Source: Roseiflexus sp. (GTDB taxonomy: Bacteria > Chloroflexota > Chloroflexia > Chloroflexales > Roseiflexaceae). Taken from it: 63,586 nucleotides of DNA. The stretch spans positions 1-63,586 of the forward strand of contig JANXAL010000105.1 in the NCBI GenBank assembly GCA_025062325.1, read 5' to 3'. The stretch's first letter is position 1. Each line of letters begins with the position of its first letter. Shown one piece after another: positions 1-63,586 of the stretch. The translations under genes and the position numbers were made by a program. A model generated the notes under the pieces. The model saw only the letters and a program-made list of their open reading frames with translations. It ran no database searches and was not told the origin of the DNA.

Positions 1-1505
1 GCCCAGCCGGTGCAGATGAGGATCAGTCCAGCGGCGCCGGATGTCAGAAGGATGCCTGCGCGGCGGGTGCGCTCAGCAATCCGTTCCACGCCCTGCGCCG
101 CCAGACCCCAGAGCACGAACGACGTATAGGCGGCGCCTTTCATAAAACCGTACTCATACGGTCTGCCAAAACGCAGCCAGATCAACGCTGCTGCTATTGC
201 GATAACCGTCAGCGTCCAGCGCAGTCGCAGTCGCTCGCCAGCGCCTGTGTCACGGTCTCGTCGCGGCGGCAGAGTCAGCGCAGCGCCTGCCAGCAACCCT
301 GTCATCAGCAGTGCAGCGCCCGCCAGCAGAGCGGGAGGTTGATCGCCTGCGCCGGTCAGACGGAACGCGGTCAGTCCCAGGATCTCATCCAGACTGATGA
401 ACCGATCCGGCCAGCTTTTTGGATCAATCAGCGAGTAGAGAAAGCTGAATCCCTCGAAGTAATCCTGGATCGCAAGCGCAGACGCAGCCAGTGTCAAACC
501 GGCGATCGTGAGCGCCGCCAGCGACAGCGAGACTGGCGTCTGGCGCGGCTGGGAATGACGCCACGTTTCGATCAGTCGCGCCGTTCCTGCGGCTGCAATG
601 AGCGGCGCAGCGATCACCAGCGCCGGGTAATAGGCGACCGGTACGGCAGCCAGAATAATCGCCGCCAGCAGCGCCACGCGCCATGCCGCCAGGCGACGCT
701 GCGCCAGATCATCGACTGCCGCCAGCCCGATGGTGAGCGTCAGCGCCAGCAGACACCAGGCCGACATCTGCATGCCGAAGTTGAAGTAGCCGATCCAGAG
801 CATCAGGGACGTTAGCGCAGTGAGTGTGGCGCCCAGGAATGCCGCAACCCTTCCTGATCCCATTGTTGCGCGCAGCCAGACATACACTGTCAGTACGGCG
901 AGTGCGCGCATAAACGCAATGACCGGTGCGAACGACGTCAGCGCACTGGCGCCGCTCAGGATCATGACCATTCCCTGGAACACGGAAAAGCCAAGAGTCA
1001 GTCCAATTCGCGGCGGGTGCGTCACCAGATCGCGCAGGAGACTCTGCGGCGCTTCCGGGATGCGCGGCAGAGGGTAGTCGACCAGGTGCTGCACCATTGG
1101 CAGGTAGGCTTCGGTATCCCAACCGCGTCCGATGATGGTCGGATAGCCATAACTGAGCAGCGGCAGGATGCCGGTCAGCAGCGCCAGCAGCGGAGGGATC
1201 AGCGCCTCCGGTTGGGCGCGCAGCCACGCCAGCAGTTGCGGCGGTCCTTCTGAACGCCAGGCGAGAGCATTCAGCACAGTGGCGCCGATCAGCGCGACAA
1301 CCAGGGTCCAGCGCAGGTTCAATGCCAGGCTTGCCAGCATGAACCCGCTCCAAAGCAGGACGGCATAGCCGATCAGCAGCGTCAACGGCGCACGGAACGG
1401 CGTGAGCGACGACGGCAGCGCCAGCCTTGCCACACCCCATCCGACATAACAGCATAACGCTGCCGCAACAATCAGGACGAGGCTCAGTTCGGCAACCAGT
1501 GGCAT
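1..1505 (-). CDS. Polytopic membrane protein, function unknown (partial)
   Basis: An open frame runs from an ATG at 1505 (start MPLVAELSLVL) to the left edge without a stop, so the C-terminus lies outside the window. The 500 or so visible residues are mostly Leu/Ala/Ile-rich hydrophobic stretches separated by short loops, enough for at least ten membrane spans. One longer extracytoplasmic-type loop carries GRGWDTEAYLPMVQHL, where an acidic residue soon after a first membrane span recalls the catalytic loop of GT-C glycosyltransferases. That resemblance is weak and I do not assign a function. Base composition and codon use look native. No convincing ribosome binding site was seen before the ATG. 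Confidence 0.75.
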   Translation of the reverse strand, partial: MPLVAELSLVLIVAAALCCYVGWGVARLALPSSLTPFRAPLTLLIGYAVLLWSGFMLASLALNLRWTLVVALIGATVLNALAWRSEGPPQLLAWLRAQPEALIPPLLALLTGILPLLSYGYPTIIGRGWDTEAYLPMVQHLVDYPLPRIPEAPQSLLRDLVTHPPRIGLTLGFSVFQGMVMILSGASALTSFAPVIAFMRALAVLTVYVWLRATMGSGRVAAFLGATLTALTSLMLWIGYFNFGMQMSAWCLLALTLTIGLAAVDDLAQRRLAAWRVALLAAIILAAVPVAYYPALVIAAPLIAAAGTARLIETWRHSQPRQTPVSLSLAALTIAGLTLAASALAIQDYFEGFSFLYSLIDPKSWPDRFISLDEILGLTAFRLTGAGDQPPALLAGAALLMTGLLAGAALTLPPRRDRDTGAGERLRLRWTLTVIAIAAALIWLRFGRPYEYGFMKGAAYTSFVLWGLAAQGVERIAERTRRAGILLTSGAAGLILICTGW

Positions 1506-1611
1506 GGATTACTCTGGCGATTGGCAAAGAAGCGCCCTGTCATATACATCTGCGAGCGCCAGGGTACAGCCGATGGCGGGGAGATGCACAGCGCTGTGAA
1601 GGTCGGAGGTT

Positions 1612-1760
1612 TCAGTTATGCGGTTCATTCTGTGACACGAGCATATATGCTCTCAATGATGGAATAGATTCGGTAATGCTGTGATTTTCGACCACGATCA
1701 TACTGTTCTGTAGATGGAGAAAACACTTCGACAATAAGCGTGAGATTGAGAGAAGATATA
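1612..1760 (-). pseudogene. Uma2-family (DUF820) gene remnant, frameshifted
   Basis: The minus strand encodes VEVFSPSTEQYDRGRK followed by SQHYR in one frame, then continues in another frame as ESIPSLRAYMLVSQNEPHN before a stop at 1612-1614. Joined, these read like the C-terminal half of a Uma2 (DUF820) PD-(D/E)XK-like protein, which usually shows VEVLSP, YDRG and IPSLREYVLV blocks. A one-base shift near 1690 separates the frames and no N-terminal half is visible, so this is a decayed copy. An intact paralogue lies at 4298-4915. Confidence 0.7.
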
Positions 1761-1970
1761 GCTCCGATATCAACACCGCACAAAGGCGCAGAGGCGCCAA
1801 GATTTCGCATCACGAGTTCGTCAATGATTACGAACCTTCCTCACTTCGCACGCGATCCGGCACTGCCTATCATACGAGGAAACCACGAGTTCCGCAAGCG
1901 GCGCGCAAAGTCTGTCGTTCAGGCGCGAGGCAAGAGGCATAGAGGGTTGAAGGTGGGAAGGTTCCAGGAA

Positions 1971-2061
1971 GAGCCGTTGCAATGCAACGGCTCCACAAGG
2001 AAGGCGGCGAGACCGATCTCCTTCTTCCCACAGGCCGCTCCATCGCAGGTTGCAATGCAAC
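1971..2061. repeat. Two GTTGCA-A-TGCAAC palindromes upstream of ilvE
   Basis: At 1971-1993 an 11-base arm, GAGCCGTTGCA, is followed by one base and its exact complement. A second copy of the core (GTTGCA, A, TGCAAC) is at 2049-2061, and both copies are followed by a similar CTCCRCAAGGAAG tail. The same GTTGC/GCAAC core recurs at 7976-8022, 8910-8928 and, more diverged, at 55680-55702. All copies are intergenic. Confidence 0.7.
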
Positions 2062-2145
2062 GGCTCCGCAAGGAAGACGGCAAGATGGCAGGTTGCAGGT
2101 TGAAGGTGAAAGGCGGGAAGACGTTCCTAACCCCTATTCCAAAGT

Positions 2146-2155
2146 CTGGTATGAT
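2146..2155 (+). promoter_or_regulatory. Probable extended -10 promoter of ilvE
   Basis: TATGAT at 2150-2155 is preceded by TGG, an extended -10 arrangement. No good -35 box is present. Transcription would start near 2162, about 34 bases before the ilvE ATG. Confidence 0.4.
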
Positions 2156-2195
2156 AGAAGAAATCCACCGCTTCACAGACACCAGGAATTGACCG

Positions 2196-3128
2196 ATGGC
2201 TTCCAACCGTTTTGCATTCTTCAATGGAGAGTTCGTCCCAATCGAGCAGGCGCAGGTCAGTGTGATGACGGCGGCGCTGAACTATGGTCTCGGCGTCTTC
2301 GAGGGCATTCGCGCTTACTGGAATGCTGATGATAGCCAGTTATACATCTTTCACCTCCGCGAACATATGGAGCGCCTGCACCGCTCGTGCAAGATCATGT
2401 TCATGAACCTGCCCTACAGCGTCGATGAACTGTGCGACCTGACCGTCGAACTGCTGCGACGCGAGGGGTTTCGTGAGGACGCCTACATTCGCCCGCTGGT
2501 CTTCAAGAGCGATCATACTATCACTGTCCGGCTCAACAACATGACCGATGCGTTTGCACTGTACGCTGTGCCTTTCGGTCAATACATCCCCGGAGCGGCG
2601 GTGCGCGCGTGTGTGTCGTCCTGGCGACGCATCGAAGACAATATCATGCCGTCGCGTGCAAAGGTGTCCGGCGGATATGTCAATTCAGCGCTGGCGAAGA
2701 CCGAAGCGCTGCTCAATGGCTATGATGAGGCGATTGTGCTCGGCAGCGACGGGCATGTTTCGGAGGCAAGCGCGGCGAACCTGTATATCGTGCGCAACGG
2801 CGCGCTGATTACGCCGCCGATCACCAGCGATATTCTCGAAGGAATCACTCGGCGGGTGGTAGCGCAATTGGCGCAAGCGGAGCTAGGCGTGCCGGTGATT
2901 GAGCGACCGATCGACCGGACTGAGTTGTATGTGGCAGAGGAAGCCTTCTTCTGCGGCACCGGCGCCGAGGTCAAGCCAATTATTGAGATCGACCGGCGAC
3001 CAGTGGGAAATGGCGCCGTCGGCGAGATCACAGCGCGCCTGGTGGAATTGTATAGCGCCGTCGTGCGTGGCCGGTTGCCCGCCTACCGCGCCTGGTGTAC
3101 GCCAGTGTACACGGGCGAAGGAGGGTGA
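2196..3128 (+). CDS. ilvE: Branched-chain amino acid aminotransferase
   Basis: This 310-residue fold-type IV PLP enzyme should transfer amino groups between glutamate and the 2-oxo acids of valine, leucine and isoleucine in the cytoplasm. The N-terminus has the family pattern of FFNGEFVP followed by ALNYGLGVFEGIRAY. The PLP lysine is probably K156 in PSRAKVSGGYVNSALAK. The downstream EASAANLYIV block and FFCGTGAEVKPI match the cofactor and substrate loops, and the length fits the family. The stop lies two bases before the start of the thiolase gene, so the two are probably cotranscribed. The C-terminal tail after RLVELY is a few residues longer than usual. Confidence 0.95.
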   Translation: MASNRFAFFNGEFVPIEQAQVSVMTAALNYGLGVFEGIRAYWNADDSQLYIFHLREHMERLHRSCKIMFMNLPYSVDELCDLTVELLRREGFREDAYIRPLVFKSDHTITVRLNNMTDAFALYAVPFGQYIPGAAVRACVSSWRRIEDNIMPSRAKVSGGYVNSALAKTEALLNGYDEAIVLGSDGHVSEASAANLYIVRNGALITPPITSDILEGITRRVVAQLAQAELGVPVIERPIDRTELYVAEEAFFCGTGAEVKPIIEIDRRPVGNGAVGEITARLVELYSAVVRGRLPAYRAWCTPVYTGEGG

Positions 3129-3130
3129 CG

Positions 3131-4288
3131 ATGGCTGAGGCATGGCTGATCGAAGCGGTTCGCACACCGATCGGAAAGCGAGGGAAGGCGCTGCGCGATA
3201 TGCACCCCGTTGATCTCCTCGGTCAACACATTGCCGCATTACTGGCGCGCGTCGGCGTCGATCCCGCCGCCATCGACGATGTTATCGCCGGGTGTGTTGG
3301 TCAGTCCGGTGAACAGTCCGCCAATATCGCGCGCAACGCCTGGCTTGCCGCCGGTCTGCCCGAATCGGTCCCGGCGACCACCATTGACCGGCAGTGCGGT
3401 TCGAGCCTGCAGGCGATCCATTTCGCTGCACAGGGGGTTATGGCAGGCGCCTACGACCTGGTTATCGCCGCTGGCGTCGAGTCGATGACCCGCGTGCCAA
3501 TCGGCGCTTCGATTGCGGTTGGACCGGGTACGCCCCTCAGTCCGGGTCTTGCGCAGCGCTACGGTCTGGAGCGCGGATGGTTCGATCAGGCGCGCGGTGC
3601 GGAGTGGATGGCGCGCGAGTGGCATTTCACGCGCGAAGACCTTGATCAGTATAGCCTGCGCAGTCATCGCCTGGCTGCGGACGCGCGCGCCGCTGGTCGT
3701 TTCGCTGCCGAAATCATTCTGGTCGCTCTGCCAGAAGGCGGCGTGTTCGATGCCGATGAAGGCATTCGCGCCGACACGTCGGCAGAGCAGCTTGCGGCCC
3801 TCAAACCTGCCTTCCCCGACCTCGAACTGATCACTGCTGGCAACGCCAGCCAGATTTCCGACGGCGCAGCAGCGGCGCTGATTGCATCTCCGGCGGCTGC
3901 GCGCGCACTGGGGCTGCGACCGAAGGCGCGGTTTGTCGCCTTCGCCGTTGTCGGCGTCGATCCGGTCACGATGCTGACTGGACCGATCCCGGCGACGCGC
4001 CGTGTGCTGGAACGGGCCGGTCTCCAGGTGGAGGACATTGATCTGTTCGAGGTCAACGAAGCGTTTGCGCCAGTGGTACTGGCGTGGCAGAAGGAGATCG
4101 GCGCACCCTGGGATCGGGTCAATGTCAATGGCGGCGCGATTGCGCTCGGTCATCCGTTGGGGGCGACGGGCGGACGGATCATGGCGACGCTGCTGCACGA
4201 ACTGGAGCGGCGTGGTGGTCGTTACGGGCTGATTGCCATCTGCGAGGGGGGCGGCATGGCAAATGCGACGATCATCGAGCGCGTGTAG
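3131..4288 (+). CDS. Thiolase (acetyl-CoA acetyltransferase family)
   Basis: A 385-residue thiolase. The nucleophilic cysteine is C89 in DRQCGSSLQAIH, the catalytic histidine is H341 in GGAIALGHPLGATGGR, and the second cysteine is C371 in CEGGGMAN, all at standard spacing. It either condenses two acetyl-CoA to acetoacetyl-CoA or cleaves 3-ketoacyl-CoA; sequence alone does not decide which. The ATG at 3131 is chosen because GGAGG at 3120-3124 precedes it at good distance and it sits two bases after the ilvE stop. An in-frame ATG at 3095 lies inside ilvE. Cotranscription with ilvE would fit branched-chain keto acid or acyl-CoA metabolism, but that link is inference. Confidence 0.93.
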   Translation: MAEAWLIEAVRTPIGKRGKALRDMHPVDLLGQHIAALLARVGVDPAAIDDVIAGCVGQSGEQSANIARNAWLAAGLPESVPATTIDRQCGSSLQAIHFAAQGVMAGAYDLVIAAGVESMTRVPIGASIAVGPGTPLSPGLAQRYGLERGWFDQARGAEWMAREWHFTREDLDQYSLRSHRLAADARAAGRFAAEIILVALPEGGVFDADEGIRADTSAEQLAALKPAFPDLELITAGNASQISDGAAAALIASPAAARALGLRPKARFVAFAVVGVDPVTMLTGPIPATRRVLERAGLQVEDIDLFEVNEAFAPVVLAWQKEIGAPWDRVNVNGGAIALGHPLGATGGRIMATLLHELERRGGRYGLIAICEGGGMANATIIERV

Positions 4289-4297
4289 CGCCTTGCT

Positions 4298-4915
4298 TCA
4301 CTCCGCGTCGAACACCTCATCGACGCTAACGGCAAAGCCGTCGAGCAGTCGGGAGGCTGCCTGTTCGCCGCGACGGAACGCGCCAAACGTCCGGTATGCG
4401 TCGTCCTCCAGAACCAGGACCGTGATCGTTTCGTCCAGCGGATTGACAATCCAGTACTCAGGAATCCCCGCCTGAGCGTAGTCACGCGGCTTCTCGACGG
4501 TATCACGCTCCGGATTATCGGGACTCACAATCTCAACAACGAGATCGGCGCCCAGCCAGAACTCGTTCTGGTTTCGCGGATCGCGGGCATCACAGAGGAG
4601 CAGAATATCCGGCTCACGGAAAGCGCCTGGACGCACCTGCAACCGTAAAGGGGCATAGAATACGGCGCCGCCCCTGGGTCGCACGAACGCGAGAAAAGCG
4701 AGCACGAGGAAGAGCGAAATCGCCTGATGCTTTCGCGTTGGCATGGGCAACACCTCGATCACGCCATCAGTAAACTCGATGAGATGATTGGTCTGCCGGG
4801 TGAGGGCGAGGTACTGCTCCACGCTCCAGAGACCCTGCAAGGCGTCCAGGTCGATATCAAGACCATCGGCAGCGCGCACCATACGAAGCTGACCTGTTGG
4901 TGTCGGGGCTGTCAT
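4298..4915 (-). CDS. Uma2 family (DUF820) putative endonuclease
   Basis: About 205 residues. The Uma2/DUF820 core is visible as FREPDILLLC, then LVVEIVSPDNPERDTVEKPRDY, then AGIPEYWIVNP, which carries the acidic residues and lysine of the PD-(D/E)XK nuclease fold. The family is strongly expanded in Chloroflexota and cyanobacteria; its biological role is not established. The start is placed at the ATG at 4915 (MTAPTPTGQL), with an AGAGATG stretch just upstream. An in-frame ATG at 4957 would add 14 residues. The gene converges on the thiolase gene with a nine-base gap. A broken paralogue lies at 1612-1760. Confidence 0.85.
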   Translation of the reverse strand: MTAPTPTGQLRMVRAADGLDIDLDALQGLWSVEQYLALTRQTNHLIEFTDGVIEVLPMPTRKHQAISLFLVLAFLAFVRPRGGAVFYAPLRLQVRPGAFREPDILLLCDARDPRNQNEFWLGADLVVEIVSPDNPERDTVEKPRDYAQAGIPEYWIVNPLDETITVLVLEDDAYRTFGAFRRGEQAASRLLDGFAVSVDEVFDAE

Positions 4916-4946
4916 AAGACATCTCTGCTGCTCAATCCTGAGCGCA

Positions 4947-4974
4947 TTGCTCTGCAATATAGTGGTAGTATAAT
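4947..4974 (+). promoter_or_regulatory. Probable promoter of ppc
   Basis: TTGCTC at 4947-4952 and a consensus TATAAT at 4969-4974 are separated by 16 bases. The predicted start near 4981 leaves a leader of about 170 bases before the PEP carboxylase gene. The leader contains a run of near repeats of GGTTCT/TTCTCGG at about 5109-5145. Confidence 0.5.
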
Positions 4975-5149
4975 CTGGCGTTCCAGACCATGCAAGGTAC
5001 GCAGAGCAGGCGCTGCCTCAAGCGGACAGGCGGACTGAGCGCGGGAAGCGGCATGCTTCTCAAACAGGTATACTGAACACGCTGGGCCCATGCGGCGATC
5101 AGCGCCTTCTTCGGTTCTTGGTTCTCGGTTCTCAGTTCTCTGCTCAACT

Positions 5150-7966
5150 ATGTCCCATTCACCATACAATCAGCGCCGCGAAAGCGAACGTCTCTCGGAA
5201 ACAATCCGTTTTCTCGGCAATCTTCTTGGCGACGTTATCCGCGAACAGGCGGGTGAAGCAGCGTTTCAGCTCGTTGAACGTCTGCGGACATTAGGAAAGG
5301 AGCTGCGCACTGGTGCACTAGACCGCGCCGACGCCGAACTGCGCACATTAGCATCTCAGATGACTGTCGCCGAGATCCAGACGGTCATCAAAGCGTTCAA
5401 TGCCTACTTTCTGCTCGTCAATCTCGCCGAACAGATGCAGCGCGCCTGGGTTCTGCGTGATCGTGAGCGGCACAATCCGCATGCGCCGCGCCCCGAGTCG
5501 ATTGCTGCCGCTATCGCTGAACTTCACGCATGCGGCACCCCTGCGAACAAGATTCAGGAATGGCTCGATACTGCCCGCATCCAGCCGGTCTTCACCGCCC
5601 ATCCAACCGAAGCGCGCCGTCGCACGGCACTGGAAAAGGTGCGTCGGTTGGCAACGCTCCTCGACCAGCGAACCGGCGATTTGCATGGCTTCGCGCTCGA
5701 GGAAAACACCACTCGCATTTACGAAGAGATCGTCTCACTGTGGCAGACTGATGAGGTGCGCGTGGTCAAACCGACCGTGATCGATGAGGTTAAGAACGGC
5801 ATGTTCTATTTCGAGAGCGTGTTGTTCGATCTGATCCCGCGCCTCTACCGCGAACTGGAGTACGCTCTTCGCACAGTCTATCCTGACTGCGAGTGGCGCG
5901 TACCGCCGCTGCTGCGCTACGGCGCATGGATGGGCGGAGACCGCGACGGCAACCCGAATGTCACCCACACGGTCACCCTTCAGGCGGTGCGCATGATGCG
6001 AATCGCCGCCATCGAGCGACATATTGCCTCAATTGAGGAACTCAGCCATCGTCTGGGTCAGTCCACACGGCAAGCGCCGGTCAGCGACGAACTGCGCGAG
6101 TCGCTAGCGCGTGACGCTGCGCTCTTTCCCGATGTCGCCGATCTGCTGGCGCACCGCAACCCTTACGAACTCTACCGACAGAAGTGCACTTACATCCGCG
6201 AGAAACTGCTGCGCACCCTCGACCACGCCCGCACTGCGGCGCTCGACTGGGGACGATCGCAGTCGCTGCCAGTCGGCGCTTATTTCAGGCGCAGCGATCT
6301 GCTGGCTGATCTGAATGTGATGGATCGGAGCCTGCGCGCTAACAATGCTGCCATCGTTGCCAATGGCGCTCTGCGTGATCTCATTCGCCAGGTCGAGGTC
6401 TTCGGGCTGCACATGGCAACGCTCGATATTCGGCAGCATAGCGAGCGTCACGCTGCTGCGCTCGCTGAGGTGCTGGCTGCTGCGGGAGTCTGTGCCGACT
6501 ACACTGCGCTCAATGAAACCGAACGGATCGATCTGCTGTCGCGCGAACTTGGAAATCCGCGTCCCCTCATTCCAGCCCATCTCGACTACTCGCCCGATAC
6601 GGTCGAGGTTATTGCTACCTTCCGCACAATTGCCGCCATTCTGGATCAGCTCAGCCCTGAAGCGATTGAGACCTACATTGTCAGTATGACGCGCGGCGCC
6701 AGCGATCTGCTAGCGCCGCTCCTGCTGGCAAAAGAGGCGGGACTGTTCCGCCCCTTCCGCTTCAGTCGCCTGAACATTGCGCCGCTCTTCGAGACCGGCG
6801 CCGACCTTGCGTGTTGCGATACCGTTCTCGAGACATGCTTGCGGCTGCCGGTCTATCGCGATCACCTGGCATTGCGCGGCAATCTGCAGGAAGTGATGAT
6901 CGGCTATTCCGACAGCAATAAAGATGTTGGGTATGTCGCCGCTAACTGGGCGCTCTACCAGGCGCAGCGCAAACTGCGCGATTTTGGGCGACGCCACGGC
7001 ATTCAGATGCGCCTGTTCCACGGTCGCGGCGGTGCGATTGGGCGCGGCGGGGGACCGGCGAACCACGCCATCCTGGCGCAGCCGCCTGGCAGCATCGGCA
7101 ATCAGATCAAAATCACTGAGCAGGGTGAAGTCATTGCCGACCGCTACGGGCTGCCGCTGCTGGCGCACCGCCACATCGAACAGGTCGTGAACGCCGTGCT
7201 GCGCGCCGGTCTGCTGCAGCGCGATGACCCTCCTGAGGAATGGACGCAGGCGCTCGAACAACTGGCGGCGCTCTCACAGCGTCACTATCGCGCTCTGGTC
7301 TACGAGCGCTCTGATTTTGTGCCATACTTCCGCAATGTCACACCGATTGCCGAAATCAGTCGCCTGAACATTGGCAGCCGCCCCGCCAGCCGCCGCAATA
7401 CCGAGCGCATTGAGGACCTGCGCGCCATCCCGTGGGTGTTTAGCTGGATGCAGAGTCGGCATACCCTGCCAGGGTGGTATGGCTTGGGGTTCGCCCTCGA
7501 GACCTTTGTGTACGAAGGGGCAATAAGGGAAGCGTCGGGGTCAGCCATCGATCGGCTGGCGCTGCTGCAGGAAATGTACGCCCACTGGTCCTTTTTCCGT
7601 GTTATGATCGACAATGCCCAGATGATCCTGGGCAAGGCCGATCTCCACATCGCCTCACGCTACGCCGAACTGGCGCCTGATCAGAAGGCGGCTGCCGCCA
7701 TCTTTGCCGCCGTCCGCGAGGAGTATGAACGCGCCAATCGGATGATCCGCCAGATCGCGCAGATTGATCGTCTGCTCGACAACAGCCCGGTGCTGCAACG
7801 CTCGATTCAGCGCCGCAATCCATACATCGATCCGATGAGTTATCTCCAGATCGAACTGTTGCGGCGTTTACGCGCAGCCCCCGACGGACCAGATCACGTT
7901 GCGCTCGAGAACGCCATTCTGCTGAGCATCAGCGGCCTGGCGGCAGGACTGATGAACACTGGCTAG
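5150..7966 (+). CDS. ppc: Phosphoenolpyruvate carboxylase
   Basis: This 938-residue cytoplasmic enzyme carboxylates PEP to oxaloacetate, the anaplerotic feed of the citric acid cycle. Family blocks appear in order: VFTAHPTEARRRT with the catalytic His near residue 150, GGDRDGNPNVT, GYSDSNKDVGYVAANW near 585, and FHGRGGAIGRGGGP near 622. It ends in AAGLMNTG, the nearly invariant PEPC C-terminus, so it is complete. The start is placed at ATG 5150 (MSHSPYNQRR); an in-frame ATG at 5090 would add 20 residues encoded by the TTCTCGGTT-type repeats and is unlikely. In phototrophic Chloroflexota it would serve CO2 fixation alongside the 3-hydroxypropionate route, but that context is inferred. Confidence 0.97.
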   Translation: MSHSPYNQRRESERLSETIRFLGNLLGDVIREQAGEAAFQLVERLRTLGKELRTGALDRADAELRTLASQMTVAEIQTVIKAFNAYFLLVNLAEQMQRAWVLRDRERHNPHAPRPESIAAAIAELHACGTPANKIQEWLDTARIQPVFTAHPTEARRRTALEKVRRLATLLDQRTGDLHGFALEENTTRIYEEIVSLWQTDEVRVVKPTVIDEVKNGMFYFESVLFDLIPRLYRELEYALRTVYPDCEWRVPPLLRYGAWMGGDRDGNPNVTHTVTLQAVRMMRIAAIERHIASIEELSHRLGQSTRQAPVSDELRESLARDAALFPDVADLLAHRNPYELYRQKCTYIREKLLRTLDHARTAALDWGRSQSLPVGAYFRRSDLLADLNVMDRSLRANNAAIVANGALRDLIRQVEVFGLHMATLDIRQHSERHAAALAEVLAAAGVCADYTALNETERIDLLSRELGNPRPLIPAHLDYSPDTVEVIATFRTIAAILDQLSPEAIETYIVSMTRGASDLLAPLLLAKEAGLFRPFRFSRLNIAPLFETGADLACCDTVLETCLRLPVYRDHLALRGNLQEVMIGYSDSNKDVGYVAANWALYQAQRKLRDFGRRHGIQMRLFHGRGGAIGRGGGPANHAILAQPPGSIGNQIKITEQGEVIADRYGLPLLAHRHIEQVVNAVLRAGLLQRDDPPEEWTQALEQLAALSQRHYRALVYERSDFVPYFRNVTPIAEISRLNIGSRPASRRNTERIEDLRAIPWVFSWMQSRHTLPGWYGLGFALETFVYEGAIREASGSAIDRLALLQEMYAHWSFFRVMIDNAQMILGKADLHIASRYAELAPDQKAAAAIFAAVREEYERANRMIRQIAQIDRLLDNSPVLQRSIQRRNPYIDPMSYLQIELLRRLRAAPDGPDHVALENAILLSISGLAAGLMNTG

Positions 7967-7975
7967 GCGCAGAGA

Positions 7976-8022
7976 CGTTGCACGAGGTGAGACGTTGCGT
8001 TGCAACGTCTCAACCCGTGCAA
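7976..8022. repeat. GTTGC/GCAAC hairpin between convergent genes
   Basis: Inner arms GAGACGTTGC (7988-7997) and GCAACGTCTC (8001-8010) enclose three bases. Outer arms GTTGCACG (7976-7983) and CGTGCAAC (8015-8022) extend the stem across a poorly paired four-base segment. It lies between the ends of ppc and the minus-strand gene at 8049, where it could terminate both transcripts. There is no T-run, so that role is uncertain. Confidence 0.7.
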
Positions 8023-8048
8023 CATTGGCGGATGGCAGATTGCTCGCA

Positions 8049-8684
8049 TCACCAGACAATGATCGGGAGATCGTGCGCAACGCTTACATCGGCGGCTTCG
8101 CGCAGGACCCTTAGGCAACGACGAACCGGATGCCTGGGTTTCACGCCAGCCTGATCCAGCATTCCTTCCAGTTCGACCAGCTCACGCTGAAGCGCCACTG
8201 ACGAACCGAAACTGACGACCGACTCCTCAATTGGCGTGTCTTCCTCTTCTTCTGATTCTTCCTCAATCCAGATCGGCTCAGGAAAATCGGCTGGCAGGTA
8301 GTATCCACCCTCACCCTGATGCTTGATCAGATGGGGGAAGCGAGTTGGCTGTTTGTCCTCCCAGACGGCAGCTAGCAACGGGTCAGGCTCTTCATCGAAC
8401 TCGAAATTTGGCGCCAACAGCGGCTTGATGTCCCGACCGTTCTCCAGATAGATAGCGATGAGGCGCAGCAGGAGGAGATCGCGGTACCGTTCGATGCCGC
8501 CTTCCCAAATTTCAACGCCGGGATTCGCCAGGAGATCGACATCTACACCCTCCTCCCGTAGCAAGTCCTGCACCTTGATCAACCAGTCACGCTCCGACTC
8601 ATACTGCTCGCGGTCTTCTTCGGGAAGGGCGGTGAACATAGAACCGACGACAAGATCCAGCTCCGTTATTCCGTTGTCTGACAT
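8049..8684 (-). CDS. Acidic hypothetical protein
   Basis: A 211-residue protein I do not recognise. It is acidic, with a very acidic linker EEESEEEEDTP near the middle, flanked by a mostly helical N-terminal half (EEDREQYESERDWLIKVQDL) and a C-terminal half ending in VAHDLPIIVW. No signal peptide, membrane span or catalytic motif was seen. The start at ATG 8684 (MSDNGITELDL) is preceded by AAGGATG at about 12 bases; longer in-frame starts run into non-protein-like sequence. It converges on ppc. Confidence 0.7.
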   Translation of the reverse strand: MSDNGITELDLVVGSMFTALPEEDREQYESERDWLIKVQDLLREEGVDVDLLANPGVEIWEGGIERYRDLLLLRLIAIYLENGRDIKPLLAPNFEFDEEPDPLLAAVWEDKQPTRFPHLIKHQGEGGYYLPADFPEPIWIEEESEEEEDTPIEESVVSFGSSVALQRELVELEGMLDQAGVKPRHPVRRCLRVLREAADVSVAHDLPIIVW

Positions 8685-9017
8685 ACGTAGGCATCCTTCA
8701 CGATGGATATACTGTATTATGGAAGACGACGTATCCTGGCACATTTGCATTGTGCCGACGGATCCATCGATCTGACGGTCCTTACCCGGCATCCGAGCGC
8801 CAGTAAGCGTCGGCGCCTGCTCGTGTTTATTGCAGGTGCGTGAGGAGTATACCACATCTATCAGTTTCTGATCATTGACAGGGGATGCCTGTTTGACGTA
8901 TAGTGGTACAGTGTTGCAGCGCAACGCTCAATGGCGTCGCTAAGTGTCTAATCCTTCCTCAAGGCGTCCCCGCCGGGTTCCATACATTCCTGGCGACATT
9001 GTCGTGTGGAGGTTTGC
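8685..9017. other. Divergent intergenic region with an imperfect GTTGC/GCAAC palindrome
   Basis: These 333 bases separate the acidic hypothetical gene (minus) from the VanW-like gene (plus). The only structured element seen is AGTGTTGC (8910-8917), AGC, GCAACGCT (8921-8928), an imperfect member of the GTTGC/GCAAC family. No gene was found. Confidence 0.5.
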
Positions 9018-11048
9018 GTGTCGGCTGAACAGGTCCACTTCTCCTCAACGGCCGAGGCGGCAGAGCGCGAAGGCTTTCCAGTCCTGACACACGCGCGCGC
9101 GCGTCGGCCACGTCATCGCAAGGACGGATGGCTGTGGTTTGTGCTGGCACTCATCATACTCATCGTACTGGGTGGAGCAGGTGGCGCAGCATATCTCTAT
9201 CGGTCGTATGAAGGGCGGATCTACCCTAATGTATCGATTCAGGGCATTGCCGTTGGTGAGATGACGCCGGATCAGGCGGAAGCGGCGATACGGGCGCGCT
9301 ATGAGGCATTCCTCCGTCAACCAGTGGTCATCACCTACGGCGACCGTCAGTGGATGCCAACGCTGGACGATCTGGGAATCGCGTTCGACTTTCGTAGCGC
9401 GGTCAAGCAGGCCTACAATGTCGGGCGCGGCAGTGGGCTGATTAACAACATTCAAGAAATTGCGACAATCTGGCAGCATGGTTTCGAGGTGCCGCTGCAC
9501 GTCTCATACGATGAGACTCGCGCGCAGGCATATCTGGCGCAACTGGCGCGCGAAATTGAGCGCGCCCCCGTTGACGCCCAACTGCGCCTTGATGGTGAGC
9601 GAGTCGCAATTGTTGGCGCAGTCATTGGGCGGCAGGTGCTGGTCGATGCTACCCTAAAGCATCTGTCGCAGCAACTGCAAACCTTCGTACCTGCCACCAT
9701 TCCGCTCCAAACGCGCGAACTGCCGCCACGTCTCGACGATGCCGCCGTTGCTGCGGCGCGATCGCAGATCGAGACGATTCTGCAGGGTCCGCTTGTTCTG
9801 CATGTTGGAAACAGGAAGTACGAGTGGACGGTCGGCGATCTGGCAGACATGATCAGCATCAAGCGCATCCCCGCTGAGAAAGGCGACCAGATCGCAGTAA
9901 CGCTCGACCAGGGCGCCATTGAGCAACGCCTCCGTCAGATAGCCGAGGAAACTGAAAAACCTGGCACCCGTCCGCGTGTGGCATGGAACAACGGCAATCT
10001 CAAGATCATCAAACCTGGCAAACCAGGCCTTCGTCTCGATGAAGCGCGCGCCCGCGAGATGGTGCTTGCTGCACTTACCGGGCGTGATCGGGTCCTCGAG
10101 TTGCCAATGATTCCTACCGATCCGCCAATAACAGAGGCAAATCTCCACCAACTGGGCATTCGCGAATTGGTGAGCGTCGGCAAAAGCGATTTCACCGGCT
10201 CAGCACCCTATCGAGTTCATAACATCGGCGTCGGGATGCAATTGCTCAACGGATTGCTGATTGCCCCTGGCGAAGAGTTTTCGTTCAACAAGAACATCGG
10301 GCAGATCAATGCTGCCAATGGATTCGTCGAAGGCGCAGCGATCATTCAGAACCGGACGCAGCAGGAGTTTGGCGGCGGCATCTGTCAGGACTCGACCACG
10401 CTGTTCCGCGCCGCTTTCTGGGCCGGTTTGCCAATCACCGAGCGCTGGGGACATTCGTTCTATATCAGTTGGTACGACAAATATGGACTCGGTCCGCGCG
10501 GCAATGGTCCTGGTCTTGATGCAACAATCTTTACCGGCGGACCAGACCTGAAGTTTGTGAATGACACCGGAGCGTGGCTGTTGATCCAGGCATGGTCAGA
10601 TCCGAAAACTGGCGTGGCGCAGGTCGAGCTATATGGGACGAAGCCCAATCGCACGGTTGATCTGACTCACAAGGTCTACGATTATACGCCCGCTCCGAAA
10701 GAGCCAGTGTTCGTCGCTGATCCCAGAGTGCCGCCAGGGACCATTAAGCACACCGATAAGGCACGCGGCGGTATGACGATCGATATCTACCGGTTGGTGG
10801 TGGAGAATGGTGTGCCACGCCCACCCGAGTTATTCCGCACTCGCTTCCGACCGTGGCCCAATATCTATGCCCTGAACCCTGCCGACATCGGTCCAGACGG
10901 CAAGCCGCTCATCCCGTTCCCGCCTGTTGCACAACCAGCGCAATCCGCGCCGTCGCCAGCCGAACAACCTGCCCAACCGTCTCCGCCTCCAGGGGTTGAG
11001 CCTCAGCCTGCGCAGAACTCGGACGAACAGCCGCCAGCGAATGGATAA
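9018..11048 (+). CDS. VanW family protein, membrane-anchored
   Basis: About 676 residues. A short basic cytoplasmic segment (RARRPRHRKDGW) precedes one membrane span near residues 38-62, so the rest is probably outside the membrane. Two peptidoglycan-binding-4-like segments follow (GEMTPDQAEAAIRARYEAF and similar). The VanW domain near residues 400-530 holds GVGMQLLNGLLIAPGEEFSF and EFGGGICQDSTTLFRAAF, where many homologues have GGVCQVSTTLY. The tail is rich in Pro, Gln and Ala. The family's biochemical role is unsettled; a cell-surface role is likely. The start is the GTG at 9018 because GGAGG at 9008-9012 lies five bases ahead of it; an in-frame GTG at 9006 overlaps that ribosome site. Confidence 0.88.
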   Translation: MSAEQVHFSSTAEAAEREGFPVLTHARARRPRHRKDGWLWFVLALIILIVLGGAGGAAYLYRSYEGRIYPNVSIQGIAVGEMTPDQAEAAIRARYEAFLRQPVVITYGDRQWMPTLDDLGIAFDFRSAVKQAYNVGRGSGLINNIQEIATIWQHGFEVPLHVSYDETRAQAYLAQLAREIERAPVDAQLRLDGERVAIVGAVIGRQVLVDATLKHLSQQLQTFVPATIPLQTRELPPRLDDAAVAAARSQIETILQGPLVLHVGNRKYEWTVGDLADMISIKRIPAEKGDQIAVTLDQGAIEQRLRQIAEETEKPGTRPRVAWNNGNLKIIKPGKPGLRLDEARAREMVLAALTGRDRVLELPMIPTDPPITEANLHQLGIRELVSVGKSDFTGSAPYRVHNIGVGMQLLNGLLIAPGEEFSFNKNIGQINAANGFVEGAAIIQNRTQQEFGGGICQDSTTLFRAAFWAGLPITERWGHSFYISWYDKYGLGPRGNGPGLDATIFTGGPDLKFVNDTGAWLLIQAWSDPKTGVAQVELYGTKPNRTVDLTHKVYDYTPAPKEPVFVADPRVPPGTIKHTDKARGGMTIDIYRLVVENGVPRPPELFRTRFRPWPNIYALNPADIGPDGKPLIPFPPVAQPAQSAPSPAEQPAQPSPPPGVEPQPAQNSDEQPPANG

Positions 11049-11104
11049 ATAAGTAATGGATGAGACGGAAACGACATCCCGCAGGTGCAATGAAAAATGC
11101 GTTC

Positions 11105-11225
11105 GGTAAACCTGCGCCGCCAGGTCGCGCGCCCTCTGCGCTGCGGGCTAAGGCCCTTGCTCAGGACAGGAACCCACGGAGCTTGCACGATCTCAGCAAG
11201 CGCGCAGCGTCCCGGCAGTACTCGA
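11105..11225. repeat. Dispersed repeat, copy A
   Basis: The segment beginning GGTAAACCTGCGCCGCCAGG and containing GATCTCAGCAAG is clearly related to 47249-47355, which begins GGCAAACCCGTGCCGCCAAG and contains the same GATCTCAGCAAG. The copies differ by substitutions and small gaps. No coding capacity was found. It lies in the 239-base gap after the VanW-like gene, which holds nothing else recognisable. Confidence 0.5.
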
Positions 11226-11287
11226 CGTTTTTCCTCCAAAGAACCTGTAGGAGTATGCCATTGTCTGGCATCGAAGGTTGAAGAAGC

Positions 11288-11827
11288 TCACCGCGCTGCG
11301 CTGCCAGCTCGCCACCGCGCCACTGCCCATCCCATGCTTTCAGGCAGCGCGCTTACAGCCACGAGCTTTCCATCGCGCCAGGATGCGAGACCGGCGGCAA
11401 CCAGCCAAGCGGCAGCGGTATGCGCTCGCCGTCGCGCCGTGCTCGCTGCCAGCGGCGCTAGCCGGCGCAGCACAGCCGCGATACCGTCATAATCAAGGCC
11501 GCCGTGTTCACGCATGGCGCGCAGAACCGATCGCGTCGGCTCTTGCTCGCGCAGCAGGCGACGCAGTGCGGCGCCCTGCGCGAAACGATCATACTGCGCG
11601 AATGCGCGCCCGTAGGGCGTCAACGGAACAGTTCCGTCCTCCTCTGGCTCACCGACCAGACCGAGCACGCGCGCCGCCTGGGCATAGTACAGACCCTGCC
11701 GCTGCCCCTTCGCACCAAGATAAGCGCCGATCGCCTCATACGTGGTGTGCCCGCGCATAATAGCTTCTGGCACCCGTGCAACGTGCCACAGCACATCCGC
11801 CTGGGGAATGTCGCTCGTCGCCAGCAT
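11288..11827 (-). CDS. Hypothetical protein, possible winged-helix domain
   Basis: A 179-residue Ala/Arg-rich protein. Its first half, with HTTYEAIGAYLGAKGQRQGL followed by YYAQAARVLGLV, resembles the winged-helix modules that sit beside restriction or AAA-type proteins in some genomes (DUF7226-like). The second half (DYDGIAAVLRRLAPLAAST then AAWLVAAGLASW) looks like a second helical DNA-binding-type module. These readings rest on pattern only. No catalytic motif is present. The gene is divergent from the RuvC-like nuclease gene at 12008, with 180 bases between, so a shared control region is possible. Confidence 0.7.
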   Translation of the reverse strand: MLATSDIPQADVLWHVARVPEAIMRGHTTYEAIGAYLGAKGQRQGLYYAQAARVLGLVGEPEEDGTVPLTPYGRAFAQYDRFAQGAALRRLLREQEPTRSVLRAMREHGGLDYDGIAAVLRRLAPLAASTARRRAHTAAAWLVAAGLASWRDGKLVAVSALPESMGWAVARWRAGSAAR

Positions 11828-11995
11828 GGTCGCCTCTCGGAGGTGAGGGGGAATGGGTTAGGGGTTCCCTTCCACCTTTCTTTTCACCTGTAACCTCCGC
11901 CTTCGTTCCCCTCTCCCCTCTTACCTCAAGCCTCTTACCTCTTGTATACCACACCGGAACATGTGTGTCAAGATTCAATCGAACGAGATCTCGAC

Positions 11996-12001
11996 TATAA
12001 T
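11996..12001 (+). promoter_or_regulatory. -10 box placed for a leaderless transcript
   Basis: A perfect TATAAT ends six bases before the ATG at 12008, so transcription would begin at or next to the start codon. There is no ribosome binding site between them and no strong -35 box upstream. Confidence 0.5.
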
Positions 12002-12007
12002 GACGGT

Positions 12008-12475
12008 ATGCCCTCGTTGTTGGCCATTGATCTGGGATTGCGGACCGGCTTCGCCGTCTATGGCAGCGACGGCAGGTTGCGTCGCTACGGGTCGCACAAT
12101 TTTGGCACTGCGACTCGTCTGCGTCGTGGCGTTGCAAGTGTTCTGGCTGAGCCGACCGATCTGGAATGGATCTACATTGAGGGAGGCGGATCGCTAGCAG
12201 ACATCTGGACGCGCGAAGCCGAACGACGGAGCATTTCCGTCCGTCTGGTCAGCGCCGAGACCTGGCGGCGTGCGCTGTTGTACGAACGCGAGCAGCGCAA
12301 TGGCGATCAGGCGAAACGCATCGCTGATACGCTGGCGCGACGGGTGATCGCCTGGTCGGGTGCGCCACGCCCCACAGCCCTCCGCCACGACACGGCTGAG
12401 GCAATTATGCTTGGGCTATGGGGGGTCCTGGATGTGGGGTGGTTAGAACGCCTGCCTGAGAGCCTGCGTCACTAG
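12008..12475 (+). CDS. RuvC-like (RNase H fold) nuclease-type protein
   Basis: A 155-residue protein with the pattern of RuvC/RNase H-fold resolvases. Strand 1 is LLAIDLGLRTGFAVYG with D8 as the first metal ligand, E58 lies in WIYIEGGGS, and RHDTAEAIMLGLWG supplies D128 and E131 at the C-terminus. A basic helix with QAKRIADTLARRVI precedes the last acidic pair, as in RuvC-like enzymes. It is not ordinary RuvC or YqgF, and its substrate is unknown. The ATG at 12008 is chosen because the conserved first strand starts there and TATAAT lies just upstream; an upstream in-frame ATG at 11942 would precede the promoter. Endonuclease V follows 105 bases downstream, suggesting a repair context. Confidence 0.75.
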   Translation: MPSLLAIDLGLRTGFAVYGSDGRLRRYGSHNFGTATRLRRGVASVLAEPTDLEWIYIEGGGSLADIWTREAERRSISVRLVSAETWRRALLYEREQRNGDQAKRIADTLARRVIAWSGAPRPTALRHDTAEAIMLGLWGVLDVGWLERLPESLRH

Positions 12476-12580
12476 AGAATGTTGAAGAAAGGCTGGCGCA
12501 ACGACGCAGAGACGCCAACAGTATGATATTGACCGCGATGCTTTGCGCCAATCTGAGAAACGCCGCAGTGGTGTGCAGCT

Positions 12581-13249
12581 ATGAAGACATCCGCCGATCA
12601 TCCCTGGCCCGCTGATCTCGATGAGGCACGCGCTATTCAAGAGCAGATACGCGCGCAGGTCATTCCTCACGATGCCTTTGGCCTGATCCGCGCCGTTGCC
12701 GGAGTCGATACGGGATATAGCGGCGATAGCGCCCTGGCTGCGGTCGTGGTGCTGGCGTTTCCGTCGCTTCAAGTGCTCGATTATACGATTGCCCGCAAAC
12801 AGGTCAGTTTCCCGTATGTCCCTGGTTACCTTTCGTTTCGCGAGGCGCCCGCTGTCCTCGATGCGCTTGCGAGTCTGCGCATTCTGCCCGATCTGCTCAT
12901 CTGCGACGGGCACGGGCTGGCGCATCCCCGGCGTTGCGGCATCGCCTGCCACCTTGGCGTCCTTACCGGTCTCCCGTCAATTGGGTGCGCCAAATCGCTG
13001 CTGGTTGGCACCCACGGTCCACTGCCCGATGTGCGCGGCGCCTGGACGCCGCTGCGACATCACGATGAAGTCGTGGGGGCAGCGCTGTGCACCCGTCCTG
13101 GCGCGCGCCCGGTATACGTCTCCGTCGGTCATCGCATCTCGCTGGAAACAGCAATTCAGTTCGTGATGGCGTGCGTGACGCGCTACCGCCTGCCAGAACC
13201 TACACGCGCCGCTGATGCGCTGGCATCGCACGGACGCATTCCTCGATAA
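12581..13249 (+). CDS. nfi: Endonuclease V
   Basis: A 222-residue endonuclease V, which cuts DNA one base 3' of a deaminated base such as hypoxanthine. Family motifs are all present: GVDTGY with catalytic D43, FPYVPGYLSFRE with E88, LLICDGHGLAHPRRCG with D109, GCAKSLLVG, and VSVGHRISLETA. The length matches bacterial Nfi. The enzyme is cytoplasmic and needs Mg2+. It follows the RuvC-like nuclease gene on the same strand; both have an RNase H-like fold, though of different families. Confidence 0.95.
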   Translation: MKTSADHPWPADLDEARAIQEQIRAQVIPHDAFGLIRAVAGVDTGYSGDSALAAVVVLAFPSLQVLDYTIARKQVSFPYVPGYLSFREAPAVLDALASLRILPDLLICDGHGLAHPRRCGIACHLGVLTGLPSIGCAKSLLVGTHGPLPDVRGAWTPLRHHDEVVGAALCTRPGARPVYVSVGHRISLETAIQFVMACVTRYRLPEPTRAADALASHGRIPR

Positions 13250-13554
13250 CGAGCATGTTCTTGCGTCGCCACGCGGTTGACTGCTGAGACCGACAACCTG
13301 CGCCGCTAACACGCTGCTTGAGACCTCGTCGATCCGCGATCCCGGCGCTGCGCCCATTGAACCGTCCCATACCGCACCGCAGGTGCGTCACTTCTGAACC
13401 GCATAAGCGCCTTATAAACCTTCACATCCAGCTTTTACTGAATTGTAACAAAGTAGTACTAAGGTCACGTTGTGACTCGCCGGGGAGTGATGCTATTCTA
13501 CCTTTGCGACACCCTCGCTGGTGGATGTTTGATCCACGTTCTTCGGAGAAGCCT
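13250..13554. other. Intergenic region before the small helical-protein gene
   Basis: No gene was found in these 305 bases apart from the promoter candidate reported at 13470-13499. The sequence just before it, TTGTAACAAAGTAGTACTAA, is AT-rich against the general background. Confidence 0.45.
13470..13499 (+). promoter_or_regulatory. Probable sigma-70-type promoter
   Basis: TTGTGA at 13470-13475 and TATTCT at 13494-13499 are 18 bases apart. The predicted start near 13506 would give a leader of about 49 bases for the gene at 13555. Confidence 0.4.
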
Positions 13555-13926
13555 ATGCAATCCGAGTCGTCGTACCACGGTCTCCCGCCGTATTCCCATC
13601 CCCTGAACCCCGACCAGATGAGCCTGATTGCCAGTGCGTTGCTTGACATGCAGCGCGCACTCAATCATCAAACTATTCTTATTGCCCAACTCCAGGACGA
13701 ACTGGCGGAACTGCGACGGCACAACGACTGGTACCACGCACAGTTTGCGCAGATGTTCCGCATTGTAGCGCGTGATGTGCGCGAGTTGCGCGCAACGCTG
13801 ATCTGTTCGTTGCTTGAAGAAGGACCAATCACGGCCGATCATCTGATGAAACTGCTACGCCAGACGCCCGACGATGGGTTGGGGGAAAAGGTCAAAGCAG
13901 GGATAGTTGGCAGGCAGGCGAATTAG
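13555..13926 (+). CDS. Small helical hypothetical protein
   Basis: A 123-residue protein not recognised as a known family. The middle (ALLDMQRALNHQTILIAQL followed by QDELAELRRHNDWYHAQF) has heptad character and is probably coiled coil. It is followed by a short module, CSLLEEGPITADHLMKLL, reminiscent of a helix-turn-helix half. The ATG at 13555 is preceded by CGGAGAA at suitable distance. No signal peptide or membrane span was seen. The gene stands alone between a plus-strand promoter and minus-strand genes. Confidence 0.65.
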   Translation: MQSESSYHGLPPYSHPLNPDQMSLIASALLDMQRALNHQTILIAQLQDELAELRRHNDWYHAQFAQMFRIVARDVRELRATLICSLLEEGPITADHLMKLLRQTPDDGLGEKVKAGIVGRQAN

Positions 13927-13929
13927 GGG

Positions 13930-14130
13930 TCAAGGGTTATGGGTTAGAGATCGCAGCCGCTGTACTGGCACACGTTTCGCTTGCGCTTCTGCGCGCCTGC
14001 GCCAGAGTTGCTCAACGCGCTGATGCAATAGTAATAACGCTTCACGCCTGTCGTCTGGCAATTCCACACTAGACCTGACCATCCGACAAATCGCGCTCGC
14101 TTTCGCGTTCGGATCCGCTGCTTGGGTCAT
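13930..14130 (-). CDS. Small hypothetical protein downstream of the DUF192 gene
   Basis: A possible 66-residue basic protein (MTQAADPNAKASAICRMV...), with a helical stretch DDRREALLLLHQRVEQLW. It starts 20 bases after the DUF192 lipoprotein gene, has GAGGCGG upstream, and would be the last gene of that unit. Short length and lack of a known family keep confidence low. Confidence 0.4.
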   Translation of the reverse strand: MTQAADPNAKASAICRMVRSSVELPDDRREALLLLHQRVEQLWRRRAEAQAKRVPVQRLRSLTHNP

Positions 14131-14150
14131 CAAGCCGCCTCTCTGAGTTC

Positions 14151-14816
14151 CTACCTGATCACGAGGTCCGGCGGCAGTTCGAACACCACCTCGTCGCCGG
14201 GCCGGATGCCGCGTGCGGCAAACCATCCCTGATTCACCTCAAGCGCATAGCGTGCTACGCCGCGCGGGGCATGCTGTGTGACCTCATCGAAAGGTTGCAT
14301 ATCCTCAATATTGAGGATGCGCCGCTCCTGACTGATGAACGCAATCGAGAGCGGAATGCGCGTGTTACGCATCCAGAAGGCGCCGCTATAGGGACCGGGA
14401 AAAACGAAGAGCATTCCGCGATTTTCGGGTAGCGCGTCCCGGAACATCAGCCCAATGCTTCGTTTCTCCGGCGTGGCGACCACCTCAGCCTCCAGGCGGT
14501 GTTCACCGATAACAATCTCAATGATTGCATCGGGGACAACAGTCGCTTCCGGTGCGGCTGCTCCCGCCGTCTGCGGCGTAATGATTGCAACCGCCGGCGC
14601 CGGATACGCCGCTTCCGGCGTCAGGTATGCGTCTGAGCCAGCAGCGCCTGTCGGCGCCGGATACGACGCGCCGCTCGCCAATGAAGGCGCTGCCGTTGTC
14701 ATCACTAAAGCGTCGCCAGAACGCGCCTGGCTGCACGCCGCTGCAACGAGCAGCAACAGAACAAGCCAGGCGTATACTGCATATGTGAACCTGACAATCC
14801 CGCACCGGCGGCCCAT
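14151..14816 (-). CDS. DUF192 domain lipoprotein
   Basis: 221 residues. The N-terminus is a lipoprotein signal (LVLLLLVAAAC, C28), followed by a long Ala/Pro/Thr linker of roughly 65 residues, then a DUF192 domain from about residue 98. The domain shows the family pattern LMFRDALPENRGMLFVFP, FWMRNTRIPLSIAFI and ARYALEVNQGWFAARGI. DUF192 proteins are small beta-barrel proteins, usually exported, of unknown biochemical role. The ATG at 14816 has GGAGGG just upstream, inside the end of the wax-ester synthase gene, and the genes are four bases apart, so they are almost certainly cotranscribed. Confidence 0.87.
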   Translation of the reverse strand: MGRRCGIVRFTYAVYAWLVLLLLVAAACSQARSGDALVMTTAAPSLASGASYPAPTGAAGSDAYLTPEAAYPAPAVAIITPQTAGAAAPEATVVPDAIIEIVIGEHRLEAEVVATPEKRSIGLMFRDALPENRGMLFVFPGPYSGAFWMRNTRIPLSIAFISQERRILNIEDMQPFDEVTQHAPRGVARYALEVNQGWFAARGIRPGDEVVFELPPDLVIR

Positions 14817-14820
14817 ATGC

Positions 14821-16263
14821 CTACCCTCCTGCGGCACGCGCATATTCAAGTGCCTCGTTGCCGGTGACAATCCGCGCCAGGCGCAACAGATCGCTGAACT
14901 CAGCATGGAACGCCGCAACAATGGCGTCTGGATTGGGAACCAGACCAGCATCAACGGCAATCCCGACCAGCACGTTGCCAGCATAACTGAAGATGCTGAC
15001 CCCCAGCCCCAGATGCCCTGCCTGCGGCACCCAGAACATAATCTGACGGATCGGGCTGCCCGCCAGATAAATGCGCTGCCGTGGACCGGGAACGTTCGTC
15101 ATGACAGCAGTTGCCTTGCTGCCGAAAAGATTGACAACCAGTTCCACCACCTGCTGCGGCATAAGGCCAAGCATGTTCAGAACGCTAAATGCAATCGCAG
15201 CTTCCGGTGAACTCTTAATCCCCTCCATGCGACGTTTCAGCTCCAGCAGGCGATCAAACGGATCGTCAATCCCCACCGGCAGGTCAAGGAATACCAGACT
15301 AAAACGATTACCGAGTTCGGTCACCGGGCCAGGCGGGCGGAGATTGACCGGCACCACGGCGCGGATGTTGAGACCATCGACGATAGCGCCCCGACTCACC
15401 ATATAGCGTCGCAGCGCCCCGGTGACCGCATTCAGCAGCACATCATTGATCGTGCAGCGAAACATACTGCCAATACGCCTGACATCATCGAGCAGGATCG
15501 GTTCAGACCAGGCGGCGCGTTTCTGCACCCCAAGCGTTCCTTTGAACAGCGTCGGCGGATCGGGGGGCATGAAGAGCAATTTGTTCAGCGCCTGGATGCC
15601 GCTGACCCCAGTGCGCGCTATATCGATCAAGCGCGTGGGGTCTTCCAGCAGTTCGCGGGCTTCGTTGACCAGCGCCTCGGCGCTCGTCAGTACATTGCTC
15701 AACGACCTGAGGGCGGGCAGCGCGAATGCTTCGATAGGATTTGTATCGCGCATCCCACGTTCGATGCCATCGGCGGCGGGCGGCATATCAGGTTGTTCGT
15801 CGGTCAATGAGAGGAGCACTTGCACCAGTGCAATTCCGTCGGCAATCGCGTGGTGGAGCCGGCAGAGGGCGGCGCTGCCGCCATTGTAGTTTTCGACAAT
15901 ATGAAAGTGCCATAGCGGTTTGCTGAAGTCGAGCGGCGTACTCATCAGATCGCTGACGAGCGCCTGCAACTCACGCTTGTCGCCTGGCGCAGGCAGCGCA
16001 ATCCGGTGAATATGCGCGCGGAGGTTGAAATATGGGTCGATCTCCCATTCCGGCAGCAGACCAGAAGAACGCCCTGGCTTGACCCGCATCCGAAAACGAT
16101 CAAAGACCAGCAGACGCTCTTCGATGACTCGATAGAGCCGCGCAACATCAAGCGGCTCATCGAAGATCAGCACGCCGGTGATCATCATCAGGTTCGTCGG
16201 ATCTTCCATCCGCAGCCATGCGGCGTCGGCGCTAGAAAATACCTCGGTTCGTCGCGCTGCCAT
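14821..16263 (-). CDS. Wax ester synthase / diacylglycerol acyltransferase (WS/DGAT)
   Basis: 480 residues, the usual length for the bacterial WS/DGAT family, which esterifies fatty alcohols or diacylglycerol with acyl-CoA. The catalytic HHxxxDG motif is H137-H138-A-I-A-D142-G143 in CRLHHAIADGIAL. The upstream PLWHF (116-120) and the downstream TINDVLLNAVTGALRRYM and AVMTNVPGPRQ match the family. The start MAARRTEVFSSADAAWL resembles family N-termini. Wax esters are characteristic lipids of Chloroflexus and Roseiflexus, so wax-ester formation is the natural reading, but substrate choice cannot be read from sequence. The DUF192 lipoprotein gene follows after four bases. Confidence 0.93.
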   Translation of the reverse strand: MAARRTEVFSSADAAWLRMEDPTNLMMITGVLIFDEPLDVARLYRVIEERLLVFDRFRMRVKPGRSSGLLPEWEIDPYFNLRAHIHRIALPAPGDKRELQALVSDLMSTPLDFSKPLWHFHIVENYNGGSAALCRLHHAIADGIALVQVLLSLTDEQPDMPPAADGIERGMRDTNPIEAFALPALRSLSNVLTSAEALVNEARELLEDPTRLIDIARTGVSGIQALNKLLFMPPDPPTLFKGTLGVQKRAAWSEPILLDDVRRIGSMFRCTINDVLLNAVTGALRRYMVSRGAIVDGLNIRAVVPVNLRPPGPVTELGNRFSLVFLDLPVGIDDPFDRLLELKRRMEGIKSSPEAAIAFSVLNMLGLMPQQVVELVVNLFGSKATAVMTNVPGPRQRIYLAGSPIRQIMFWVPQAGHLGLGVSIFSYAGNVLVGIAVDAGLVPNPDAIVAAFHAEFSDLLRLARIVTGNEALEYARAAGG

Positions 16264-16654
16264 AGCATGCTCTGCCTATCTGTCGCTAGAACTGAGCGGA
16301 GTCTGCAGTGACGGCGTATGACGCCGCTGCCCTATCCTACACTGAGGTGAGCGCGGTGTCAACGACGCTCAGTCGTGCAAAGCCGTCTCGTGGCGCGCTA
16401 TGCGGTCATCCTGGAGGGTAGGACAAAATCCTCTGCGCTGTTCTGACCCTTTTCCTATATGCTGCGCAATCAGCGACGTGTTACATTCATGCACGAAACC
16501 ACGTTGACACTGTGCCTTGTCGCGCAATTGCGAATTTTCACGCTCTGCATAGGCGAGAGCGACAACCTGCCAGGGCGCCAGTCTCTCTCTGCAACAATCC
16601 CACAATGTCCATTCCAACGTCACATCCTTACTTTCCTCACTCAAGGAGGGCTTC
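16264..16654. other. Divergent intergenic region
   Basis: 391 bases lie between the wax-ester synthase gene (minus) and the propeller-protein gene (plus). No conserved protein, repeat or clear promoter was recognised. A strong ribosome site, AAGGAGG at 16643-16649, belongs to the downstream gene. Confidence 0.5.
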
Positions 16655-18910
16655 ATGAGCGCTCGCACGTCCCTTCGCCTATTATTTGTCTTTCTTGTGT
16701 GGCTTGGAACAGGCGTCATCAGTCCAGCCATCGCATACTATGCTCCATCCGGCGTAAGGGGCGCGGTCAGCGACGCTCCGGGCATGCCCGGAGCGTCCGC
16801 AATCCCCGACATTGATTGGGAACCGCTTGTTGAACCGCAGAGCAGCGGTGAGCAATGGACGAACCTTGGATCGCAACCCGATGGACCCCTCAATAATCGT
16901 GTTCGGGCAATCGGAGGAAGCGCAGGTCAGGTTTACGTCGGCGGGGAATTCACCGATGCCGGGGGCAACCCGAACGCCGATTACATTGCGCGCTGGGACG
17001 GCGCTGCGTGGCACGCCCTCGGAGGAGGATTGAATGGCCCTGTGTATGCAATTGCTGTCAGTGGAAGCGACGTCTATGTCGGCGGTGACTTTACTGATGC
17101 CGGGGGCAACCCGAACGCCGATTACATTGCGCGCTGGGACGGCGCTACGTGGCACGCCCTTGGAAGCGGCCTCAATCAGACTGTCTACGCGATTGCCGTG
17201 AGCGGAAACTCTGTGTATGTCGGCGGCGCGTTCCTCGGCGCGGGAGGCAACCTCAACGCCAGATACATCGCGCGCTGGGATAGAAGCGCCAATGTCTGGA
17301 GTCCTTTGGGGAACGGTCTGAGCGGGACGGTCTATGCCCTGGCAGTGAGCGGGAACGATATCTATGCCGGCGGCGCCTTCACCGATGCAGGAGGGTACGC
17401 AAACGCGGATTATATTGCACGATGGAACAGCGCCAGCAACACGTGGCACCATTTGGGGAATGGACCGACAGACGTCGTTTTAGCGATTGCCGTCGATGGG
17501 TCTTCCGTCTACGTTGGCGGCGCTTTCACCAGTGCGGGAGGCAACTCGAACGCCAGAAACATCGCACGCTGGAACAGTTCCACTAGTACGTGGCATTCTC
17601 TGGGAAGCGGAGTGAGTCAGTCAGTCAACGCAATAACCGTGAGCGGCGGCAGCGTGTATATCGGCGGCAATTTCACCAATGCTGGCGATAATGACGCCGC
17701 AGACCACATCGCACGCTGGAACGGGAGCGCCTGGCAGAGTCTGGGGAGCGGACTTCCGGGGGCAGTGTTCGCCATCTTTGTCGAGGGAGGCAGTGTGTAT
17801 GCTGGCGGCATCTTTACTGGCGTTGGCGGCGATGCGAACGCCAGCCGCATAGTGCGCTGGAATGGTTCGTCATGGCAGGCGCTGGGCAGCGGTCTCAATG
17901 GCGCGCTGCGATCTTCTGTAAGAGCCATCGCCGTAAGCGGCAATCAGGTGTATGTTGGCGGCGATTTTACCGGCGCTGGCGGTAATCCAAATGCGAACTA
18001 CGTTGCGCGCTGGGACGGCGCCTCATGGCAGGCGCTTGGCAACGGATTGAACGGAAAAGTTCATGCGATTGCCGTTAGCGGGAACAGCGTGTATGTCGGT
18101 GGAGAATTTACCGATGCCGGGGGCAACTCGAACGCCGATTACGTTGCGCGCTGGGACAGCGCCACAAATTCCTGGCACGCCCTTGGCAGCGGGCTGAACG
18201 GCATTGTCCGCACGATTGCCGTGAGCGGAAGCGATGTCTACGTGGGCGGCGACTTCACCAGCGCCAGCGGTGTTCCCCACACCGCCCGCATCGCGCGCTG
18301 GGCGGGCGGATCCTGGCATGCCCTTGGCAGCGGTCTCAATGGCGCCGCCAGAGCCATTGCCATCAGCGGAAACAGTGTATATGTCGGCGGAGATTTCACT
18401 AGCGCCGGAGGCAATGCGAGCGCCAGACACATTGCGCGCTGGGACGGCGCCTCATGGCACGCACTCGGCAGTCTCGAGGGACCAGTTCATGCCATTGCTA
18501 CCAGCGCTAATAGCATCTATGTCGGCGGCGCCTTTCCGGGTTTCGGGGGCAATCAAAACACGAGGCACATTGCGCGTTGGGATGGCTCCTCATGGCGCCC
18601 GCTCGGCGCCGGGCTGGATGGAATCGTCTACGCGATTGCCGTCAGCGGCGCACATGTCTACGCGGGCGGGATGTTCACCAATGCCGGAGAAAACGAAAGC
18701 GCCGATTACATCGCGCGCTGGAACGGATCGTCGTGGCAGGCTGTCGGTAACGGGGTGAACAACGCAGTCGCCGCCATAGCGGTTGACGGCGAACGCATGT
18801 ATGCGGGCGGCTCCTTCACCAATGCGGGCGGGAACGCTCTGGCCGATTATCTCGCAACGTGCATCTTACGCGGGTTGAACGGCGTATACCTGCCGCTCGT
18901 GGTGCGGTGA
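16655..18910 (+). CDS. Secreted protein with 14 beta-propeller-type repeats
   Basis: 751 residues with a signal peptide (LLFVFLVWLGTGVISPAIA). From about residue 84 there are 14 consecutive repeats of 45-50 residues. Each reads like AIAVSGSDVYVGGDFTDAGG, then about four variable residues, then YIARWDGATWHALGSGLN. This YVGG-F and ARWDG-W-LG pattern suggests four-stranded propeller blades; 14 blades would make two seven-bladed propellers. The protein ends in GVYLPLVVR, a tail I associate with exported Chloroflexota proteins. No enzymatic motif was found; a cell-surface adhesion or binding role is possible but unproven. Parts of repeats 1 and 2 are nearly identical at DNA level. The start has AAGGAGG six bases upstream. 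Confidence 0.88.
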   Translation: MSARTSLRLLFVFLVWLGTGVISPAIAYYAPSGVRGAVSDAPGMPGASAIPDIDWEPLVEPQSSGEQWTNLGSQPDGPLNNRVRAIGGSAGQVYVGGEFTDAGGNPNADYIARWDGAAWHALGGGLNGPVYAIAVSGSDVYVGGDFTDAGGNPNADYIARWDGATWHALGSGLNQTVYAIAVSGNSVYVGGAFLGAGGNLNARYIARWDRSANVWSPLGNGLSGTVYALAVSGNDIYAGGAFTDAGGYANADYIARWNSASNTWHHLGNGPTDVVLAIAVDGSSVYVGGAFTSAGGNSNARNIARWNSSTSTWHSLGSGVSQSVNAITVSGGSVYIGGNFTNAGDNDAADHIARWNGSAWQSLGSGLPGAVFAIFVEGGSVYAGGIFTGVGGDANASRIVRWNGSSWQALGSGLNGALRSSVRAIAVSGNQVYVGGDFTGAGGNPNANYVARWDGASWQALGNGLNGKVHAIAVSGNSVYVGGEFTDAGGNSNADYVARWDSATNSWHALGSGLNGIVRTIAVSGSDVYVGGDFTSASGVPHTARIARWAGGSWHALGSGLNGAARAIAISGNSVYVGGDFTSAGGNASARHIARWDGASWHALGSLEGPVHAIATSANSIYVGGAFPGFGGNQNTRHIARWDGSSWRPLGAGLDGIVYAIAVSGAHVYAGGMFTNAGENESADYIARWNGSSWQAVGNGVNNAVAAIAVDGERMYAGGSFTNAGGNALADYLATCILRGLNGVYLPLVVR

Positions 18911-19133
18911 ACAGTGAGCCGTAGGCAGCGCGGCGAGGGTGACGGTCACACGAACGACCACCCTCCTGGGACTGGCTCATGCGCCGGGCGTTGCTCCAGA
19001 TGCTGAGACGAATAGCGCGATTGCGGATGGAGTCGCGCAGTCACTCGGTGCAGCCGACTGAGTGAGTAAGACGGGCATGTCGGTGGATCGAGGATGACCC
19101 AGGCACCCTCGATCCCTTCACTGCTGGCGTCGC

Positions 19134-20177
19134 CTATTTGATAAACTGATTGGTGAACGCCTTCGTCACGTCCACATCAGTCGCCAGCAGGCCGCTTTCG
19201 CGCAGAAAGACGTAGGTTTCGCGCCAGTTGGTTTCGTCGCAGAACCCCAGGCCCTCGGTCTTCGTCTTGTCGCTCTGCCAGTAGTCCAGCGTCGCCTGGA
19301 GCACGGCGCGCTGCAGGTCTTTCGTCGATTGCTCGGCGCCCTTGAGTTCGGGGATGTAGTCAAGCGCGACAGTGAATGCGGCGTCGGGATCGGCGATCAC
19401 CTCTGCCATGCCGCGCAGGGTGGCGCGCACGAATTTGCGCACCAGATCGGGATCGCTGGCGACAAGTTGCTCATTGGTGATCAGCCCGTCAGATGCCAGC
19501 GGGAAGTAATCGGCGACGCGGATGACGTTCACCGGGATGCCCTGCCGTTCGAGCTGGATCGGTTCGTTGTTGCCATACCCCATAGCAACTGTCACCTTCC
19601 CTTCGGTGATCGCTGCTACCTGGGTAAAGCCAATCTCCTGGATGTTGACCGCTTCACGCGGGATGTTTTCGGCATAGAGCAGCGCCAGCAGACCGATCCA
19701 GCTCGCGCCGAAGCGCCCCGGAATGCCAACGATCACCCCGTCGCGCGTCAGGTCCTTGGGCGTTTTGATGTTCGCTTCCGCTTTGCTAAACAGCACCGAG
19801 GGAAAGCGCTGGCTATTGGTCATCACGGTTACGACCGGCAATCCCTGCGAGCGCGCCAGCAGCACCGAGTCGCCCGACGCCAGTGCGAACTGTAATGTCC
19901 CCTGCGCCACGCGCTGCACCACATCGGTCTCAAAGTTATAGTCGAAAGTCACGTCCAGGCCCTCGGCTGCATAGTAGCCTTTTGCGTCCGCCAGGTAGAA
20001 GTGGGCAAACTGGACATTCGGAATGTACGGGAATCCCATCACCACCGGGCGCAGCGCCGCAGCCCCGGTCGGCGTCGTTGCGGCGGCTGGCGTGGTCGGT
20101 GGCGCGGCAGGCGTAGCGCCGCATCCGGCGACGACTATGGTGAAGAGCAGAACCAGTATAACAACCAGGCGATGCAC
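19134..20177 (-). CDS. ribY: Riboflavin ABC transporter substrate-binding lipoprotein RibY
   Basis: 347 residues. The lipoprotein signal ends in VVAGC (C19), then a Pro/Thr/Ala linker leads to an NMT1/THI5-like periplasmic-binding domain (MGFPYIPNVQFAHFYLADAKG, YYAAEGLDV). On its own this family could bind pyrimidine, sulfonate or other small molecules. Its place behind an FMN riboswitch, two bases after an ABC permease gene, identifies it as RibY of the RibXY riboflavin uptake system described in Chloroflexota. It acts on the outer face of the membrane, delivering flavin to RibX. It is the last gene of the unit. Confidence 0.87.
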   Translation of the reverse strand: MHRLVVILVLLFTIVVAGCGATPAAPPTTPAAATTPTGAAALRPVVMGFPYIPNVQFAHFYLADAKGYYAAEGLDVTFDYNFETDVVQRVAQGTLQFALASGDSVLLARSQGLPVVTVMTNSQRFPSVLFSKAEANIKTPKDLTRDGVIVGIPGRFGASWIGLLALLYAENIPREAVNIQEIGFTQVAAITEGKVTVAMGYGNNEPIQLERQGIPVNVIRVADYFPLASDGLITNEQLVASDPDLVRKFVRATLRGMAEVIADPDAAFTVALDYIPELKGAEQSTKDLQRAVLQATLDYWQSDKTKTEGLGFCDETNWRETYVFLRESGLLATDVDVTKAFTNQFIK

Positions 20178-20179
20178 GG

Positions 20180-21007
20180 TTATGCCTCCCAGGTAATCAA
20201 CAGGCGTTCAATCAATAGGGCGATCAGAAACAGGATCAGCGTGATGCCTGCCAGTACGGTCAATGCTACAAACATGAGCGGCGTATCGAACAACCCGCGC
20301 GCGATGTTGATCAACGCGCCAAGCCCATCACGCCCGCCGACAAACTCGCCGACGACGGCGCCGGTCGTCGCCAGCGCCAATCCGGCTTTGACGCCGCCAA
20401 AGATGCCCGGCAGCGCCAGCGGCAGTTCCACGTAGCGCAGCAGGTGCCAGCGGTTCGCTCCGCTGATCCGCGCCATATCGATCAACTCGCGCGGGACGCT
20501 GCGGAAGGCGACAATGGTGGCGCTCAGGATTGGAAAGAAAGTGATGAGCGTCGCCACGAGCACGCGCGACTCGAGGCCGACGCCAACCCACAGCACGATG
20601 AGTGGCGCAATGGCTACAATCGGCACCGCCTGACTAGCCGCGAGCAACGGGGTCAACACGCGGTCAAAGGCGCGTACATGTGCCAGCACATAGCCAAGCA
20701 GCAGGCTGATCGCCAGGGCAATGCCGAAGCCGCATACTGCTGCGGACAGGGTGACCAGAATGTGGCGCGGCAACGTGTCGCCGGCAAGCTCCGTCGCCAG
20801 GCGCTGGAACACCAGCGTTGGCGCCGGGAGAATAAACGGTGGATAGTTTTGTACTGTTACCACGACCTGCCAGCCGATCAACAGAGCGATCAGCGCCAGC
20901 GTCAGGTTCAACCAGGCTGGCAGGCGGCATGCGTATCGGCGCGAAGCTCCACCCTCTATGCGCAGCGCTCGATTAGGTCGAAGCGGCAGATGTTGTTCGT
21001 TGACCAT
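20180..21007 (-). CDS. ribX: Riboflavin ABC transporter permease RibX
   Basis: 275 residues, a binding-protein-dependent permease of the SsuC/TauC/ThiX type with about six membrane spans. The cytoplasmic ATPase-contact loop is visible as SVPRELIDMARISGANRWHL (EAA motif region). It is the first gene behind the FMN riboswitch and ends two bases before ribY. No ATPase gene is in the unit, so the ATP-hydrolysing subunit must come from elsewhere. The start at ATG 21007 leaves an mRNA leader of nearly 400 bases holding the aptamer and terminator. Confidence 0.87.
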   Translation of the reverse strand: MVNEQHLPLRPNRALRIEGGASRRYACRLPAWLNLTLALIALLIGWQVVVTVQNYPPFILPAPTLVFQRLATELAGDTLPRHILVTLSAAVCGFGIALAISLLLGYVLAHVRAFDRVLTPLLAASQAVPIVAIAPLIVLWVGVGLESRVLVATLITFFPILSATIVAFRSVPRELIDMARISGANRWHLLRYVELPLALPGIFGGVKAGLALATTGAVVGEFVGGRDGLGALINIARGLFDTPLMFVALTVLAGITLILFLIALLIERLLITWEA

Positions 21008-21115
21008 GGAACACCTCGCATATCACGCGAGGCAGGGGAAAGGGGAGAAGGAGACAGGAGCACGCTGCCGCACATAGACCAGCGCCTGCGCCAGCGGCAG
21101 ACTGGCTATAGCGCC

Positions 21116-21146
21116 AAACAAAAACCCGAAGCCGAACGGCTTCGGG
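21116..21146 (-). terminator. Riboswitch-associated intrinsic terminator
   Basis: Read on the minus strand, CCCGAAGCC, loop GTTC, GGCTTCGGG is followed by TTTTTGTTTGG. This is a classic hairpin plus T-run. It lies between the FMN aptamer and the ribX start, where it would stop transcription when FMN is bound. Confidence 0.85.
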
Positions 21147-21265
21147 GCATTGGTACAGCAGACACGACGTATGCGCGGTGCGCAACGCCTGATGGACGCT
21201 CTCAACACGATCCCACAGTTACGCGCGCATAACTGGGATCACTGCTAGGAGCCTGCCATGCTCAC

Positions 21266-21397
21266 CGATCTTCTCCCATCCGGACTGTAACCGTCGGCGC
21301 CGGTTTCTCACCGGTCTCCTGCCTTGCGGCTCGCGGGCTAGTTGCAGCGTGCTGCACATCACCGCCGATCGGGAATTTCACCCTGCCCCGAAGATCG
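21266..21397 (-). ncRNA. FMN riboswitch (RFN element)
   Basis: Read on the minus strand, the conserved RFN blocks occur in order: GGGCAGGGTGAAATTCCCGA, TCGGCGGT, AGCCCGCGAGC, GGTGAGAAACCGGCGCCGAC, GGTTACAGTCCGGATGGGAG. The closing P1 stem is CGATCTTC (21390-21397) paired with GAAGATCG (21266-21273). It directly controls ribX-ribY, with the terminator at 21116-21146 as the likely expression platform, so uptake should be repressed when FMN is plentiful. Confidence 0.97.
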
Positions 21398-21404
21398 TAG
21401 CTAT

Positions 21405-21433
21405 AGCATAGCAGTATCGATGATCATTGTCAA
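21405..21433 (-). promoter_or_regulatory. Promoter of the FMN riboswitch-ribXY unit
   Basis: On the minus strand TTGACA (21428-21433) and TATGCT (21405-21410) are separated by 17 bases. Transcription would start near 21398, exactly at the 5' edge of the aptamer P1 stem. Confidence 0.8.
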
Positions 21434-21478
21434 GAAGCCTTAGGGAAAGATTTCACAACCAATAGAAGCGGTCGCGGC

Positions 21479-22525
21479 TCAGGGATAGGCGGCGCGCTGC
21501 TGGTACAGGCTCGTCAGCGCCGCGCCAATCGCCTGCGACAGATCGCCGAGCGCCGCCGGAACGATGGTCAAAAAGCCGCGCTGAGGCGCCCAGAGGTAGG
21601 CGTCGGCTGTTTCACGCACGATGCGCAAGTAACGTTCGCGGAATTCCGCCGTCGTTGCTTCAGGATCCATCAAACCGCCGCCGACGACGACGTACTGCAT
21701 GTCAAGCGCCATTGCCAGCGTGGCCACAAGCAACCCCAGCGCGCGCGCCTGAAAATCGAAAATCTCCAGCGCCAGCGGATCGCCGTGCTGCGCCAGCCCG
21801 CGCAGGCGAAACGCGCGCTCGCGCATACTGAGCGTTGATGTTGCCAGATTGTGATCCGGATAGCGCGGCAACCGCTCCTCCAGCAGGTAGGGCAGACCGG
21901 AAAGCGTCGTGTAGACCTCAAAGCATCCCCACGTCCGACCGCAGCCGCACGGATAGGGGCGAGCATCGAGCAAATGCAGCGGAGCGGGCATATGCCCGCC
22001 TTCCATACCATTCAATGAGTCGCCATCGAGTGGCAGGCCATCGCGCCCGATGTACGCGCATCCCAGGCCGGTGCCCGGCGCCAGCAGGACGACCGTTGCG
22101 TGGCTGTCTCCGCGGACATGCCGCGCTTCTGCGACACCGCCCATATTCCCGTCATTGCCGAATGCCAGCGGGATCGGGCGACCGGCGCGTTCGGCCAGTG
22201 CGCTGCTGAATGCGGCGTAGAGATCGAAGCCAGCGAAACTCTCCGGCAGGTTCGGCGAGCGTCCAAGGACGCCAAAGCGCTCATACGGACCGGGGATGGC
22301 GAGACCGACTCCGCGCACCTGATCCCACGCCAATCCGTATTGTGCCAGATAGTCGCTGATCGCCTCGACCCATCCGCGCACGACCGCTGCCGGACCATTG
22401 GCTGCGCCGGTTGGTCGCTGCAGGAGCTGCGTGGAGATGACCGTCCCATCGTCCCAGACGCCGCCAATCTTAGAGGTTGTCGCGCCGCCGTCGGCGCCGA
22501 TGTAGACATATCGTTGCGCGCTCAT
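21479..22525 (-). CDS. ROK family sugar kinase
   Basis: 348 residues. The actin/hexokinase-type phosphate 1 motif is YIGADGGATTSKIGGVW near the N-terminus. GNDGNMGGVAEAR carries the catalytic aspartate, and LLAPGTGLGCAYI is the phosphate 2 motif. The zinc-binding part is visible as GMEGGHMPAP and PYPCGCGRTWGCFEVYTT, matching the ROK CxCGxxGCxE signature with a small insertion. It probably phosphorylates a hexose such as glucose or an N-acetylhexosamine in the cytoplasm; the sugar is not determined. The start at ATG 22525 (MSAQRYVYIGADGG) is chosen by alignment to the family. It reads toward ribX, but the ribXY promoter lies after its stop. Confidence 0.88.
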   Translation of the reverse strand: MSAQRYVYIGADGGATTSKIGGVWDDGTVISTQLLQRPTGAANGPAAVVRGWVEAISDYLAQYGLAWDQVRGVGLAIPGPYERFGVLGRSPNLPESFAGFDLYAAFSSALAERAGRPIPLAFGNDGNMGGVAEARHVRGDSHATVVLLAPGTGLGCAYIGRDGLPLDGDSLNGMEGGHMPAPLHLLDARPYPCGCGRTWGCFEVYTTLSGLPYLLEERLPRYPDHNLATSTLSMRERAFRLRGLAQHGDPLALEIFDFQARALGLLVATLAMALDMQYVVVGGGLMDPEATTAEFRERYLRIVRETADAYLWAPQRGFLTIVPAALGDLSQAIGAALTSLYQQRAAYP

Positions 22526-22612
22526 GGTGAACCCGGCTTTCCTGTAGATTGCTGAACAAACAGCTTGCACCATTGTAGTCAGTCATGAGGAGATGTCAAA
22601 ACAAAACCGGCA

Positions 22613-22621
22613 TGCTATACT
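22613..22621 (+). promoter_or_regulatory. Extended -10 promoter of the phospho-signalling cassette
   Basis: TGC followed directly by TATACT (22616-22621) is an extended -10 element; the -35 region is weak. Transcription would start near 22628, which excludes the ATG at 22612 and supports a TTG start at 22657. Confidence 0.5.
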
Positions 22622-22656
22622 TGAGCCGGTGCGTTTCTTGCAGGGCGGAGGGAATA

Positions 22657-23979
22657 TTGAACCCGCATTGTCCATTCTGCAGCGCAACTGTTACGCCGCG
22701 ATCCCGGTTTTGCCCGACATGCGGGCAGGCGTTGTCGCAGTCGCCGCCTCGCTTCTCCGCATCGTCGCCGATAGCTTCTGGCGATCCGCCCATCGAAGGA
22801 GCGCTAACGAACGCTAAGCGTTTGCAGGTTCGCGGCAATGCGCTCGATCTGCGCGACCTGATAAACGTGGTAGAATCGAGCGTACAGTGGTGGCAGCGCG
22901 GACTGAGCAGCGGCGATGCAGTCACCCGCGATCAGGCAGCGCGCGCCATCGATGAACTCTCGCAGATCATGCGCAGCCTCTCGCAGCAACTGGCGCAGGG
23001 GCGCACAACCATCTGCATAACCAGGAGGCTGCCTGCGCTGCGCACGTTCGATGTCGCCTGTCCATCGTGCGGCAGCGGCAATCGAGCTCATGCACGTTTT
23101 TGCCAGCGATGCGGCGCGTTGCTGAATGCCGCGCCACGTTACGGAGTCGGGTCTGTGCGATCACGCGCTCTCAAGTTCCGCATCGCCGCGCGCACTGATA
23201 CCGGGCGAGTGCGCCAGCAGAATCAGGACGCAGTATACGCCGGTGAGATCGATCTGCCTGGTCGGCAGAAAGCATACCTTTGTCTGGTCGCCGATGGCAT
23301 GGGGGGGGCGGCGGCGGGGGAGTACGCCAGTCGTCTTGCGGCTGACGTGAGCCGCACCTACTTGGAGCGGGAGTCGGTCAGCCACCCGCCGCTGACCGAT
23401 GAGGCATGGCAGAATCTATTGCGCGACGCTGTGCGCGCCGCCAACCGCCAGATCTACGATACGGCGCGCGTCGATGCGACGCGCCGCGGCATGGGAACAA
23501 CACTCACAATCGCGCTACTCGTCGGCGACCGGTTGCATATCGCGTCGGTCGGCGACTCCCGCGCGTACCTGCTGAATCTAAACGGCGTCACTGACGACGG
23601 GGCGCTATCGGCGCAGTTGACGTCCGACCACAGTCTAGTGGCCCGCCTGGTTGATATTGGGCAATTGACGCCAGAGCAGGCGCGCACTCATCCGCAGCGC
23701 AACATTCTCTATCGCTCAATAGGAACCGATCCGTCAGTTGATGTCGATACGCGCTCGGAGGCGCTCGAGCCGGGCGACATCGTGCTGCTCTGCTCCGATG
23801 GATTGGTCAATCACGTCAACGACGAGGAAATCGTCCAGATTGCGTTTGACGAACCCGACCCCGACCGTGCCGTGACACGCATGGTCAACTTGGCGAACGA
23901 ACGCGGCGGGCGGGACAATATCAGCGTGGTGATGGTCCGTGTCGAAGGTGGAAGGAATGAGGAACGGGAACACGGTTAG
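22657..23979 (+). CDS. PP2C-type Ser/Thr protein phosphatase with zinc ribbons
   Basis: About 440 residues. The N-terminus has a zinc ribbon (CPFC...CPTC), a helical middle, and a second ribbon (CPSCGSGNRAHARFCQRCG). A complete PPM/PP2C domain follows. Its metal-binding motifs are visible: RTDTGRVRQQNQDAV, LVADGMGGAAAGEYAS, GMGTTLTIALL, SVGDSRAYLL, LLCSDGLVN and GGRDNISVVMV. It should remove phosphate from Ser/Thr residues, most simply those placed by the kinase encoded at 25802. The TTG at 22657 is taken as start because GGAGGGA sits just ahead and the promoter -10 box overlaps the upstream ATG at 22612. It is the first gene of the cassette. Confidence 0.88.
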   Translation: MNPHCPFCSATVTPRSRFCPTCGQALSQSPPRFSASSPIASGDPPIEGALTNAKRLQVRGNALDLRDLINVVESSVQWWQRGLSSGDAVTRDQAARAIDELSQIMRSLSQQLAQGRTTICITRRLPALRTFDVACPSCGSGNRAHARFCQRCGALLNAAPRYGVGSVRSRALKFRIAARTDTGRVRQQNQDAVYAGEIDLPGRQKAYLCLVADGMGGAAAGEYASRLAADVSRTYLERESVSHPPLTDEAWQNLLRDAVRAANRQIYDTARVDATRRGMGTTLTIALLVGDRLHIASVGDSRAYLLNLNGVTDDGALSAQLTSDHSLVARLVDIGQLTPEQARTHPQRNILYRSIGTDPSVDVDTRSEALEPGDIVLLCSDGLVNHVNDEEIVQIAFDEPDPDRAVTRMVNLANERGGRDNISVVMVRVEGGRNEEREHG

Positions 23980-23999
23980 CACTCTACGGTAGCGAAGCA

Positions 24000-25799
24000 A
24001 TGCCTGTCATCTGCACGTCATGCGGCGCATGCAACCGTGACAATGCACGATTCTGTCAGTCCTGCGCTCAACCGCTCGCTTCTGATCGTCCATCGTCCGA
24101 TGATCAAACCTGGCTGGCGGCGCAATTGCTCGCCAACCCTGCCACTACTCCCAAGGCTGTATCCGCAGCGCCTGAACATCCAGCGCTGCTCCCTGGGACG
24201 CTGGCAGTTGCTGCACCAACGGCTGCGCCGCTCATGCGTTTCGATGAGGAGTCTGTCATGGATGCCCCGCCTGCTGCGCTAGAAACGCCGTCGCTGTTTG
24301 CAGGTCGCTACGAAATCGTTGCCACGTCTGGCGATATGGTTGAAGCGATTGATCGCCAACCGTGGCGACGGTGCTGGTCGTGCAACACGACGCTTAACGA
24401 CGCCGGGGAAGCGTTCTGCACCCAGTGTGGCGCAGCGCTCGATGATCGTCGCTACCGGGGCCAGATCACGACTGGTGCGCCAATCGGTCTAGCGCTTGTC
24501 CCGCATATCGCCGATCCCGCTGCTCTCGCCTTTCTGCCTCCGATCTGGGACCAAGTGAGTGACGGGGATCGGACTCTGACGCTCACTCCGGCAACGAATC
24601 CGCCAACGCCGCTCACTCTTCCGCTCAGCGAACTCGAAGCCCTTTTCATCGGGCGCGATCTGGCGCATCTGTTGACTCTGCTGCATAACCAGGGGTTTGC
24701 GCTTGGCGCCGTCGAGCCGGACGATCTGGACATCACGCCAGCCCGCGCGACGCGCTTGCGGCATGTGCGTCATTTGCACCGGGCTGATGGGGAAGACGTC
24801 ACAACCGATCTGTTCCATCTCGCAGTGCTGCTTGAGGCGTTGACGGCGACCCCACGGACCACCAGGCGCCTTGATGAGGAAGAGGTTGCACTGGATGCCG
24901 CACCGACCCTCGCAGATATCTTGCGCGAAATCCGTACTGGTCGTCTGACGAATTCCATCGAACTGGAACAGCGGTTCGACTTTCTGATTGCGTACCACAC
25001 GGCCCCGGCGCCACTGCGCGTGCGATTTGGCGCCGCCACCGACACCGGCGTGGTGCGCGATCTGAACGAAGACAGTTTGCTGGCGCTTGATCTGCGCCTG
25101 ATTCGCCGCAACCAACCGCGCACATGGAGCCTGTTCATCGTCGCTGATGGGATGGGAGGGCATAGCGCAGGCGAGGTGGCGTCGGACCTAGCGCTGCGCG
25201 GCGCACTGGAAATCGTGCAGCGCGAGTATCTGGCGCCGACGGTGGACGCCGATGCGCAGGATCGGGAGGAAACGCTCCGCGAGGTCGTGCGTCGCGCTAT
25301 GTTTCAGGCAAATGAATACGTCGTGCGCGAAGCGCGCAATCGCGGGAATGACATGGGCACGACCATGACGCTGGCGCTGGTTGCCGGTGATCGCGCTGTG
25401 ATCGGCAACGTCGGCGACAGCCGAACATATCTTTTGCGAGAGGGGAAACTCCGGCGCGTCACCCGCGACCATTCGCTGGTGCAGCGCCTGGTCGATCTTG
25501 GACAGATTACGCCTGACGAGGTCTATACCCACCCGCAGCGCAACGCCGTCCTCCGTTCGTTAGGGGATAAACTCGACATCGAGGTTGATGTTTTTGTCGA
25601 ACGACTGCGTCCGGGGGATGCGCTGCTGCTAGCAAGCGACGGATTGTGGGAAATGGTGCGCGATGAGCAAATGGCGGAAATCATCGCTGCACACCCCGAT
25701 GATCCACAGGCGGCGTGCATGGCGTTGATTGACGCAGCCAATGCCGCTGGCGGCGATGATAATATCACAGTCATTCTGGCGTTCTTCGAGTCGTACTGA
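24000..25799 (+). CDS. Zinc-ribbon, pseudokinase-like and PP2C phosphatase fusion
   Basis: 599 residues. It starts with a zinc ribbon (CTSCGACNRDNARFCQSC), has a second one near residue 123 (CWSCNTTLNDAGEAFCTQCG), then a region of about 190 residues that looks like a degraded kinase C-lobe. There, LAHLLTLLHNQGFALGAVEP and TTDLFHLAVLLEAL keep the helix E and helix F spacing, but no HRD or DFG motif remains. From about residue 340 an intact PP2C domain follows: ATDTGVVRDLNEDS, VADGMGGHSAGEVAS, MGTTMTLALV, NVGDSRTYLL, LLASDGLWE, GGDDNITVIL. The phosphatase should be active; the pseudokinase part is inference. It ends two bases before the kinase gene. Confidence 0.87.
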   Translation: MPVICTSCGACNRDNARFCQSCAQPLASDRPSSDDQTWLAAQLLANPATTPKAVSAAPEHPALLPGTLAVAAPTAAPLMRFDEESVMDAPPAALETPSLFAGRYEIVATSGDMVEAIDRQPWRRCWSCNTTLNDAGEAFCTQCGAALDDRRYRGQITTGAPIGLALVPHIADPAALAFLPPIWDQVSDGDRTLTLTPATNPPTPLTLPLSELEALFIGRDLAHLLTLLHNQGFALGAVEPDDLDITPARATRLRHVRHLHRADGEDVTTDLFHLAVLLEALTATPRTTRRLDEEEVALDAAPTLADILREIRTGRLTNSIELEQRFDFLIAYHTAPAPLRVRFGAATDTGVVRDLNEDSLLALDLRLIRRNQPRTWSLFIVADGMGGHSAGEVASDLALRGALEIVQREYLAPTVDADAQDREETLREVVRRAMFQANEYVVREARNRGNDMGTTMTLALVAGDRAVIGNVGDSRTYLLREGKLRRVTRDHSLVQRLVDLGQITPDEVYTHPQRNAVLRSLGDKLDIEVDVFVERLRPGDALLLASDGLWEMVRDEQMAEIIAAHPDDPQAACMALIDAANAAGGDDNITVILAFFESY

Positions 25800-25801
25800 A
25801 T

Positions 25802-27178
25802 ATGCAATGTCCTGTCTGCAACGCGCTCAACCCCGACGGCGCTCCGTTCTGCGCCGAATGCGGGATTCGACTGGCAGGCGCGGCAATGCCGTCGGTCGCG
25901 ATGGCAACCGGCGCTCTGCCGCAGCAGTTCATCTTGCAGGGGCGCTACGTCATCGAGCAAAAACTGGGGCAGGGCGGGATGGGCGCCGTCTACCGCGCGC
26001 GCGATCTGCGCCTCAGTACGGTCACCTGGGCAATCAAAGAGATGAGCCAGGCGCAGATCACCGGACCGCTGGAGCTGCAAGAGGCGCGGGCCGCGTTCCA
26101 GCGCGAAGCTGAATTGCTCGCCAGTCTCTCGCATCCGGGATTGCCGAAGGTCGTCGATCACTTTGAACAGGACGGCAAGGCATATCTAGTCATGGAATTC
26201 GTCCCTGGAGATTCGCTCCTGACCATTGCGCAACGTGAAGGTCTCCCATTTCCATTGCCGCGCGTGCTCGATTGGGCGCGCCAGATCTGCGAGGTGCTGG
26301 AGTATCTCCACAACCGACCGACTCCCATCATTTTCCGCGATCTGAAACCGGCCAACGTCATGCTAACGCCCGAAGGGCGCATCAAACTGGTCGACTTTGG
26401 CATTGCACGCATTTTCAAACCTGGCAAGGAACGCGATACGCAGGCATTCGGCACCTTGGGATACAGCGCGCCTGAACAGTACGGACGGAGCCAGACCGAT
26501 CCGCGCGCCGACATCTATTCGCTTGGCGTGCTGCTGCATCAACTCTTAACCGGCTACGATCCGACAAGCACTCCGTTTCGGTTGCCGTCTGCCAACCAGA
26601 TCAACCCCGCCATCCCGCAGCATGTTTCAGATGCGATTGCACGCGCTGTCGATCCCGATCCGAACAGGCGCTTCCCTAATGTGCGCGCCTTCTACCAGGC
26701 ATTGACAGGTCAGCAGCAGATTATGCTCCAGGCTGGCACCCCGACCGAGGCAGTGTACCCCAGAATGTCCGTCTCAGGTTCGGTTGGGCAAACGATGCCG
26801 ATCTCGCCGCCCATCTCTGGCAGTGTGGCAGCGCAACCGCCTCCTGTGCCACTGCCAACCACTGGTCTTGCAAACGCTGGGCGATGGATCGGGATTGGCA
26901 GCATGCTCGTCATGGGGTTTGCCGCGATCCTCGTCGCCATCAGCGCTGCCACGACCGGTACCGACAGCGAACTGGCTGGCGTTGGCTATCTGATCGCATT
27001 TCTGCCCCTCGCTACCGGACCGCTTGCCTTTCTGCTCGGCTTGATTGCGCTGCTCTCGTCCGCGACGCAACAGACGGTCAGAGGGCGACAGCACGCCATC
27101 GTGGGCATCGTGACCGGGCTGATGACTGGACTCTTGTGCTGCGGCATCTTTGTTCTGGTGGGAGGGTCGAGCAGTTAG
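25802..27178 (+). CDS. Ser/Thr protein kinase with zinc ribbon and membrane anchor
   Basis: 458 residues. A zinc ribbon (C3, C6, C17, C20) is followed by a full protein kinase domain. The glycine loop is KLGQGGMGAVYRARD and the lysine strand is WAIKEM. The catalytic loop IIFRDLKPANVML has Phe instead of His in HRD, DFGIAR is the metal-binding motif, and GTLGYSAPEQYG is the activation segment end. After a Ser/Pro/Thr linker, three hydrophobic segments (about residues 363-388, 396-424 and 430-455) anchor it in the membrane. The kinase therefore faces the cytoplasm from the N-terminal side, not the usual extracellular-sensor layout. The start follows the phosphatase stop by two bases, so the genes are translationally close. 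Confidence 0.92.
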   Translation: MQCPVCNALNPDGAPFCAECGIRLAGAAMPSVAMATGALPQQFILQGRYVIEQKLGQGGMGAVYRARDLRLSTVTWAIKEMSQAQITGPLELQEARAAFQREAELLASLSHPGLPKVVDHFEQDGKAYLVMEFVPGDSLLTIAQREGLPFPLPRVLDWARQICEVLEYLHNRPTPIIFRDLKPANVMLTPEGRIKLVDFGIARIFKPGKERDTQAFGTLGYSAPEQYGRSQTDPRADIYSLGVLLHQLLTGYDPTSTPFRLPSANQINPAIPQHVSDAIARAVDPDPNRRFPNVRAFYQALTGQQQIMLQAGTPTEAVYPRMSVSGSVGQTMPISPPISGSVAAQPPPVPLPTTGLANAGRWIGIGSMLVMGFAAILVAISAATTGTDSELAGVGYLIAFLPLATGPLAFLLGLIALLSSATQQTVRGRQHAIVGIVTGLMTGLLCCGIFVLVGGSSS

Positions 27179-27263
27179 GATTTTGAAAGGGACGACGAAG
27201 CGCAACGATTCGCTGGCATACGGCGTCTAAACGTACAGTGAATAATCCGCTAAGGAGAGCATT

Positions 27264-28502
27264 ATGCATGCAGAGGTCACGCTAACGTGTACGTGGGGAC
27301 GTGCGCCGCTGGTCGCCAGCGCATCGCCGCAGGTGGCGTATCTGCTCGTAGAAGCGCAGGCGTCGGCAGTCGCCGAAAAAGCGCCGCTCAATTTCTGCCT
27401 GGTACTTGATCGATCCGGCTCAATGCAGGGCGCGAAACTGGCAGCGCTGAAGGAGGCGACCAAACGGGTCATCGATACGCTGACGCCACAGGATATCGTT
27501 TCGATTGTCCTCTTCGACGACACGGTGCAAACGCTCGTACCCGCGACGTTCGCCATCGACCGTGATGCGCTCAAGGCGCAGGTTGACGCCATCGAGGAAG
27601 CCGGCGGCACTGCCATGTCGGGCGGAATGGCGGCTGGTATTGTGGAACTGCGTAAGAACCACGACCCCGGGCGGGTTGGCGCCATGCTGCTGTTGACCGA
27701 CGGGCAAACGTGGGGCGATGAGGATCGCTGCCGTGCGCTGGCGCAGGAATTGGCCCGTGACAACGTGCGGGTGACGGCGCTTGGTCTTGGTGCGGAGTGG
27801 AATGAAAAGTTGCTCGATGACATTGCCGATGCGACGGGCGGGCTGTCGGATTATATTGCGGATCCGGCGCAGATCACAACGTTCTTCCAGCGTGCGGTGC
27901 GCACGGCGCAGGGCACAATAGCGCAGGATGCGCGTTTGCTGCTGCGGTTGGTGCGCGATGCAACGCCACGCGCCGTATATCGCGCCAGTCCGATCATTGC
28001 CAACCTTGGCTATCAGCCAATTGGCGACAGCGAGATTGCAGTGCGGTTAGGCGCTCTTGAGACCGATATGCCGTCGAGCGTTATTATCGACATGATGGTT
28101 CCGGCGCGCGGCGCGGGAAGGTTCCGGGTCGCCCAGGCCGAACTCCATTACACGCCGATTGGCGGATCGGAGCAGGTGATGAAGCAGGACGTACTCCTCG
28201 AGTTTGTCACCGATCCGGCGAAGGCGGCATATGATCCGCGCGTGATGAACCTGGTCGAAAAAGTGACAGCGTTCAAACTCCAGACGCGCGCGCTTGCCGA
28301 GGCCGAGGCGGGCAATTTGTCGGGCGCCACCCAGAAACTGCGCGCCGCAGCGACGCGATTGCTCGATCTGGGAGAACTCGAACTGGCGCAAAAGGTCGCC
28401 GAGCAGGCCGAGCAACTCGATCAGGGCCAGACGATGAGCGCCGAACGCCAGAAAGAACTACGCTACGCGACCCGTCGCCTGACGCAAAAACTAGAGGAAT
28501 AG
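27264..28502 (+). CDS. von Willebrand factor A domain protein
   Basis: 412 residues. A vWA domain spans about residues 40-210, with an intact metal-ion-dependent adhesion site: DRSGSMQGAKL, then the threonine region GGTAMSGGMAAGI and LLTDGQTWGDEDR. A beta-rich middle part and a helical C-terminus (AEAGNLSGATQKLRAAATRL) follow, as in other bacterial vWA proteins of this type. No signal peptide was seen, so it is probably cytoplasmic and could be a substrate or scaffold of the adjacent kinase. AAGGAGAG lies upstream of the ATG. It is the only cassette member without a zinc ribbon. Confidence 0.9.
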   Translation: MHAEVTLTCTWGRAPLVASASPQVAYLLVEAQASAVAEKAPLNFCLVLDRSGSMQGAKLAALKEATKRVIDTLTPQDIVSIVLFDDTVQTLVPATFAIDRDALKAQVDAIEEAGGTAMSGGMAAGIVELRKNHDPGRVGAMLLLTDGQTWGDEDRCRALAQELARDNVRVTALGLGAEWNEKLLDDIADATGGLSDYIADPAQITTFFQRAVRTAQGTIAQDARLLLRLVRDATPRAVYRASPIIANLGYQPIGDSEIAVRLGALETDMPSSVIIDMMVPARGAGRFRVAQAELHYTPIGGSEQVMKQDVLLEFVTDPAKAAYDPRVMNLVEKVTAFKLQTRALAEAEAGNLSGATQKLRAAATRLLDLGELELAQKVAEQAEQLDQGQTMSAERQKELRYATRRLTQKLEE

Positions 28503-28529
28503 CCTCTTGAAGCATGCGGAGGATTGGGA

Positions 28530-30020
28530 ATGATTAAGTGTCCAACGTGCGGCGCGCTCAATGAAGCGGTGAATCGTTTCTGTGAGCAGTGCGGCGCACG
28601 ACTCGAACCAAGCGGTCCAGTTCAATCTGTATCCGTTCCACCGCCCGTCACCATCTCTCAGACCTGCCCAAAGTGCGGCGTTCCCGTGCTTCCCGGTCAG
28701 GCATTCTGTGAAGAGTGCGGCGCCGCCCTGACAGCCGTCGCACCGCCTTCCAGCGTAGGCGCACCATCGGTCAGCGTTGATGCGCCGACCATAGTGGCGC
28801 CAGCGCCCGCAATGCCGGTCGCGGGCGCGATCTGCCCTGCATGCGGGCATCAGACGATGCCTGGTGATCGGTTCTGCGATGCGTGCGGCGCCGCCCTTGC
28901 ACCTGCACCATCTCCGTCCATTGCCGACGTACCCACCGCTGCGCCGCCTGAGCCGCCATTGGCTGCTCCCGAGTCTCTAGCAGCTCATCCGGCGCCTGTT
29001 GAACCGACCATGCCAACGCTGATCGAGACGGCGCCTCCGCCAGTCCCGCCTGCTGCATCAGCAGCGCCGGTTGAAACAACCGCGCCGCCACCCGTAACGC
29101 CCATAACTGACGCGCAGGCGGAGTATGAAGCGAAACGCCAGGCGCTGCTCGACGAAATTGCCCGGCAGGATCAGATTATCGCCCAACTTGAGCAAATGCG
29201 GGCGACGTTTGGCGCAGCGACGCCCCCCGCCATCACCCTGGCGCTCGATGAAGCGCGTGGGGCGCGCGCGAAGGCGCAGTCGGAACTCGACGCGCTGCAA
29301 CCGCCGCCGCCGCCCGTTGATCCGGCGGTTGTTGCTGCGCTCAACGATGAGATTGCCCGCCAGCAACAGATTATCGCCCAACTTGAGCAAATGCGGGCGA
29401 CGTTTGGCGCAGCGACGCCCCCCGCCATCACCCTGGCGCTCGATGAAGCGCGTAGTGCGCTGGCGAAAGCGCAGGCGGAGCTGGCAGCGCTTGGCGTTGC
29501 CGCGCCCGCTGCTGAAGCGCCAGCTCCTGCACCGCCGCCTGCTCCGGTTGTCGCTGAACCCGTTGCGCCGCCAGTCGCACGTGCGGTCGAACCGGCTGCG
29601 CCGCTGCCTTTGACCGCACCGGCGACGCCCGATATGGCAGTGACGGTGACTGCACCACCCGAAGAGTTTCCATCAGCCGCAACTGTGCTGGCGCCGCCGG
29701 TCGGTCCGCGCCTGGTGTTCGAGAACGGACAGGAGATTCCCGTTCCGACGGATAAGGCAGAGATTACCATCGGACGTGAAGATCCGATCAGCGGCATTCA
29801 CCCGGATATCGACCTGACGCCATATGGCGGCGAAAGCGGTGGTGTGAGCCGTCAGCACGCGCGCCTGATCCACAGGGGCGGACAGTGGTCCATCGTTGAT
29901 CTAGGCAGTACGAACTACACTAGGGTCGATGGTCTGCGGATCGAGCCAGGTGCGCCGCATCCGTTGAAAGATGGCGCACGCCTGCAATTTGGGCGCCTGG
30001 CGGTGACGTTCAGGGTGTGA
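28530..30020 (+). CDS. FHA domain protein with three zinc ribbons
   Basis: 496 residues. Three zinc ribbons occupy the first 120 residues: CPTCGALNEAVNRFCEQCG, CPKCGVPVLPGQAFCEECG and CPACGHQTMPGDRFCDACG. A Pro/Ala-rich linker leads to two nearly identical helical repeats containing RQDQIIAQLEQMRATFGAAT or its copy. After another Pro/Ala linker, the C-terminal 90 residues are an FHA domain with TIGRE, VSRQHARLIH and DLGSTNYTRVDG, the phosphothreonine-binding signature. It should read phosphorylation made by the cassette kinase. ATG 28530 has GGAGGA upstream; the TTG at 28524 is less likely. It is the last gene of the unit. Confidence 0.92.
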   Translation: MIKCPTCGALNEAVNRFCEQCGARLEPSGPVQSVSVPPPVTISQTCPKCGVPVLPGQAFCEECGAALTAVAPPSSVGAPSVSVDAPTIVAPAPAMPVAGAICPACGHQTMPGDRFCDACGAALAPAPSPSIADVPTAAPPEPPLAAPESLAAHPAPVEPTMPTLIETAPPPVPPAASAAPVETTAPPPVTPITDAQAEYEAKRQALLDEIARQDQIIAQLEQMRATFGAATPPAITLALDEARGARAKAQSELDALQPPPPPVDPAVVAALNDEIARQQQIIAQLEQMRATFGAATPPAITLALDEARSALAKAQAELAALGVAAPAAEAPAPAPPPAPVVAEPVAPPVARAVEPAAPLPLTAPATPDMAVTVTAPPEEFPSAATVLAPPVGPRLVFENGQEIPVPTDKAEITIGREDPISGIHPDIDLTPYGGESGGVSRQHARLIHRGGQWSIVDLGSTNYTRVDGLRIEPGAPHPLKDGARLQFGRLAVTFRV

Positions 30021-30022
30021 TG

Positions 30023-30184
30023 AGATGACCGTCACCGCAGGGGAGCGGGTGGAGTGCCAGGGGGGAGTGCGGCGACAGCAGGCGATCACCCGCCTGTGGG
30101 GGGGTGCGGTGGCGCAGATGACCGTCACCATAGGGGGAGCGGATGGAGCAGCCAGGGGAGTTGATACAGGTGACGGTCATCGTC
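30023..30184. repeat. Direct repeats with GTGAC/GTCAC-type palindromes
   Basis: Two related segments of about 45 bases, each starting GATGACCGTCACC and continuing through GGGGAGCGG, begin at 30023 and 30116. The inverted form GGTGACGGTCAT closes the block at 30169-30180. This fills the gap between the convergent FHA and TIM-barrel genes. No coding capacity was found. Confidence 0.7.
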
Positions 30185-30192
30185 GGGGTGGA

Positions 30193-31026
30193 TTACGATG
30201 CCAGCGCGAGGTTTTTGAACGCCTCGACCTGAGCGCGGATAGCGCGTTCAGTTGGCAGGCGCTCAATGCTTGATGCGCCAAAGAATCCTGCGACGCCAGG
30301 CATGCGCTTCAGAGCGATACCAACCTGATCGGGCTCATCGAACGGACCCCCGTGACAGATGACAATGATGTCGGAACGCACCTGTCGTCCAGCTTCGGCA
30401 ATTTCCATAACCTTTGCAATCGCCTCATCGAGGGTCATTGCCACGCCTGCGCCAATACTCCCCGACGTCGTCAGACCGACATGCGCCACCAGTTGATCAG
30501 CGCCAGCGCGCGCCATTTCGCGCGCCTGATCGGCGTCGAAGACATAGGGAGAGGTGAACATATCCATCTGATGCGCCAGACGGATCAGTTCGATCTCTTT
30601 ATCGTACCCCATGCCGGTGGCTTCCAGGTTGGCGCGAAAGTTGCCGTCGATCAGACCGACCGTGGGAAAGTTCTGCACGCCAGAAAAGCCGATCTCGCGC
30701 AACTGCTTGAGAAACACTGGCATCAGACGAAATGGATCAGTGCCGCACACCCCGGCAAGTACTGGTGTATGCTTTACAACCGGCAACACTTCGCTGGCCA
30801 TTTCGACCACGATGCCGTTCGCGTCGCCATAAGGCAGCAATCCGGCGAGCGACCCGCGCCCGGCCATGCGGTACCGCCCTGAGTTGTAGATAATGATGAT
30901 GTCTGCACCGCCTGCCTCTGCAAATTTGGCGGAAATGCCCGTGCCGGCGCCAGCGCCGACAATTGGCCTGCCAGCAGCGATCTGAGCGCGCAACCGTTGC
31001 AGGATTTCCTCACGAGCGAATGCCAT
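30193..31026 (-). CDS. PEP hydrolase-like TIM-barrel protein (Tm-1 C-terminal half)
   Basis: 277 residues of the family named phosphoenolpyruvate hydrolase-like, a TIM barrel. Blocks seen are [72 protein letters not shown] and [10 protein letters not shown]. The family's reaction is poorly established, so the product name is nominal. It starts one base after the stop of the UPF0261 gene, and the two are cotranscribed. In plant Tm-1 the same two domains are fused into one protein. The start at ATG 31026 ([12 protein letters not shown]) is chosen by family pattern. Confidence 0.88.
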
Positions 31027-31027
31027 G

Positions 31028-32263
31028 CTACGCCTCCTGACTGGTCTGATCAGTCTGTGCAATCAGGTCCAGCAAGGTTCGGGCGACCTGACCCGAAAAT
31101 GCCGGATCGTTGATGTTCGCGTCAATTTCGATGTATGGAATACCGGCCTTCAGATGCCGTTTGATCGTCTCAAAACAGGCGCGATCAGCGTCTGGATCCC
31201 AGAAATCGCCGCCGGGACTGTCCAGCATCGAGACACCCTTGAGCGGGATCAGAACAGCGACGGGTCCGCGCGACTCGTTCGCCGCGCGGGCAATCATCTC
31301 ACCAATCCTGATATTTTCTTCAACGTTGGTGCGCATCAGGGTAACGTTCGGATTCCACTGATAGAGCTTACGATTCCGGTACTTTTCAGGAACCGTGTCA
31401 ATTCCCCAGAAATTGGCCATATCAACGCAACCAGGGACCAACACTGTTGGAATGCCAGCGCGCGCCGCCGCCAGGCACCGCTCCGGTCCGGCGCTCAATA
31501 CTCCGCCGCACACTTCGTCAGCCAGTTCAGTTGTGGTCATGTCGAGTGATGCCGTGATATAGCCATCGGCAATCAGTCCTTCCATCGCTCTGCCGCCTGT
31601 GCCGGTGGCGTGAAAGACGAGCACTTCGTACCCTGCCGCTTCGAGAATGTTGCGCGCGTGGTCTACGGCAGTCGTAGTATTGCCAAACATCGACGCAACA
31701 ATCAGAGGTGCGTCCTCTTGCGCCTGTGGCGTTTCCATGCTCACCATGCCGCTGATGGCGCCAACGGCATTGGTATAGATAGCGCGGCTGATGCGATTGA
31801 TCCCCGCAACGTCTACCACCGACGGCATAAAGGTGATATCCTTTGTGCCTGCATAGGCAGAGACATCGCCGCCGCCGACCGTCGAAACCATCACCTTGGG
31901 CACGCCGACGGGCAGGGTGCGCATGGCTGCCGTAGCGATTGACGTTCCGCCTGATCCTCCCATGCCCAGAATGCCGTGCAGTCGACCCTCGTCGTACAGG
32001 CGCCGCACGACTTTTGCCAGTCCTTCCGCCATGACTCGCATGGCTTCGTCTTTGTGATGACCGTCCGCCAGTGTGGACAGGTCGCCATTGCCGGCCGCCG
32101 CCACCTCAGCACGCGAGATGTCAGGCGGAAATGCTGGTTCGCCCATCACCCCGAAATCCACCACCAGCGTTTGCAATCCGCGCTGAATGATGAGATCGCG
32201 TACAAAAGCAAATTCTTTACCTTTCGTGTCCAGCGCTCCTACAAGCACGACAGTCCTGGTCAT
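31028..32263 (-). CDS. Tm-1-like ATP-binding domain protein (UPF0261)
   Basis: 411 residues of the UPF0261/Tm-1 N-terminal family. It starts [20 protein letters not shown] and continues with [55 protein letters not shown], and [19 protein letters not shown] nucleotide site is expected from work on the plant domain; no bacterial function is known. Upstream in-frame codons run into the neighbouring lipoprotein gene, so ATG 32263 is the start. The downstream TIM-barrel gene begins one base later. Confidence 0.9.
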
Positions 32264-32315
32264 AGCCTGCACCTTTCTGGATCTGCGTTGATCAACAACC
32301 GATTCGCCAGCCTCC

Positions 32316-32744
32316 TCATGGCCGCACCCGCACCTGGAAGGTAGCGATTTCGCGCGCATCGCTGCGGTCGATGTAGACCTCGATCTGCCAGTCACCGTCC
32401 ATCGAGAAAAGCAACCCATCCGCGCGGTACCGTCCGTCCGGCAGCGGCTGGGCAATGACTTCTGGCGACGCCATACCGTGCTGCCGCATCATCGGCACCA
32501 CGCTGACTGATTCGATGGGGCCAGGGTGACCCCCTTCGCGGCGCTCAATGGTGATGATGGCGGGGTGCTCTCCGATACGACGCTCCTCAAGCGTTAGAGT
32601 TACATTGTAACTCAGGGTCTGCACGGTCGACGGTCCATCCGCCGAACACCCCGAGAGGAACAGCAAGGCGATGAGCAGGAACGCCGCCAGAGCACGATAT
32701 ATCGCTAATGGAACACGGATCTGCACGGATTGAGACGGATTCAT
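32316..32744 (-). CDS. Small exported lipoprotein, YtkA/FixH-like
   Basis: About 142 residues. The signal ends in FLSGC (C33), followed by one beta-rich domain (TLSYNVTLTLEERRIGEHPA, then SMDGDWQIEVYIDRSDA) that resembles the YtkA/FixH-like immunoglobulin fold. Its role is probably linked to the larger His-rich membrane protein encoded just upstream; heavy-metal or cofactor handling at the cell surface is a guess. The first codons (MNPSQSVQIR) are encoded by a phased ACGGAT repeat, so the true start may be the GTG at 32726, which would leave a normal 27-residue signal. Confidence 0.75.
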   Translation of the reverse strand: MNPSQSVQIRVPLAIYRALAAFLLIALLFLSGCSADGPSTVQTLSYNVTLTLEERRIGEHPAIITIERREGGHPGPIESVSVVPMMRQHGMASPEVIAQPLPDGRYRADGLLFSMDGDWQIEVYIDRSDAREIATFQVRVRP

Positions 32745-32752
32745 ACGGATTG
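32711..32752. repeat. Four ACGGAT units at exactly 10-base spacing
   Basis: ACGGAT occurs at 32715, 32725, 32735 and 32745, one per helical turn. It overlaps the start of the lipoprotein gene. The same hexamer family builds the tandem repeat at 39653-39872 and appears, degenerate, near 34320-34436. Confidence 0.7.
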
Positions 32753-32783
32753 GGCGAGGCACAGCGTCTTTGCGAAAAACGCT

Positions 32784-34175
32784 TTACTTCTCCAACTCAA
32801 GGGTCACCGGCACGGTGATGACCTGACCGGCGCGGCGGAACTGGAACCACGCCTGGTAGACGCCAGGGCGCGGGAAGTTGTGCACGAAGCGCAGTTCCGG
32901 TCCATAACGCAGCGTACTGCCGGGAGCGGCGACCGGAGCGGCAGCATGAATGTGGCTGAACAGCGCCTCGTCAACATGCCGCATCATCAGGTGCCCGCCC
33001 ATCCCCAGCCAGGGTTCCAGATCACGCACTGGTCCGTTTGCATCGCTCACGATCACCGAGAGGGTCGTCAGCCGGCCACTGCGCAGCGGCGTGGGCTGCG
33101 CCTGTACCTCGATTGTCAGATCGCCTATCGAGCGCATCCCCAACCCAGGAGCAGGCGCCGGGGCAGCGTCGATCTGCACCTGTCCGCCGACCACAAAGCG
33201 TCCTGTGACCACTTGCAAACTGCCGCCGTGCCGCATCAATTCCACATATGCAGTATATGCACCGGGGCGATCAGGAGTAAGCGTAACAGCATACAATCCT
33301 GGCGCAATGCGGGCAGGATGCAGGTGGGCGAAGAACCCGCCGCTGTGATCAACGACAGCAAGGTGAAGCAGCGCGTCGTGGTGTGGCGAAAGATCGTCGG
33401 CAGGTAGACCGGTAGCGCCGTCGCGCAGGTCGAGGGTCATGACGAGCGGTGCACCAGCGGTAGGCGTCCGCGGCTCAGTCGCCAGCAACAGGTTGACGTG
33501 CGGCGCGCCGCCGCTGTACCTTGGAACGGCAGGAGTCGTTTCCGCCTGGAGCGGCGTGAATTGCAGCCAGGCAAGCACGGCTGACGCGACTGCTGAGGCA
33601 AAGGCGACATAGTTCAGCAACCGCAGCGCGCCGGCAAAGCCAGGACGGGCGTGGCGACCGCCAGCGCCGATAGCGGCGCCAGCCAGCAGGCTGACAACCA
33701 ACACCCCGAGCGCAACTGAGAGTGGAATGGTTGTTGGCGGCAGCGGCGGCTGAAAGACCGTCACCGGGATGCGCATGACCCCTTCGCCAGGAGCGCCGCG
33801 CGCAACGATTTCGACCTCCCAGTCGCCAGGGGCGTCGATGGCAAGACGCGTGGTGACGCTAAGTGCGCCGTTGAGACTCAAAAGCGCTGCGGGTTGTTCG
33901 GGGAACGGGCTGCCGTAGCGCGTCAGGCGCACCTCGAAGGTCTCAGGCAGCGGTTCGCCGTCGGGAACAATATCGACCAGCAGCGGACCGGGAAGCGCGG
34001 GGGGAATGGTCATCGTGACCGCCAGTTCGTAAGGACCGGCATCCATCACGATCGTTTGAACCGGACCGGCATCCCCGACGTGCGCCGAAGCGGACGGAAC
34101 AACAATCAGCGCCAGGAACGCAAGGAGCGCCCCGGCTGCAAGCCACCGTCGCGCTTGTGAACAGAAGCACAACAT
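32784..34175 (-). CDS. Histidine-rich exported membrane protein, YtkA/CopC-like domains
   Basis: About 463 residues. A signal peptide (LAFLALIVVPSASAHVG) is followed by a beta-sandwich domain, two membrane spans near residues 150-205, and a second exported region. That region holds clustered histidines: LSPHHDALLH, GGFFAHLHPARI, LMRHGG and GGHLMMRHVDEALFSHIH. The pattern suggests metal, perhaps copper, binding, but no family is certain. The start at ATG 34175 gives a standard signal peptide; no ribosome site is obvious and an upstream ATG at 34235 is possible. A small YtkA-like lipoprotein gene follows 39 bases downstream on the same strand. Confidence 0.75.
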   Translation of the reverse strand: MLCFCSQARRWLAAGALLAFLALIVVPSASAHVGDAGPVQTIVMDAGPYELAVTMTIPPALPGPLLVDIVPDGEPLPETFEVRLTRYGSPFPEQPAALLSLNGALSVTTRLAIDAPGDWEVEIVARGAPGEGVMRIPVTVFQPPLPPTTIPLSVALGVLVVSLLAGAAIGAGGRHARPGFAGALRLLNYVAFASAVASAVLAWLQFTPLQAETTPAVPRYSGGAPHVNLLLATEPRTPTAGAPLVMTLDLRDGATGLPADDLSPHHDALLHLAVVDHSGGFFAHLHPARIAPGLYAVTLTPDRPGAYTAYVELMRHGGSLQVVTGRFVVGGQVQIDAAPAPAPGLGMRSIGDLTIEVQAQPTPLRSGRLTTLSVIVSDANGPVRDLEPWLGMGGHLMMRHVDEALFSHIHAAAPVAAPGSTLRYGPELRFVHNFPRPGVYQAWFQFRRAGQVITVPVTLELEK

Positions 34176-34235
34176 AGTGCTGATATAGTACCACAGATCG
34201 ATAGCGCTCGCACACATCGACATCTCTGGGGACAC

Positions 34236-34437
34236 GGTCGCGCATTGACAGGATGTCCGGACGTCTAACGTGGTCTATGAAGGCGCATAGACTTCTGATG
34301 AATTTCATGCCGAGTCGATGGCCTTCTGTACCGACAGACCCGTGTACATCCATCACATATCCGTGTTCCGCATCGCGCCAGATGATGCCGTGATGGAACG
34401 CAGATATGCCAGATTGAGACGGATTCCTATGGATTTT
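34236..34437. repeat. Degenerate ATCCGTG/ACGGAT repeat region
   Basis: This 200-base gap contains TATCCGTGTTCCGCATC and, on the right, GATTGAGACGGATTCC and TATGGATTTTTCACG, clear relatives of the phased repeats at 32711-32752 and 39653-39872. No gene was found. Confidence 0.5.
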
Positions 34438-34962
34438 TCACGCCCGTTCTACCAGTGCTGCCACCAGTTCCCGACAGAAGGCAGGAATATCGGCGACCAC
34501 TCGTCCCCAGACCAGATTTCCATCACGAAAGGCCGCCTTGTCCACCCAGATGGCGCCAGCGTTGATCAGATCATCTTTGATGCCGGTCGAACCAGTTGCC
34601 GGACGGCCACGGACGATCCCCGCCGAGATTGCGATTGATCCGCCGTGGCAGATAATCCCGATCACTTTGCCAGCCGCATCCATTGCCCGCACCAGATCGG
34701 TCACCGCCTGATAGCGGCGCAGTTTATCCGGCGCCCAGCCGCCGGGCAGCACCAGGGCGAAAAGATCATCGGCGCGCAGTTCAGCAATCGTGGTCGTGGG
34801 TGTGATCTCCAGCCCATTCTTCCCGCGCACCGGGCGCAGATCCAGACCGGCCGCGATAACCTCAGCGCCTTCTTCCTGCAACCGCATCATTGGCACATAG
34901 AACTCGAGGTCTTCGACGCCTTCCGCCAGCAGAATCGCAATGCGCTTCCCGGACAGTCGCAT
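34438..34962 (-). CDS. DJ-1/PfpI family protein
   Basis: 174 residues of the class I glutamine amidotransferase-like DJ-1/PfpI family. It starts KRIAILLAEGVEDLEFYVPM, carries FALVLPGGWAPDKLR, and has the nucleophile elbow IGIICHGGS with C105 and H106. An acidic residue (E14 or E17) is placed to modulate the cysteine. Members include glyoxalase-, protease- and deglycase-type proteins, and the activity here is not known. It is probably cytoplasmic and linked to stress. AAGGAGA precedes the ATG at good distance. It stands alone between repeat-rich gaps. Confidence 0.9.
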   Translation of the reverse strand: MRLSGKRIAILLAEGVEDLEFYVPMMRLQEEGAEVIAAGLDLRPVRGKNGLEITPTTTIAELRADDLFALVLPGGWAPDKLRRYQAVTDLVRAMDAAGKVIGIICHGGSIAISAGIVRGRPATGSTGIKDDLINAGAIWVDKAAFRDGNLVWGRVVADIPAFCRELVAALVERA

Positions 34963-35616
34963 AGTAACGTCTCCTTTTCACTGATTGCCGTTCGTGAGCA
35001 TGCAATTGTACTGCATTTTGTAAGGAAGGGTGGGGGGGTTATTGCTGCGGGTTGATGGTTTTTGAAAAATAATTCCGCTATCTGCCCGCTCGCCCGGCGC
35101 CTGAAGTCGCGGGCTGCGGTTGCGAAGCCCGCCTGCGCGGGCTTATCTGGACGATACCAGATTATTTTCTCAAACTCCAAAAGCCCTCGCTGAGCGCGTG
35201 AAAGCCCCGGTGGATCGCCTGATCACAAGAGTTTTCTGACAACCCTCACATCGTATGAGCCACACCACGCATTTAGACGTCCCCTTCCTCAGAGGGATAG
35301 ATTTATCCGTCACGCCTTCACGTTGCATCGTCCGTTCCAGACATTGGGATGCCCGACCCCCTCTCCTGCGTGCGGGAAGGGGGCAGGGAATGAGGGGAAA
35401 ATGGGCATTGGGATGAGGAGATGTGACCGTCACCCACAGGTGCAGGGTGCGGGTGACGCTCATATGAGAAGCGCCCGTGCTTCTGGCGGCATTAGAGGGA
35501 TGCCTGCCACCAACCCAGGGCGAACGGCGTAGGGGCGCCCCCCCTTATGGGCGCCCCGATGTATCCGTCACCAATGGGTGCAGGGCAGCATGTGAGGGCA
35601 AGGCGGCGCCTTGCCC
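34963..35616. other. Repeat-rich intergenic region
   Basis: 654 bases without a convincing gene. Present are overlapping hairpins at 35108-35144 (AAGCCCGC, CTGC, GCGGGCTT, with a competing GCGGGCT upstream), an imperfect CCCCTCTCCTGCG hairpin near 35357-35385, a GTGACCGTCAC palindrome at 35423-35433, and a related CCGTCACC at 35565-35572. The G-runs and C-runs suggest accumulated mobile or REP-like sequence. Confidence 0.6.
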
Positions 35617-35829
35617 TTACGTGTTGGTTTCTCCCCGTTGATCTATCTCATCCTCTGCAAGCAACCCCAGGCTGTCGTCCGGGTGCAGGCGGTGGATGAC
35701 CAGGCGCAGTCTCCCCGGCGGCGTGCCCAGCACCTCTTGAAAAATGGCGACGGCTTCGCGCGCAAAGGCGCGTCGGCGTTCCAGCGGCAGGGGTTCTTCG
35801 GCAGCGTAGAGTACTTCGAGCAGCGGCAT
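35617..35829 (-). CDS. 4-oxalocrotonate tautomerase-family subunit with Pro1
   Basis: 70 residues, the length of a 4-OT subunit. After removal of Met the N-terminus is Pro (MPLLEVLYAAEEP), the general base of the tautomerase superfamily. The position of 4-OT Arg11 is occupied by an acidic residue, while the Arg39 region reads GRLRLVIHRL. This is the reverse of the paralogue at 38894-39106. It is the last gene of the meta-cleavage operon, 107 bases after the hydratase. It may form a mixed hexamer with that paralogue. GAAGAGG lies upstream of the ATG. Confidence 0.8.
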   Translation of the reverse strand: MPLLEVLYAAEEPLPLERRRAFAREAVAIFQEVLGTPPGRLRLVIHRLHPDDSLGLLAEDEIDQRGETNT

Positions 35830-35936
35830 TGTACATCCTCTTCTCCCGTCCTCCTTGCAATGCTCGCCTCTAAGCGTTGTCTGGTGCGCAGCAGGCGTTG
35901 GCTGCGACAGGCTCAGCCAACGCCGGGAGCAACGCT

Positions 35937-36740
35937 CTATACAAATCGCATGCTCAACGGCGGCTGCCCGTGGATTTCGAGCGTGAACAGGTCGCCGGGA
36001 CGCATGGGGATGGCGGGACCGAGTGAGCCGGAGAGAACGATGTCGCCTGGTTCGAGGCTGATGCCAAACGCAATCAGTTTGTTTGCCAGCCAGGCGACGG
36101 CGCGCGCCGGGTGCCCCAATGCCGCTGCGCCGATCCCCTGGACGGCGGGTTCACCGTTGTAGTGCAGCAGCATGCCCACTGTGCGCAGATCGACGTGGCG
36201 CAGGACGCGACTCCAGGGTCCCAGCGTGAACCCGCCATACGATGCGTTGTCAGCGACAGTATCAACCAGTTTGATGCGCCAGTCGGCGATGCGGCTGTCG
36301 ACGATTTCGATAGCCGCGGCGATCGCCTCGGTGGCTGCCAGCACATCGTGCAGGGTCGCCCCCGGTTCGCGCAGCGGTCGCCCGATGAGGAACGCAAGTT
36401 CCCCTTCGACGCGCGCCTGCACAAACAGGTCTGCCGGCACATCGACGCGCCCGCCAGCGAGCGGAAAGTAGCGCGATGCCCACAGGCTGCCGTAGTCCGG
36501 CTCGTTGACGCCGAGTTGTTGCTGGATGGCGCGGCTGGTCAGCCCAATCTTGCGCCCGATGACTCGATCGCCGCGCGCCAGGCGCAAGTCTGTCCAGCGC
36601 GACTGGATGGCATACGCCTGCTCGGCGGTCAGCGCCAGGCTCTCGCTCAACGGCGCTAGCGGCTGGCGCTGTTCCCAGGCATTATCGAGGCGCTGCGCCA
36701 CTGCGTCGATGTCTACCCCGCCTACTGGTTGCTCAGGCAT
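35937..36740 (-). CDS. 2-oxopent-4-enoate hydratase (MhpD/DmpE type)
   Basis: 267 residues of the fumarylacetoacetate hydrolase-related hydratase/decarboxylase family. VIGRKIGLTSRAIQQQLG, VEGELAFLIG with the paired metal-binding glutamates, and AAAIEIVDSRIADW are diagnostic. It should add water to 2-hydroxypenta-2,4-dienoate to give 4-hydroxy-2-oxovalerate, the substrate of the aldolase encoded in the same operon. The start overlaps the 3' end of the dehydrogenase gene by 19 bases, so translation is probably coupled. The decarboxylase at 38176 is its paralogue and normal complex partner. Confidence 0.88.
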   Translation of the reverse strand: MPEQPVGGVDIDAVAQRLDNAWEQRQPLAPLSESLALTAEQAYAIQSRWTDLRLARGDRVIGRKIGLTSRAIQQQLGVNEPDYGSLWASRYFPLAGGRVDVPADLFVQARVEGELAFLIGRPLREPGATLHDVLAATEAIAAAIEIVDSRIADWRIKLVDTVADNASYGGFTLGPWSRVLRHVDLRTVGMLLHYNGEPAVQGIGAAALGHPARAVAWLANKLIAFGISLEPGDIVLSGSLGPAIPMRPGDLFTLEIHGQPPLSMRFV

Positions 36741-38176
36741 ACCGTCTTCGCCTCCGTGAAAAACTCAAGGCTGTAGTGCCCGCCTTCGCGCCCGATGCCG
36801 CTCTGCTTCATCCCACCGAACGGCACGCGCAGATCGCGCACGAAGAAGTCGTTGACCCAGACGGTGCCTGCATCGATCGCGCCAGCGACCCGCACGGCGC
36901 GCCCCAGGTTGCGCGTCTGCACGACCGCCGAGAGACCATAGGCAACGCCGTTGGCAATCGCGATCGCTTCGTCCTCGCCGTCGAATGGCGCAACCGTAAC
37001 GACCGGACCGAAGATCTCCTCCTGGCAGACGCGATCCTGCGGTTGCACGCCGACAATGATCGTCGGGTTGAGGAAATTGCCGCGATCAAACGGCGCCGGG
37101 AGGTTGGGCTGATCGCCGCCGAGGACGATTTCCGCCTGCGTGCCGCGCGCAATGTCGATGTAACTGCGCACGCGCTGCAGATGCTCCGGGGCAATCAATG
37201 CGCCCACAGTCGTCTCCGGGTCCATCGGGTCGCCGACGCGCAACTGTTGCGTGGCAGTGATGAACCGCTGCAGGAACTCGTCGTAGATCGGGCGCTCGAC
37301 CAGCAGCCGCGGACCGGCAAGGCAGAACTCGCCCTGGTTGAAGAAGGATGAGCGCAGGCTGATCGCAACGGCGCGATCCAGGTCGGCGTCCGCAAAGATG
37401 ATATTCGCGCCTTTGCCCCCCAACTCGAACGACAGGCGCTTGAGAGTGTGCGACGCCGCGCCCATGATGATTTTGCCGGTTGTGCTCTCGCCGGTGAACG
37501 AAATCAACTGCACGCCAGGGTGCTGCGTCAGCAGCGCGCCCGCCGACTCAGGACCGAATCCGTGAACGACGTTGAACACTCCTGGCGGTAGACCGGCGCT
37601 GTGCGCGATCTGTGCCAGTTTCCACGCGCCGATCGGCGTCAATTCGGCGGGTTTGAGCACGACGGTGTTACCAAAGGCGAGCGCTGGACCGATCTTCCAC
37701 GTCGCCTGGAGCATCGGGACGTTCCAGGGAGTGATCAGCGCCGCCGCGCCGACCGGCTGGCGCAGCACGTAGTTGATGTAGCCGCTGTCCATCGGGTAGG
37801 CTTCGCTGCCGTGGGTGACAGCAAAATCGGCGAAGAACTCGATGTTGGCGGCGAGACGCTGCACATATCCGGCGCGGTTCTCGCGGATCGGTCTGCCGAC
37901 ATCCCAGGTCTCGATCTGTTCGAGTTCTTCGGTGTGCGCGCGAATCGCATCGGCGAACGCCTTCAGCACCCGCCGCCGCTCGGCGGCACCGGCGCGCCCC
38001 CACGTGGCGAAGGCGCGCATTGCCGCCTGCACCGCCGCATCGACCTCGTCTGCGCGACCCTCCGGCGCCGTGCCGATGACTTCATTCGTCGCCGGGTAGA
38101 AAATCTCGAAGCGGCGCGTTCCTTCGACAAATGCGCCGTCAATGTAGTGTTGCACATGAAATGAAGGAGTCCGCAT
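36722..38176 (-). CDS. 2-hydroxymuconic semialdehyde dehydrogenase
   Basis: 484 residues of the aldehyde dehydrogenase superfamily. The catalytic base is E251 in SFELGGKGANIIF, the nucleophile is C285 in FNQGEFCLAGPR, and the oxyanion Asn is in ITPWNVP. It should oxidise the ring-cleavage product 2-hydroxymuconic semialdehyde to 2-hydroxymuconate with NAD+, the dehydrogenase branch of the meta pathway. The substrate is inferred from the operon. It overlaps the neighbouring genes on both sides (one base with the decarboxylase stop, 19 with the hydratase start). Confidence 0.9.
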   Translation of the reverse strand: MRTPSFHVQHYIDGAFVEGTRRFEIFYPATNEVIGTAPEGRADEVDAAVQAAMRAFATWGRAGAAERRRVLKAFADAIRAHTEELEQIETWDVGRPIRENRAGYVQRLAANIEFFADFAVTHGSEAYPMDSGYINYVLRQPVGAAALITPWNVPMLQATWKIGPALAFGNTVVLKPAELTPIGAWKLAQIAHSAGLPPGVFNVVHGFGPESAGALLTQHPGVQLISFTGESTTGKIIMGAASHTLKRLSFELGGKGANIIFADADLDRAVAISLRSSFFNQGEFCLAGPRLLVERPIYDEFLQRFITATQQLRVGDPMDPETTVGALIAPEHLQRVRSYIDIARGTQAEIVLGGDQPNLPAPFDRGNFLNPTIIVGVQPQDRVCQEEIFGPVVTVAPFDGEDEAIAIANGVAYGLSAVVQTRNLGRAVRVAGAIDAGTVWVNDFFVRDLRVPFGGMKQSGIGREGGHYSLEFFTEAKTVCLSNQ

Positions 38177-38910
38177 CAGTCATTCTCCAATCGCACAATC
38201 AGGCGGTCTTCACCCGGTCCAATCACCTCCAGCACTCCTGACTCGGCTGGCGTCGCCGCTGCCGGTGAGCCGAAGAAGATGACCTGACCCGCGCGCAACC
38301 CGCCGGTCATAGTTGCCAGCCAGCCCAGGCGCTCGTACAGGTTGCCAAGGGTGCGCAGGTCTCCCTCGGCGCGCAGCGCGCCGTTGAGGTAGAGGCGCAG
38401 CATGCCGTCAGGCGGGTGATCGAGCATGCGCGCGCCGAGCAAAAACCCGCCGCCGGAACTGTTGTCGGCGACGACTTCGGCAGCGCTGAAGCGGTACCCG
38501 TCCCAGACACTGTCCAGCACATCGACGCCGAGAAACCATCCGCCAACCGCTGCCGCCGCCGCGCCGGGAGCGGCGCCCGGCGCCAGCGGCGCGCACAGAA
38601 TCGCGGCGAGTTCCGGCTCGACCCGCGGCTGAATGAACCGGCTGAGCCGCACCGGGCTTTCCAGCATCATGCTGGAGAAGATGCGCCCGTAAACCGGCTC
38701 ACTGATTCCCATCTGCTGTTGCTTTGCCGGGCTGAGCAACCCCAGTTTGTACCCTTTGATCGGCTGCCCTTCGCCCAGCGCCGCCTGAATAGCATACGCC
38801 TCCGCCAGCGTCACCTGGCGCGCGCTGCCGCGGCTGGCAACCGTGCGGCGACCTGCGCGCGCCTGGCGGATCTCTTCCAGTAATGCCAGCGCATCAGCGC
38901 TCAGTTCCAT
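38176..38910 (-). CDS. 4-oxalocrotonate decarboxylase (DmpH type)
   Basis: 244 residues, same family as the hydratase at 35937 but with decarboxylase-type features: PIKGYKLGLLSPAKQQQMG, RFIQPRVEPELAAILC and GVDVLDSVWDGYRF. It should release CO2 from 2-oxo-3-hexenedioate to give 2-hydroxypenta-2,4-dienoate, which the paired hydratase then uses. The start ATG 38910 (MELSADALALLEEI) lies inside the end of the tautomerase-like gene, 17 bases of overlap. The stop codon overlaps the ATG of the dehydrogenase gene by one base. Confidence 0.88.
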   Translation of the reverse strand: MELSADALALLEEIRQARAGRRTVASRGSARQVTLAEAYAIQAALGEGQPIKGYKLGLLSPAKQQQMGISEPVYGRIFSSMMLESPVRLSRFIQPRVEPELAAILCAPLAPGAAPGAAAAAVGGWFLGVDVLDSVWDGYRFSAAEVVADNSSGGGFLLGARMLDHPPDGMLRLYLNGALRAEGDLRTLGNLYERLGWLATMTGGLRAGQVIFFGSPAAATPAESGVLEVIGPGEDRLIVRLEND

Positions 38911-39106
38911 GACTCGTTCCTTCACGCTCTGCCAGTGACCGTCCCCCGACACCCCAGTGGGTCTTGGGAATTTCATAGATCACTAGGCGAACCTCTTCCA
39001 GCGGCAGATCGAAGTGACGCGCGGCGCATTCCGACAGGCGGCGCATCAGCGTGGCGCGCTGTTCGTCCGTGCGCCCTTCAACCATGGTGACCCGTAATAC
39101 CAGCAT
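38894..39106 (-). CDS. 4-oxalocrotonate tautomerase-like subunit lacking Pro1
   Basis: 70 residues, closely matching 4-OT: VTMVEGRTDEQRATLMRRL, EEVRLVIYEIPKTHWGVGG. With 4-OT numbering shifted by one, R12 matches Arg11, R40 matches Arg39, and W51 sits at Phe50. However residue 2 is Leu, not Pro, so the catalytic N-terminal proline is missing. No alternative start supplies it. By itself it should not be an active tautomerase. A second small subunit with Pro1 is encoded at 35617. The gene lies 12 bases after the flavin reductase gene and overlaps the decarboxylase start. Confidence 0.85.
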   Translation of the reverse strand: MLVLRVTMVEGRTDEQRATLMRRLSECAARHFDLPLEEVRLVIYEIPKTHWGVGGRSLAEREGTSHGTER

Positions 39107-39118
39107 GGCACGCTCTTT

Positions 39119-39640
39119 CTACCAGAGATACCAGAACGGACCTTCCGCACCAGCATCGCTGACCGTCTCCATCCGACCGTACTTGCCAGCAAAGAAGAGC
39201 AGCGGCGGTCCGTCGCGGCTGGCAAGGTATTCGACCTGCCCGATGTACAGCGTGTGGTCGCCTGCCGGGTGCGCATCGACTACCCGCGCAACAACGTGCG
39301 CCAGCGCATTGTCGATCAGCGGCACGCCGTGCTGCCAGACGAACGGGATGTGCAGCCCCTCGATCGGACGACCGGCAAAATGACGACTGAGCGCCTCCTG
39401 GTCGTCCGCCAGCACGCTCACGCCATAGCAGCGCCCCGGCGCCAGCAGCGCGTGCAGGCGTGCGCGCGTGGCGACCGATACCAGCACCAGCGGCGGATCG
39501 AGCGACACCGACAGAAACGAGTTCGCTGTCATGCCGTGCGACTGCCCTTCGTGGCAGGTGGTCACAATGGTGACGCCGGTGGCGAATTTGCCCATCGTCG
39601 TGCGGAACTGGCGCGAGTCGAGTTGTGCGGTCATGATCAT
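39119..39640 (-). CDS. hpaC: Flavin reductase, monooxygenase small component (HpaC type)
   Basis: 173 residues of the flavin reductase-like domain family (HpaC/PheA2). RQFRTTMGKFATGVTIVTT opens it, followed by GMTANSFLSVSLDPPLVLVS, FAGRPIEGLHIPFVW, and HTLYIGQVEYLASRDGPPL. It should reduce FAD or FMN with NADH and hand free reduced flavin to the HpaB-type oxygenase at 43795. The ATG at 39640 has CTGGAGA at the right distance; ATG 39634 is a close alternative. Upstream in-frame codons lie in the tandem ACGGAT repeat and are not coding. Confidence 0.9.
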   Translation of the reverse strand: MIMTAQLDSRQFRTTMGKFATGVTIVTTCHEGQSHGMTANSFLSVSLDPPLVLVSVATRARLHALLAPGRCYGVSVLADDQEALSRHFAGRPIEGLHIPFVWQHGVPLIDNALAHVVARVVDAHPAGDHTLYIGQVEYLASRDGPPLLFFAGKYGRMETVSDAGAEGPFWYLW

Positions 39641-39652
39641 CGTCTCCAGTTG

Positions 39653-39872
39653 TGAATAGGACACGGATTTACACGGGTGCGACGGGTTGGCACGGATTTG
39701 TTTATGATCATTCATCCGTGTACATCCGTCTCGATCCGTGAAGATCCGTGTGCTATATCGGGCATGATTTTGAATAGGACACGGATTGGCGCGGGTGCGA
39801 CGGATCGGCGCGGATTTGTTTATCATCATCTATCCGTGCGCATCCGTCTCGATCCGTGAAAATCCGTGTGCT
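39653..39872. repeat. Two tandem 118-base copies of an ACGGAT/ATCCGTG palindromic element
   Basis: Copy 1 starts at 39653 and copy 2 at 39771, each with TGAATAGGACACGGATT. Each has several ACGGAT-type units on the left, an AT-rich centre (GATTTGTTTATSATCATYYA), and ATCCGTG units on the right, so each can fold on itself. The block splits the operon between the aldolase and flavin reductase genes. Confidence 0.85.
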
Positions 39873-39873
39873 A

Positions 39874-40881
39874 TCACCCACCTCGTTTGCGCACCAGTTC
39901 GAGCGCCACGTCCAATATCCAGTCCTCCTGCCCGGCGACCGTCTGGCGTCGCCCCAGTTCGATCAGAATGGCGCGCGGATCGACGCCCAGTTGCTCACCC
40001 ACCCGTTTGGCGTGCAGCAGAAACGTCGAGTAGACCCCCGCATACCCGATGGTGATGGCATCGCGGTCGGGGAAGGGCTGGAAAGGCATGATCGGCGCCA
40101 CCACATACTCGGCAGCGTCCATCAGCGCCAGCACGTCCAGCCCCGGATTGATCCCCAGCCGGTCGAGCACCGCCGCCAGCAGCTCAGTGGCGGCATTGCC
40201 CGCGCCGGCGCCCAACCCCCGGAGACATCCATCGATCTGGTCGGCGCCCGCCTCGAGCGCCGCCAGCGTATTGCCGATCCCCAGCCCCAGGTTGTTGTGG
40301 GCGTGGAAGCCGACCTGCACCCGCAGCGCGGCTTTGAGCGCCCGCACTCGCGCCGCCGCGTCGTGCGGCAGCATCGCACCCGCCGAATCGACCACGTAGA
40401 CGCAGTCGGCGCCATACGACTCCATCAGGGCTGCCTGCTCCGCCAGAAATTCTGGAGGTCTCATATGAGACATCATGAGGAAGCCGACGGTTTCCAGCCC
40501 CATATCCTTTGCCATCTTGAAATGTTCTTCGCTGATGTCCGCTTCGGTGCACTGGGTGGCGATCCGCAGCACCTGCACGCCGCGTTCGACGGCGGCTTTC
40601 AACTCGCGGCGCGTCCCAATGCCGGGGAGGAGCAGCGCCGCAATCCGCGCCCGTTCCGCTGCCGCGCGCGCCTCGGCGATCAGGTCAAGCTCAGGCGTGA
40701 GCGAAAAGCCGTACTGCAACGACGATCCTGCCAGCCCATCGCCATGCGTCACCTCGATCACCGGCACGCCAGCGCGATCCAGCGCGGTCACGATGTCGCG
40801 CACGTGCTGACGGGTGAACGTGTGCCGCATAGCGTGCGATCCATCACGCAGGGTCGTATCGGTCAGACGGGGCGCTTTCAT
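39874..40881 (-). CDS. dmpG: 4-hydroxy-2-oxovalerate aldolase
   Basis: 335 residues of the DmpG/MhpE class II aldolase family. The N-terminus is [17 protein letters not shown] with the catalytic Arg and metal ligands, and [14 protein letters not shown] gives the HxH metal site. It splits 4-hydroxy-2-oxovalerate to pyruvate and acetaldehyde, passing acetaldehyde through a channel to its partner dehydrogenase. The ATG at 40881 overlaps the stop of the acetaldehyde dehydrogenase gene as ATGA, and GGAGG lies just upstream. The C-terminus has the extra helical domain that contacts the dehydrogenase. Confidence 0.95.
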
Positions 40882-41795
40882 ACAAGCACCTCCCGGCGAC
40901 TCAGCAGATGTTGGGCGAACACCTCGCCAACCCGTCGCGCTGAGGCGGTCATGATGTCGAGATTGCCGGCATAAGGCGGGAGGAAATGTCCTGCTCCTTC
41001 GACCTCCAGCAGCACGGTCACGACCGGTTTGCGCCCCCACGGTGTGTCACGCATATCGAACACTGGCGGATTCTTCAGCCGGTAGCCGGGCACGTACTGC
41101 TGCACCTCGGCAACCATCGACTCAATGGATTCGCGCACCTGCGCCGGGTCGAAATCGCTCTCCGGGATGGCATAGACCGTGTTGCGCATCAGAATCGGCG
41201 GTTCTGCCGGGTTGAGGATGATGATCGCCTTCCCCTGTTGTGCGCCGCCGATGACTTCCAGACCGTGCGCCGTGGTGAAGGTGAACTCGTCGATATTTTG
41301 GCGGGTACCTGGTCCGGCGGAGCGGCTGGCGATGGTGCTGACAATTTCGGCATAGCGCACCGGCGTCACGCGGCTGACAGCGTAGACCAGCGGAATCGTC
41401 GCCTGACCGCCGCAAGTGATGAGGTTGACATTCAGCGCATCAAGGTGCTGCCTGAGATTGACCGGCGGGACCACGTAAGGTCCACGCGCGGCTGGCGTCA
41501 GGTCAATGGCGATCCTGCCAGTTTCGCGCAAGAGTTTCGCGTGACGCACATGCGCTCTGGCGCTGGTCGCATCAAAGACGATCTGGATCTCAGGATGCTC
41601 CAGCACAGCGTCGATGCCCTGTGCACTGGCTGCCACGCCGAGCGCGCGCGCACGCGCCAGACCTTCGGAGTGGGGATCGATTCCTGCCAGCAACGCCAGT
41701 TCCATCGAACCGGGGCAATCAAGGATTTTGTACATGAGGTCGGTTCCGATATTTCCGGAGCCGAGGATGGCAACTTTTATCGTTTCATCGCCCAT
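40878..41795 (-). CDS. dmpF: Acetaldehyde dehydrogenase (acylating)
   Basis: 305 residues. The Rossmann start is [19 protein letters not shown] and the catalytic cysteine is C128 in [14 protein letters not shown]. It oxidises acetaldehyde plus CoA to acetyl-CoA with NAD+, in a complex with the aldolase encoded directly downstream by an ATGA overlap. The pairing shows that the pathway yields acetaldehyde rather than succinic semialdehyde, so catechol or a simple phenol is the likely starting compound. Its start overlaps the IclR gene by 19 bases. Confidence 0.95.
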
Positions 41796-42553
41796 CGAGG
41801 CATTCCTCTGTGGTAGCCCAGGTTTTCGGAGACACGCTGAGCCGCCTCCACAATGATTGCAACATAGCTAGCGCGCTGCGCCTGGAAGCGATGTGTGGGC
41901 AACGAGATGCTCATCGCCGCAATCACGCGACCTTCAAAGTTGTAGATCGGCGCTGCAACGCAGCAGAGACCAATCGACACCTCTTCCTGATCGCAGGCAT
42001 AGCCGCGCTGCCGCACCAGTTCCAGTTCGCGCGCCAGGTCTTCCGGCGTGGTGATCGTATTGGGAGTGAAGGCGTGCATGCCCTGCTGCTCGAGAATCTG
42101 CGCGACCTCATTCCAGGGCGCGTGCGCGAGCAGCACCTTGCCGACGCCGCTGCAGTGCGCTGGCAACCGCGCGCCGACGCCCGACAGCGAGATGTGAACA
42201 GCGTGCGTTCCTTCAAGTTTTTCGATGTAGATCACCTGACCGCTCTCCAGCACCGCCAGGTGCATCGTCTCGCCCCAGCGCGCCACAACTTCTTCCATCA
42301 CCTGGCGCGCCTCGGCGCGAAACTCGGTGGTTTTGAGGAGCGTCTGCCCGAATTCGAGCAATCGCCATCCCAGCCGGTAGCGCCCCGGACCGGTGCGGCG
42401 CAATAACCCCTGCCCTGCCATGCTGCTCAACAACTCCGATGTACTCGATTTGGGCTGTTCGAGCGCACGTGCGATGTCGCCAACCGTCCATTCAGGGTGG
42501 GCTGGCGAGAAGAGGCTCAGAACCTCGACGGCTTTCTGGAGTGTTTGAAGCAT
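41777..42553 (-). CDS. IclR family transcriptional regulator
   Basis: 258 residues. An N-terminal winged helix ([40 protein letters not shown]) is followed by the IclR effector domain ([56 protein letters not shown]). It very probably controls the aromatic operon in which it lies, responding to a pathway compound. It is unusual in being inside the operon, same strand, overlapping the acetaldehyde dehydrogenase gene, so it should be made together with the enzymes. ATG 42553 is preceded by a poor ribosome site. Confidence 0.92.
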
Positions 42554-42576
42554 AGCGGGTGTACCTCGCCCTACAA

Positions 42577-42738
42577 TGGTGACGGTCACGCCTACCGGTA
42601 GCGCCAGCAGCGCCGCCAGCGCTGGGAATGCAGGCGGTGCTTGTCGTTCCTGCGCCACCCACGTGACTGTCACCTTAATTCGCGCCAACCACAACGCCTC
42701 TGCACCTGTCTCCCCTCTCCCGCAGTGCGGGAGAGGGG
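42577..42738. repeat. GTGACNGTCAC pair and a perfect GC-rich hairpin before iclR
   Basis: GTGACGGTCAC at 42579-42589 and GTGACTGTCAC at 42663-42673 bracket an 84-base unit. Next to it, 42712-42738 is a perfect hairpin, CCCCTCTCCCGCA, one base, TGCGGGAGAGGGG. The block lies in the 207-base gap between the dioxygenase and iclR genes, where it could separate an early oxygenase transcript from the rest, though that is speculation. Confidence 0.75.
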
Positions 42739-42760
42739 CAGGGGGTGAGGGCAAACTGAG

Positions 42761-43768
42761 TCAATTCGCACCGACCAACTCTTCCTCGGCGCGTTCCTGC
42801 GTTTCCTTCTGCACCGGCGGCGTGCCGTACATGAAGTACTCGGCGGGCAGCGGCGAACCGAACCAGATGATGCCCTTTGCCAGATTCGACTCGTGCCAGG
42901 TGATCGGCTTCCAGTCCGGATCGAAGATCAGATAGCCTGTGTCGCCGAACAGTTCGACGCGGTTGCCGCCCGGCTCGAAGACGTACATGAAGAGCGCCTG
43001 GCTGATGCCATGCTTGCCCGGTCCCGCCTCAATTGTAATGCCATAATCGGAGAAGACGTCGGCGATGTCCGACAGATGCTGCGGGATGCCGTACCAATAG
43101 CAGATGTGGTGGAGGCGTCCCCTGGCGCCAGCAGCGTCGCGCATGGTCGCAATTTCGTGGACGAGCGGGCTGACGCTGAGCCAGGCGCCCGCTTCGGAGC
43201 CGTCGTTCAGAATGATGTGCTCGCGCAGACGGAACCCCAGTTGATCCATCAGGAACTGCTTGTTGGGCGTGACGTTCTGGCACAACAGGTTTACATGGTC
43301 GAGCCGGCGCACCGGCACGCCACGCAGGGGTCGCTTCTGCGGACGGTTGAGCAGTTCGGTGCGCATTGTCTCGGGCGCCTGGTAGTACTCCACGTCCCAG
43401 AACAGTTCCATCAGGTGACCATCGGGCGTGGTGAACTGATAGGCGCGCCCATGCCCGTGGTCGCCGTCGATCCACCCGCGCCCCAGACCAACGGCTTCGA
43501 TTGCCTGCACGCGGCGCTCGAGCGCCTGCGGCGAGGTCGTGCGCCAGGCGACATGCCCCAAGCCCGGCTGATCCGCCTCGGTGACCTTCAGGCTGTGATG
43601 GTAGTAATCCTCATACGCGCGCAGATAGACTGATTTGCCGGATCGCTCGGTTTCTTCGAGACCAAGCAGTTCCTTGAAGAACCAGAGAGTATCGTTCAGT
43701 TTCGGCGTCAGGATTTCGACATGCGCCAGTTGCGCGACATCGAAGATTGGCTCTTTGTAGCCCGTCAT
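42761..43768 (-). CDS. Extradiol ring-cleavage dioxygenase (catechol 2,3-dioxygenase type)
   Basis: 335 residues made of two vicinal oxygen chelate modules. The iron ligands are expected at H158 ([11 protein letters not shown]), H220 or H221 ([10 protein letters not shown]) and E272 (GNRVELFGD), spaced as in type I extradiol enzymes. It should open catechol between C2 and C3 to 2-hydroxymuconic semialdehyde using Fe(II) and O2. The C-terminal 45 residues (after [15 protein letters not shown]) extend slightly beyond the usual fold. The gene follows the monooxygenase gene by 26 bases. Downstream enzymes point to catechol rather than homoprotocatechuate as substrate. Confidence 0.9.
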
Positions 43769-43794
43769 GGCTCATCCTCCTCCTTTGCAGGATT

Positions 43795-45360
43795 TTACTT
43801 GCCGTTGCCAAACCGTCGCAGGATGACATTCACATCATCAGGGTTGATCAGGTCGGGAACCGTCCAGCCGTCGAGGTCGTACTCGCTGAGACACTGATCG
43901 GCAAACCCTTTGTACCGGTCGGCGGCGCCGGTCGCCATCGCTGTCAGCAGCACCTCCAGGCGGATGTTCTCATGGTTGCCAGCGTAGTTGCGCTCATACA
44001 GTTCGTGGCGTCCGCCAAACTCAGAACCGATCGCGTCCCACAGCAGTTTCATCAGTTTGACGCGATCAAGCGACGAGTAGCCATTCGAGCCGCGCAGATA
44101 CTTGTCGAGATAGCCGCGGATTTCGGGAGTCTTGAAATCGACGGCGTGCGAATTGAGATAAATCAGCGCACTGGCGACATCGCTCTCGATCAGTTCCTTG
44201 ACGCGCGGGTACGCAACCGTCGCAAACACACGATATGCCAGCCCGTAATCCAGGTTTGGCAGCACTGCGCCATCATTCCAGGGGATCGGCGTGCGCGCCA
44301 TCGCATCGCTGATCGCCCAGAAGAGATTGCGCCAGGCAAGCACCTCGCCGACGCGCGCTTGCACGCCGCGGAACTCCTTCGCGCCTGTCGCCTCGACTGC
44401 CTTCAGGAACAGACCGGCAATGAAATCGAGTTTGACCGCCATGCGGGTGCAGCCGTGGAATGTAAAGCGTGGAATGAAGCCGGACAGCGGGAAGAAGGCG
44501 TTAACCTTCTCAACATCGCCGTACACGAAGACGTTCTCCCAGGGGATCAGCACCTGGTCGAAGATCATGACCGAGTCATTCTCGTCGAGGCGGCTCGAGA
44601 GCGGATAATCGAAGGGGCTGCCCATAACCTCCGCCGCCATCTCATACGACGGGCGGGCGATCAGTTTGACGCCGGGAGCGTCCATCGGCACGATGAAGAT
44701 CAGAGCAAACTCTTTGCTCCTGATCGGCAGCGGACCGTAGTGCGCAATAAAGTTGTAGTGCGTCAGCGCCGATCCCGTGGCGACGACCTTCGCGCCGCTG
44801 ACGATCAGACCGGCGTCGGTCTCGCGCTCGACGTGCATGTACACATCGCGGATTTCGTCCGGGGGGCGATTGCGATCAATCGGCGGATTGACAATTGCGT
44901 GGTTGAAGAAGAGCACCCGCTCCTGCGATTCGCGGTACCAGCGCCGCGCATTCTCCTGGTAGGGAGTGTAAAACTCCGCATTTGCGCCAAGCGTTGCCAG
45001 GAAGGCGGCTTTGTAATCGGGACTGCGCCCCAGCCAGCCATAGGTCAACCGCGCCCACTCGGCAATCGCATCGCGGGCGCCGACCAGGTCGTCCACACTG
45101 CGCGACGCACGGAAGAACTTGTGGGTGAAACCGCCGTTGCCAGTATCGGTGGGGCAGGTCAATACCGGTTGCTTCTGAGGGTCGTGCAGGGCATCGTAGA
45201 GGCGGGCAACCATACGGGCGGCGTTGCGGAACGCCGGGTGGGTGGTGATGTCCTTGACGCGCTCGCCATAAATCCAGATTTCACGCCCATCACGCAGACT
45301 CTCCAGGTACTCCTCGCCAGTGAGGGGCACGGTCGTTTTTGTCGCAGTCTCAACGGTCAT
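43795..45360 (-). CDS. hpaB: 4-hydroxyphenylacetate 3-monooxygenase family oxygenase (HpaB type)
   Basis: 521 residues of the HpaB/PheA1 flavin-dependent oxygenase family, acyl-CoA dehydrogenase-like in fold. [20 protein letters not shown] at the N-terminus, [32 protein letters not shown] and [14 protein letters not shown] are characteristic. It uses reduced flavin from HpaC plus O2 to hydroxylate a phenol ortho to its hydroxyl group; with the pathway genes present, phenol to catechol is the simplest reading. It is the first gene of the meta-cleavage operon, with GGGAGGT before the ATG. Confidence 0.92.
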
Positions 45361-45615
45361 TCGTTGACCTCCCTTTGCTTCGTACTATCGCCATTGATGC
45401 CGTTCAGAGGAAACGCCTGCCATAGCCGCCTGCCGCGCGGCTCCGTGTCACCTCCTTACTTTTCCCGCCTGTTACGAACTGCAGCGTGCGGAGACGATTG
45501 GTTGAAATAGCGTTGTTGCGATGGCTTAAGACTACCACCGATCCCACAGAACTTCCAGACCGATATTCGGCATAGCCGAACGGCGTCTTGATTGGTCGAA
45601 TGAGTCAATATGCAG

Positions 45616-45644
45616 TTGCAATTGTAGTACGTTTGCTCTACAAT
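45616..45644 (+). promoter_or_regulatory. Promoter overlapped by an inverted repeat (probable operator)
   Basis: TTGCAA (45616-45621) and TACAAT (45639-45644), 17 bases apart, form a good promoter for the genes at 45682. The inverted repeat ATTGTAG, ten bases, CTACAAT (45621-45644) covers the spacer and -10 box and is placed for repression. A second palindrome, GTCAC, GAT, GTGAC, lies at 45653-45665 near the start of transcription. Confidence 0.65.
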
Positions 45645-45681
45645 GGGGCATAGTCACGATGTGACAGGAAAGGTTCACTCG

Positions 45682-45831
45682 ATGCCACTCCAGATTGACA
45701 TCCCGCACGATGAAATCGCCGCCTTCTGCCAGCGCTGGCGGATCAAAGAACTGTCGATCTTCGGCTCGGCGCTGCGGGACGACTTTCGCCCCAACAGCGA
45801 CGTGGACGTGTTGGTGGTATGTGATGAGTGA
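45682..45831 (+). CDS. Truncated MNT-type nucleotidyltransferase domain protein
   Basis: 49 residues. The last part, [22 protein letters not shown], carries the GS...DxD catalytic signature of minimal nucleotidyltransferases. The protein stops five residues later, after VVCDE, whereas normal MNT proteins continue for another 40-50 residues (helical bundle plus third acid). It is therefore a truncated or decayed antitoxin-type gene. Its last codons overlap the ATG of the NurA gene by eight bases, so it may now mainly deliver ribosomes to nurA. Start at ATG 45682 ([12 protein letters not shown]). Confidence 0.65.
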
Positions 45832-46918
45832 GTCTTTGCTCACCACTGCCGATCTCCCGGCTTCCATCCTGAGCGCGATCAACGTCTGCGCCGAGGCATG
45901 CCGCGCCGCTCTGGTGCAGCTCGAAGGCGACCGTGACCGCCTGCGCGATGCGCTGGCGCGCCGCATCCACCCCGCGCCCGACGGTCCTGTGCGGCGGTTG
46001 TGCGCCGTCGATGGTGCGCACGCCACGGTGCCTGCCGCTGGCGCCACGTTTACCGCGATTGCGGCGGTTGCAGTCGAGGATGCAGAGTTGACCGACCAGG
46101 ATGTGCTGGTGCAGTTGATGCCGCCAGTCGAGGAACTGGAGACGATCATCAGCGGCGTGCGCACGGTGATGGAACTGCGCCTGCTGGCGAAGCGCATTCG
46201 CTCAACAAGCAGCGGGTTATTCGTGCTCGATGGGTCGTTCTATTCGGTGCTGCTGGAGATCAACCGCCTGCTGGTGCGCCATGCGCAGGATGCGCGCAGC
46301 GGACGGATGGCAGCGTGGTGGAAGCCATTCGACGAGATGCTCGAATCCTTCTTTGCTGGCGAGGACTGGCGGCTGGTCCTCTCTTCGCGGCGGGTGATTG
46401 CCCATCCCAAACTGGCGACCGCCGCCGACGATGTAGCGCAACTCGCGCCGCACCTGTCGGGCACGGTGACCGACCGGACGTTGTGGAGCACGGTACTGGA
46501 ACCGGGGGAATATTCGTTGCCTGCGCCGCTCATCCGCCGCGACCGCCCTCATTTGCTGACCGGGTACCGCTCGCCGCGCCTGAAGGATTTCGGCGAACGC
46601 CGGGCTGCCATCGAGAAGGGGTATGGTCAGCTGTATGTCATCTACTACCGCCCTGATGCGGCCGCACCGGCTTACCGCCTCGAGCTGCCCTCCGCCCTGA
46701 TTGCGCGTGAGCCGCTCGGCGCAGTGCTGGCGACCTTTCGGGCGGCATTGCGCATTGGCGCAATTCAGGAACCATTGCCGCAGTTTCTGGCTGACGCGAT
46801 CTGCCGTCAGACCGGGCGCGCGCTCGAAGCCACCGCCGAAGGCGCCCGCACCGCCCTGCAGAACGAATTTGGTCTGAACCTAGTGCAACGCTATCTGGGA
46901 CCATATCGGACGAAGTGA
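45824..46918 (+). CDS. NurA domain nuclease-family protein
   Basis: 364 residues. The NurA pattern is visible: [19 protein letters not shown] with the first acidic site, [19 protein letters not shown] with the second, and a C-terminal [20 protein letters not shown] followed by LADAICR. NurA is an RNase H-like 5'-3' nuclease that works with the hexameric HerA ATPase in end resection or defence. No HerA gene is in this window. The start at ATG 45824 overlaps the truncated nucleotidyltransferase gene. It is controlled by the promoter at 45616. Confidence 0.8.
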
Positions 46919-46933
46919 TCGATATCTGGCGAC

Positions 46934-47236
46934 CTATCGACTATTTTCTGGATAAACATGCATTCCGTCGCGCTGCGCCGCCTGCCAGCGTTCGCGGTCG
47001 AACGTCGCCAGAGCGACCGGTTCTGCTAACGCTTTCCGTCACGTCAGTGCAGCGGCAAGATGCACCGCATTATACGTCCGAAGGTGATATCGACGTGTGA
47101 GTGAGATGGCACGTTCTACCATTTCTGTTGAAATCAGCAGAACATTGATGAGTGACCAGTCGTTCTCGAAATCTTTCCAGGACAGCGCTGCTTCGTACGC
47201 CCAGCGTGGATATCGAAGCGCCGGATACGCGGGCAT
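46934..47236 (-). pseudogene. PIN-domain (VapC-like) toxin remnant
   Basis: The minus strand reads LTRRYHLRTYNAVHLAAALT, a TGA stop at 47039-47041, and then continues in the same frame as RKALAEPVALATFDRERWQA followed by AQRDGMHVYPE. The two parts together are a normal PIN C-terminus (YDAVHLA... FDR... Y P). The N-terminal half with the first acidic residues is missing. The break lies close to the dispersed repeat at 47249, which may have removed it. Confidence 0.75.
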
Positions 47237-47248
47237 AGAAATACATCC

Positions 47249-47355
47249 GGCAAACCCGTGCCGCCAAGCTGCGCGTCCTTTGAGCTATTCGCTCAGAACG
47301 TGGAAGCTCCAGAGGGGCTTTTATGATCTCAGCAAGGACTTCAGCCCGCAGCGCT
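47249..47355. repeat. Dispersed repeat, copy B
   Basis: Related to 11105-11225 through AAACCYGYGCCGCCARG near the start and GATCTCAGCAAG near the end. It abuts the lost N-terminal end of the PIN remnant. Confidence 0.5.
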
Positions 47356-47747
47356 CAGGAATATCGGACTATTTTCTCCTCACATTGCCTGCGCGCCCAA
47401 TCGGACATTATGCCTGCCTGTGCGGGCTACACCGGATTTATTTCTCACATGAGAGCGAGACGCCCGCACTTCCAGGGGAAGCGTAAATAGATCCGTGGAC
47501 CACTGAAACGTCACGTCAGACGTCACCCCTCTCTCCGCGTGCGGGGAGAGGGATTGCTCACGAGTGTAGCGTTTTTGGGAGCAATGGATGTCTTCCACAT
47601 CCTGACGCTCTTGGTCCCCTCATCCCGCTGCCCCCTGCTCCCATCCCCCTACGCCCCCCGCATGCGGGGGTTTGGGGGGGAGAAGGGGGAGGCGGGACGT
47701 CCTGTTGTCTGAAGCGGGCGAGGCAACGTAAGGGCTTACCGAAAAAT
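47356..47747. other. Repeat-rich intergenic region after oppF
   Basis: No gene was found. The region holds an imperfect hairpin CCTCTCTCCGC, GT, GCGGGGAGAGG (47528-47551), a perfect 16-base palindrome CCCCCGCATGCGGGGG (47655-47670), and runs of C and G. These resemble the GC-rich hairpins at 42712-42738 and near 35357. Confidence 0.55.
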
Positions 47748-48893
47748 CTACACCTGTGAGGAGAGGGATTGGGGGTGAGGGATCTGCGTCGCTGCCGTTG
47801 TCGTCGCCGAAACAGACGCCTGGCGCCGGGGGAGTTCGATGAGCGGGATTTCGTTCAGCGGAGTGATTCCCTGCAACTGCAGCTTTTCGGCGAAATGGCA
47901 GGCGACCCAGTGCTCACCCCCGATGTCACGCAGCGGCGGTCGTTCGACCTTGCAGATCTCCTCGGCATAGCGGCAGCGCGGATGAAAGTAGCACCCGGAG
48001 GGCGGGTTCGCCGGGCTGGGCACGTCGCCGGGGAGTTTGATCGGTCGCGTGCGCTTACGCGGGTCGGGCTTCGGAATAGCAGCCAGCAGCGCCTCCGTAT
48101 ATGGATGTTTGGGATGATAGTAGAGCTGTTCGGTGCGCGCCATTTCAACAATATAACCAACGTACATCACCGCCACGCGATCCGAGATGTGTTCAACGAC
48201 GCTCAAATCGTGAGCGATGAAGAGGTAGGTCAGGTTGTACTTCTCCTGCAAATCTTCAAGGAGATTAAGCACTTGCGCCTGGATCGACACATCGAGCGCT
48301 GATACCGGCTCGTCACAGACGATCAATTTTGGGTTGAGCGCCAGCGCGCGCGCAATGCCGATACGCTGCCGCTGCCCGCCGGAAAAGGCGTGTGGGTAGC
48401 GCGTCATATTCTCGGGCCGGATGCCAACTTCCTGGAGCAACTCAGCCACGCGATCTTTGAGCTTCTGACCAGAAGCGACCTTCTGGATTTCGAGCGGTTC
48501 GCCGACGATCTGCCCGACCGTCAGACGCGGGTTGAGCGACGAGAAGGGGTCCTGGAAGATGATCTGCATATTCGGGCGCACCCGCTTGAGTTGCGCGCGG
48601 TTGAGTTTTGCCAGGTCCACCTTGCCGATATTCGGATCGTCGAAAATGATCTCGCCCGCAGTCGGATCGAGGAGGCGAAGGATCGTGCGCCCGGTCGTGC
48701 TTTTGCCGCACCCCGACTCACCGACAAGGCCAAGAGTCTCACCCTTCTTGATATAGAAATCGATGCCATCAACGGCTTTGACATACCCGGTCACGCGCCG
48801 CAGGAAACCGCTCTGGATCGGGAAATGCTTCTTCAAGCCCCGGACCTCGAGCAAAATCTCGCCTGATGCGCCATTCTTCTGTGCGGTATCCAT
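47748..48893 (-). CDS. oppF: Oligopeptide-type ABC transporter ATPase OppF
   Basis: 381 residues. Walker A is GESGCGKST (58-66), the signature is [15 protein letters not shown], and Walker B is [12 protein letters not shown]. The C-terminal oligopeptide-transporter extension includes [19 protein letters not shown] and WVACH, a four-cysteine set that in related Dpp/Opp ATPases holds an iron-sulfur cluster. It powers import together with OppD. The tail after the last cysteine (about 40 residues) is unusually long. It is the last gene of the importer operon. Confidence 0.93.
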
Positions 48894-48902
48894 AGCGCTC
48901 CT

Positions 48903-49952
48903 CTACGTATACAGATGACAGCGAACCGTATGCGTGCGCGATCCAGCCACAAAAACCTCATCCGGCATCACCGCATCGCATAGACCGGGGATAGCCGCCG
49001 GGCAGCGCGGATGGAACGGGCAGCCAGGCACGGTTGAATACGGGTCGGGCACTGTTCCCTTGATCGACTCGAGTTTCTGACCGCGAGCGACGCCAAGGCG
49101 CGGGATTGAGCGCAGCAGCGAGATCGTATATGGGTGCTTCGGATCGTAGAAGATGTCATCGACAGCCGCACGTTCGATGATCCGTCCCAAATACATGACT
49201 GCGACTTCATCGCACATCTGCGCCACTACCCCCATATTATGGGTGATGAACATGATCGAAGTGCCGATCTCGTGCTGCAATTCGCGCATCAAATCCAGGA
49301 TCTGCGCTTCGGTCGTCACATCGAGCGCTGTCGTCGGCTCATCGGCAATCAGCAGCGTTGGCGTACAGGAGAGCGCCATGGCGATCATCGCGCGCTGACG
49401 CATCCCGCCAGACAGTTGATGCGGATAACTGTCGGCAATGCGTTCCGGGTTCGGCATGCCGACCTTGCGCAGAATATCGACGGCGCGGCGGCGCGCTTCG
49501 GCTTTATCCTGGGTCTGGTGCAGCAAAATGGCTTCTTCAATCTGATAACCGACGGTGTAGCAGGGGTTGAGCGAGGTCATTGGCTCCTGGAAGATCATCG
49601 AAATGTGGTTGCCGCGGATCTTGCGCATCTCGGGGCCATTTTTATCGAGTTGGACAATATCAATCTCTTCACCGGCATTAAACTCGCGGAACAGGATGCG
49701 TCCACCCTCGATGCGCCCAGGGGTCAACCGCATGATCGCCAGCCCGGTCTGACTCTTGCCGCACCCCGATTCGCCGACCACGCCGATCACCTTGCCGCGC
49801 GGAATATTGAACGACACCCCGTTCAATGCGCGTACAACGCCGAGCGTGGTGTAAAAACTGAGCTTCAGATCTTCAACGCGTATCACATCGTCTTCACTGA
49901 CAACCCGGGCGCCGGTCGTCGCTGTCGCCGTCCCTATCGCTCCATTCGCCAT
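48903..49952 (-). CDS. oppD: Oligopeptide-type ABC transporter ATPase OppD
   Basis: 349 residues. Walker A is GESGCGKS near residue 60, the signature is [15 protein letters not shown], Walker B is [12 protein letters not shown], and the C-terminal Cys region is [17 protein letters not shown] and VRCH. The N-terminus has about 20 extra Ala/Thr-rich residues before the ABC domain. With OppF it forms the ATPase pair of the importer. It lies between oppC (24 bases) and oppF (9 bases) on the same strand. Confidence 0.94.
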
Positions 49953-49976
49953 GGAAACACTCCTTCGCTTCTGCGT

Positions 49977-51104
49977 TCATGCATACGGATCGACCGCATC
50001 GCGCACGCCATCGCCAAGCAGATTGAACGCCATCACTGTCACGATAAGCAGGATCACCGGGATAAGCAGCCAGGGATAGGTCACGACCGCCTGAACCGTC
50101 TGCGCATCGCGCAGCAACACGCCCCAACTGACCGCTGGCGGCAGAATGCCCAGACCCAGGAAGCTCAACGCCGTCTCCAGTCCGATCGCGCCGGGGATTG
50201 CCAGCATGCCGACCACTACGATGTGGCTCATAGCATTCGGAAGGAGATGATAGGTGATAATATGCCAGTGCGACGCGCCCGCAGCGATAGCGGCAGCCGT
50301 GTAATCCGCACTGCGGAACGCCAGTACCTTCCCGCGCACCTCGCGCGCCAGGCCGGTCCATCCGACGACAGCGATCACAATCGTAATCATAAAATAGCGC
50401 ACCGTGACCGGCACAGTGAGCGGCACTGCGGCGGCGAGCGCCATATAGAGCGGCAGGTCGGGAAACGACCGGATCAGCTCGATCAATCGCTGGATCAGAT
50501 TATCGAGCGCACCGCCAAAGTATCCCGACGCGGTTCCGACGATTGAACCAATGACAACAAACAGGAAAACGCCGAAGAAGCCCAGTGTCAACGAGATCTG
50601 CGAGCCCTTCAACACGCGCGAGAAGAGATCGCGCCCTTCTTTGTCGGCGCCCCAGAGAAAGATTTTGGCATTCGCCTCCGGCGGCGCTTCAACGCCGAAC
50701 AAATGCAACCGCGACGGGAACAGACCCAGAAAATAATATTCGTGCCCTTGGACAAAGAAACGGATCGGGTAGATTGTGCTGGGATCAGGTGTGTAGATCC
50801 ACTGAAACCGCTCTATATCCAGTTCCTGTTTCAAACCATAGATGCCTGGGCCCTCTGGACCCCAGACAATCTGCGTCGGCGGCGCGAACGCATTGTTCGA
50901 GTCGAGCGCGTCGTGCGGATATGGCGCAATGAAGTCGGAGAAGATCATCATCGTATACATAAACCCTAGCACAATCAGCGCTCCGACAGAGAGCTTGCTC
51001 TGGCTGAAGCGTCGCACCATCAGTTTCCACTGCGGAATCTGGCCGACGTCTTCCTGCTTTTTGCCCCTGGCTGCTTTGGGCAGTTCACCTGCAGCGGTAG
51101 CCAT
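49977..51104 (-). CDS. oppC: Oligopeptide-type ABC transporter permease OppC
   Basis: 375 residues, longer than the usual 290-310. The first membrane span (VGALIVLGFMYTMMIFSDFI) is followed by an extra loop of roughly 85 residues with PPTQIVWGPEGPG before the common block LWGADKEGRDLFSRVLKGSQ. The remaining spans and the EAA-type loop (AAAIAAGASHWHIITYHLLP) are normal. It ends GDGVRDAVDPYA as OppC proteins do. It forms the membrane channel with OppB. The long loop would lie outside the membrane near the binding protein. Confidence 0.93.
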   Translation of the reverse strand: MATAAGELPKAARGKKQEDVGQIPQWKLMVRRFSQSKLSVGALIVLGFMYTMMIFSDFIAPYPHDALDSNNAFAPPTQIVWGPEGPGIYGLKQELDIERFQWIYTPDPSTIYPIRFFVQGHEYYFLGLFPSRLHLFGVEAPPEANAKIFLWGADKEGRDLFSRVLKGSQISLTLGFFGVFLFVVIGSIVGTASGYFGGALDNLIQRLIELIRSFPDLPLYMALAAAVPLTVPVTVRYFMITIVIAVVGWTGLAREVRGKVLAFRSADYTAAAIAAGASHWHIITYHLLPNAMSHIVVVGMLAIPGAIGLETALSFLGLGILPPAVSWGVLLRDAQTVQAVVTYPWLLIPVILLIVTVMAFNLLGDGVRDAVDPYA

Positions 51105-51148
51105 GGTCTTATCCTTCCAGTAACAATCAGCGTGCCACGTTCAGCGTT

Positions 51149-52132
51149 TTACTCCAGCCGCACGCGCGGATCGACCCAGGCGAGCAGCAGGTCGGCGAGG
51201 AGGTTGCCAATCAGCAACAACGCCGACAGCATGACGAGGATCGTTCCCGCCAGGTACATGTCCTGCGAACGCAACGCATCAAGGTAGAGCGGACCAATCG
51301 TCGGCAGGCTCAGAATAATTGCAATGAGCGTTTCGCCGACGACCAGCGCTGGCAGCGTCGTGCCAAGCGCCATAACCAGCGGATGGATGGCGTTACGTAC
51401 CGCATGCTTCCAGATGACCGTTGACTCCTTCAACCCCTTTGCGCGCGCCGTCTGTATGTACTGCATGTTCAGCACATCGAGCAGATTGGCGCGCATGATG
51501 CGGGTCAAACCGGCAGTCGCTCCGATTGCCAGCACCACGATGGCGATCCAGACGTGGCGAATGAAGTCCAATACTTTGGCAAGGCTCCAGGGTGCATCGG
51601 CGTACTGCGGCGAGAAGAGACCGCCAATCGGTTGATCCCACAAACGCGACGCCATGATGAGCAACACCAGTGCTAGCAGGAATCCTGGGATGGACAGACC
51701 CAAAAATTGAATGAAGGTAATGAGGTAATCGGGCCAGGTGTAGCGATGGGTCGCAGAATAGACGCCGATCGGAATCGCTACCAACCAGGTAAAGAGCAGC
51801 GCCGTCAACGATAACCCAAACGAAATGCCCAACCGGTTATAGATACGCTCCGCGACTTTCTGATCGGTTTCGAACGAGGTGCCAAAATCGCCTTGCAACG
51901 AGCGCTGAATCCATTTCCAGTACTGGATGTAGAACGGGTCATCGACGCCATAGCGCTCACGCATCGCCTGGATCATCGATTCGGGAAGGCTGCCGCCCTG
52001 CATGCGCAGGCGTTGGATCTGCACATCGAGGATCGACCCTGGAGGTAACTGAATGATCCAGAAACCTACGAAAGAAACAACGATCAACAAGAAGAGCATG
52101 TTCACCAGGCGTCGGGCGATGAAGCTGAGCAT
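51149..52132 (-). CDS. oppB: Oligopeptide-type ABC transporter permease OppB
   Basis: 327 residues with six membrane spans. The family start FIARRLVNMLFLLIVVSFVG, the external loop with RYGVDDPFYIQYWKWIQRSL and GDFGTSF, the EAA loop region QTARAKGLKESTVIWKHAVR, and the end DLLLAWVDPRVRLE are all typical. It pairs with OppC. The gap of 196 bases to the upstream binding-protein gene contains a hairpin, while oppC follows after 44 bases. Confidence 0.94.
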   Translation of the reverse strand: MLSFIARRLVNMLFLLIVVSFVGFWIIQLPPGSILDVQIQRLRMQGGSLPESMIQAMRERYGVDDPFYIQYWKWIQRSLQGDFGTSFETDQKVAERIYNRLGISFGLSLTALLFTWLVAIPIGVYSATHRYTWPDYLITFIQFLGLSIPGFLLALVLLIMASRLWDQPIGGLFSPQYADAPWSLAKVLDFIRHVWIAIVVLAIGATAGLTRIMRANLLDVLNMQYIQTARAKGLKESTVIWKHAVRNAIHPLVMALGTTLPALVVGETLIAIILSLPTIGPLYLDALRSQDMYLAGTILVMLSALLLIGNLLADLLLAWVDPRVRLE

Positions 52133-52286
52133 TTTCGCCTCACTTTGCTCGAGAGCCTATCCAAATAACCCTGCGCTGCCGTCATTGCGCGGGGTGCAAG
52201 CAACAGCGCGATCTTTGGCGGGGAGATGACTTCGCTCGCAAGGATACAGGCCTCTGCGGTCATTCAGATAGGCTCCGGGCGGTCAG

Positions 52287-52315
52287 CCTCACGCAGGCCG
52301 TCAACCTGCGCGAGG
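52287..52315 (-). terminator. Hairpin downstream of oppA (partial terminator or mRNA-end protector)
   Basis: CCTCACGCAGG and CCTGCGCGAGG form an 11-base stem with one mismatch around a seven-base loop, starting about 14 bases after the oppA stop. No T-run follows. A longer inverted pair, GAGCCTATC and GATAGGCTC, spans the rest of the gap. Such hairpins often make the binding protein more abundant than the permease. Confidence 0.5.
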
Positions 52316-52328
52316 CAACGGATGCACA

Positions 52329-54521
52329 CTACGCCGTATGCGCCTCGGGATTATCCCAGTACCAGGTCTCCGGGTCGTACACGGCTGGAGACGGAATAAT
52401 CCACGGGTTGACAAAGCCGCCCAGACCCTCCTTGAGCAGATCGTCGCGGGTCGGCACGTTCATCAGCCCCTTCTTGACCAGGATGATGCGCGGCGGGTTG
52501 GCGATTGTCCCGGTAAAGAACGGACCCTCCTCAATGTGGACTTTGATCATCTCCCACACGAGTTGGTGGCGTTTCATCGCGTCCGGCTCCACCTTGCTCT
52601 TTTCAAACAGTTCGTGGAGCTTGCCAATCGCTGGCATATAATCCGGCTCGCCACGATTGATACGCGGCGGTTTGCGATCCCACGGATTCTTGTCGAGCTC
52701 TTCTTTCTCAGATGCGGTGCCGAGCAGCGTATACCCGCGACCGTGCAGCGGCGCCCAGCGCTCGGTTTCGTCTGGCACGAGCCACGAGGGGAAAACCAGG
52801 TGGTTCGGACCGTCGCCAACCTCCCAAGTGGTCTGCATCGGCAACTCGCCAGCGCTCCACTTCTCCTTAAAGCCTTCCGCCGGAACCGGCGTCAGCACCG
52901 CATCGATGCCAATCGCCTGCCAGTCGCGCGCCAGGCGCTCGTTCTTCGACAGGTGCTCGCCGCCAGGGGCTTGATCGGCGCCATAGGTGATCTGGATCTG
53001 CAGCGGGCTGCCGTCCGGCATCGTACGCTTGCCATCCGGTCCTTTCCTGTAGCCCGCCTCGTCCAGGATCTTCTCCGCCAGCGCCGGGTCGTACTTGACG
53101 TAGCTGTCGCGCCAGGCTGCGTACATCTGCCGGCCCTGGTCGTTGATGTTATACTCAATTGCCTTGGGGCTGAAGGTGCCGGTCGTCAATTCGCCGAGGC
53201 CAAAATACACTGCTTTCTGCACGTCAGCGCGGTTGTAGGCGTGCGACAGCGCTTGGCGAAACTTCGGATCGCGGAACACGGCGCGCATCTTCGGGTCCTT
53301 GAAGTCCATGTTGAAGAAATAGAGCGAGCCGGTGCCCGAACCGGAGTCCCAGAAGCGAACTTCGAGACCGCTCTTGGCTTCCGCATCGCGCAGCGATTGC
53401 ACATCCGCCAGACCCTGCTGGTGGAAATGTGCGTGATCGGCGCGCCCCTCGGTATACGCCAGTTTCTCGATCTCCTTGTCCTTGACTGCTGTCACGATAA
53501 TCTGGTCGATGTACGGCAACTGATTGCCTTCCTTATCAACTGCCCAATAGTAGGGGTTGCGCGACCAGACGGCGCGGACGCCTTCCTCGAAGACATCCAG
53601 CTTCCAACCGGTCAGACGCGGGCAGTCGGGGTTGTTGTGGTTGAACTTCCGGTTATGCTCCTCCCAATCCTTGACCTTGTCCGGGTTGAGCACCGGGTTA
53701 AACTGCTCCATGTAGTGGCGTGGCATAGCCCACGCACCAGCGCCATCGCCAGGGATAAAACCATTCACCCACATTGCCATGCGGTCTGCCGTCAACGGCG
53801 CTGGCGCGTCAAACACCAGTTCAAAGGTGTAATCGTCGATGAAATTGACGGTCGCCAGCGTATTTTTACCCGACCGCATCTCATCTGGCGGGGCAAAACG
53901 CGGTTTCAGACCAGCCGGGAACTCCTTCTCCTTGCCATTGCCGCCGATAGTGTATTCCCACCAGTATTGAATATCCCTGGTAGTAAAGGGTTGACCATCG
54001 CTCCACTTGATCCCTTCGCGCATCTTAAACGTCCACTTGCTGGCATCGGCGTTCGCTTCCCAGCTCTCGACCCAGCCGGGACCGATCGCCAGACCGTCCC
54101 TCAGCCAGCGCAGCGGCGACGAGCCATACTGCATCTCGTGGATGAAGCCCGTGATACCCCAGTTGTTGTTATAGGTCTTCTTCAGCACGCCGCCATATTT
54201 GCCAACCGTGAGCCAGGAATGCGGCGGAGTGTATGGATTCTTCGGCAGGCGCTCCTCCACTGGCGGCAGTTTGCCTTCCTGCACCAGTTTCGCCAGCATC
54301 GGCGCTTCCTTGTACTTGGTTGTCACTGGAGGAACAGCGGTCGCCACGGGGGGAGTGGTTGGAGCAGGCGCCGCTGGCGCAGTCGCCGGTTGAGGCGCTG
54401 CAGGAGCAGTGGTTGGAGCAGTCGCAGGCTGGCCGCCGCAGGCGGCAATTGCAGCGCTAGCCGCTGTAACGGCCGAAAGGCGCAGAAAGGTGCGCCGGCT
54501 GAGCTTTCGAGCGTTGCTCAC
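52329..54521 (-). CDS. oppA: Extracellular substrate-binding lipoprotein of the Opp-type importer
   Basis: 730 residues. The N-terminus carries a twin-arginine-type signal (SRRTFLRLS) that ends in a lipobox (IAAC, C28), then a Pro/Thr/Ala linker. The body is a family 5 solute-binding protein: WTFKMREGIKWSDGQPFTTR, RNPYYWAVDKEGNQLPYIDQ, KFRQALSHAYNRADVQKAV. It is larger than common OppA (about 540-600). The ligand could be peptide or oligosaccharide; sequence does not decide. Transcription probably begins at the promoter at 54678-54706. It is the first gene of the importer operon. Confidence 0.92.
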   Translation of the reverse strand: MSNARKLSRRTFLRLSAVTAASAAIAACGGQPATAPTTAPAAPQPATAPAAPAPTTPPVATAVPPVTTKYKEAPMLAKLVQEGKLPPVEERLPKNPYTPPHSWLTVGKYGGVLKKTYNNNWGITGFIHEMQYGSSPLRWLRDGLAIGPGWVESWEANADASKWTFKMREGIKWSDGQPFTTRDIQYWWEYTIGGNGKEKEFPAGLKPRFAPPDEMRSGKNTLATVNFIDDYTFELVFDAPAPLTADRMAMWVNGFIPGDGAGAWAMPRHYMEQFNPVLNPDKVKDWEEHNRKFNHNNPDCPRLTGWKLDVFEEGVRAVWSRNPYYWAVDKEGNQLPYIDQIIVTAVKDKEIEKLAYTEGRADHAHFHQQGLADVQSLRDAEAKSGLEVRFWDSGSGTGSLYFFNMDFKDPKMRAVFRDPKFRQALSHAYNRADVQKAVYFGLGELTTGTFSPKAIEYNINDQGRQMYAAWRDSYVKYDPALAEKILDEAGYRKGPDGKRTMPDGSPLQIQITYGADQAPGGEHLSKNERLARDWQAIGIDAVLTPVPAEGFKEKWSAGELPMQTTWEVGDGPNHLVFPSWLVPDETERWAPLHGRGYTLLGTASEKEELDKNPWDRKPPRINRGEPDYMPAIGKLHELFEKSKVEPDAMKRHQLVWEMIKVHIEEGPFFTGTIANPPRIILVKKGLMNVPTRDDLLKEGLGGFVNPWIIPSPAVYDPETWYWDNPEAHTA

Positions 54522-54935
54522 GTGGTACCTCCTTGTCAGGACATCTGGAACTCGTTGACTTTGAATTGCGGAAGAGAGTCTGGGGAACGATGCTCACCGC
54601 TGGCAGAGCACTCACCATGTAAGGGATCTACGTCATTGTCGCCCCTTTCCAGGTTTTGTGCACGGCTTTCAGAGCATATTGTATAGCCGTTTCGAGGGAC
54701 TGTCAAACTGAACCGGTCAACCTTCACAATATCATTACTAAGTCCCAATTCCCAAAACAAGTGACACGATGTATGGGCCTGACGGAAAAAACCCACTTGC
54801 AAGGTCGGGGGGATGAGGGGCGCCAAAGACGCCGCAATGCGCATAACGCACGTGCAGGTCTAAAAAATCTGCCTCTGAGCGGGCGCTCCTAAGCTGGCAA
54901 TGTGCCCTGCGCGAGAGTGTGCCAGTGGTGCGCGC
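54522..54935. other. Leader and promoter region of the importer operon
   Basis: The 414-base gap holds the oppA promoter reported at 54678-54706, a leader of about 150 bases, and right of it a region of no recognisable content up to the end of the minus-strand gene at 54936. Confidence 0.5.
54678..54706 (-). promoter_or_regulatory. Promoter of the Opp-type operon
   Basis: On the minus strand TTGACA (54701-54706) is followed after 17 bases by TACAAT (54678-54683). Both boxes are near consensus. The start would be near 54671. Confidence 0.7.
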
Positions 54936-55538
54936 CTATCTTCCGGTGTTCCCCTCCCCACCCTTTGCACGTCCACGCCTGACGTTTTCTTTTTTGGGCA
55001 GGCCAGTCTTCTTCATCAGATCGCGGTCAGTGGCGAACCAGAGTTCTGGGGGGATGTTAAAGAGCGCAAAAGCGTAATTGCCCATAGGAAGCCAGTACTC
55101 CCACTCTTCTGGCGTGCGTCCCTGATAGGTCAGCACAATTTGCCACTGTGCGACGTACATAATCCACACCTTGCGCTTCCGTATCGCATCGCCATCACGG
55201 AAGGTGTAGATCCGCTCGAATTTGATCAGATTGCCATAGGTATCGTCTGAGCTTGACTCTATAACGCATTCCGGCAATTGCGCCAGCCCTGCAGCGATGC
55301 CCTTTTGCAGCAGCGGCAGATCTTCAGCCGTCGCTTCCATCTCAAGCTGGCGTATCCAGGCGGAGAAGAAGGTTTGCGGGTTCTCACGTTCGGGCGAGAA
55401 CATGACTCCTTCAAGGCCGTTGTCCAGCCCGAAGCGATGCCAGTCAGAGGGGTAACGAAACGTGAATCGTCCGTGCGGATCGATATAGGTATCGACGCCA
55501 ATAAAGCGTGGACGCGGCGGACGTTCAACACTGGTCAT
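54936..55538 (-). CDS. Hypothetical protein, PsbP-like fold possible
   Basis: 200 residues. The N-terminal part (DTYIDPHGRFTFRYPSDWHR, then FGLDNGLEGVMFSPE) has the pattern of PsbP/Mog1-like alpha-beta sandwich proteins, and the rest (ERIYTFRDGDAIRKRKVWIM, YVAQWQIVLTYQG) continues that beta-rich fold. There is no signal peptide. The C-terminus is basic (KKENVRRGRAKGG). The assignment is by pattern only and no function is claimed. Confidence 0.75.
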   Translation of the reverse strand: MTSVERPPRPRFIGVDTYIDPHGRFTFRYPSDWHRFGLDNGLEGVMFSPERENPQTFFSAWIRQLEMEATAEDLPLLQKGIAAGLAQLPECVIESSSDDTYGNLIKFERIYTFRDGDAIRKRKVWIMYVAQWQIVLTYQGRTPEEWEYWLPMGNYAFALFNIPPELWFATDRDLMKKTGLPKKENVRRGRAKGGEGNTGR

Positions 55539-55941
55539 AGGATGCTCGCTTCTTTTGTTTTGGGCAACACGTTTGCTGCCCTTTGTTTCGCGCGCGGGGG
55601 ATGGGAGTCTCGATGGCGACGCATGCTATCATGAAATCGAGCGCCGGGCAAGGGTAAACGGGGTTGAAGGGCGCTAGCAGCGACGTTACGAGGCAACGTC
55701 GCCGGATCGCGGGAGGGCGAAGGAAGCAGGCGGGCAGGCAGGAAAGGGCGAAGGTGAGGGTTAGCCTCCCAACCCCTAACCCCTATTTGCACAATCCCTC
55801 TCGAACGTGTATACTAGAGGTGTGCACACATAGTACAGAGGCGGACCCACACCGTAATGCCGCGCCGAGAGGGGGTGAACGGGCATTCTCCTGCGCCGAG
55901 CCGCAGATGGAGATGTCGGTGCGCGTGAATAGGCCGGAGCT
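55539..55941. other. Intergenic region and leader before rpsU
   Basis: The 403-base gap holds a GTTGC-like hairpin (GCGACGTT at 55680-55687 and AACGTCGC at 55695-55702) and the rpsU promoter. A leader of about 120 bases precedes rpsU; it contains CCGCGCCGAGAGGGGG but no leader motif I recognise. Confidence 0.5.
55787..55815 (+). promoter_or_regulatory. Promoter of rpsU
   Basis: TTGCAC (55787-55792) and TATACT (55810-55815) are 17 bases apart. Transcription would start near 55822. Confidence 0.7.
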
Positions 55942-56142
55942 ATGCGAGTAGAACGACGCGACGGTGAAACCATAGATCAACTGCTTCGCCGCTTCAACAA
56001 GGTTGTTGTTGCTGAGCGCATCACGAAGACTTTTCGTGAGAAGATGCACTTTATTTCTGAAAGCGAAAAGCGCAAAGAGAAGCGTCGCCGCGCTGAGCGC
56101 AATCGCCGCAAGAAGCTGCTGCAGCAAGCCCAGCAGGGATAG
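55942..56142 (+). CDS. rpsU: 30S ribosomal protein bS21
   Basis: 66 residues, strongly basic. The bS21 pattern is clear: MRVERRDGETIDQLLRRFN, KVVVAERITKTFREKMHF, then the Lys/Arg-rich helix ending RNRRKKLLQQAQQG. It binds near the platform of the small ribosomal subunit. A strong promoter and a perfect 11-base hairpin flank the gene, so it is probably its own transcription unit ahead of prfA. Confidence 0.95.
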   Translation: MRVERRDGETIDQLLRRFNKVVVAERITKTFREKMHFISESEKRKEKRRRAERNRRKKLLQQAQQG

Positions 56143-56160
56143 CAGGCATTCGACAGCATC

Positions 56161-56189
56161 AGAGCGCCGGGCTAATGACCCGGCGCTCT
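56161..56189 (+). terminator. Hairpin after rpsU
   Basis: AGAGCGCCGGG, loop CTAATGA, CCCGGCGCTCT is a perfect 11-base stem lying 18 bases after the rpsU stop. No T-run follows (GCCTTGCCTTA), so it may be a weak terminator or RNA stabiliser between rpsU and prfA. Confidence 0.65.
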
Positions 56190-56235
56190 GCCTTGCCTTA
56201 CACGTATCCTATACTGTTGCAACTAGTAAACAACT

Positions 56236-57330
56236 ATGGCTGTCTCTCTGATTGACAAACTTGCCAGTGTTGCTGCGCGCTACGATGAACTGCTCAATCT
56301 CATGGCGCAACCCGAAATTGCCACTGATCCGGTGCGGTTGCAACAGTATGCGCGCGAGCAGCGCGAACTCGAGCCCATTGTCGAGGCGTATCGTGCGTAT
56401 TGTGACGTAGAACGCCAGATAGGGGACGCCCGGTTTCTGATCGAGCACGAGGCGGACCGTGACGTGCGCCAGCTTGCGCAGGAGGAACTTGACCGCCTCC
56501 TAGAGCGGCGCGCGCAACTTGAGCAGCAGATTAAGGTCTTACTACTCCCGCGTGATCCGAATGACTCAAAGAATGTCATTATGGAACTGCGGCAGGGCGA
56601 GGGCGGCGACGAAGCAGCGCTGTTCGCTGCCGACCTGTTCCGCATGTATACGCGCTATGCTGAACAGCGCGGCTGGGACGTGGAGGTGATCAGCGCCACC
56701 GAAAACGGACCTGGCGGCTACAAGGAGATTATTTTCGAGATCAAAGGCGAAGGTGCATATAGTCGGCTCAAGTACGAAGGCGGGGTCCATCGCGTACAGC
56801 GCGTGCCAGCAACTGAGGCGCGCGGGCGGATTCATACATCGACGGCAACCGTTGCGGTCCTGCCCGAAGTGGAAGAGACCGAAATCGAGTTAAACCCATC
56901 CGACTATCGGGTCGATGTCTTCCGTTCAAGCGGGCATGGCGGTCAGGGCGTCAACACCACCGACTCGGCGGTTCGAATTGTCTATAAGCCTGGCACACCG
57001 GAAGAGATTGTTGTCACGTGCCAGGATAGTCGTTCGCAGCTGAAGAACAAGGCCTCGGCGCTGGCAGTGTTGCGCGCCCGCCTGTATGCCCGCGAGGAAG
57101 AGAAACGTCGCAAGGAGTTGGGTGAGTCGCGTCTGGCACAGGTCGGCACCGGTGAGCGCGCTGAGAAGATTCGCACCTACAACTTCCCTCAGGACCGGGT
57201 GACCGACCATCGCATCGGGCAAAATTTCTCCAACCTTCCAGGCATCCTCGACGGCGATCTTGATCGCCTGATCGACGCATTGATCATTGCCGACAATGCT
57301 GAACGCCTTGAGGCTGTCGCCGGGCGGTAA
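56236..57330 (+). CDS. prfA: Peptide chain release factor 1
   Basis: 364 residues. The peptidyl-tRNA hydrolysis motif GGQ is in SSGHGGQGVNTTDSAV near residues 234-238. The stop-codon tripeptide P191-A-T193 in VQRVPATEARGRIHTSTATV marks RF1 (UAA and UAG) rather than RF2. The N-terminal helical domain and length are standard. The prmC/hemK methylase gene that often follows is not here; adenosine deaminase follows after 261 bases. Confidence 0.97.
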   Translation: MAVSLIDKLASVAARYDELLNLMAQPEIATDPVRLQQYAREQRELEPIVEAYRAYCDVERQIGDARFLIEHEADRDVRQLAQEELDRLLERRAQLEQQIKVLLLPRDPNDSKNVIMELRQGEGGDEAALFAADLFRMYTRYAEQRGWDVEVISATENGPGGYKEIIFEIKGEGAYSRLKYEGGVHRVQRVPATEARGRIHTSTATVAVLPEVEETEIELNPSDYRVDVFRSSGHGGQGVNTTDSAVRIVYKPGTPEEIVVTCQDSRSQLKNKASALAVLRARLYAREEEKRRKELGESRLAQVGTGERAEKIRTYNFPQDRVTDHRIGQNFSNLPGILDGDLDRLIDALIIADNAERLEAVAGR

Positions 57331-57591
57331 TCATGCGCCAGCACGCTCGCGTCGCGCTGGGGCAGTCGTCGGGTCAGAGTGAGTGTGCGCCGGGTGACAC
57401 GGAGGTGCGGACGATCAGGGGGCCCTCGCGCTTCTGTCGTGTTGCATCCTCCGTGTACTCTAGAGGTTCACACCTCGGTAAGGCGGAGAAGGACGAGTCT
57501 TCGAGACAGCGCCAGAGCGCCTTGGCGAGCGCTCCGGGTTGGATGACGCCTGCCTCCGGCCTTCGCCACTAGCGAGAGAAACGAGGTCACT

Positions 57592-58647
57592 GTGAGCGCC
57601 CAGCAGCAACTCATCTCCGCGCTCGACGAGTTCATTGTCCGTATGCCCAAGGTCGAGTTGCATCTGCATCTGGAAGGCGCTATTCGTCCCGCCACTCTGC
57701 TGGCGCTGGCCGCGCGCAACGGCGTCGATCTGCCAGCGCGCGATGAGGCGGGAGTGATGCAACTCTTCAATTACCACAACTTCCACGAATTCCTGACCGT
57801 CTTCATGGTCTTAGCGCGATCATTGACCACCGGGCGTGACTTTGAGCAGGTCGCCTATGAATTGGGCGCGCATCTGGCAGAACAGAACATCCGCTACGCT
57901 GAGGTCATGATCTCACCCGTGCAGTACCATCGTCGCGCACTCGACCTCGATGAGGTGGTGCATGGCGCCGCGACCGGCTTTGCCCGCGCTGCGCGTGAGT
58001 ACAATGTGCGTGTGGGTCTGGTGTTCGACTACGGACGGCAGTTTGGCGTTGATCTGGCGTGGCAGATGCTGGAAAGCGCCGTTCGCAACATGAAGTACGG
58101 CGTAGTTGGCTGGTCGATTGGCGGTGATGAGATCAACCATCCGCCGGAACCGTTCGCCGATGTCTTTGCCGCTGCGCGCCGCGCTGGCTTGCAGGTGATG
58201 GCGCACGCCGGCGAGGTGGTTGGTCCTTCCAGCGTCTGGGGCGCCATTAAGGCGCTTGGCGTTCGCCGCATCGGGCACGGCGTTCGCAGCATCGACGATC
58301 CAGGACTAGTCGCCTATCTGCGTACCCATCATATCGTGCTCGATATCTGCCCAACCAGCAATGTACGAACCGGCGCCGTGCCTACGTTCGACGCCCACCC
58401 GCTGCGTCGCCTTTTCGATGCTGGCGTACCACTGACCGTCAATACTGATGATCCGGTGTTTTTTGGAACCACCCTGTGCGATGAGTATCGCCTAGCAGTC
58501 CGGCAATTCGGTTTTACCGCCACTGATCTGGCGCAATTAACGCTGACTGGCGCCCGGGCGGCGTTCTTGCCCGAAACGGATCGCCTAGCGCTGACACGCG
58601 AACTTGATGAAGAGATTGCACGTCTGCGTGCAGAGCTAGGCGTATAA
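57592..58647 (+). CDS. add: Adenosine deaminase
   Basis: 351 residues. Zinc ligands and catalytic residues are in KVELHLHLEGAIRP (HxH), MAHAGEVVGP (His and Glu), RRIGHGVRS, and VNTDDPVFFGT (Asp pair). It converts adenosine to inosine, or deoxyadenosine to deoxyinosine, in purine salvage. Adenine and other deaminase relatives share these motifs, so the exact substrate is not certain. The start is a GTG at 57592 with a GAGG five bases ahead. The 261-base gap before it holds no gene I recognise. Confidence 0.9.
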   Translation: MSAQQQLISALDEFIVRMPKVELHLHLEGAIRPATLLALAARNGVDLPARDEAGVMQLFNYHNFHEFLTVFMVLARSLTTGRDFEQVAYELGAHLAEQNIRYAEVMISPVQYHRRALDLDEVVHGAATGFARAAREYNVRVGLVFDYGRQFGVDLAWQMLESAVRNMKYGVVGWSIGGDEINHPPEPFADVFAAARRAGLQVMAHAGEVVGPSSVWGAIKALGVRRIGHGVRSIDDPGLVAYLRTHHIVLDICPTSNVRTGAVPTFDAHPLRRLFDAGVPLTVNTDDPVFFGTTLCDEYRLAVRQFGFTATDLAQLTLTGARAAFLPETDRLALTRELDEEIARLRAELGV

Positions 58648-58669
58648 TGCCCTGCACAATCAACGTCGC

Positions 58670-59167
58670 TCAGGAATTGCCCGGTTCGTACAACTTTACC
58701 TGAGCGGCGTCATCGATATTCGATAGCAACTGCCTGACGGTATAGTACAACACGGGATGCATCAGGTCCGGCGCAAGCTCAGCTAGCGGTTTCAATACGA
58801 ATGCCCGTTCAGCCAGACGCGGATGGGGAATTGTCAGTTCAAGCGACTCCATTTGGGCTGTCCCATAGAAGAGAATGTCGAGATCAATCGGGCGCGGTCC
58901 ATGCTGGATGCCGCGACGTCGTCCCATGGCACGCTCAATCTGCTGGAGTTCACTGAGGAGATCCAATGGCTTGAGGGCAGTGCGCCCTTCGACAACGGCG
59001 TTGATAAATGCATCCGCGCTGACGTAGCCGAGCGGTGCATGCACATACAGCCGCGACACACGGGTGATTTCGATGATCCGACTCAAACGCGCCACTGCTT
59101 CCCGCAATTGCGCAACGCGGTCGCCGAGGTTGCTGCCAAGCCCGATATAGACAGTTGTGCTGCGCAT
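58670..59167 (-). CDS. folK: 2-amino-4-hydroxy-6-hydroxymethyldihydropteridine diphosphokinase
   Basis: 165 residues. The family start VYIGLGSNLGDRVAQLREAV, SRLYVHAPLGYVSADAFINA, and the ATP/Mg2+ motif GPRPIDLDILFYG followed by IPHPRLAERAFVLKPL identify HPPK. It transfers pyrophosphate from ATP to hydroxymethyl-dihydropterin in folate synthesis. It stands alone on the minus strand, convergent with the adenosine deaminase gene; folP and folB are not adjacent. Confidence 0.95.
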   Translation of the reverse strand: MRSTTVYIGLGSNLGDRVAQLREAVARLSRIIEITRVSRLYVHAPLGYVSADAFINAVVEGRTALKPLDLLSELQQIERAMGRRRGIQHGPRPIDLDILFYGTAQMESLELTIPHPRLAERAFVLKPLAELAPDLMHPVLYYTVRQLLSNIDDAAQVKLYEPGNS

Positions 59168-59349
59168 GGTCGTGGTAGGAACGCTCAGGCGCCCGAAAGC
59201 CTGCGAGGTTTCAATGTGCGGCTGTCGGACCGTATCTCAAGGCACGTCGCTATTATAACCGGAATGCCGGGATAATGAGATAACAAAATATTTATACGCT
59301 GCCGCCGTATGGCACGGAGGACACGGCTATCAGTCAAGGGGGGTGAGCC

Positions 59350-60347
<998 letters not shown>

Positions 60348-60357
60348 GGAGCCTATC

Positions 60358-61314
60358 ATGAGCATGCCCGCAGGAGCAGGGACCGTCAGAAATCGTCGGC
60401 GTCATGTGCTCGATCTCGATGATTTCTCCGCCCAGGAGATTGAGGAAATCCTCGAAACCGCCGTCAGTATGAAAGAGGTGCTTGGGCGGGCCATCAAGCA
60501 GGTGCCAACGCTGCGCGGCAAAACGATTGTCAATATGTTCTTCGAGGAAAGCACGCGCACGCGCATTTCGTTCGAGCTTGCGGGGAGAGCGCTTTCGGCA
60601 AATGTCGTAAACTTCACCGCGCGCGGCAGCAGCGTTGAGAAGGGCGAGTCGCTCGTCGATACAGTACGAACGCTCCAGGCGCTCGGCGCCGATATCCTGG
60701 TCATGCGCCATAGCGAGTCGGGCGCGCCCTATCTGGCAGCGCAGTATTTTCGTGGCTCGGTTATCAATGCGGGCGATGGACGACACGCGCATCCGACGCA
60801 GGCGCTGCTTGATCTGTTTACTGTGCGTCAACGGTTGGGGCGCATCGAAGGGTTGAAGGTCGTTATCGTCGGCGACATTCTCCACAGCCGCGTTGCCCGA
60901 TCGAATCTCTGGGGGTTCACCCGTATGGGCGCCTCGGTGACGCTGTGCGCGCCACGCACACTGCTCGGACCCGAGTCGTTCTGGAAGGCGACCTGGCCCA
61001 ATCTGACCATCACCAGCAACCTGGATGAGTGTATCAAGGATGCAGATGTTATCATGACGCTCCGGTTGCAGAAGGAGCGGATGGAGGCCGGATTGCTCCC
61101 TTCGCTGCGGGAATACAGCCGCTTTTTTGCGGTTACCGCCGAGCGCGTGGCGCGCGCTGCGCCGCACTGCCTGGTGATGCATCCCGGACCTATGAACGAA
61201 GGGGTTGAGATCATGCCTGATGTGGCAGTGTCGGCGCAATCGGTCATCGAAGAGCAGGTCGCCAACGGCGTGGCGGTGCGGATGGCGCTGTTGTACCGTC
61301 TATCTGGCGAGTGA
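60358..61314 (+). CDS. pyrB: Aspartate carbamoyltransferase catalytic subunit
   Basis: 318 residues. The carbamoyl phosphate site is FFEESTRTRISFE (S65-T68), and other blocks are VMRHSESGAPYLAA, GDGRHAHPTQALLDLFT, VIVGDILHSRVARSN and CLVMHPGPMNEGVE. It joins carbamoyl phosphate and aspartate, the first committed step of pyrimidine synthesis. ATG 60358 has AAGGAG eight bases ahead. The N-terminal 15 residues (MSMPAGAGTVRNRRR) extend slightly beyond the shortest homologues. No pyrI regulatory subunit is present. Confidence 0.96.
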   Translation: MSMPAGAGTVRNRRRHVLDLDDFSAQEIEEILETAVSMKEVLGRAIKQVPTLRGKTIVNMFFEESTRTRISFELAGRALSANVVNFTARGSSVEKGESLVDTVRTLQALGADILVMRHSESGAPYLAAQYFRGSVINAGDGRHAHPTQALLDLFTVRQRLGRIEGLKVVIVGDILHSRVARSNLWGFTRMGASVTLCAPRTLLGPESFWKATWPNLTITSNLDECIKDADVIMTLRLQKERMEAGLLPSLREYSRFFAVTAERVARAAPHCLVMHPGPMNEGVEIMPDVAVSAQSVIEEQVANGVAVRMALLYRLSGE

Positions 61315-61325
61315 AGCGAGTTGCT

Positions 61326-62819
61326 ATGCGGTATTTGATCAAGAACGGTTCAATCATCGATCCGGCGCGGCGTGTCGCCACGATTGGCAATGTGCTGGTG
61401 GAAGATGGCAAAGTCGTTCATGTGATCGACCTCGCCGATCTTACCGCGACGCCTGAACCGCTTGATGAGCAGACGGAAGTGATCAACGCGCGCGGCGCGG
61501 TGATTGCTCCCGGATTCCTCGATCTGCACGCCCATGTACGGGAGCCGGGCGACGAGCATAAGGAAACGATTGAAACCGCCACAAAAGCGGCAGCGGCGGG
61601 CGGGTTTACAACGCTCTGCGTCATGCCGGATACGCGCCCAGCAATCGACTGCGCTGCTGTCGTGCGTCAGGTGCGCGAGATCGCCCGACGCCGCGGGTTG
61701 GTGCGCATTGAACCGATTGGCGCCATCACGGTTGGGCGCGCTGGTCAGACGCTGACCGAGATGGCGGAACTGGTCGAAGCGGGATGCGTCGGCTTCTCCG
61801 ACGAAGGCAACGCGGTGGCGGATTCGGCGGTGATGCGCAATGCGCTGGCATACGCAGCGATGCTCGATGTGCCGATCATGGCGCATTGCGAAGATACGCG
61901 CCTGACCCGCGGCTGGGGCATGCACGATGGCGCAGTCAGCATTCGCTTGGGGTTGCCGGGGTATCCCGCGGCGGCGGAAGAGGCGATGGTTGCGCGCGAC
62001 ATCGCGCTGGCGGAGATGACCGGCGCGCACCTGCATATCTGCCATGTCAGCACCGCCGGGAGCGTGGCCCTTATTCGCGCTGCCAAAGCGCGCGGCGTGC
62101 GGGTGACCGCCGAGGTGACGCCGCACCACCTGACGCTCACTGATCGCTGGGTGCTCGGCAATCTCGATCTGCTGCGCGGGGAAGGGAAATCAGCTCAGCG
62201 GGGCGGGCGTGACCGTGCGGACATCAATGACGAAGGGCTTGATCTGCCGTCCCGGCTTAGACCGACCCTTTTGCCGCCCTATCATACCTCGACCCGCGTC
62301 CGACCGCCGCTGCGCACGGAACAGGACATCGAAGCGCTGATCGAGGGTTTGCGCGATGGCACGATTGATGCGATCGCTTCAGATCATGAACCGCAGAGTG
62401 CTGTCGATAAGGAGTGCGAGTATCGCTTGGCAGCGCCAGGGATCAGCAGCCTTGAGACGGCGTTAGGGCTGGCGCTGACCCTTGTGCATCGCGGGAAGCT
62501 CGATCTGGTTGATCTGGTCGCCAAGTTCACCGAAGGTCCAGCGACGGTGCTGGGTCGCGCGCCGGCAACCCTGCGCCCCGGTTCGCCCGCCGACATTGTG
62601 ATTTTCGATCCAGACTCGCCGTGGACGGTCGATCCGGCAAAGTTCTTCTCGAAAGGGCGCAATACGCCGCTCGCCGGGCAGCGTCTCAAGGGACAGGTGA
62701 TGCTGACGATGTGCCGGGGGCAGATTGTATTCCGCCGCGGCAATTTTGGGGTCGGCACCGGCGCATTGCAGCAGGCGTCGCGACTGGAAGGCATTCTCGG
62801 CGGTGAGAATGAGGAATAA
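61326..62819 (+). CDS. pyrC: Dihydroorotase
   Basis: 497 residues. Zinc ligands H68 and H70 are in DLHAHVREPGDEHKE, and others in AHCEDTRLTRGWGMHD, CHVSTAGSV and IASDHEPQS. It closes carbamoyl-aspartate to dihydroorotate. It is long for a bacterial type I dihydroorotase (about 425-450). Much of the excess is a basic/acidic insertion after TPHHLTLTDRWVLGNLDLL (GEGKSAQRGGRDRADINDEG) before LLPPYHTSTRVRPPLR. It follows pyrB by 11 bases and overlaps the pyrK start. Confidence 0.94.
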   Translation: MRYLIKNGSIIDPARRVATIGNVLVEDGKVVHVIDLADLTATPEPLDEQTEVINARGAVIAPGFLDLHAHVREPGDEHKETIETATKAAAAGGFTTLCVMPDTRPAIDCAAVVRQVREIARRRGLVRIEPIGAITVGRAGQTLTEMAELVEAGCVGFSDEGNAVADSAVMRNALAYAAMLDVPIMAHCEDTRLTRGWGMHDGAVSIRLGLPGYPAAAEEAMVARDIALAEMTGAHLHICHVSTAGSVALIRAAKARGVRVTAEVTPHHLTLTDRWVLGNLDLLRGEGKSAQRGGRDRADINDEGLDLPSRLRPTLLPPYHTSTRVRPPLRTEQDIEALIEGLRDGTIDAIASDHEPQSAVDKECEYRLAAPGISSLETALGLALTLVHRGKLDLVDLVAKFTEGPATVLGRAPATLRPGSPADIVIFDPDSPWTVDPAKFFSKGRNTPLAGQRLKGQVMLTMCRGQIVFRRGNFGVGTGALQQASRLEGILGGENEE

Positions 62820-63586
62820 TGGCGCGCCAGCACACGTTGGAGATCGCTGATCATCGCCGGGTGACTCCGCGTCTGCACTGGCTGGCGCTGCACGCCTCCG
62901 ACCTGGCGCGGGATGCGCGTCCCGGTCATTCGTTGCTGGTGTGGTGCAACGATCCTGATGATATGTATCGTCTCCTGCGCCGACCGCTCTTTATTGCAGC
63001 GGCGCTTCCCGAACTGGGGCAGATCGCGCTGCTTTACGAGCCAGACGAGCCAGGGCTGGCATGGCTGGCGCGCCGCTCTCCCGGCGATTCGCTCGATGCG
63101 ATCGGGCTGTGCGGGCGGGCGTTCCTCTTCGCTGATCGCCAGCGCAACCTGCTGCTGATCGGCGCCGGCGCCGGACTTGCGGCGTTGATCTTTGCTGCGC
63201 GTTTCGCCCCGCCCCACACCGCGGTAACGCTGATCGCCATCGCCGGTGACGAGGACAGTCTGCCGCCGCCGTTTTTGCTCCCCTCGGCTGTCGAGTACGA
63301 GACCGTTGTGAGTGCAGACCTGACGTCTGCTGTCGCAGGAACGCTGCAACCGGCAACGGGAACCTCGCCGCTGGCATGGGCTGATGCAGTGATCGCGGCG
63401 TTGCCGCACGATGGGCTTGCAGCGGTCGGGCAGGCCATTCGGACCATGCGCCTGCGTCATCCGCGCGGGTTCGCGCATGCGCTCATCGGGTCGCCGCCGG
63501 GATGCGGATTCGGCGCGTGCGGCGTGTGCGCCGTCGAACTGCGCAGCGGCGTGCGCCTGCCGTGCGTTGAGGGACCGTGGTTTGAT
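62819..63586 (+). CDS. pyrK: Dihydroorotate dehydrogenase electron-transfer subunit (partial)
   Basis: 256 residues are visible; the gene is cut by the right edge. RRPLFIAAALPELGQIALLY fits the flavin-binding part, LLIGAGAGLAALIFAAR is the nucleotide-binding loop, and C229, C234, C237 and C249 (CGFGACGVC, then C) form the PyrK [2Fe-2S] site. It passes electrons from NAD(P)H to the catalytic PyrD subunit, which is probably encoded just beyond the edge. The ATG overlaps the pyrC stop as TAATG. Confidence 0.9.
   Translation, partial: MARQHTLEIADHRRVTPRLHWLALHASDLARDARPGHSLLVWCNDPDDMYRLLRRPLFIAAALPELGQIALLYEPDEPGLAWLARRSPGDSLDAIGLCGRAFLFADRQRNLLLIGAGAGLAALIFAARFAPPHTAVTLIAIAGDEDSLPPPFLLPSAVEYETVVSADLTSAVAGTLQPATGTSPLAWADAVIAALPHDGLAAVGQAIRTMRLRHPRGFAHALIGSPPGCGFGACGVCAVELRSGVRLPCVEGPWFD

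Follow-up and report, generated by a model that had tools for sequence, protein, structure and literature searches.

Gene content of the cassette

The window analysed here, a stretch of 63,586 nt, is a whole contig of a Roseiflexus-type genome with a total size of 4.73 Mb. Roseiflexus sp. SKYG45 is the nearest named record, with a vWA protein 96% identical to that of the window (among the best 80 of 386 relatives). Five consecutive ORFs on the + strand at 22657–30020, referred to here as PP2C_A, PP2C_B, KIN, VWA and FHA, are separated by gaps of 20, 2, 85 and 21 nt, the last lying between the VWA and FHA genes (Table 1). Their Pfam and NCBIfam domains agree with a preliminary description of the locus, made from the sequence, as two PP2C phosphatases, a membrane kinase, a vWA protein and an FHA protein encoded on the same strand. 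The best start of PP2C_A is a TTG at 22657 preceded by GGAGGG (an alternative ATG lies at 22585), and that of the FHA gene is the ATG at 28530. Terminator-like sites were not more frequent than in shuffled sequence. The five genes would form one transcription unit, read as a single transcript.

Table 1. Features of the cassette in the window, with the basis of assignment where one is given.
Feature	Position	Strand	Basis
Promoter-like site ATGTCA-17-TATACT, 5' of the first gene	22593..22621	+	consensus scan only
PP2C_A: Stp1/IreP-type PP2C with two zinc ribbons and a helical stretch	22657..23979	+	
PP2C_A zinc ribbon 1	22666..22734	+	24.5 bits, just below Pfam cut-off
PP2C_A zinc ribbon 2	23059..23118	+	profile match, spacing
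PP2C_B: zinc ribbon, pseudokinase with second ribbon in N-lobe, Stp1/IreP-type PP2C	24000..25799	+	
PP2C_B zinc ribbon 1	24012..24077	+	24.1 bits, just below Pfam cut-off
PP2C_B pseudokinase region, no HRD, no DFG	24288..25004	+	hhalign
PP2C_B zinc ribbon 2, within pseudokinase	24372..24440	+	
KIN: active-looking Hanks kinase with a zinc ribbon at the N-terminus and about four hydrophobic segments at the C-terminus	25802..27178	+	
KIN zinc ribbon	25808..25864	+	
VWA: ArnB-like three-domain protein, no ribbon, proposed hub/substrate	27264..28502	+	
VWA four-helix C-terminal bundle, residues 325-407	28236..28484	+	model
T-R-R-L motif (T403-L406), last VWA helix, proposed phospho-acceptor	28470..28481	+	conservation
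FHA protein: FHA domain at the C-terminus, preceded by three zinc ribbons and two coiled-coil-like repeats; proposed ArnA-like reader	28530..30020	+	
FHA protein zinc ribbon 1	28536..28604	+	
FHA protein zinc ribbon 2	28665..28730	+	
FHA protein zinc ribbon 3	28833..28898	+	
FHA domain	29763..29993	+	Pfam

Both phosphatases scored above the curated cut-off of 230 bits for the Stp1/IreP family NF033484 (248.7 and 235.1 bits) and keep the metal-binding motifs. The kinase-like domain of PP2C_B, which lacks the HRD and DFG residues and has a ribbon inserted in its N-lobe, matched kinases in hhalign profile-profile comparison with a probability of 99.3% (E 2e-20), and the PP2C, vWA and FHA controls all stayed below 3%. 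Judged by these profiles the pseudokinase is real, and the fusion suggested in the preliminary description is borne out; the same domain arrangement is kept at other loci. The call depends on hhalign, since Foldseek with the PP2C_B model gave PP2C chains only among the 50 matches listed. KIN is a StkP/PknB-like kinase in which the GxGGxG, AIK, RDLKPxN, DFG and APE motifs are all present, and the FHA domain of the last protein has intact R, SxxH and GSTN motifs. PASTA domains were absent from the Pfam matches of the cassette proteins.

The eight zinc ribbons, already counted in the preliminary description as one to three on each of four proteins, are distributed as two, two, one, none and three in gene order. 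Seven of them have an inner spacing of 10 residues and the eighth has 11. With a Pfam cut-off of 25 for the ribbon, two of the eight score under it and one passes only together with its neighbours. The whole 4.73-Mb genome gave 24 ribbon matches, eight of which fall inside the 7.4 kb of the cassette; an even spread would give ∼0.04 per 7.4 kb.

Two other assignments were considered and rejected. As an antiphage system, the cassette gave only generic PADLOC matches for the kinase and weak matches of the PP2Cs to one candidate-system PP2C model (33–38.5 bits), and PADLOC returned no match for the vWA or FHA protein. As part of the threonine-phosphorylation pathway of type VI secretion (FHA protein TagH), it reached 32 bits with TIGR03354 against a cut-off of 120.25.

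Conservation of gene order and of the vWA/ribbon-FHA pair

A VWA ortholog of at least 56% identity was found in 26 of 40 genomes of the order, and 23 of these 26 loci were examined (all but G028, G037 and G039). In families f1 and f4 (16 loci) the order PP2C_A-PP2C_B-KIN-VWA-FHA is complete in 10, the window included, cut by a contig end in four and kinase-less in two. The set is thus conserved beyond this genome, and the PP2C-pseudokinase fusion and the triple-ribbon FHA protein, which the preliminary description took for additions to a known triad, are conserved with the rest. The genes flanking the cassette in the window are common to its few closest relatives only.

The seven loci of families f2 and f3 keep PP2C_B-VWA without an adjoining kinase or FHA gene, and in six of the seven one or two further vWA genes lie beside the pair. 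The FHA ortholog of f2, f3 and genus g8 occupies a separate site, with a PP2C gene directly 5' of it at seven of the nine second-site loci fetched; one locus (L173) has the order PP2C_A-kinase-FHA, and at another (L174) the contig starts just before FHA. Genus g8 retains the PP2C-FHA pair without a close vWA gene. Because the PP2C_B-vWA and PP2C(-kinase)-FHA sites are separate in f2 and f3, the cassette resembles two half-modules that occur together or apart.

The genome of the window encodes a second, leaner cassette in the order kinase-PP2C-vWA-FHA (L060) and a vWA paralogue adjoining a kinase-FHA fusion (L059). The FHA protein of the leaner cassette is its only ribbon carrier; its kinase and PP2C have none, and such modules therefore do not need ribbons on the kinase and phosphatase. 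ABC-2 exporters with a ribbon and an FHA domain, checked against Pfam, adjoin the cassettes at three loci (L051, L110 and L111), and FHA ORFs of similar length occur at other loci. In the genome of the window such an exporter lies on another contig, near a ribbon kinase (L160). We regard the exporters near related cassettes as the best lead to the controlled process.

Scanning a collection of species genomes gave 386 relatives, and the best 80 were kept. Of the 78 vWA ORFs in this set that are followed by 400 nt or more of sequence, 38 have an FHA gene directly behind them: 29/50 in Chloroflexota, 4/13 in Cyanobacteria and 3/11 in Armatimonadota or unclassified genomes, with single cases in Nitrospiria (1/1), a deltaproteobacterial MAG (1/1), a Gracilibacteria MAG (0/1) and Cohnella (0/1), where the taxon labels of MAGs may be wrong. 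The taxonomic spread is that of a sample biased to close relatives, since the best 80 of 386 were used. All 38 directly following FHA proteins in this set carry a ribbon. With the order-level loci included and identical sequences counted once, the figure became 52/52, compared with 27/51 for the other FHA proteins in those loci, and the ribbons of the directly following proteins have CxxC-x10-CxxC spacing in 109 of 109. The vWA gene and the ribbon-FHA gene are a recurring pair across phyla. A bacterial ribbon-FHA protein is known in FraH of Anabaena. We found no description of a bacterial vWA/ribbon-FHA operon in the literature covered (open-licence PMC papers).

Fold and C-terminal tail of the vWA protein

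The structure model of VWA (pLDDT 92.3) shows a beta-sandwich interrupted by the vWA domain, in which the MIDAS motifs are present, followed by four helices (residues 325–348, 352–368, 372–386 and 393–407). In structure comparison it aligned with Sulfolobus ArnB (8S05) at Z 32.9 and rmsd 4.3 over 370 residues and with the ArnB paralogue 5A8J (ArnE/vWA2) at Z 27.4. The best match was a Catenulispora vWA protein, 4FX5 (Z 39.0 over 394 residues); inter-alpha-inhibitor came after these three (Z 25.7), and the further matches listed align fewer than 200 residues. The family sequence profile also placed 4FX5 on top, with 8S05 at 9e-24 and 5A8J at 5e-14. The modelled fold is ArnB-like. It does not by itself prove an ArnB role, because 4FX5 outranks ArnB and E. 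coli YfbK, which the vWA-family HMM scores at 137 bits, belongs to the same fold family. The Pfam matches at E ≤ 0.1 included none to ArnB_C (IPR040929), a model that may be missing from the set used.

According to the available parts of the ArnAB study, the unphosphorylated ArnA ribbon, with zinc ligands C21, C24, C35 and C38, binds the beta-sandwich and helical bundle of ArnB; ArnC phosphorylates ArnB at T353, T363 and T375 first, and the FHA domain binds afterwards (PMC12852372). The paralogue ArnE is without two of these threonines and is described there as not binding ArnA. In extracts of another study, removal of the bundle abolished phosphorylation of ArnB and strongly reduced binding, and the phosphopeptides included RMELIETTRR, ISESIETTRR and IGTVEQTR (PMC6509490). 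The region of VWA that corresponds to the first ArnA-ribbon loop of ArnB has a conservation of 0.54, and that of the second ribbon site 0.74, vs. 0.59 overall; the second site alone is specially conserved, which counts against full correspondence with ArnB docking.

VWA ends in K-E-L-R-Y-A-T-R-R-L-T-Q-K-L-E-E, with T403 within the last predicted helix. Among 31 Chloroflexota sequences T403 is kept in 28, R404 in 29 and L406 in 27, and the conservation of these residues is 0.87–0.92 vs. 0.56 for the preceding spacer. Selection for the residue at +3 is common among FHA domains. The conservation of T-R-R-L is compatible with phosphorylation of the bundle and binding of the FHA domain; given its predicted helical setting, T403 may instead have a structural role. 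The structural alignment ends at residue 409 in VWA and 382 in ArnB, which places T403 close to ArnB T375, at a precision that does not fix the exact pairing.

We also compared tails with gene order, in four tail groups drawn up after the tails had been inspected (3 of 114 match no group). An FHA gene lies directly behind 42 of 64 vWA genes with a T-R-x-L tail and behind 0 of 20 with a K-T-V-R-L tail, although the latter figure represents few events, since the K-T-V-R-L tails come essentially from a single clade. In Cyanobacteria and Armatimonadota the tails are of other kinds (KTRIxSKT, EKTLMGT), equally fixed inside their own groups. The motif T[RK]x[LIMV] occurred 298 times in vWA proteins vs. 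93 in shuffles, a figure inflated by relatedness. At the same loci it was unenriched in kinases (0.95), FHA proteins (0.70) and other ORFs (0.90), and slightly enriched in PP2Cs (1.25). The tail split recalls ArnB and ArnE, the latter reported in the part available as not binding ArnA (PMC12852372); this parallel is weakened by S. islandicus, where, in the parts available, DNA damage is reported to be followed by binding of ArnE to ArnA (PMC10470591).

A candidate phospho-switch and its alternatives

We consider the cassette to be, probably, a bacterial phospho-switch of the ArnA-ArnB type, with VWA as hub and substrate, KIN as writer, the PP2Cs as erasers and FHA as reader. When no phosphate is present, the ribbons of the partner proteins would dock weakly on the beta-sandwich and helical bundle of VWA. 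KIN would phosphorylate threonines of the C-terminal helices, most likely T403 and perhaps T407, and the FHA domain would then bind the phosphothreonine, with Leu at +3, and lock the complex. The two PP2Cs would take the phosphate off VWA, the pseudokinase of PP2C_B being a likely regulatory or docking part.

The preliminary description proposed that the shared ribbons gather the set on one partner, perhaps a nucleic acid or a ribosome-associated factor. The gathering idea fits; by analogy with ArnA the partner is likelier to be the ribbon-free VWA. Writer, erasers and reader all carry ribbons and the proposed hub alone does not, which suggests that the ribbons dock on it. This is weakened by the ribbon-free kinase and PP2C of L060 and by a vWA ORF that bears ribbons (L110:408); L099, a further exception, encodes an FHA-vWA-ribbon protein. 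Zinc ribbons often bind nucleic acid, and a reading in which they recruit the set to nucleic acid or ribosomes also finds a parallel in S. islandicus, where ArnA-ArnB is reported, in the parts available, to bind promoter DNA (PMC10470591). For S. acidocaldarius, the portion available of the ArnAB study has the ArnA ribbon binding ArnB and its authors finding no hint of direct DNA binding (PMC12852372). With every cassette protein ribboned except the proposed hub, we hold recruitment to nucleic acid or ribosomes to be improbable.

The cassette could also be an ordinary kinase/PP2C/FHA pathway, in which the partner read by FHA is the kinase, or else a protein outside the cassette (a ribbon-FHA ABC exporter, for example), VWA is a mere scaffold and the T-R-R-L helix is structural. 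Canonical Stp1-type PP2Cs and a StkP/PknB-like kinase would suit it, as would the PP2C-FHA pair standing alone in g8 and the ribbon-FHA-ABC-2 exporters beside some cassettes. The recurrence of the vWA/ribbon-FHA pair across phyla argues against it, as does ArnB, the closest relative with a known role, which is itself a substrate in the published portions seen; we rate it unlikely. Least credible is the TerY-P triad (YegI/YegK/YegL), to which the preliminary description had matched the kinase/PP2C/vWA core; on this view the cassette would be an expanded form of the triad, a metal-sensing phospho-switch tied to stress or defence. Three domain classes (kinase, PP2C and vWA) and the ribbons are shared with TerY-P. 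Close homology is lacking: the vWA HMM gave E. coli YegL 17.6 bits vs. 137 for YfbK, the PP2C HMM gave PphC (yegK) 14 bits, and the YegI-kinase score was 26.9 bits. TerY-P in the available part of its description combines a TerY-like vWA protein with a kinase whose ribbon is C-terminal, and an FHA partner is no part of it (PMC11090510). The KIN ribbon is at the other end (residues 3–20), with the hydrophobic segments C-terminal, and VWA has a beta-sandwich and helical bundle. We rejected the triad, which we now regard as highly improbable.

A switch of the favoured ArnA-ArnB type would name substrate, writer, erasers and reader in one unit, predict a phospho-site and give the ribbons a job. 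The wiring of common bacterial kinases, PP2Cs, FHA and vWA proteins is mostly unmapped, and the cassette offers one case. It also suggests that bacteria possess counterparts of a switch studied in a single archaeal lineage. Bacterial proteins with the architecture of ArnB are listed by the ArnAB authors, who, in the part available, call most such proteins uninvolved in multi-phosphorylation processes (PMC12852372); the vWA/ribbon-FHA pairs suggest the opposite for this subgroup. Tentatively, and with rather more reserve, we extend this to the idea that the ArnA-ArnB switch is a widespread bacterial module, often with its own kinase and PP2C, and that copies of the ribbon were added to the kinase and phosphatases in Chloroflexales as docking tags, letting writer, erasers and reader bind a single vWA hub that has no ribbon. 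The bacterial spread in that case covers Chloroflexota, Cyanobacteria, Armatimonadota-type and other MAGs; ArnA-ArnB has so far come from motility and DNA-damage control in Sulfolobus.

Comparison with known systems

VWA resembles ArnB of Sulfolobus acidocaldarius (Saci_1210/Saci_1211 module) in the split beta-sandwich, the vWA domain and the C-terminal four-helix bundle, which carries threonine-arginine motifs in both. The FHA protein resembles ArnA in combining an N-terminal CxxC-x10-CxxC ribbon with a C-terminal FHA domain, and the two genes are adjacent, as the consecutive locus tags indicate for ArnA and ArnB. A Ser/Thr kinase and a phosphatase are at hand in both systems; those of ArnAB act on ArnB, and those of the cassette would act on VWA. 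In ArnAB the kinases are ArnC and ArnD and the phosphatase is a PP2A, whereas the cassette has its kinase and two phosphatases inside the same unit, the latter of PP2C type. The cassette differs further in the three ribbons of its FHA protein, in the ribbons on kinase and phosphatases, and in being bacterial, with no indicated link to motility. Because the phosphatase type differs and binding is predicted by analogy, we describe it as related to, or working like, ArnAB and not as a strict member.

The likeness to the Catenulispora acidiphila protein 4FX5 is one of fold. Pathways with an Stp1/IreP PP2C, a PknB/StkP-type kinase and an FHA reader share enzyme families with the cassette; they differ in the PASTA domains, none of which were listed here, and in the vWA hub and ribbons added in the cassette. 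Compared with TerY-P, the vWA protein is three-domain instead of TerY-like and both phosphatases are of the Stp1/IreP type instead of PphC-like.

Paralogous cassettes and other ribbon-rich loci

The genome from which the window comes (G000) also contains a kinase-PP2C-vWA-FHA cassette paralogous to the main one, in which a short FHA protein is the sole ribbon-bearing member. Cassettes of this type are present in further genomes too (L063, L068, and L070). Another contig encodes a vWA paralogue with a K-T-V-R-L tail, and its neighbour is a divergent ribbon kinase-FHA fusion. The same genome has a second ribbon-rich cluster, and it encodes an SPFH/Band 7 protein whose C-terminus carries a pair of zinc ribbons.

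Coordinates of the features described in this part
Feature	Locus	Position	Size
Paralogous cassette	L060 (G000:C93)	6495-11418	
vWA paralogue and neighbouring kinase-FHA fusion	L059 (G000:C36)	9687-12466	
Second ribbon-rich cluster	L160 (G000:C29)	4217-11743	
Ribbon kinase	L160	within 4217-11743	607 aa
Two ribbon ORFs	L160	within 4217-11743	203 and 156 aa
Ribbon-FHA-ABC-2 exporter	L160	within 4217-11743	917 aa
SPFH/Band 7 protein	L163 (G000:C61)	4886-5965	
vWA ORF with ribbons	L110	408-1706	
FHA-vWA-ribbon fusion	L099	4779-7091	
vWA ORF, Chloroflexus islandicus	L085	9995-11191	
FHA gene direct repeats (n = 2, 88% identity)	window	29142-29491	155 nt each
Predicted repeat protein	window	16655-18910	751 aa

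vWA exceptions and the T-R/K-x-L motif

Exceptions to the ribbon-free vWA protein were an ORF bearing ribbons at its end (L110) and the fusion at L099. The C. islandicus vWA ORF as read stops short of the tail motif, reflecting either a frameshift or real loss of the motif. PP2C-pseudokinase proteins outside the Chloroflexales (L097, L111, L114, and L121) carry T-R/K-x-L in the linker preceding the pseudokinase, where it resembles the vWA tails; this linker motif is possibly a second FHA ligand.

Repeats within the window

The direct repeats in the FHA gene of the main cassette give rise to coiled-coil-like segments in the protein; the length of the whole protein differs between relatives. Elsewhere, a predicted protein is built from many repeats of the type VYVGGxFTxAGGN...IARWDG..WHALG.

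Follow-up and report, generated by a model that had tools for sequence, protein, structure and literature searches.

The founder 4-oxalocrotonate tautomerase (4-OT) holds Pro1 between Arg11' and Arg39'' of other subunits (PMC5818174). According to a proposal for its mechanism, Arg39 touches the 2-hydroxyl and the C1 carboxylate, Arg11 touches the C6 carboxylate, and Pro1 shifts a proton from the 2-hydroxyl to C5 (PMC4786785). Linker 2, a fused relative, takes both equivalent Arg residues from the half without the N-terminal Pro, and CaaD has alpha and beta subunits that share only 19% identity (PMC5818174). For the 4-OT of Chloroflexus aurantiacus J-10-fl, termed hh4-OT, the entry 3MB2 is given as the crystal structure of a heterohexamer (PMC5818174, citing Burks et al. 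2010, doi 10.1021/bi100502z). We analyzed a stretch of 63,586 nucleotides from Roseiflexus sp. (in the following, the window), whose closest named relatives are Roseiflexus MAGs. Judged from sequence and structure models, two of its small genes, P0003 and P0002, very probably encode the alpha and beta subunits of an hh4-OT orthologous to the C. aurantiacus enzyme, embedded in a meta-cleavage operon. The first-pass annotation had proposed a two-subunit heterohexamer of this type, and the proposal is now strongly supported, since P0003 pairs with the alpha chain of 3MB2 and P0002 with its beta chain, in sequence as well as in predicted fold, i.e., as orthologues. The direct basis for this reading is the sequence and fold orthology, the conservation of residues, the co-occurrence of the two genes, and the operon, with the oligomer, the assignment of residues to subunits, the processing of the initiator Met, and the substrate as the parts that we infer.

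P0003 (MLVLRVTMVEGRT...VRLVIYEIPKTHWGVGG) has Leu directly after the Met and, counting from this residue, carries Leu1, Arg11, Arg39, and Trp50. It had been annotated as a tautomerase in which Leu replaces the Pro and Arg11, Arg39, and the aromatic residue 50 are kept, which was confirmed by the open reading frame, by a match to PF01361 (Pfam Tautomerase; E 2.4e-13), and by comparison with the PDB. Among the sequences of all solved structures, 3mb2_A was its top match of the single-unit wild-type chains (2.6e-20); the fused double-unit 4-OT chains 7puo and 6blm outscored it by adding two matches. An AlphaFold model of alpha, built with the sequences of the window and its relatives (pLDDT 89.8), returned alpha chains of 3MB2 as its three top fold matches. 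P0002 (MPLLEVLYAAEEP...PPGRLRLVIH) carries Pro1, Glu11, Arg39, and Asp50 in the same numbering. Its Pro1 and Glu11 had been read correctly before, and Arg39 had gone unmentioned. P0002 is a divergent tautomerase: its sole Pfam match was PF21420 (Tautomerase-like; E 9e-16), none of the NCBIfam models run on it recognized the protein, and 3mb2_B was its top match among the sequences of all solved structures (2e-14). The corresponding AlphaFold model (pLDDT 81.3) likewise had beta chains of 3MB2 as its three top fold matches. Neither chain combines Pro1, Arg11, Arg39, and an aromatic residue 50, as a homohexameric 4-OT does. Both open reading frames lie on the minus strand, and a search of the plus strand yielded no tautomerase. 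Compared with six related genomes, dN/dS was 0.00–0.04 for alpha and 0.03–0.20 for beta, and both genes are under purifying selection.

The alpha subunit of Roseiflexus sp. SKYG45 is identical to that of the window. Among 23 alpha orthologues, position 1 is Leu in 22 and Met in one, the N-terminus being Met-Leu or Met-Met throughout (with a GTG start in one case). Pro1 occurs in none of them, and Arg11, Arg39, and Trp50 are invariant (23/23). In a tree of the alpha sequences, which rests on 66 columns and has many weak forks, a branch (91/87) had all Pro1-less sequences on the same side. All 24 beta orthologues share Pro1 and Arg39, and position 11 is occupied by Glu (16), Gln (five), His (two), or Arg (one). 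The lone Arg belongs to genome G007, which we identify as C. aurantiacus because the two proteins translated from it are identical to the 3MB2 chains as far as these are printed. The earlier view that the two proteins make up for each other's missing residues thus holds in one respect, as alpha always lacks Pro1 and beta always has it. It does not hold for Glu11, which had been taken as a meaningful catalytic loss of the Pro1 subunit: given its variability, and the Arg in the C. aurantiacus beta, this position is not a source of the pair's complementarity.

By analogy with 3MB2, three alpha-beta dimers would assemble into a hexamer. Beta would lose its initiator Met ahead of Pro, yielding the catalytic base Pro1, and alpha would retain its Met ahead of Leu. 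Arg11 would be contributed by alpha, and most likely Arg39 and Trp50 as well. Each beta Pro1 may pair with Arg11 of one alpha subunit and Arg39 of another, with three of the six potential sites working. Position 11 of beta would face just the three Pro-less sites, which would fit its variability. Within the operon, the pair would most likely convert 2-hydroxymuconate to 2-oxo-3-hexenedioate, a step that follows the semialdehyde dehydrogenase and precedes the decarboxylase.

Table 1. Genes of the meta-cleavage run in the window, listed in order of transcription.
Feature	Position	Strand	Basis
HpaB-type flavin-dependent phenolic hydroxylase	43795..45360	minus	TIGR02310 754 bits, below cut-off 885; PF11794 and PF03241
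Catechol 2,3-dioxygenase	42761..43768	minus	TIGR03211 372 bits, above cut-off 320
IclR-type regulator	41777..42754	minus	assigned by sequence reading; kept at this place in relatives
Acetylating acetaldehyde dehydrogenase	40878..41795	minus	TIGR03215 458 bits, above cut-off
4-Hydroxy-2-oxovalerate aldolase	39874..41040	minus	TIGR03217 526 bits, above cut-off
Flavin reductase for HpaB-type hydroxylase	39119..39829	minus	PF01613 8.1e-38
P0003, putative alpha subunit of hh4-OT	38894..39106	minus	70 residues; 3mb2_A, PF01361, fold matches, invariant residues
DmpH-like 2-oxo-3-hexenedioate decarboxylase, divergent	38176..38976	minus	TIGR03218 84 bits, below cut-off 350; PF01557 27 bits
2-Hydroxymuconic semialdehyde dehydrogenase-like	36722..38176	minus	TIGR02299 578 bits and TIGR03216 561 bits, both below cut-off; PF00171 1.3e-165
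DmpE-like 2-oxopent-4-enoate hydratase	35937..36740	minus	TIGR03220 263 bits, below cut-off 409, best of its relatives
P0002, putative beta subunit of hh4-OT	35617..35829	minus	70 residues; 3mb2_B, PF21420, fold matches, Pro1 in 24/24

The two genes belong to a run of eleven with intergenic gaps of at most 107 bases, in which alpha follows the flavin reductase and beta comes last (Table 1). For the ring-cleaving enzyme, the aldolase, and the acylating dehydrogenase, the NCBIfam scores lie above cut-off; the hydroxylase, the semialdehyde dehydrogenase, the hydratase, and the decarboxylase were named after their best NCBIfam family, all below cut-off. Regarding gene starts, homology of the flavin reductase in relatives begins near residue 65 and conservation of the IclR-type regulator at residue about 55–67, and the true start of both is probably internal. 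For the decarboxylase, a start at 38910, overlapping the stop of alpha, is plausible. C. aurantiacus (G007) and a second genome of its genus (G065) have the identical eleven-gene order, as do other Roseiflexus-like and Chloroflexus contigs, and the location of the DmpH-like decarboxylase is conserved in relatives. From the regulator to beta, this order also holds in Thermus brockianus and T. igniterrae, minus the flavin reductase. The separate positions of the two subunit genes had initially been called unusual; as Chloroflexus and Thermus share this order, they represent the normal layout.

By its predicted gene functions, the operon is the 4-oxalocrotonate branch of catechol meta-cleavage, with phenol or a related phenolic as a candidate growth substrate. 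As it starts with an HpaB-type hydroxylase, the same alpha-beta heterohexamer could serve another natural substrate, e.g., a substituted 2-hydroxymuconate or 5-carboxymethyl-2-hydroxymuconate, and HpaB-2 and HpaE are indeed among the top family matches of the hydroxylase and the dehydrogenase. We regard this as unlikely, however, since the ring-cleaving enzyme scores above the cut-off of the catechol 2,3-dioxygenase model (372 vs. 320) but under that of HpaD (211 vs. 321), the aldolase, the acylating dehydrogenase, and the DmpE/DmpH-like genes fit the catechol route, and a search of the genome for a CHMI-family gene returned none. 2-Hydroxymuconate is named here as the most likely substrate of the pair and not as its definite one, because the NCBIfam scores of the hydroxylase, the dehydrogenase, the hydratase, and the decarboxylase stay below cut-off.

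In a survey of 158 genomes of the class, 23 genomes had the close alpha type and 24 had beta, with an overlap of 22 (Fisher p 1.4e-23, not corrected for shared descent). A Pro1-bearing 4-OT (MPIVRI... or MPIIRV...) was identified in seven genomes, none of which contains a beta over the cut-off. Taken together, these counts reveal that the presence of beta goes with the absence of Pro1 from alpha. A third, full 4-OT gene, which the first-pass annotation had named as contrary evidence, was searched for with PF01361, PF14552, PF14832, and PF02962, which gave sub-threshold matches only and no further tautomerase gene in the window's genome (96.8% complete). Beta without alpha was observed in G117, where the cluster is partly decayed, and in G115, which is 81% complete, and alpha without beta in G124; these unpaired subunits count against a two-subunit reading, as does the identity of beta to 3mb2_B, which is only about 48%.

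Non-catalytic roles for Pro1-less tautomerases in general have been raised (PMC5818174), and alpha and beta might accordingly form separate homo-oligomers, in which case alpha would be a paralogue that is dead or regulatory, and beta an independent enzyme. Their near-perfect co-occurrence and strictly complementary residues, the orthologues solved as a heterohexamer, and a beta that has neither an aromatic residue at position 50 nor a conserved residue at position 11 make this very improbable. A start-codon or frameshift artefact of assembly as the cause of the missing Pro1 was ruled out by an in-frame TAG just 5' of the alpha ATG, the absence of an alternative in-frame Met-Pro start, and an N-terminus that is shared by 23 genomes and 3mb2_A, and nothing was found in its favor.

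Homologues of beta were found in Roseiflexus, Chloroflexus, Thermomicrobiaceae, Thermogemmatispora, Thermus, a Rubrobacteraceae MAG, and a Bacillota MAG, and in their vicinity there is often a Pro1-less alpha. Genomes of the Thermomicrobiaceae type have the two genes in separate clusters, alpha together with lower-pathway genes and beta 3' of a hydroxylase–dioxygenase pair, 11–77 kb apart or on different contigs. Burks and colleagues reportedly noted, in 2010, five thermophile genomes with a Pro1-less tautomerase-like gene and a nearby Pro1 gene, and are said to have found that the Pro and two Arg residues are needed. We lean towards the view that the splitting of the tautomerase is old and extends across thermophiles instead of being peculiar to Chloroflexus, and that Thermomicrobiaceae keep two obligate partners of one small enzyme without close linkage.

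The find is a known enzyme in a Roseiflexus-like genome; it is not new in kind and in itself confirms published biology. With it, two small genes receive a functional name, including a beta that escapes every NCBIfam model, and an enzyme is assigned to the tautomerase step in the meta-cleavage pathway of Roseiflexus-like bacteria. The map of co-occurrence, invariant residues, and linked and unlinked layouts across several phyla could serve studies on the origin of a shared active site. It may add a little to what was known, i.e., beta in Thermus, Thermogemmatispora, and the Rubrobacteraceae and Bacillota MAGs, and the unlinked genes of Thermomicrobiaceae.

Compared to known tautomerases, the 4-OT family heterohexamers CF and YR (8T9O, 8T9P) are of the same two-subunit hexamer type but more distant: alpha matched 8T9O at 3.9e-8, as against 2.6e-20 for 3mb2_A, and beta had no sequence match to 8T9O or 8T9P. 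CaaD (1S0Y, 3EJ7) is known to consist of three alpha-beta dimers, as the window pair would, but catalyzes a different reaction. It is the nearest relative of neither protein: CaaD chains were absent from the PDB sequence searches of both and appeared as weak fold matches of beta alone (E 0.17 or worse). With the founder 4-OT of Pseudomonas putida mt-2 (1BJP), the pair shares the fold and the predicted pathway step, and alpha aligns with it over its length (1.1e-12); unlike the pair, the founder is a homohexamer encoded by one gene, with Pro1 and both Arg residues in one chain sequence. Relative to hh4-OT of C. aurantiacus (3MB2), identity is about 59% for alpha and about 48% for beta, and beta position 11 is Glu instead of Arg. 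Both systems nevertheless have a Pro1-less alpha with Arg11 and Arg39 and a beta with Pro1, and they agree in operon order, in the spacing of the subunit genes (~3.1 kb), and in their predicted folds.

The DmpH-like decarboxylase gene of the meta-cleavage operon scored 84 bits against its family model, compared with a cut-off of 350 bits. Despite this divergence, the gene is retained in relatives; its product is a putative decarboxylase. Most of the N-terminal part of the longest open reading frame of the flavin reductase is formed by a tandem pair of 118-base repeats. This stretch yielded 63 matches genome-wide, some of which represent one place counted on both strands, and is therefore a dispersed repeat. 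At the corresponding place in locus L095, the copy number of the repeat seems to be higher.

Features of the operon region in the window
Feature	Position	Remark
DmpH-like decarboxylase	38176-38976	strongly divergent from own family models
118-base repeats, tandem pair	39653-39874	upstream of flavin reductase

Regarding the two tautomerase subunits, the genes for alpha (lacking Pro1) and beta (bearing Pro1) lie in separate gene clusters in two Thermomicrobiaceae-type genomes, at a distance of 17 kb in G125 (L066) and 77 kb in G122 (L067/L068). In an uncultured Thermomicrobiaceae MAG (G117; L070 and L118), beta is intact and alpha is absent, and the adjoining aldolase and hydroxylase genes are present as fragments only; the cluster thus looks decayed or misassembled. 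In a Rubrobacteraceae MAG (L108), a hydroxylase–dioxygenase pair is followed by a beta homologue approximately 6 kb downstream, and alpha was not found in the 15 kb examined. In Thermogemmatispora (L109, L110, and L112), the alpha/beta gene pair is divergent, with approximately 300 bases between the genes. As none of the window's meta-cleavage genes were found in the flanking sequence examined at the three loci, which in L110 and L112 extended 10 kb to either side of the pair, the Thermogemmatispora subunits may act on a different substrate from those of the window.
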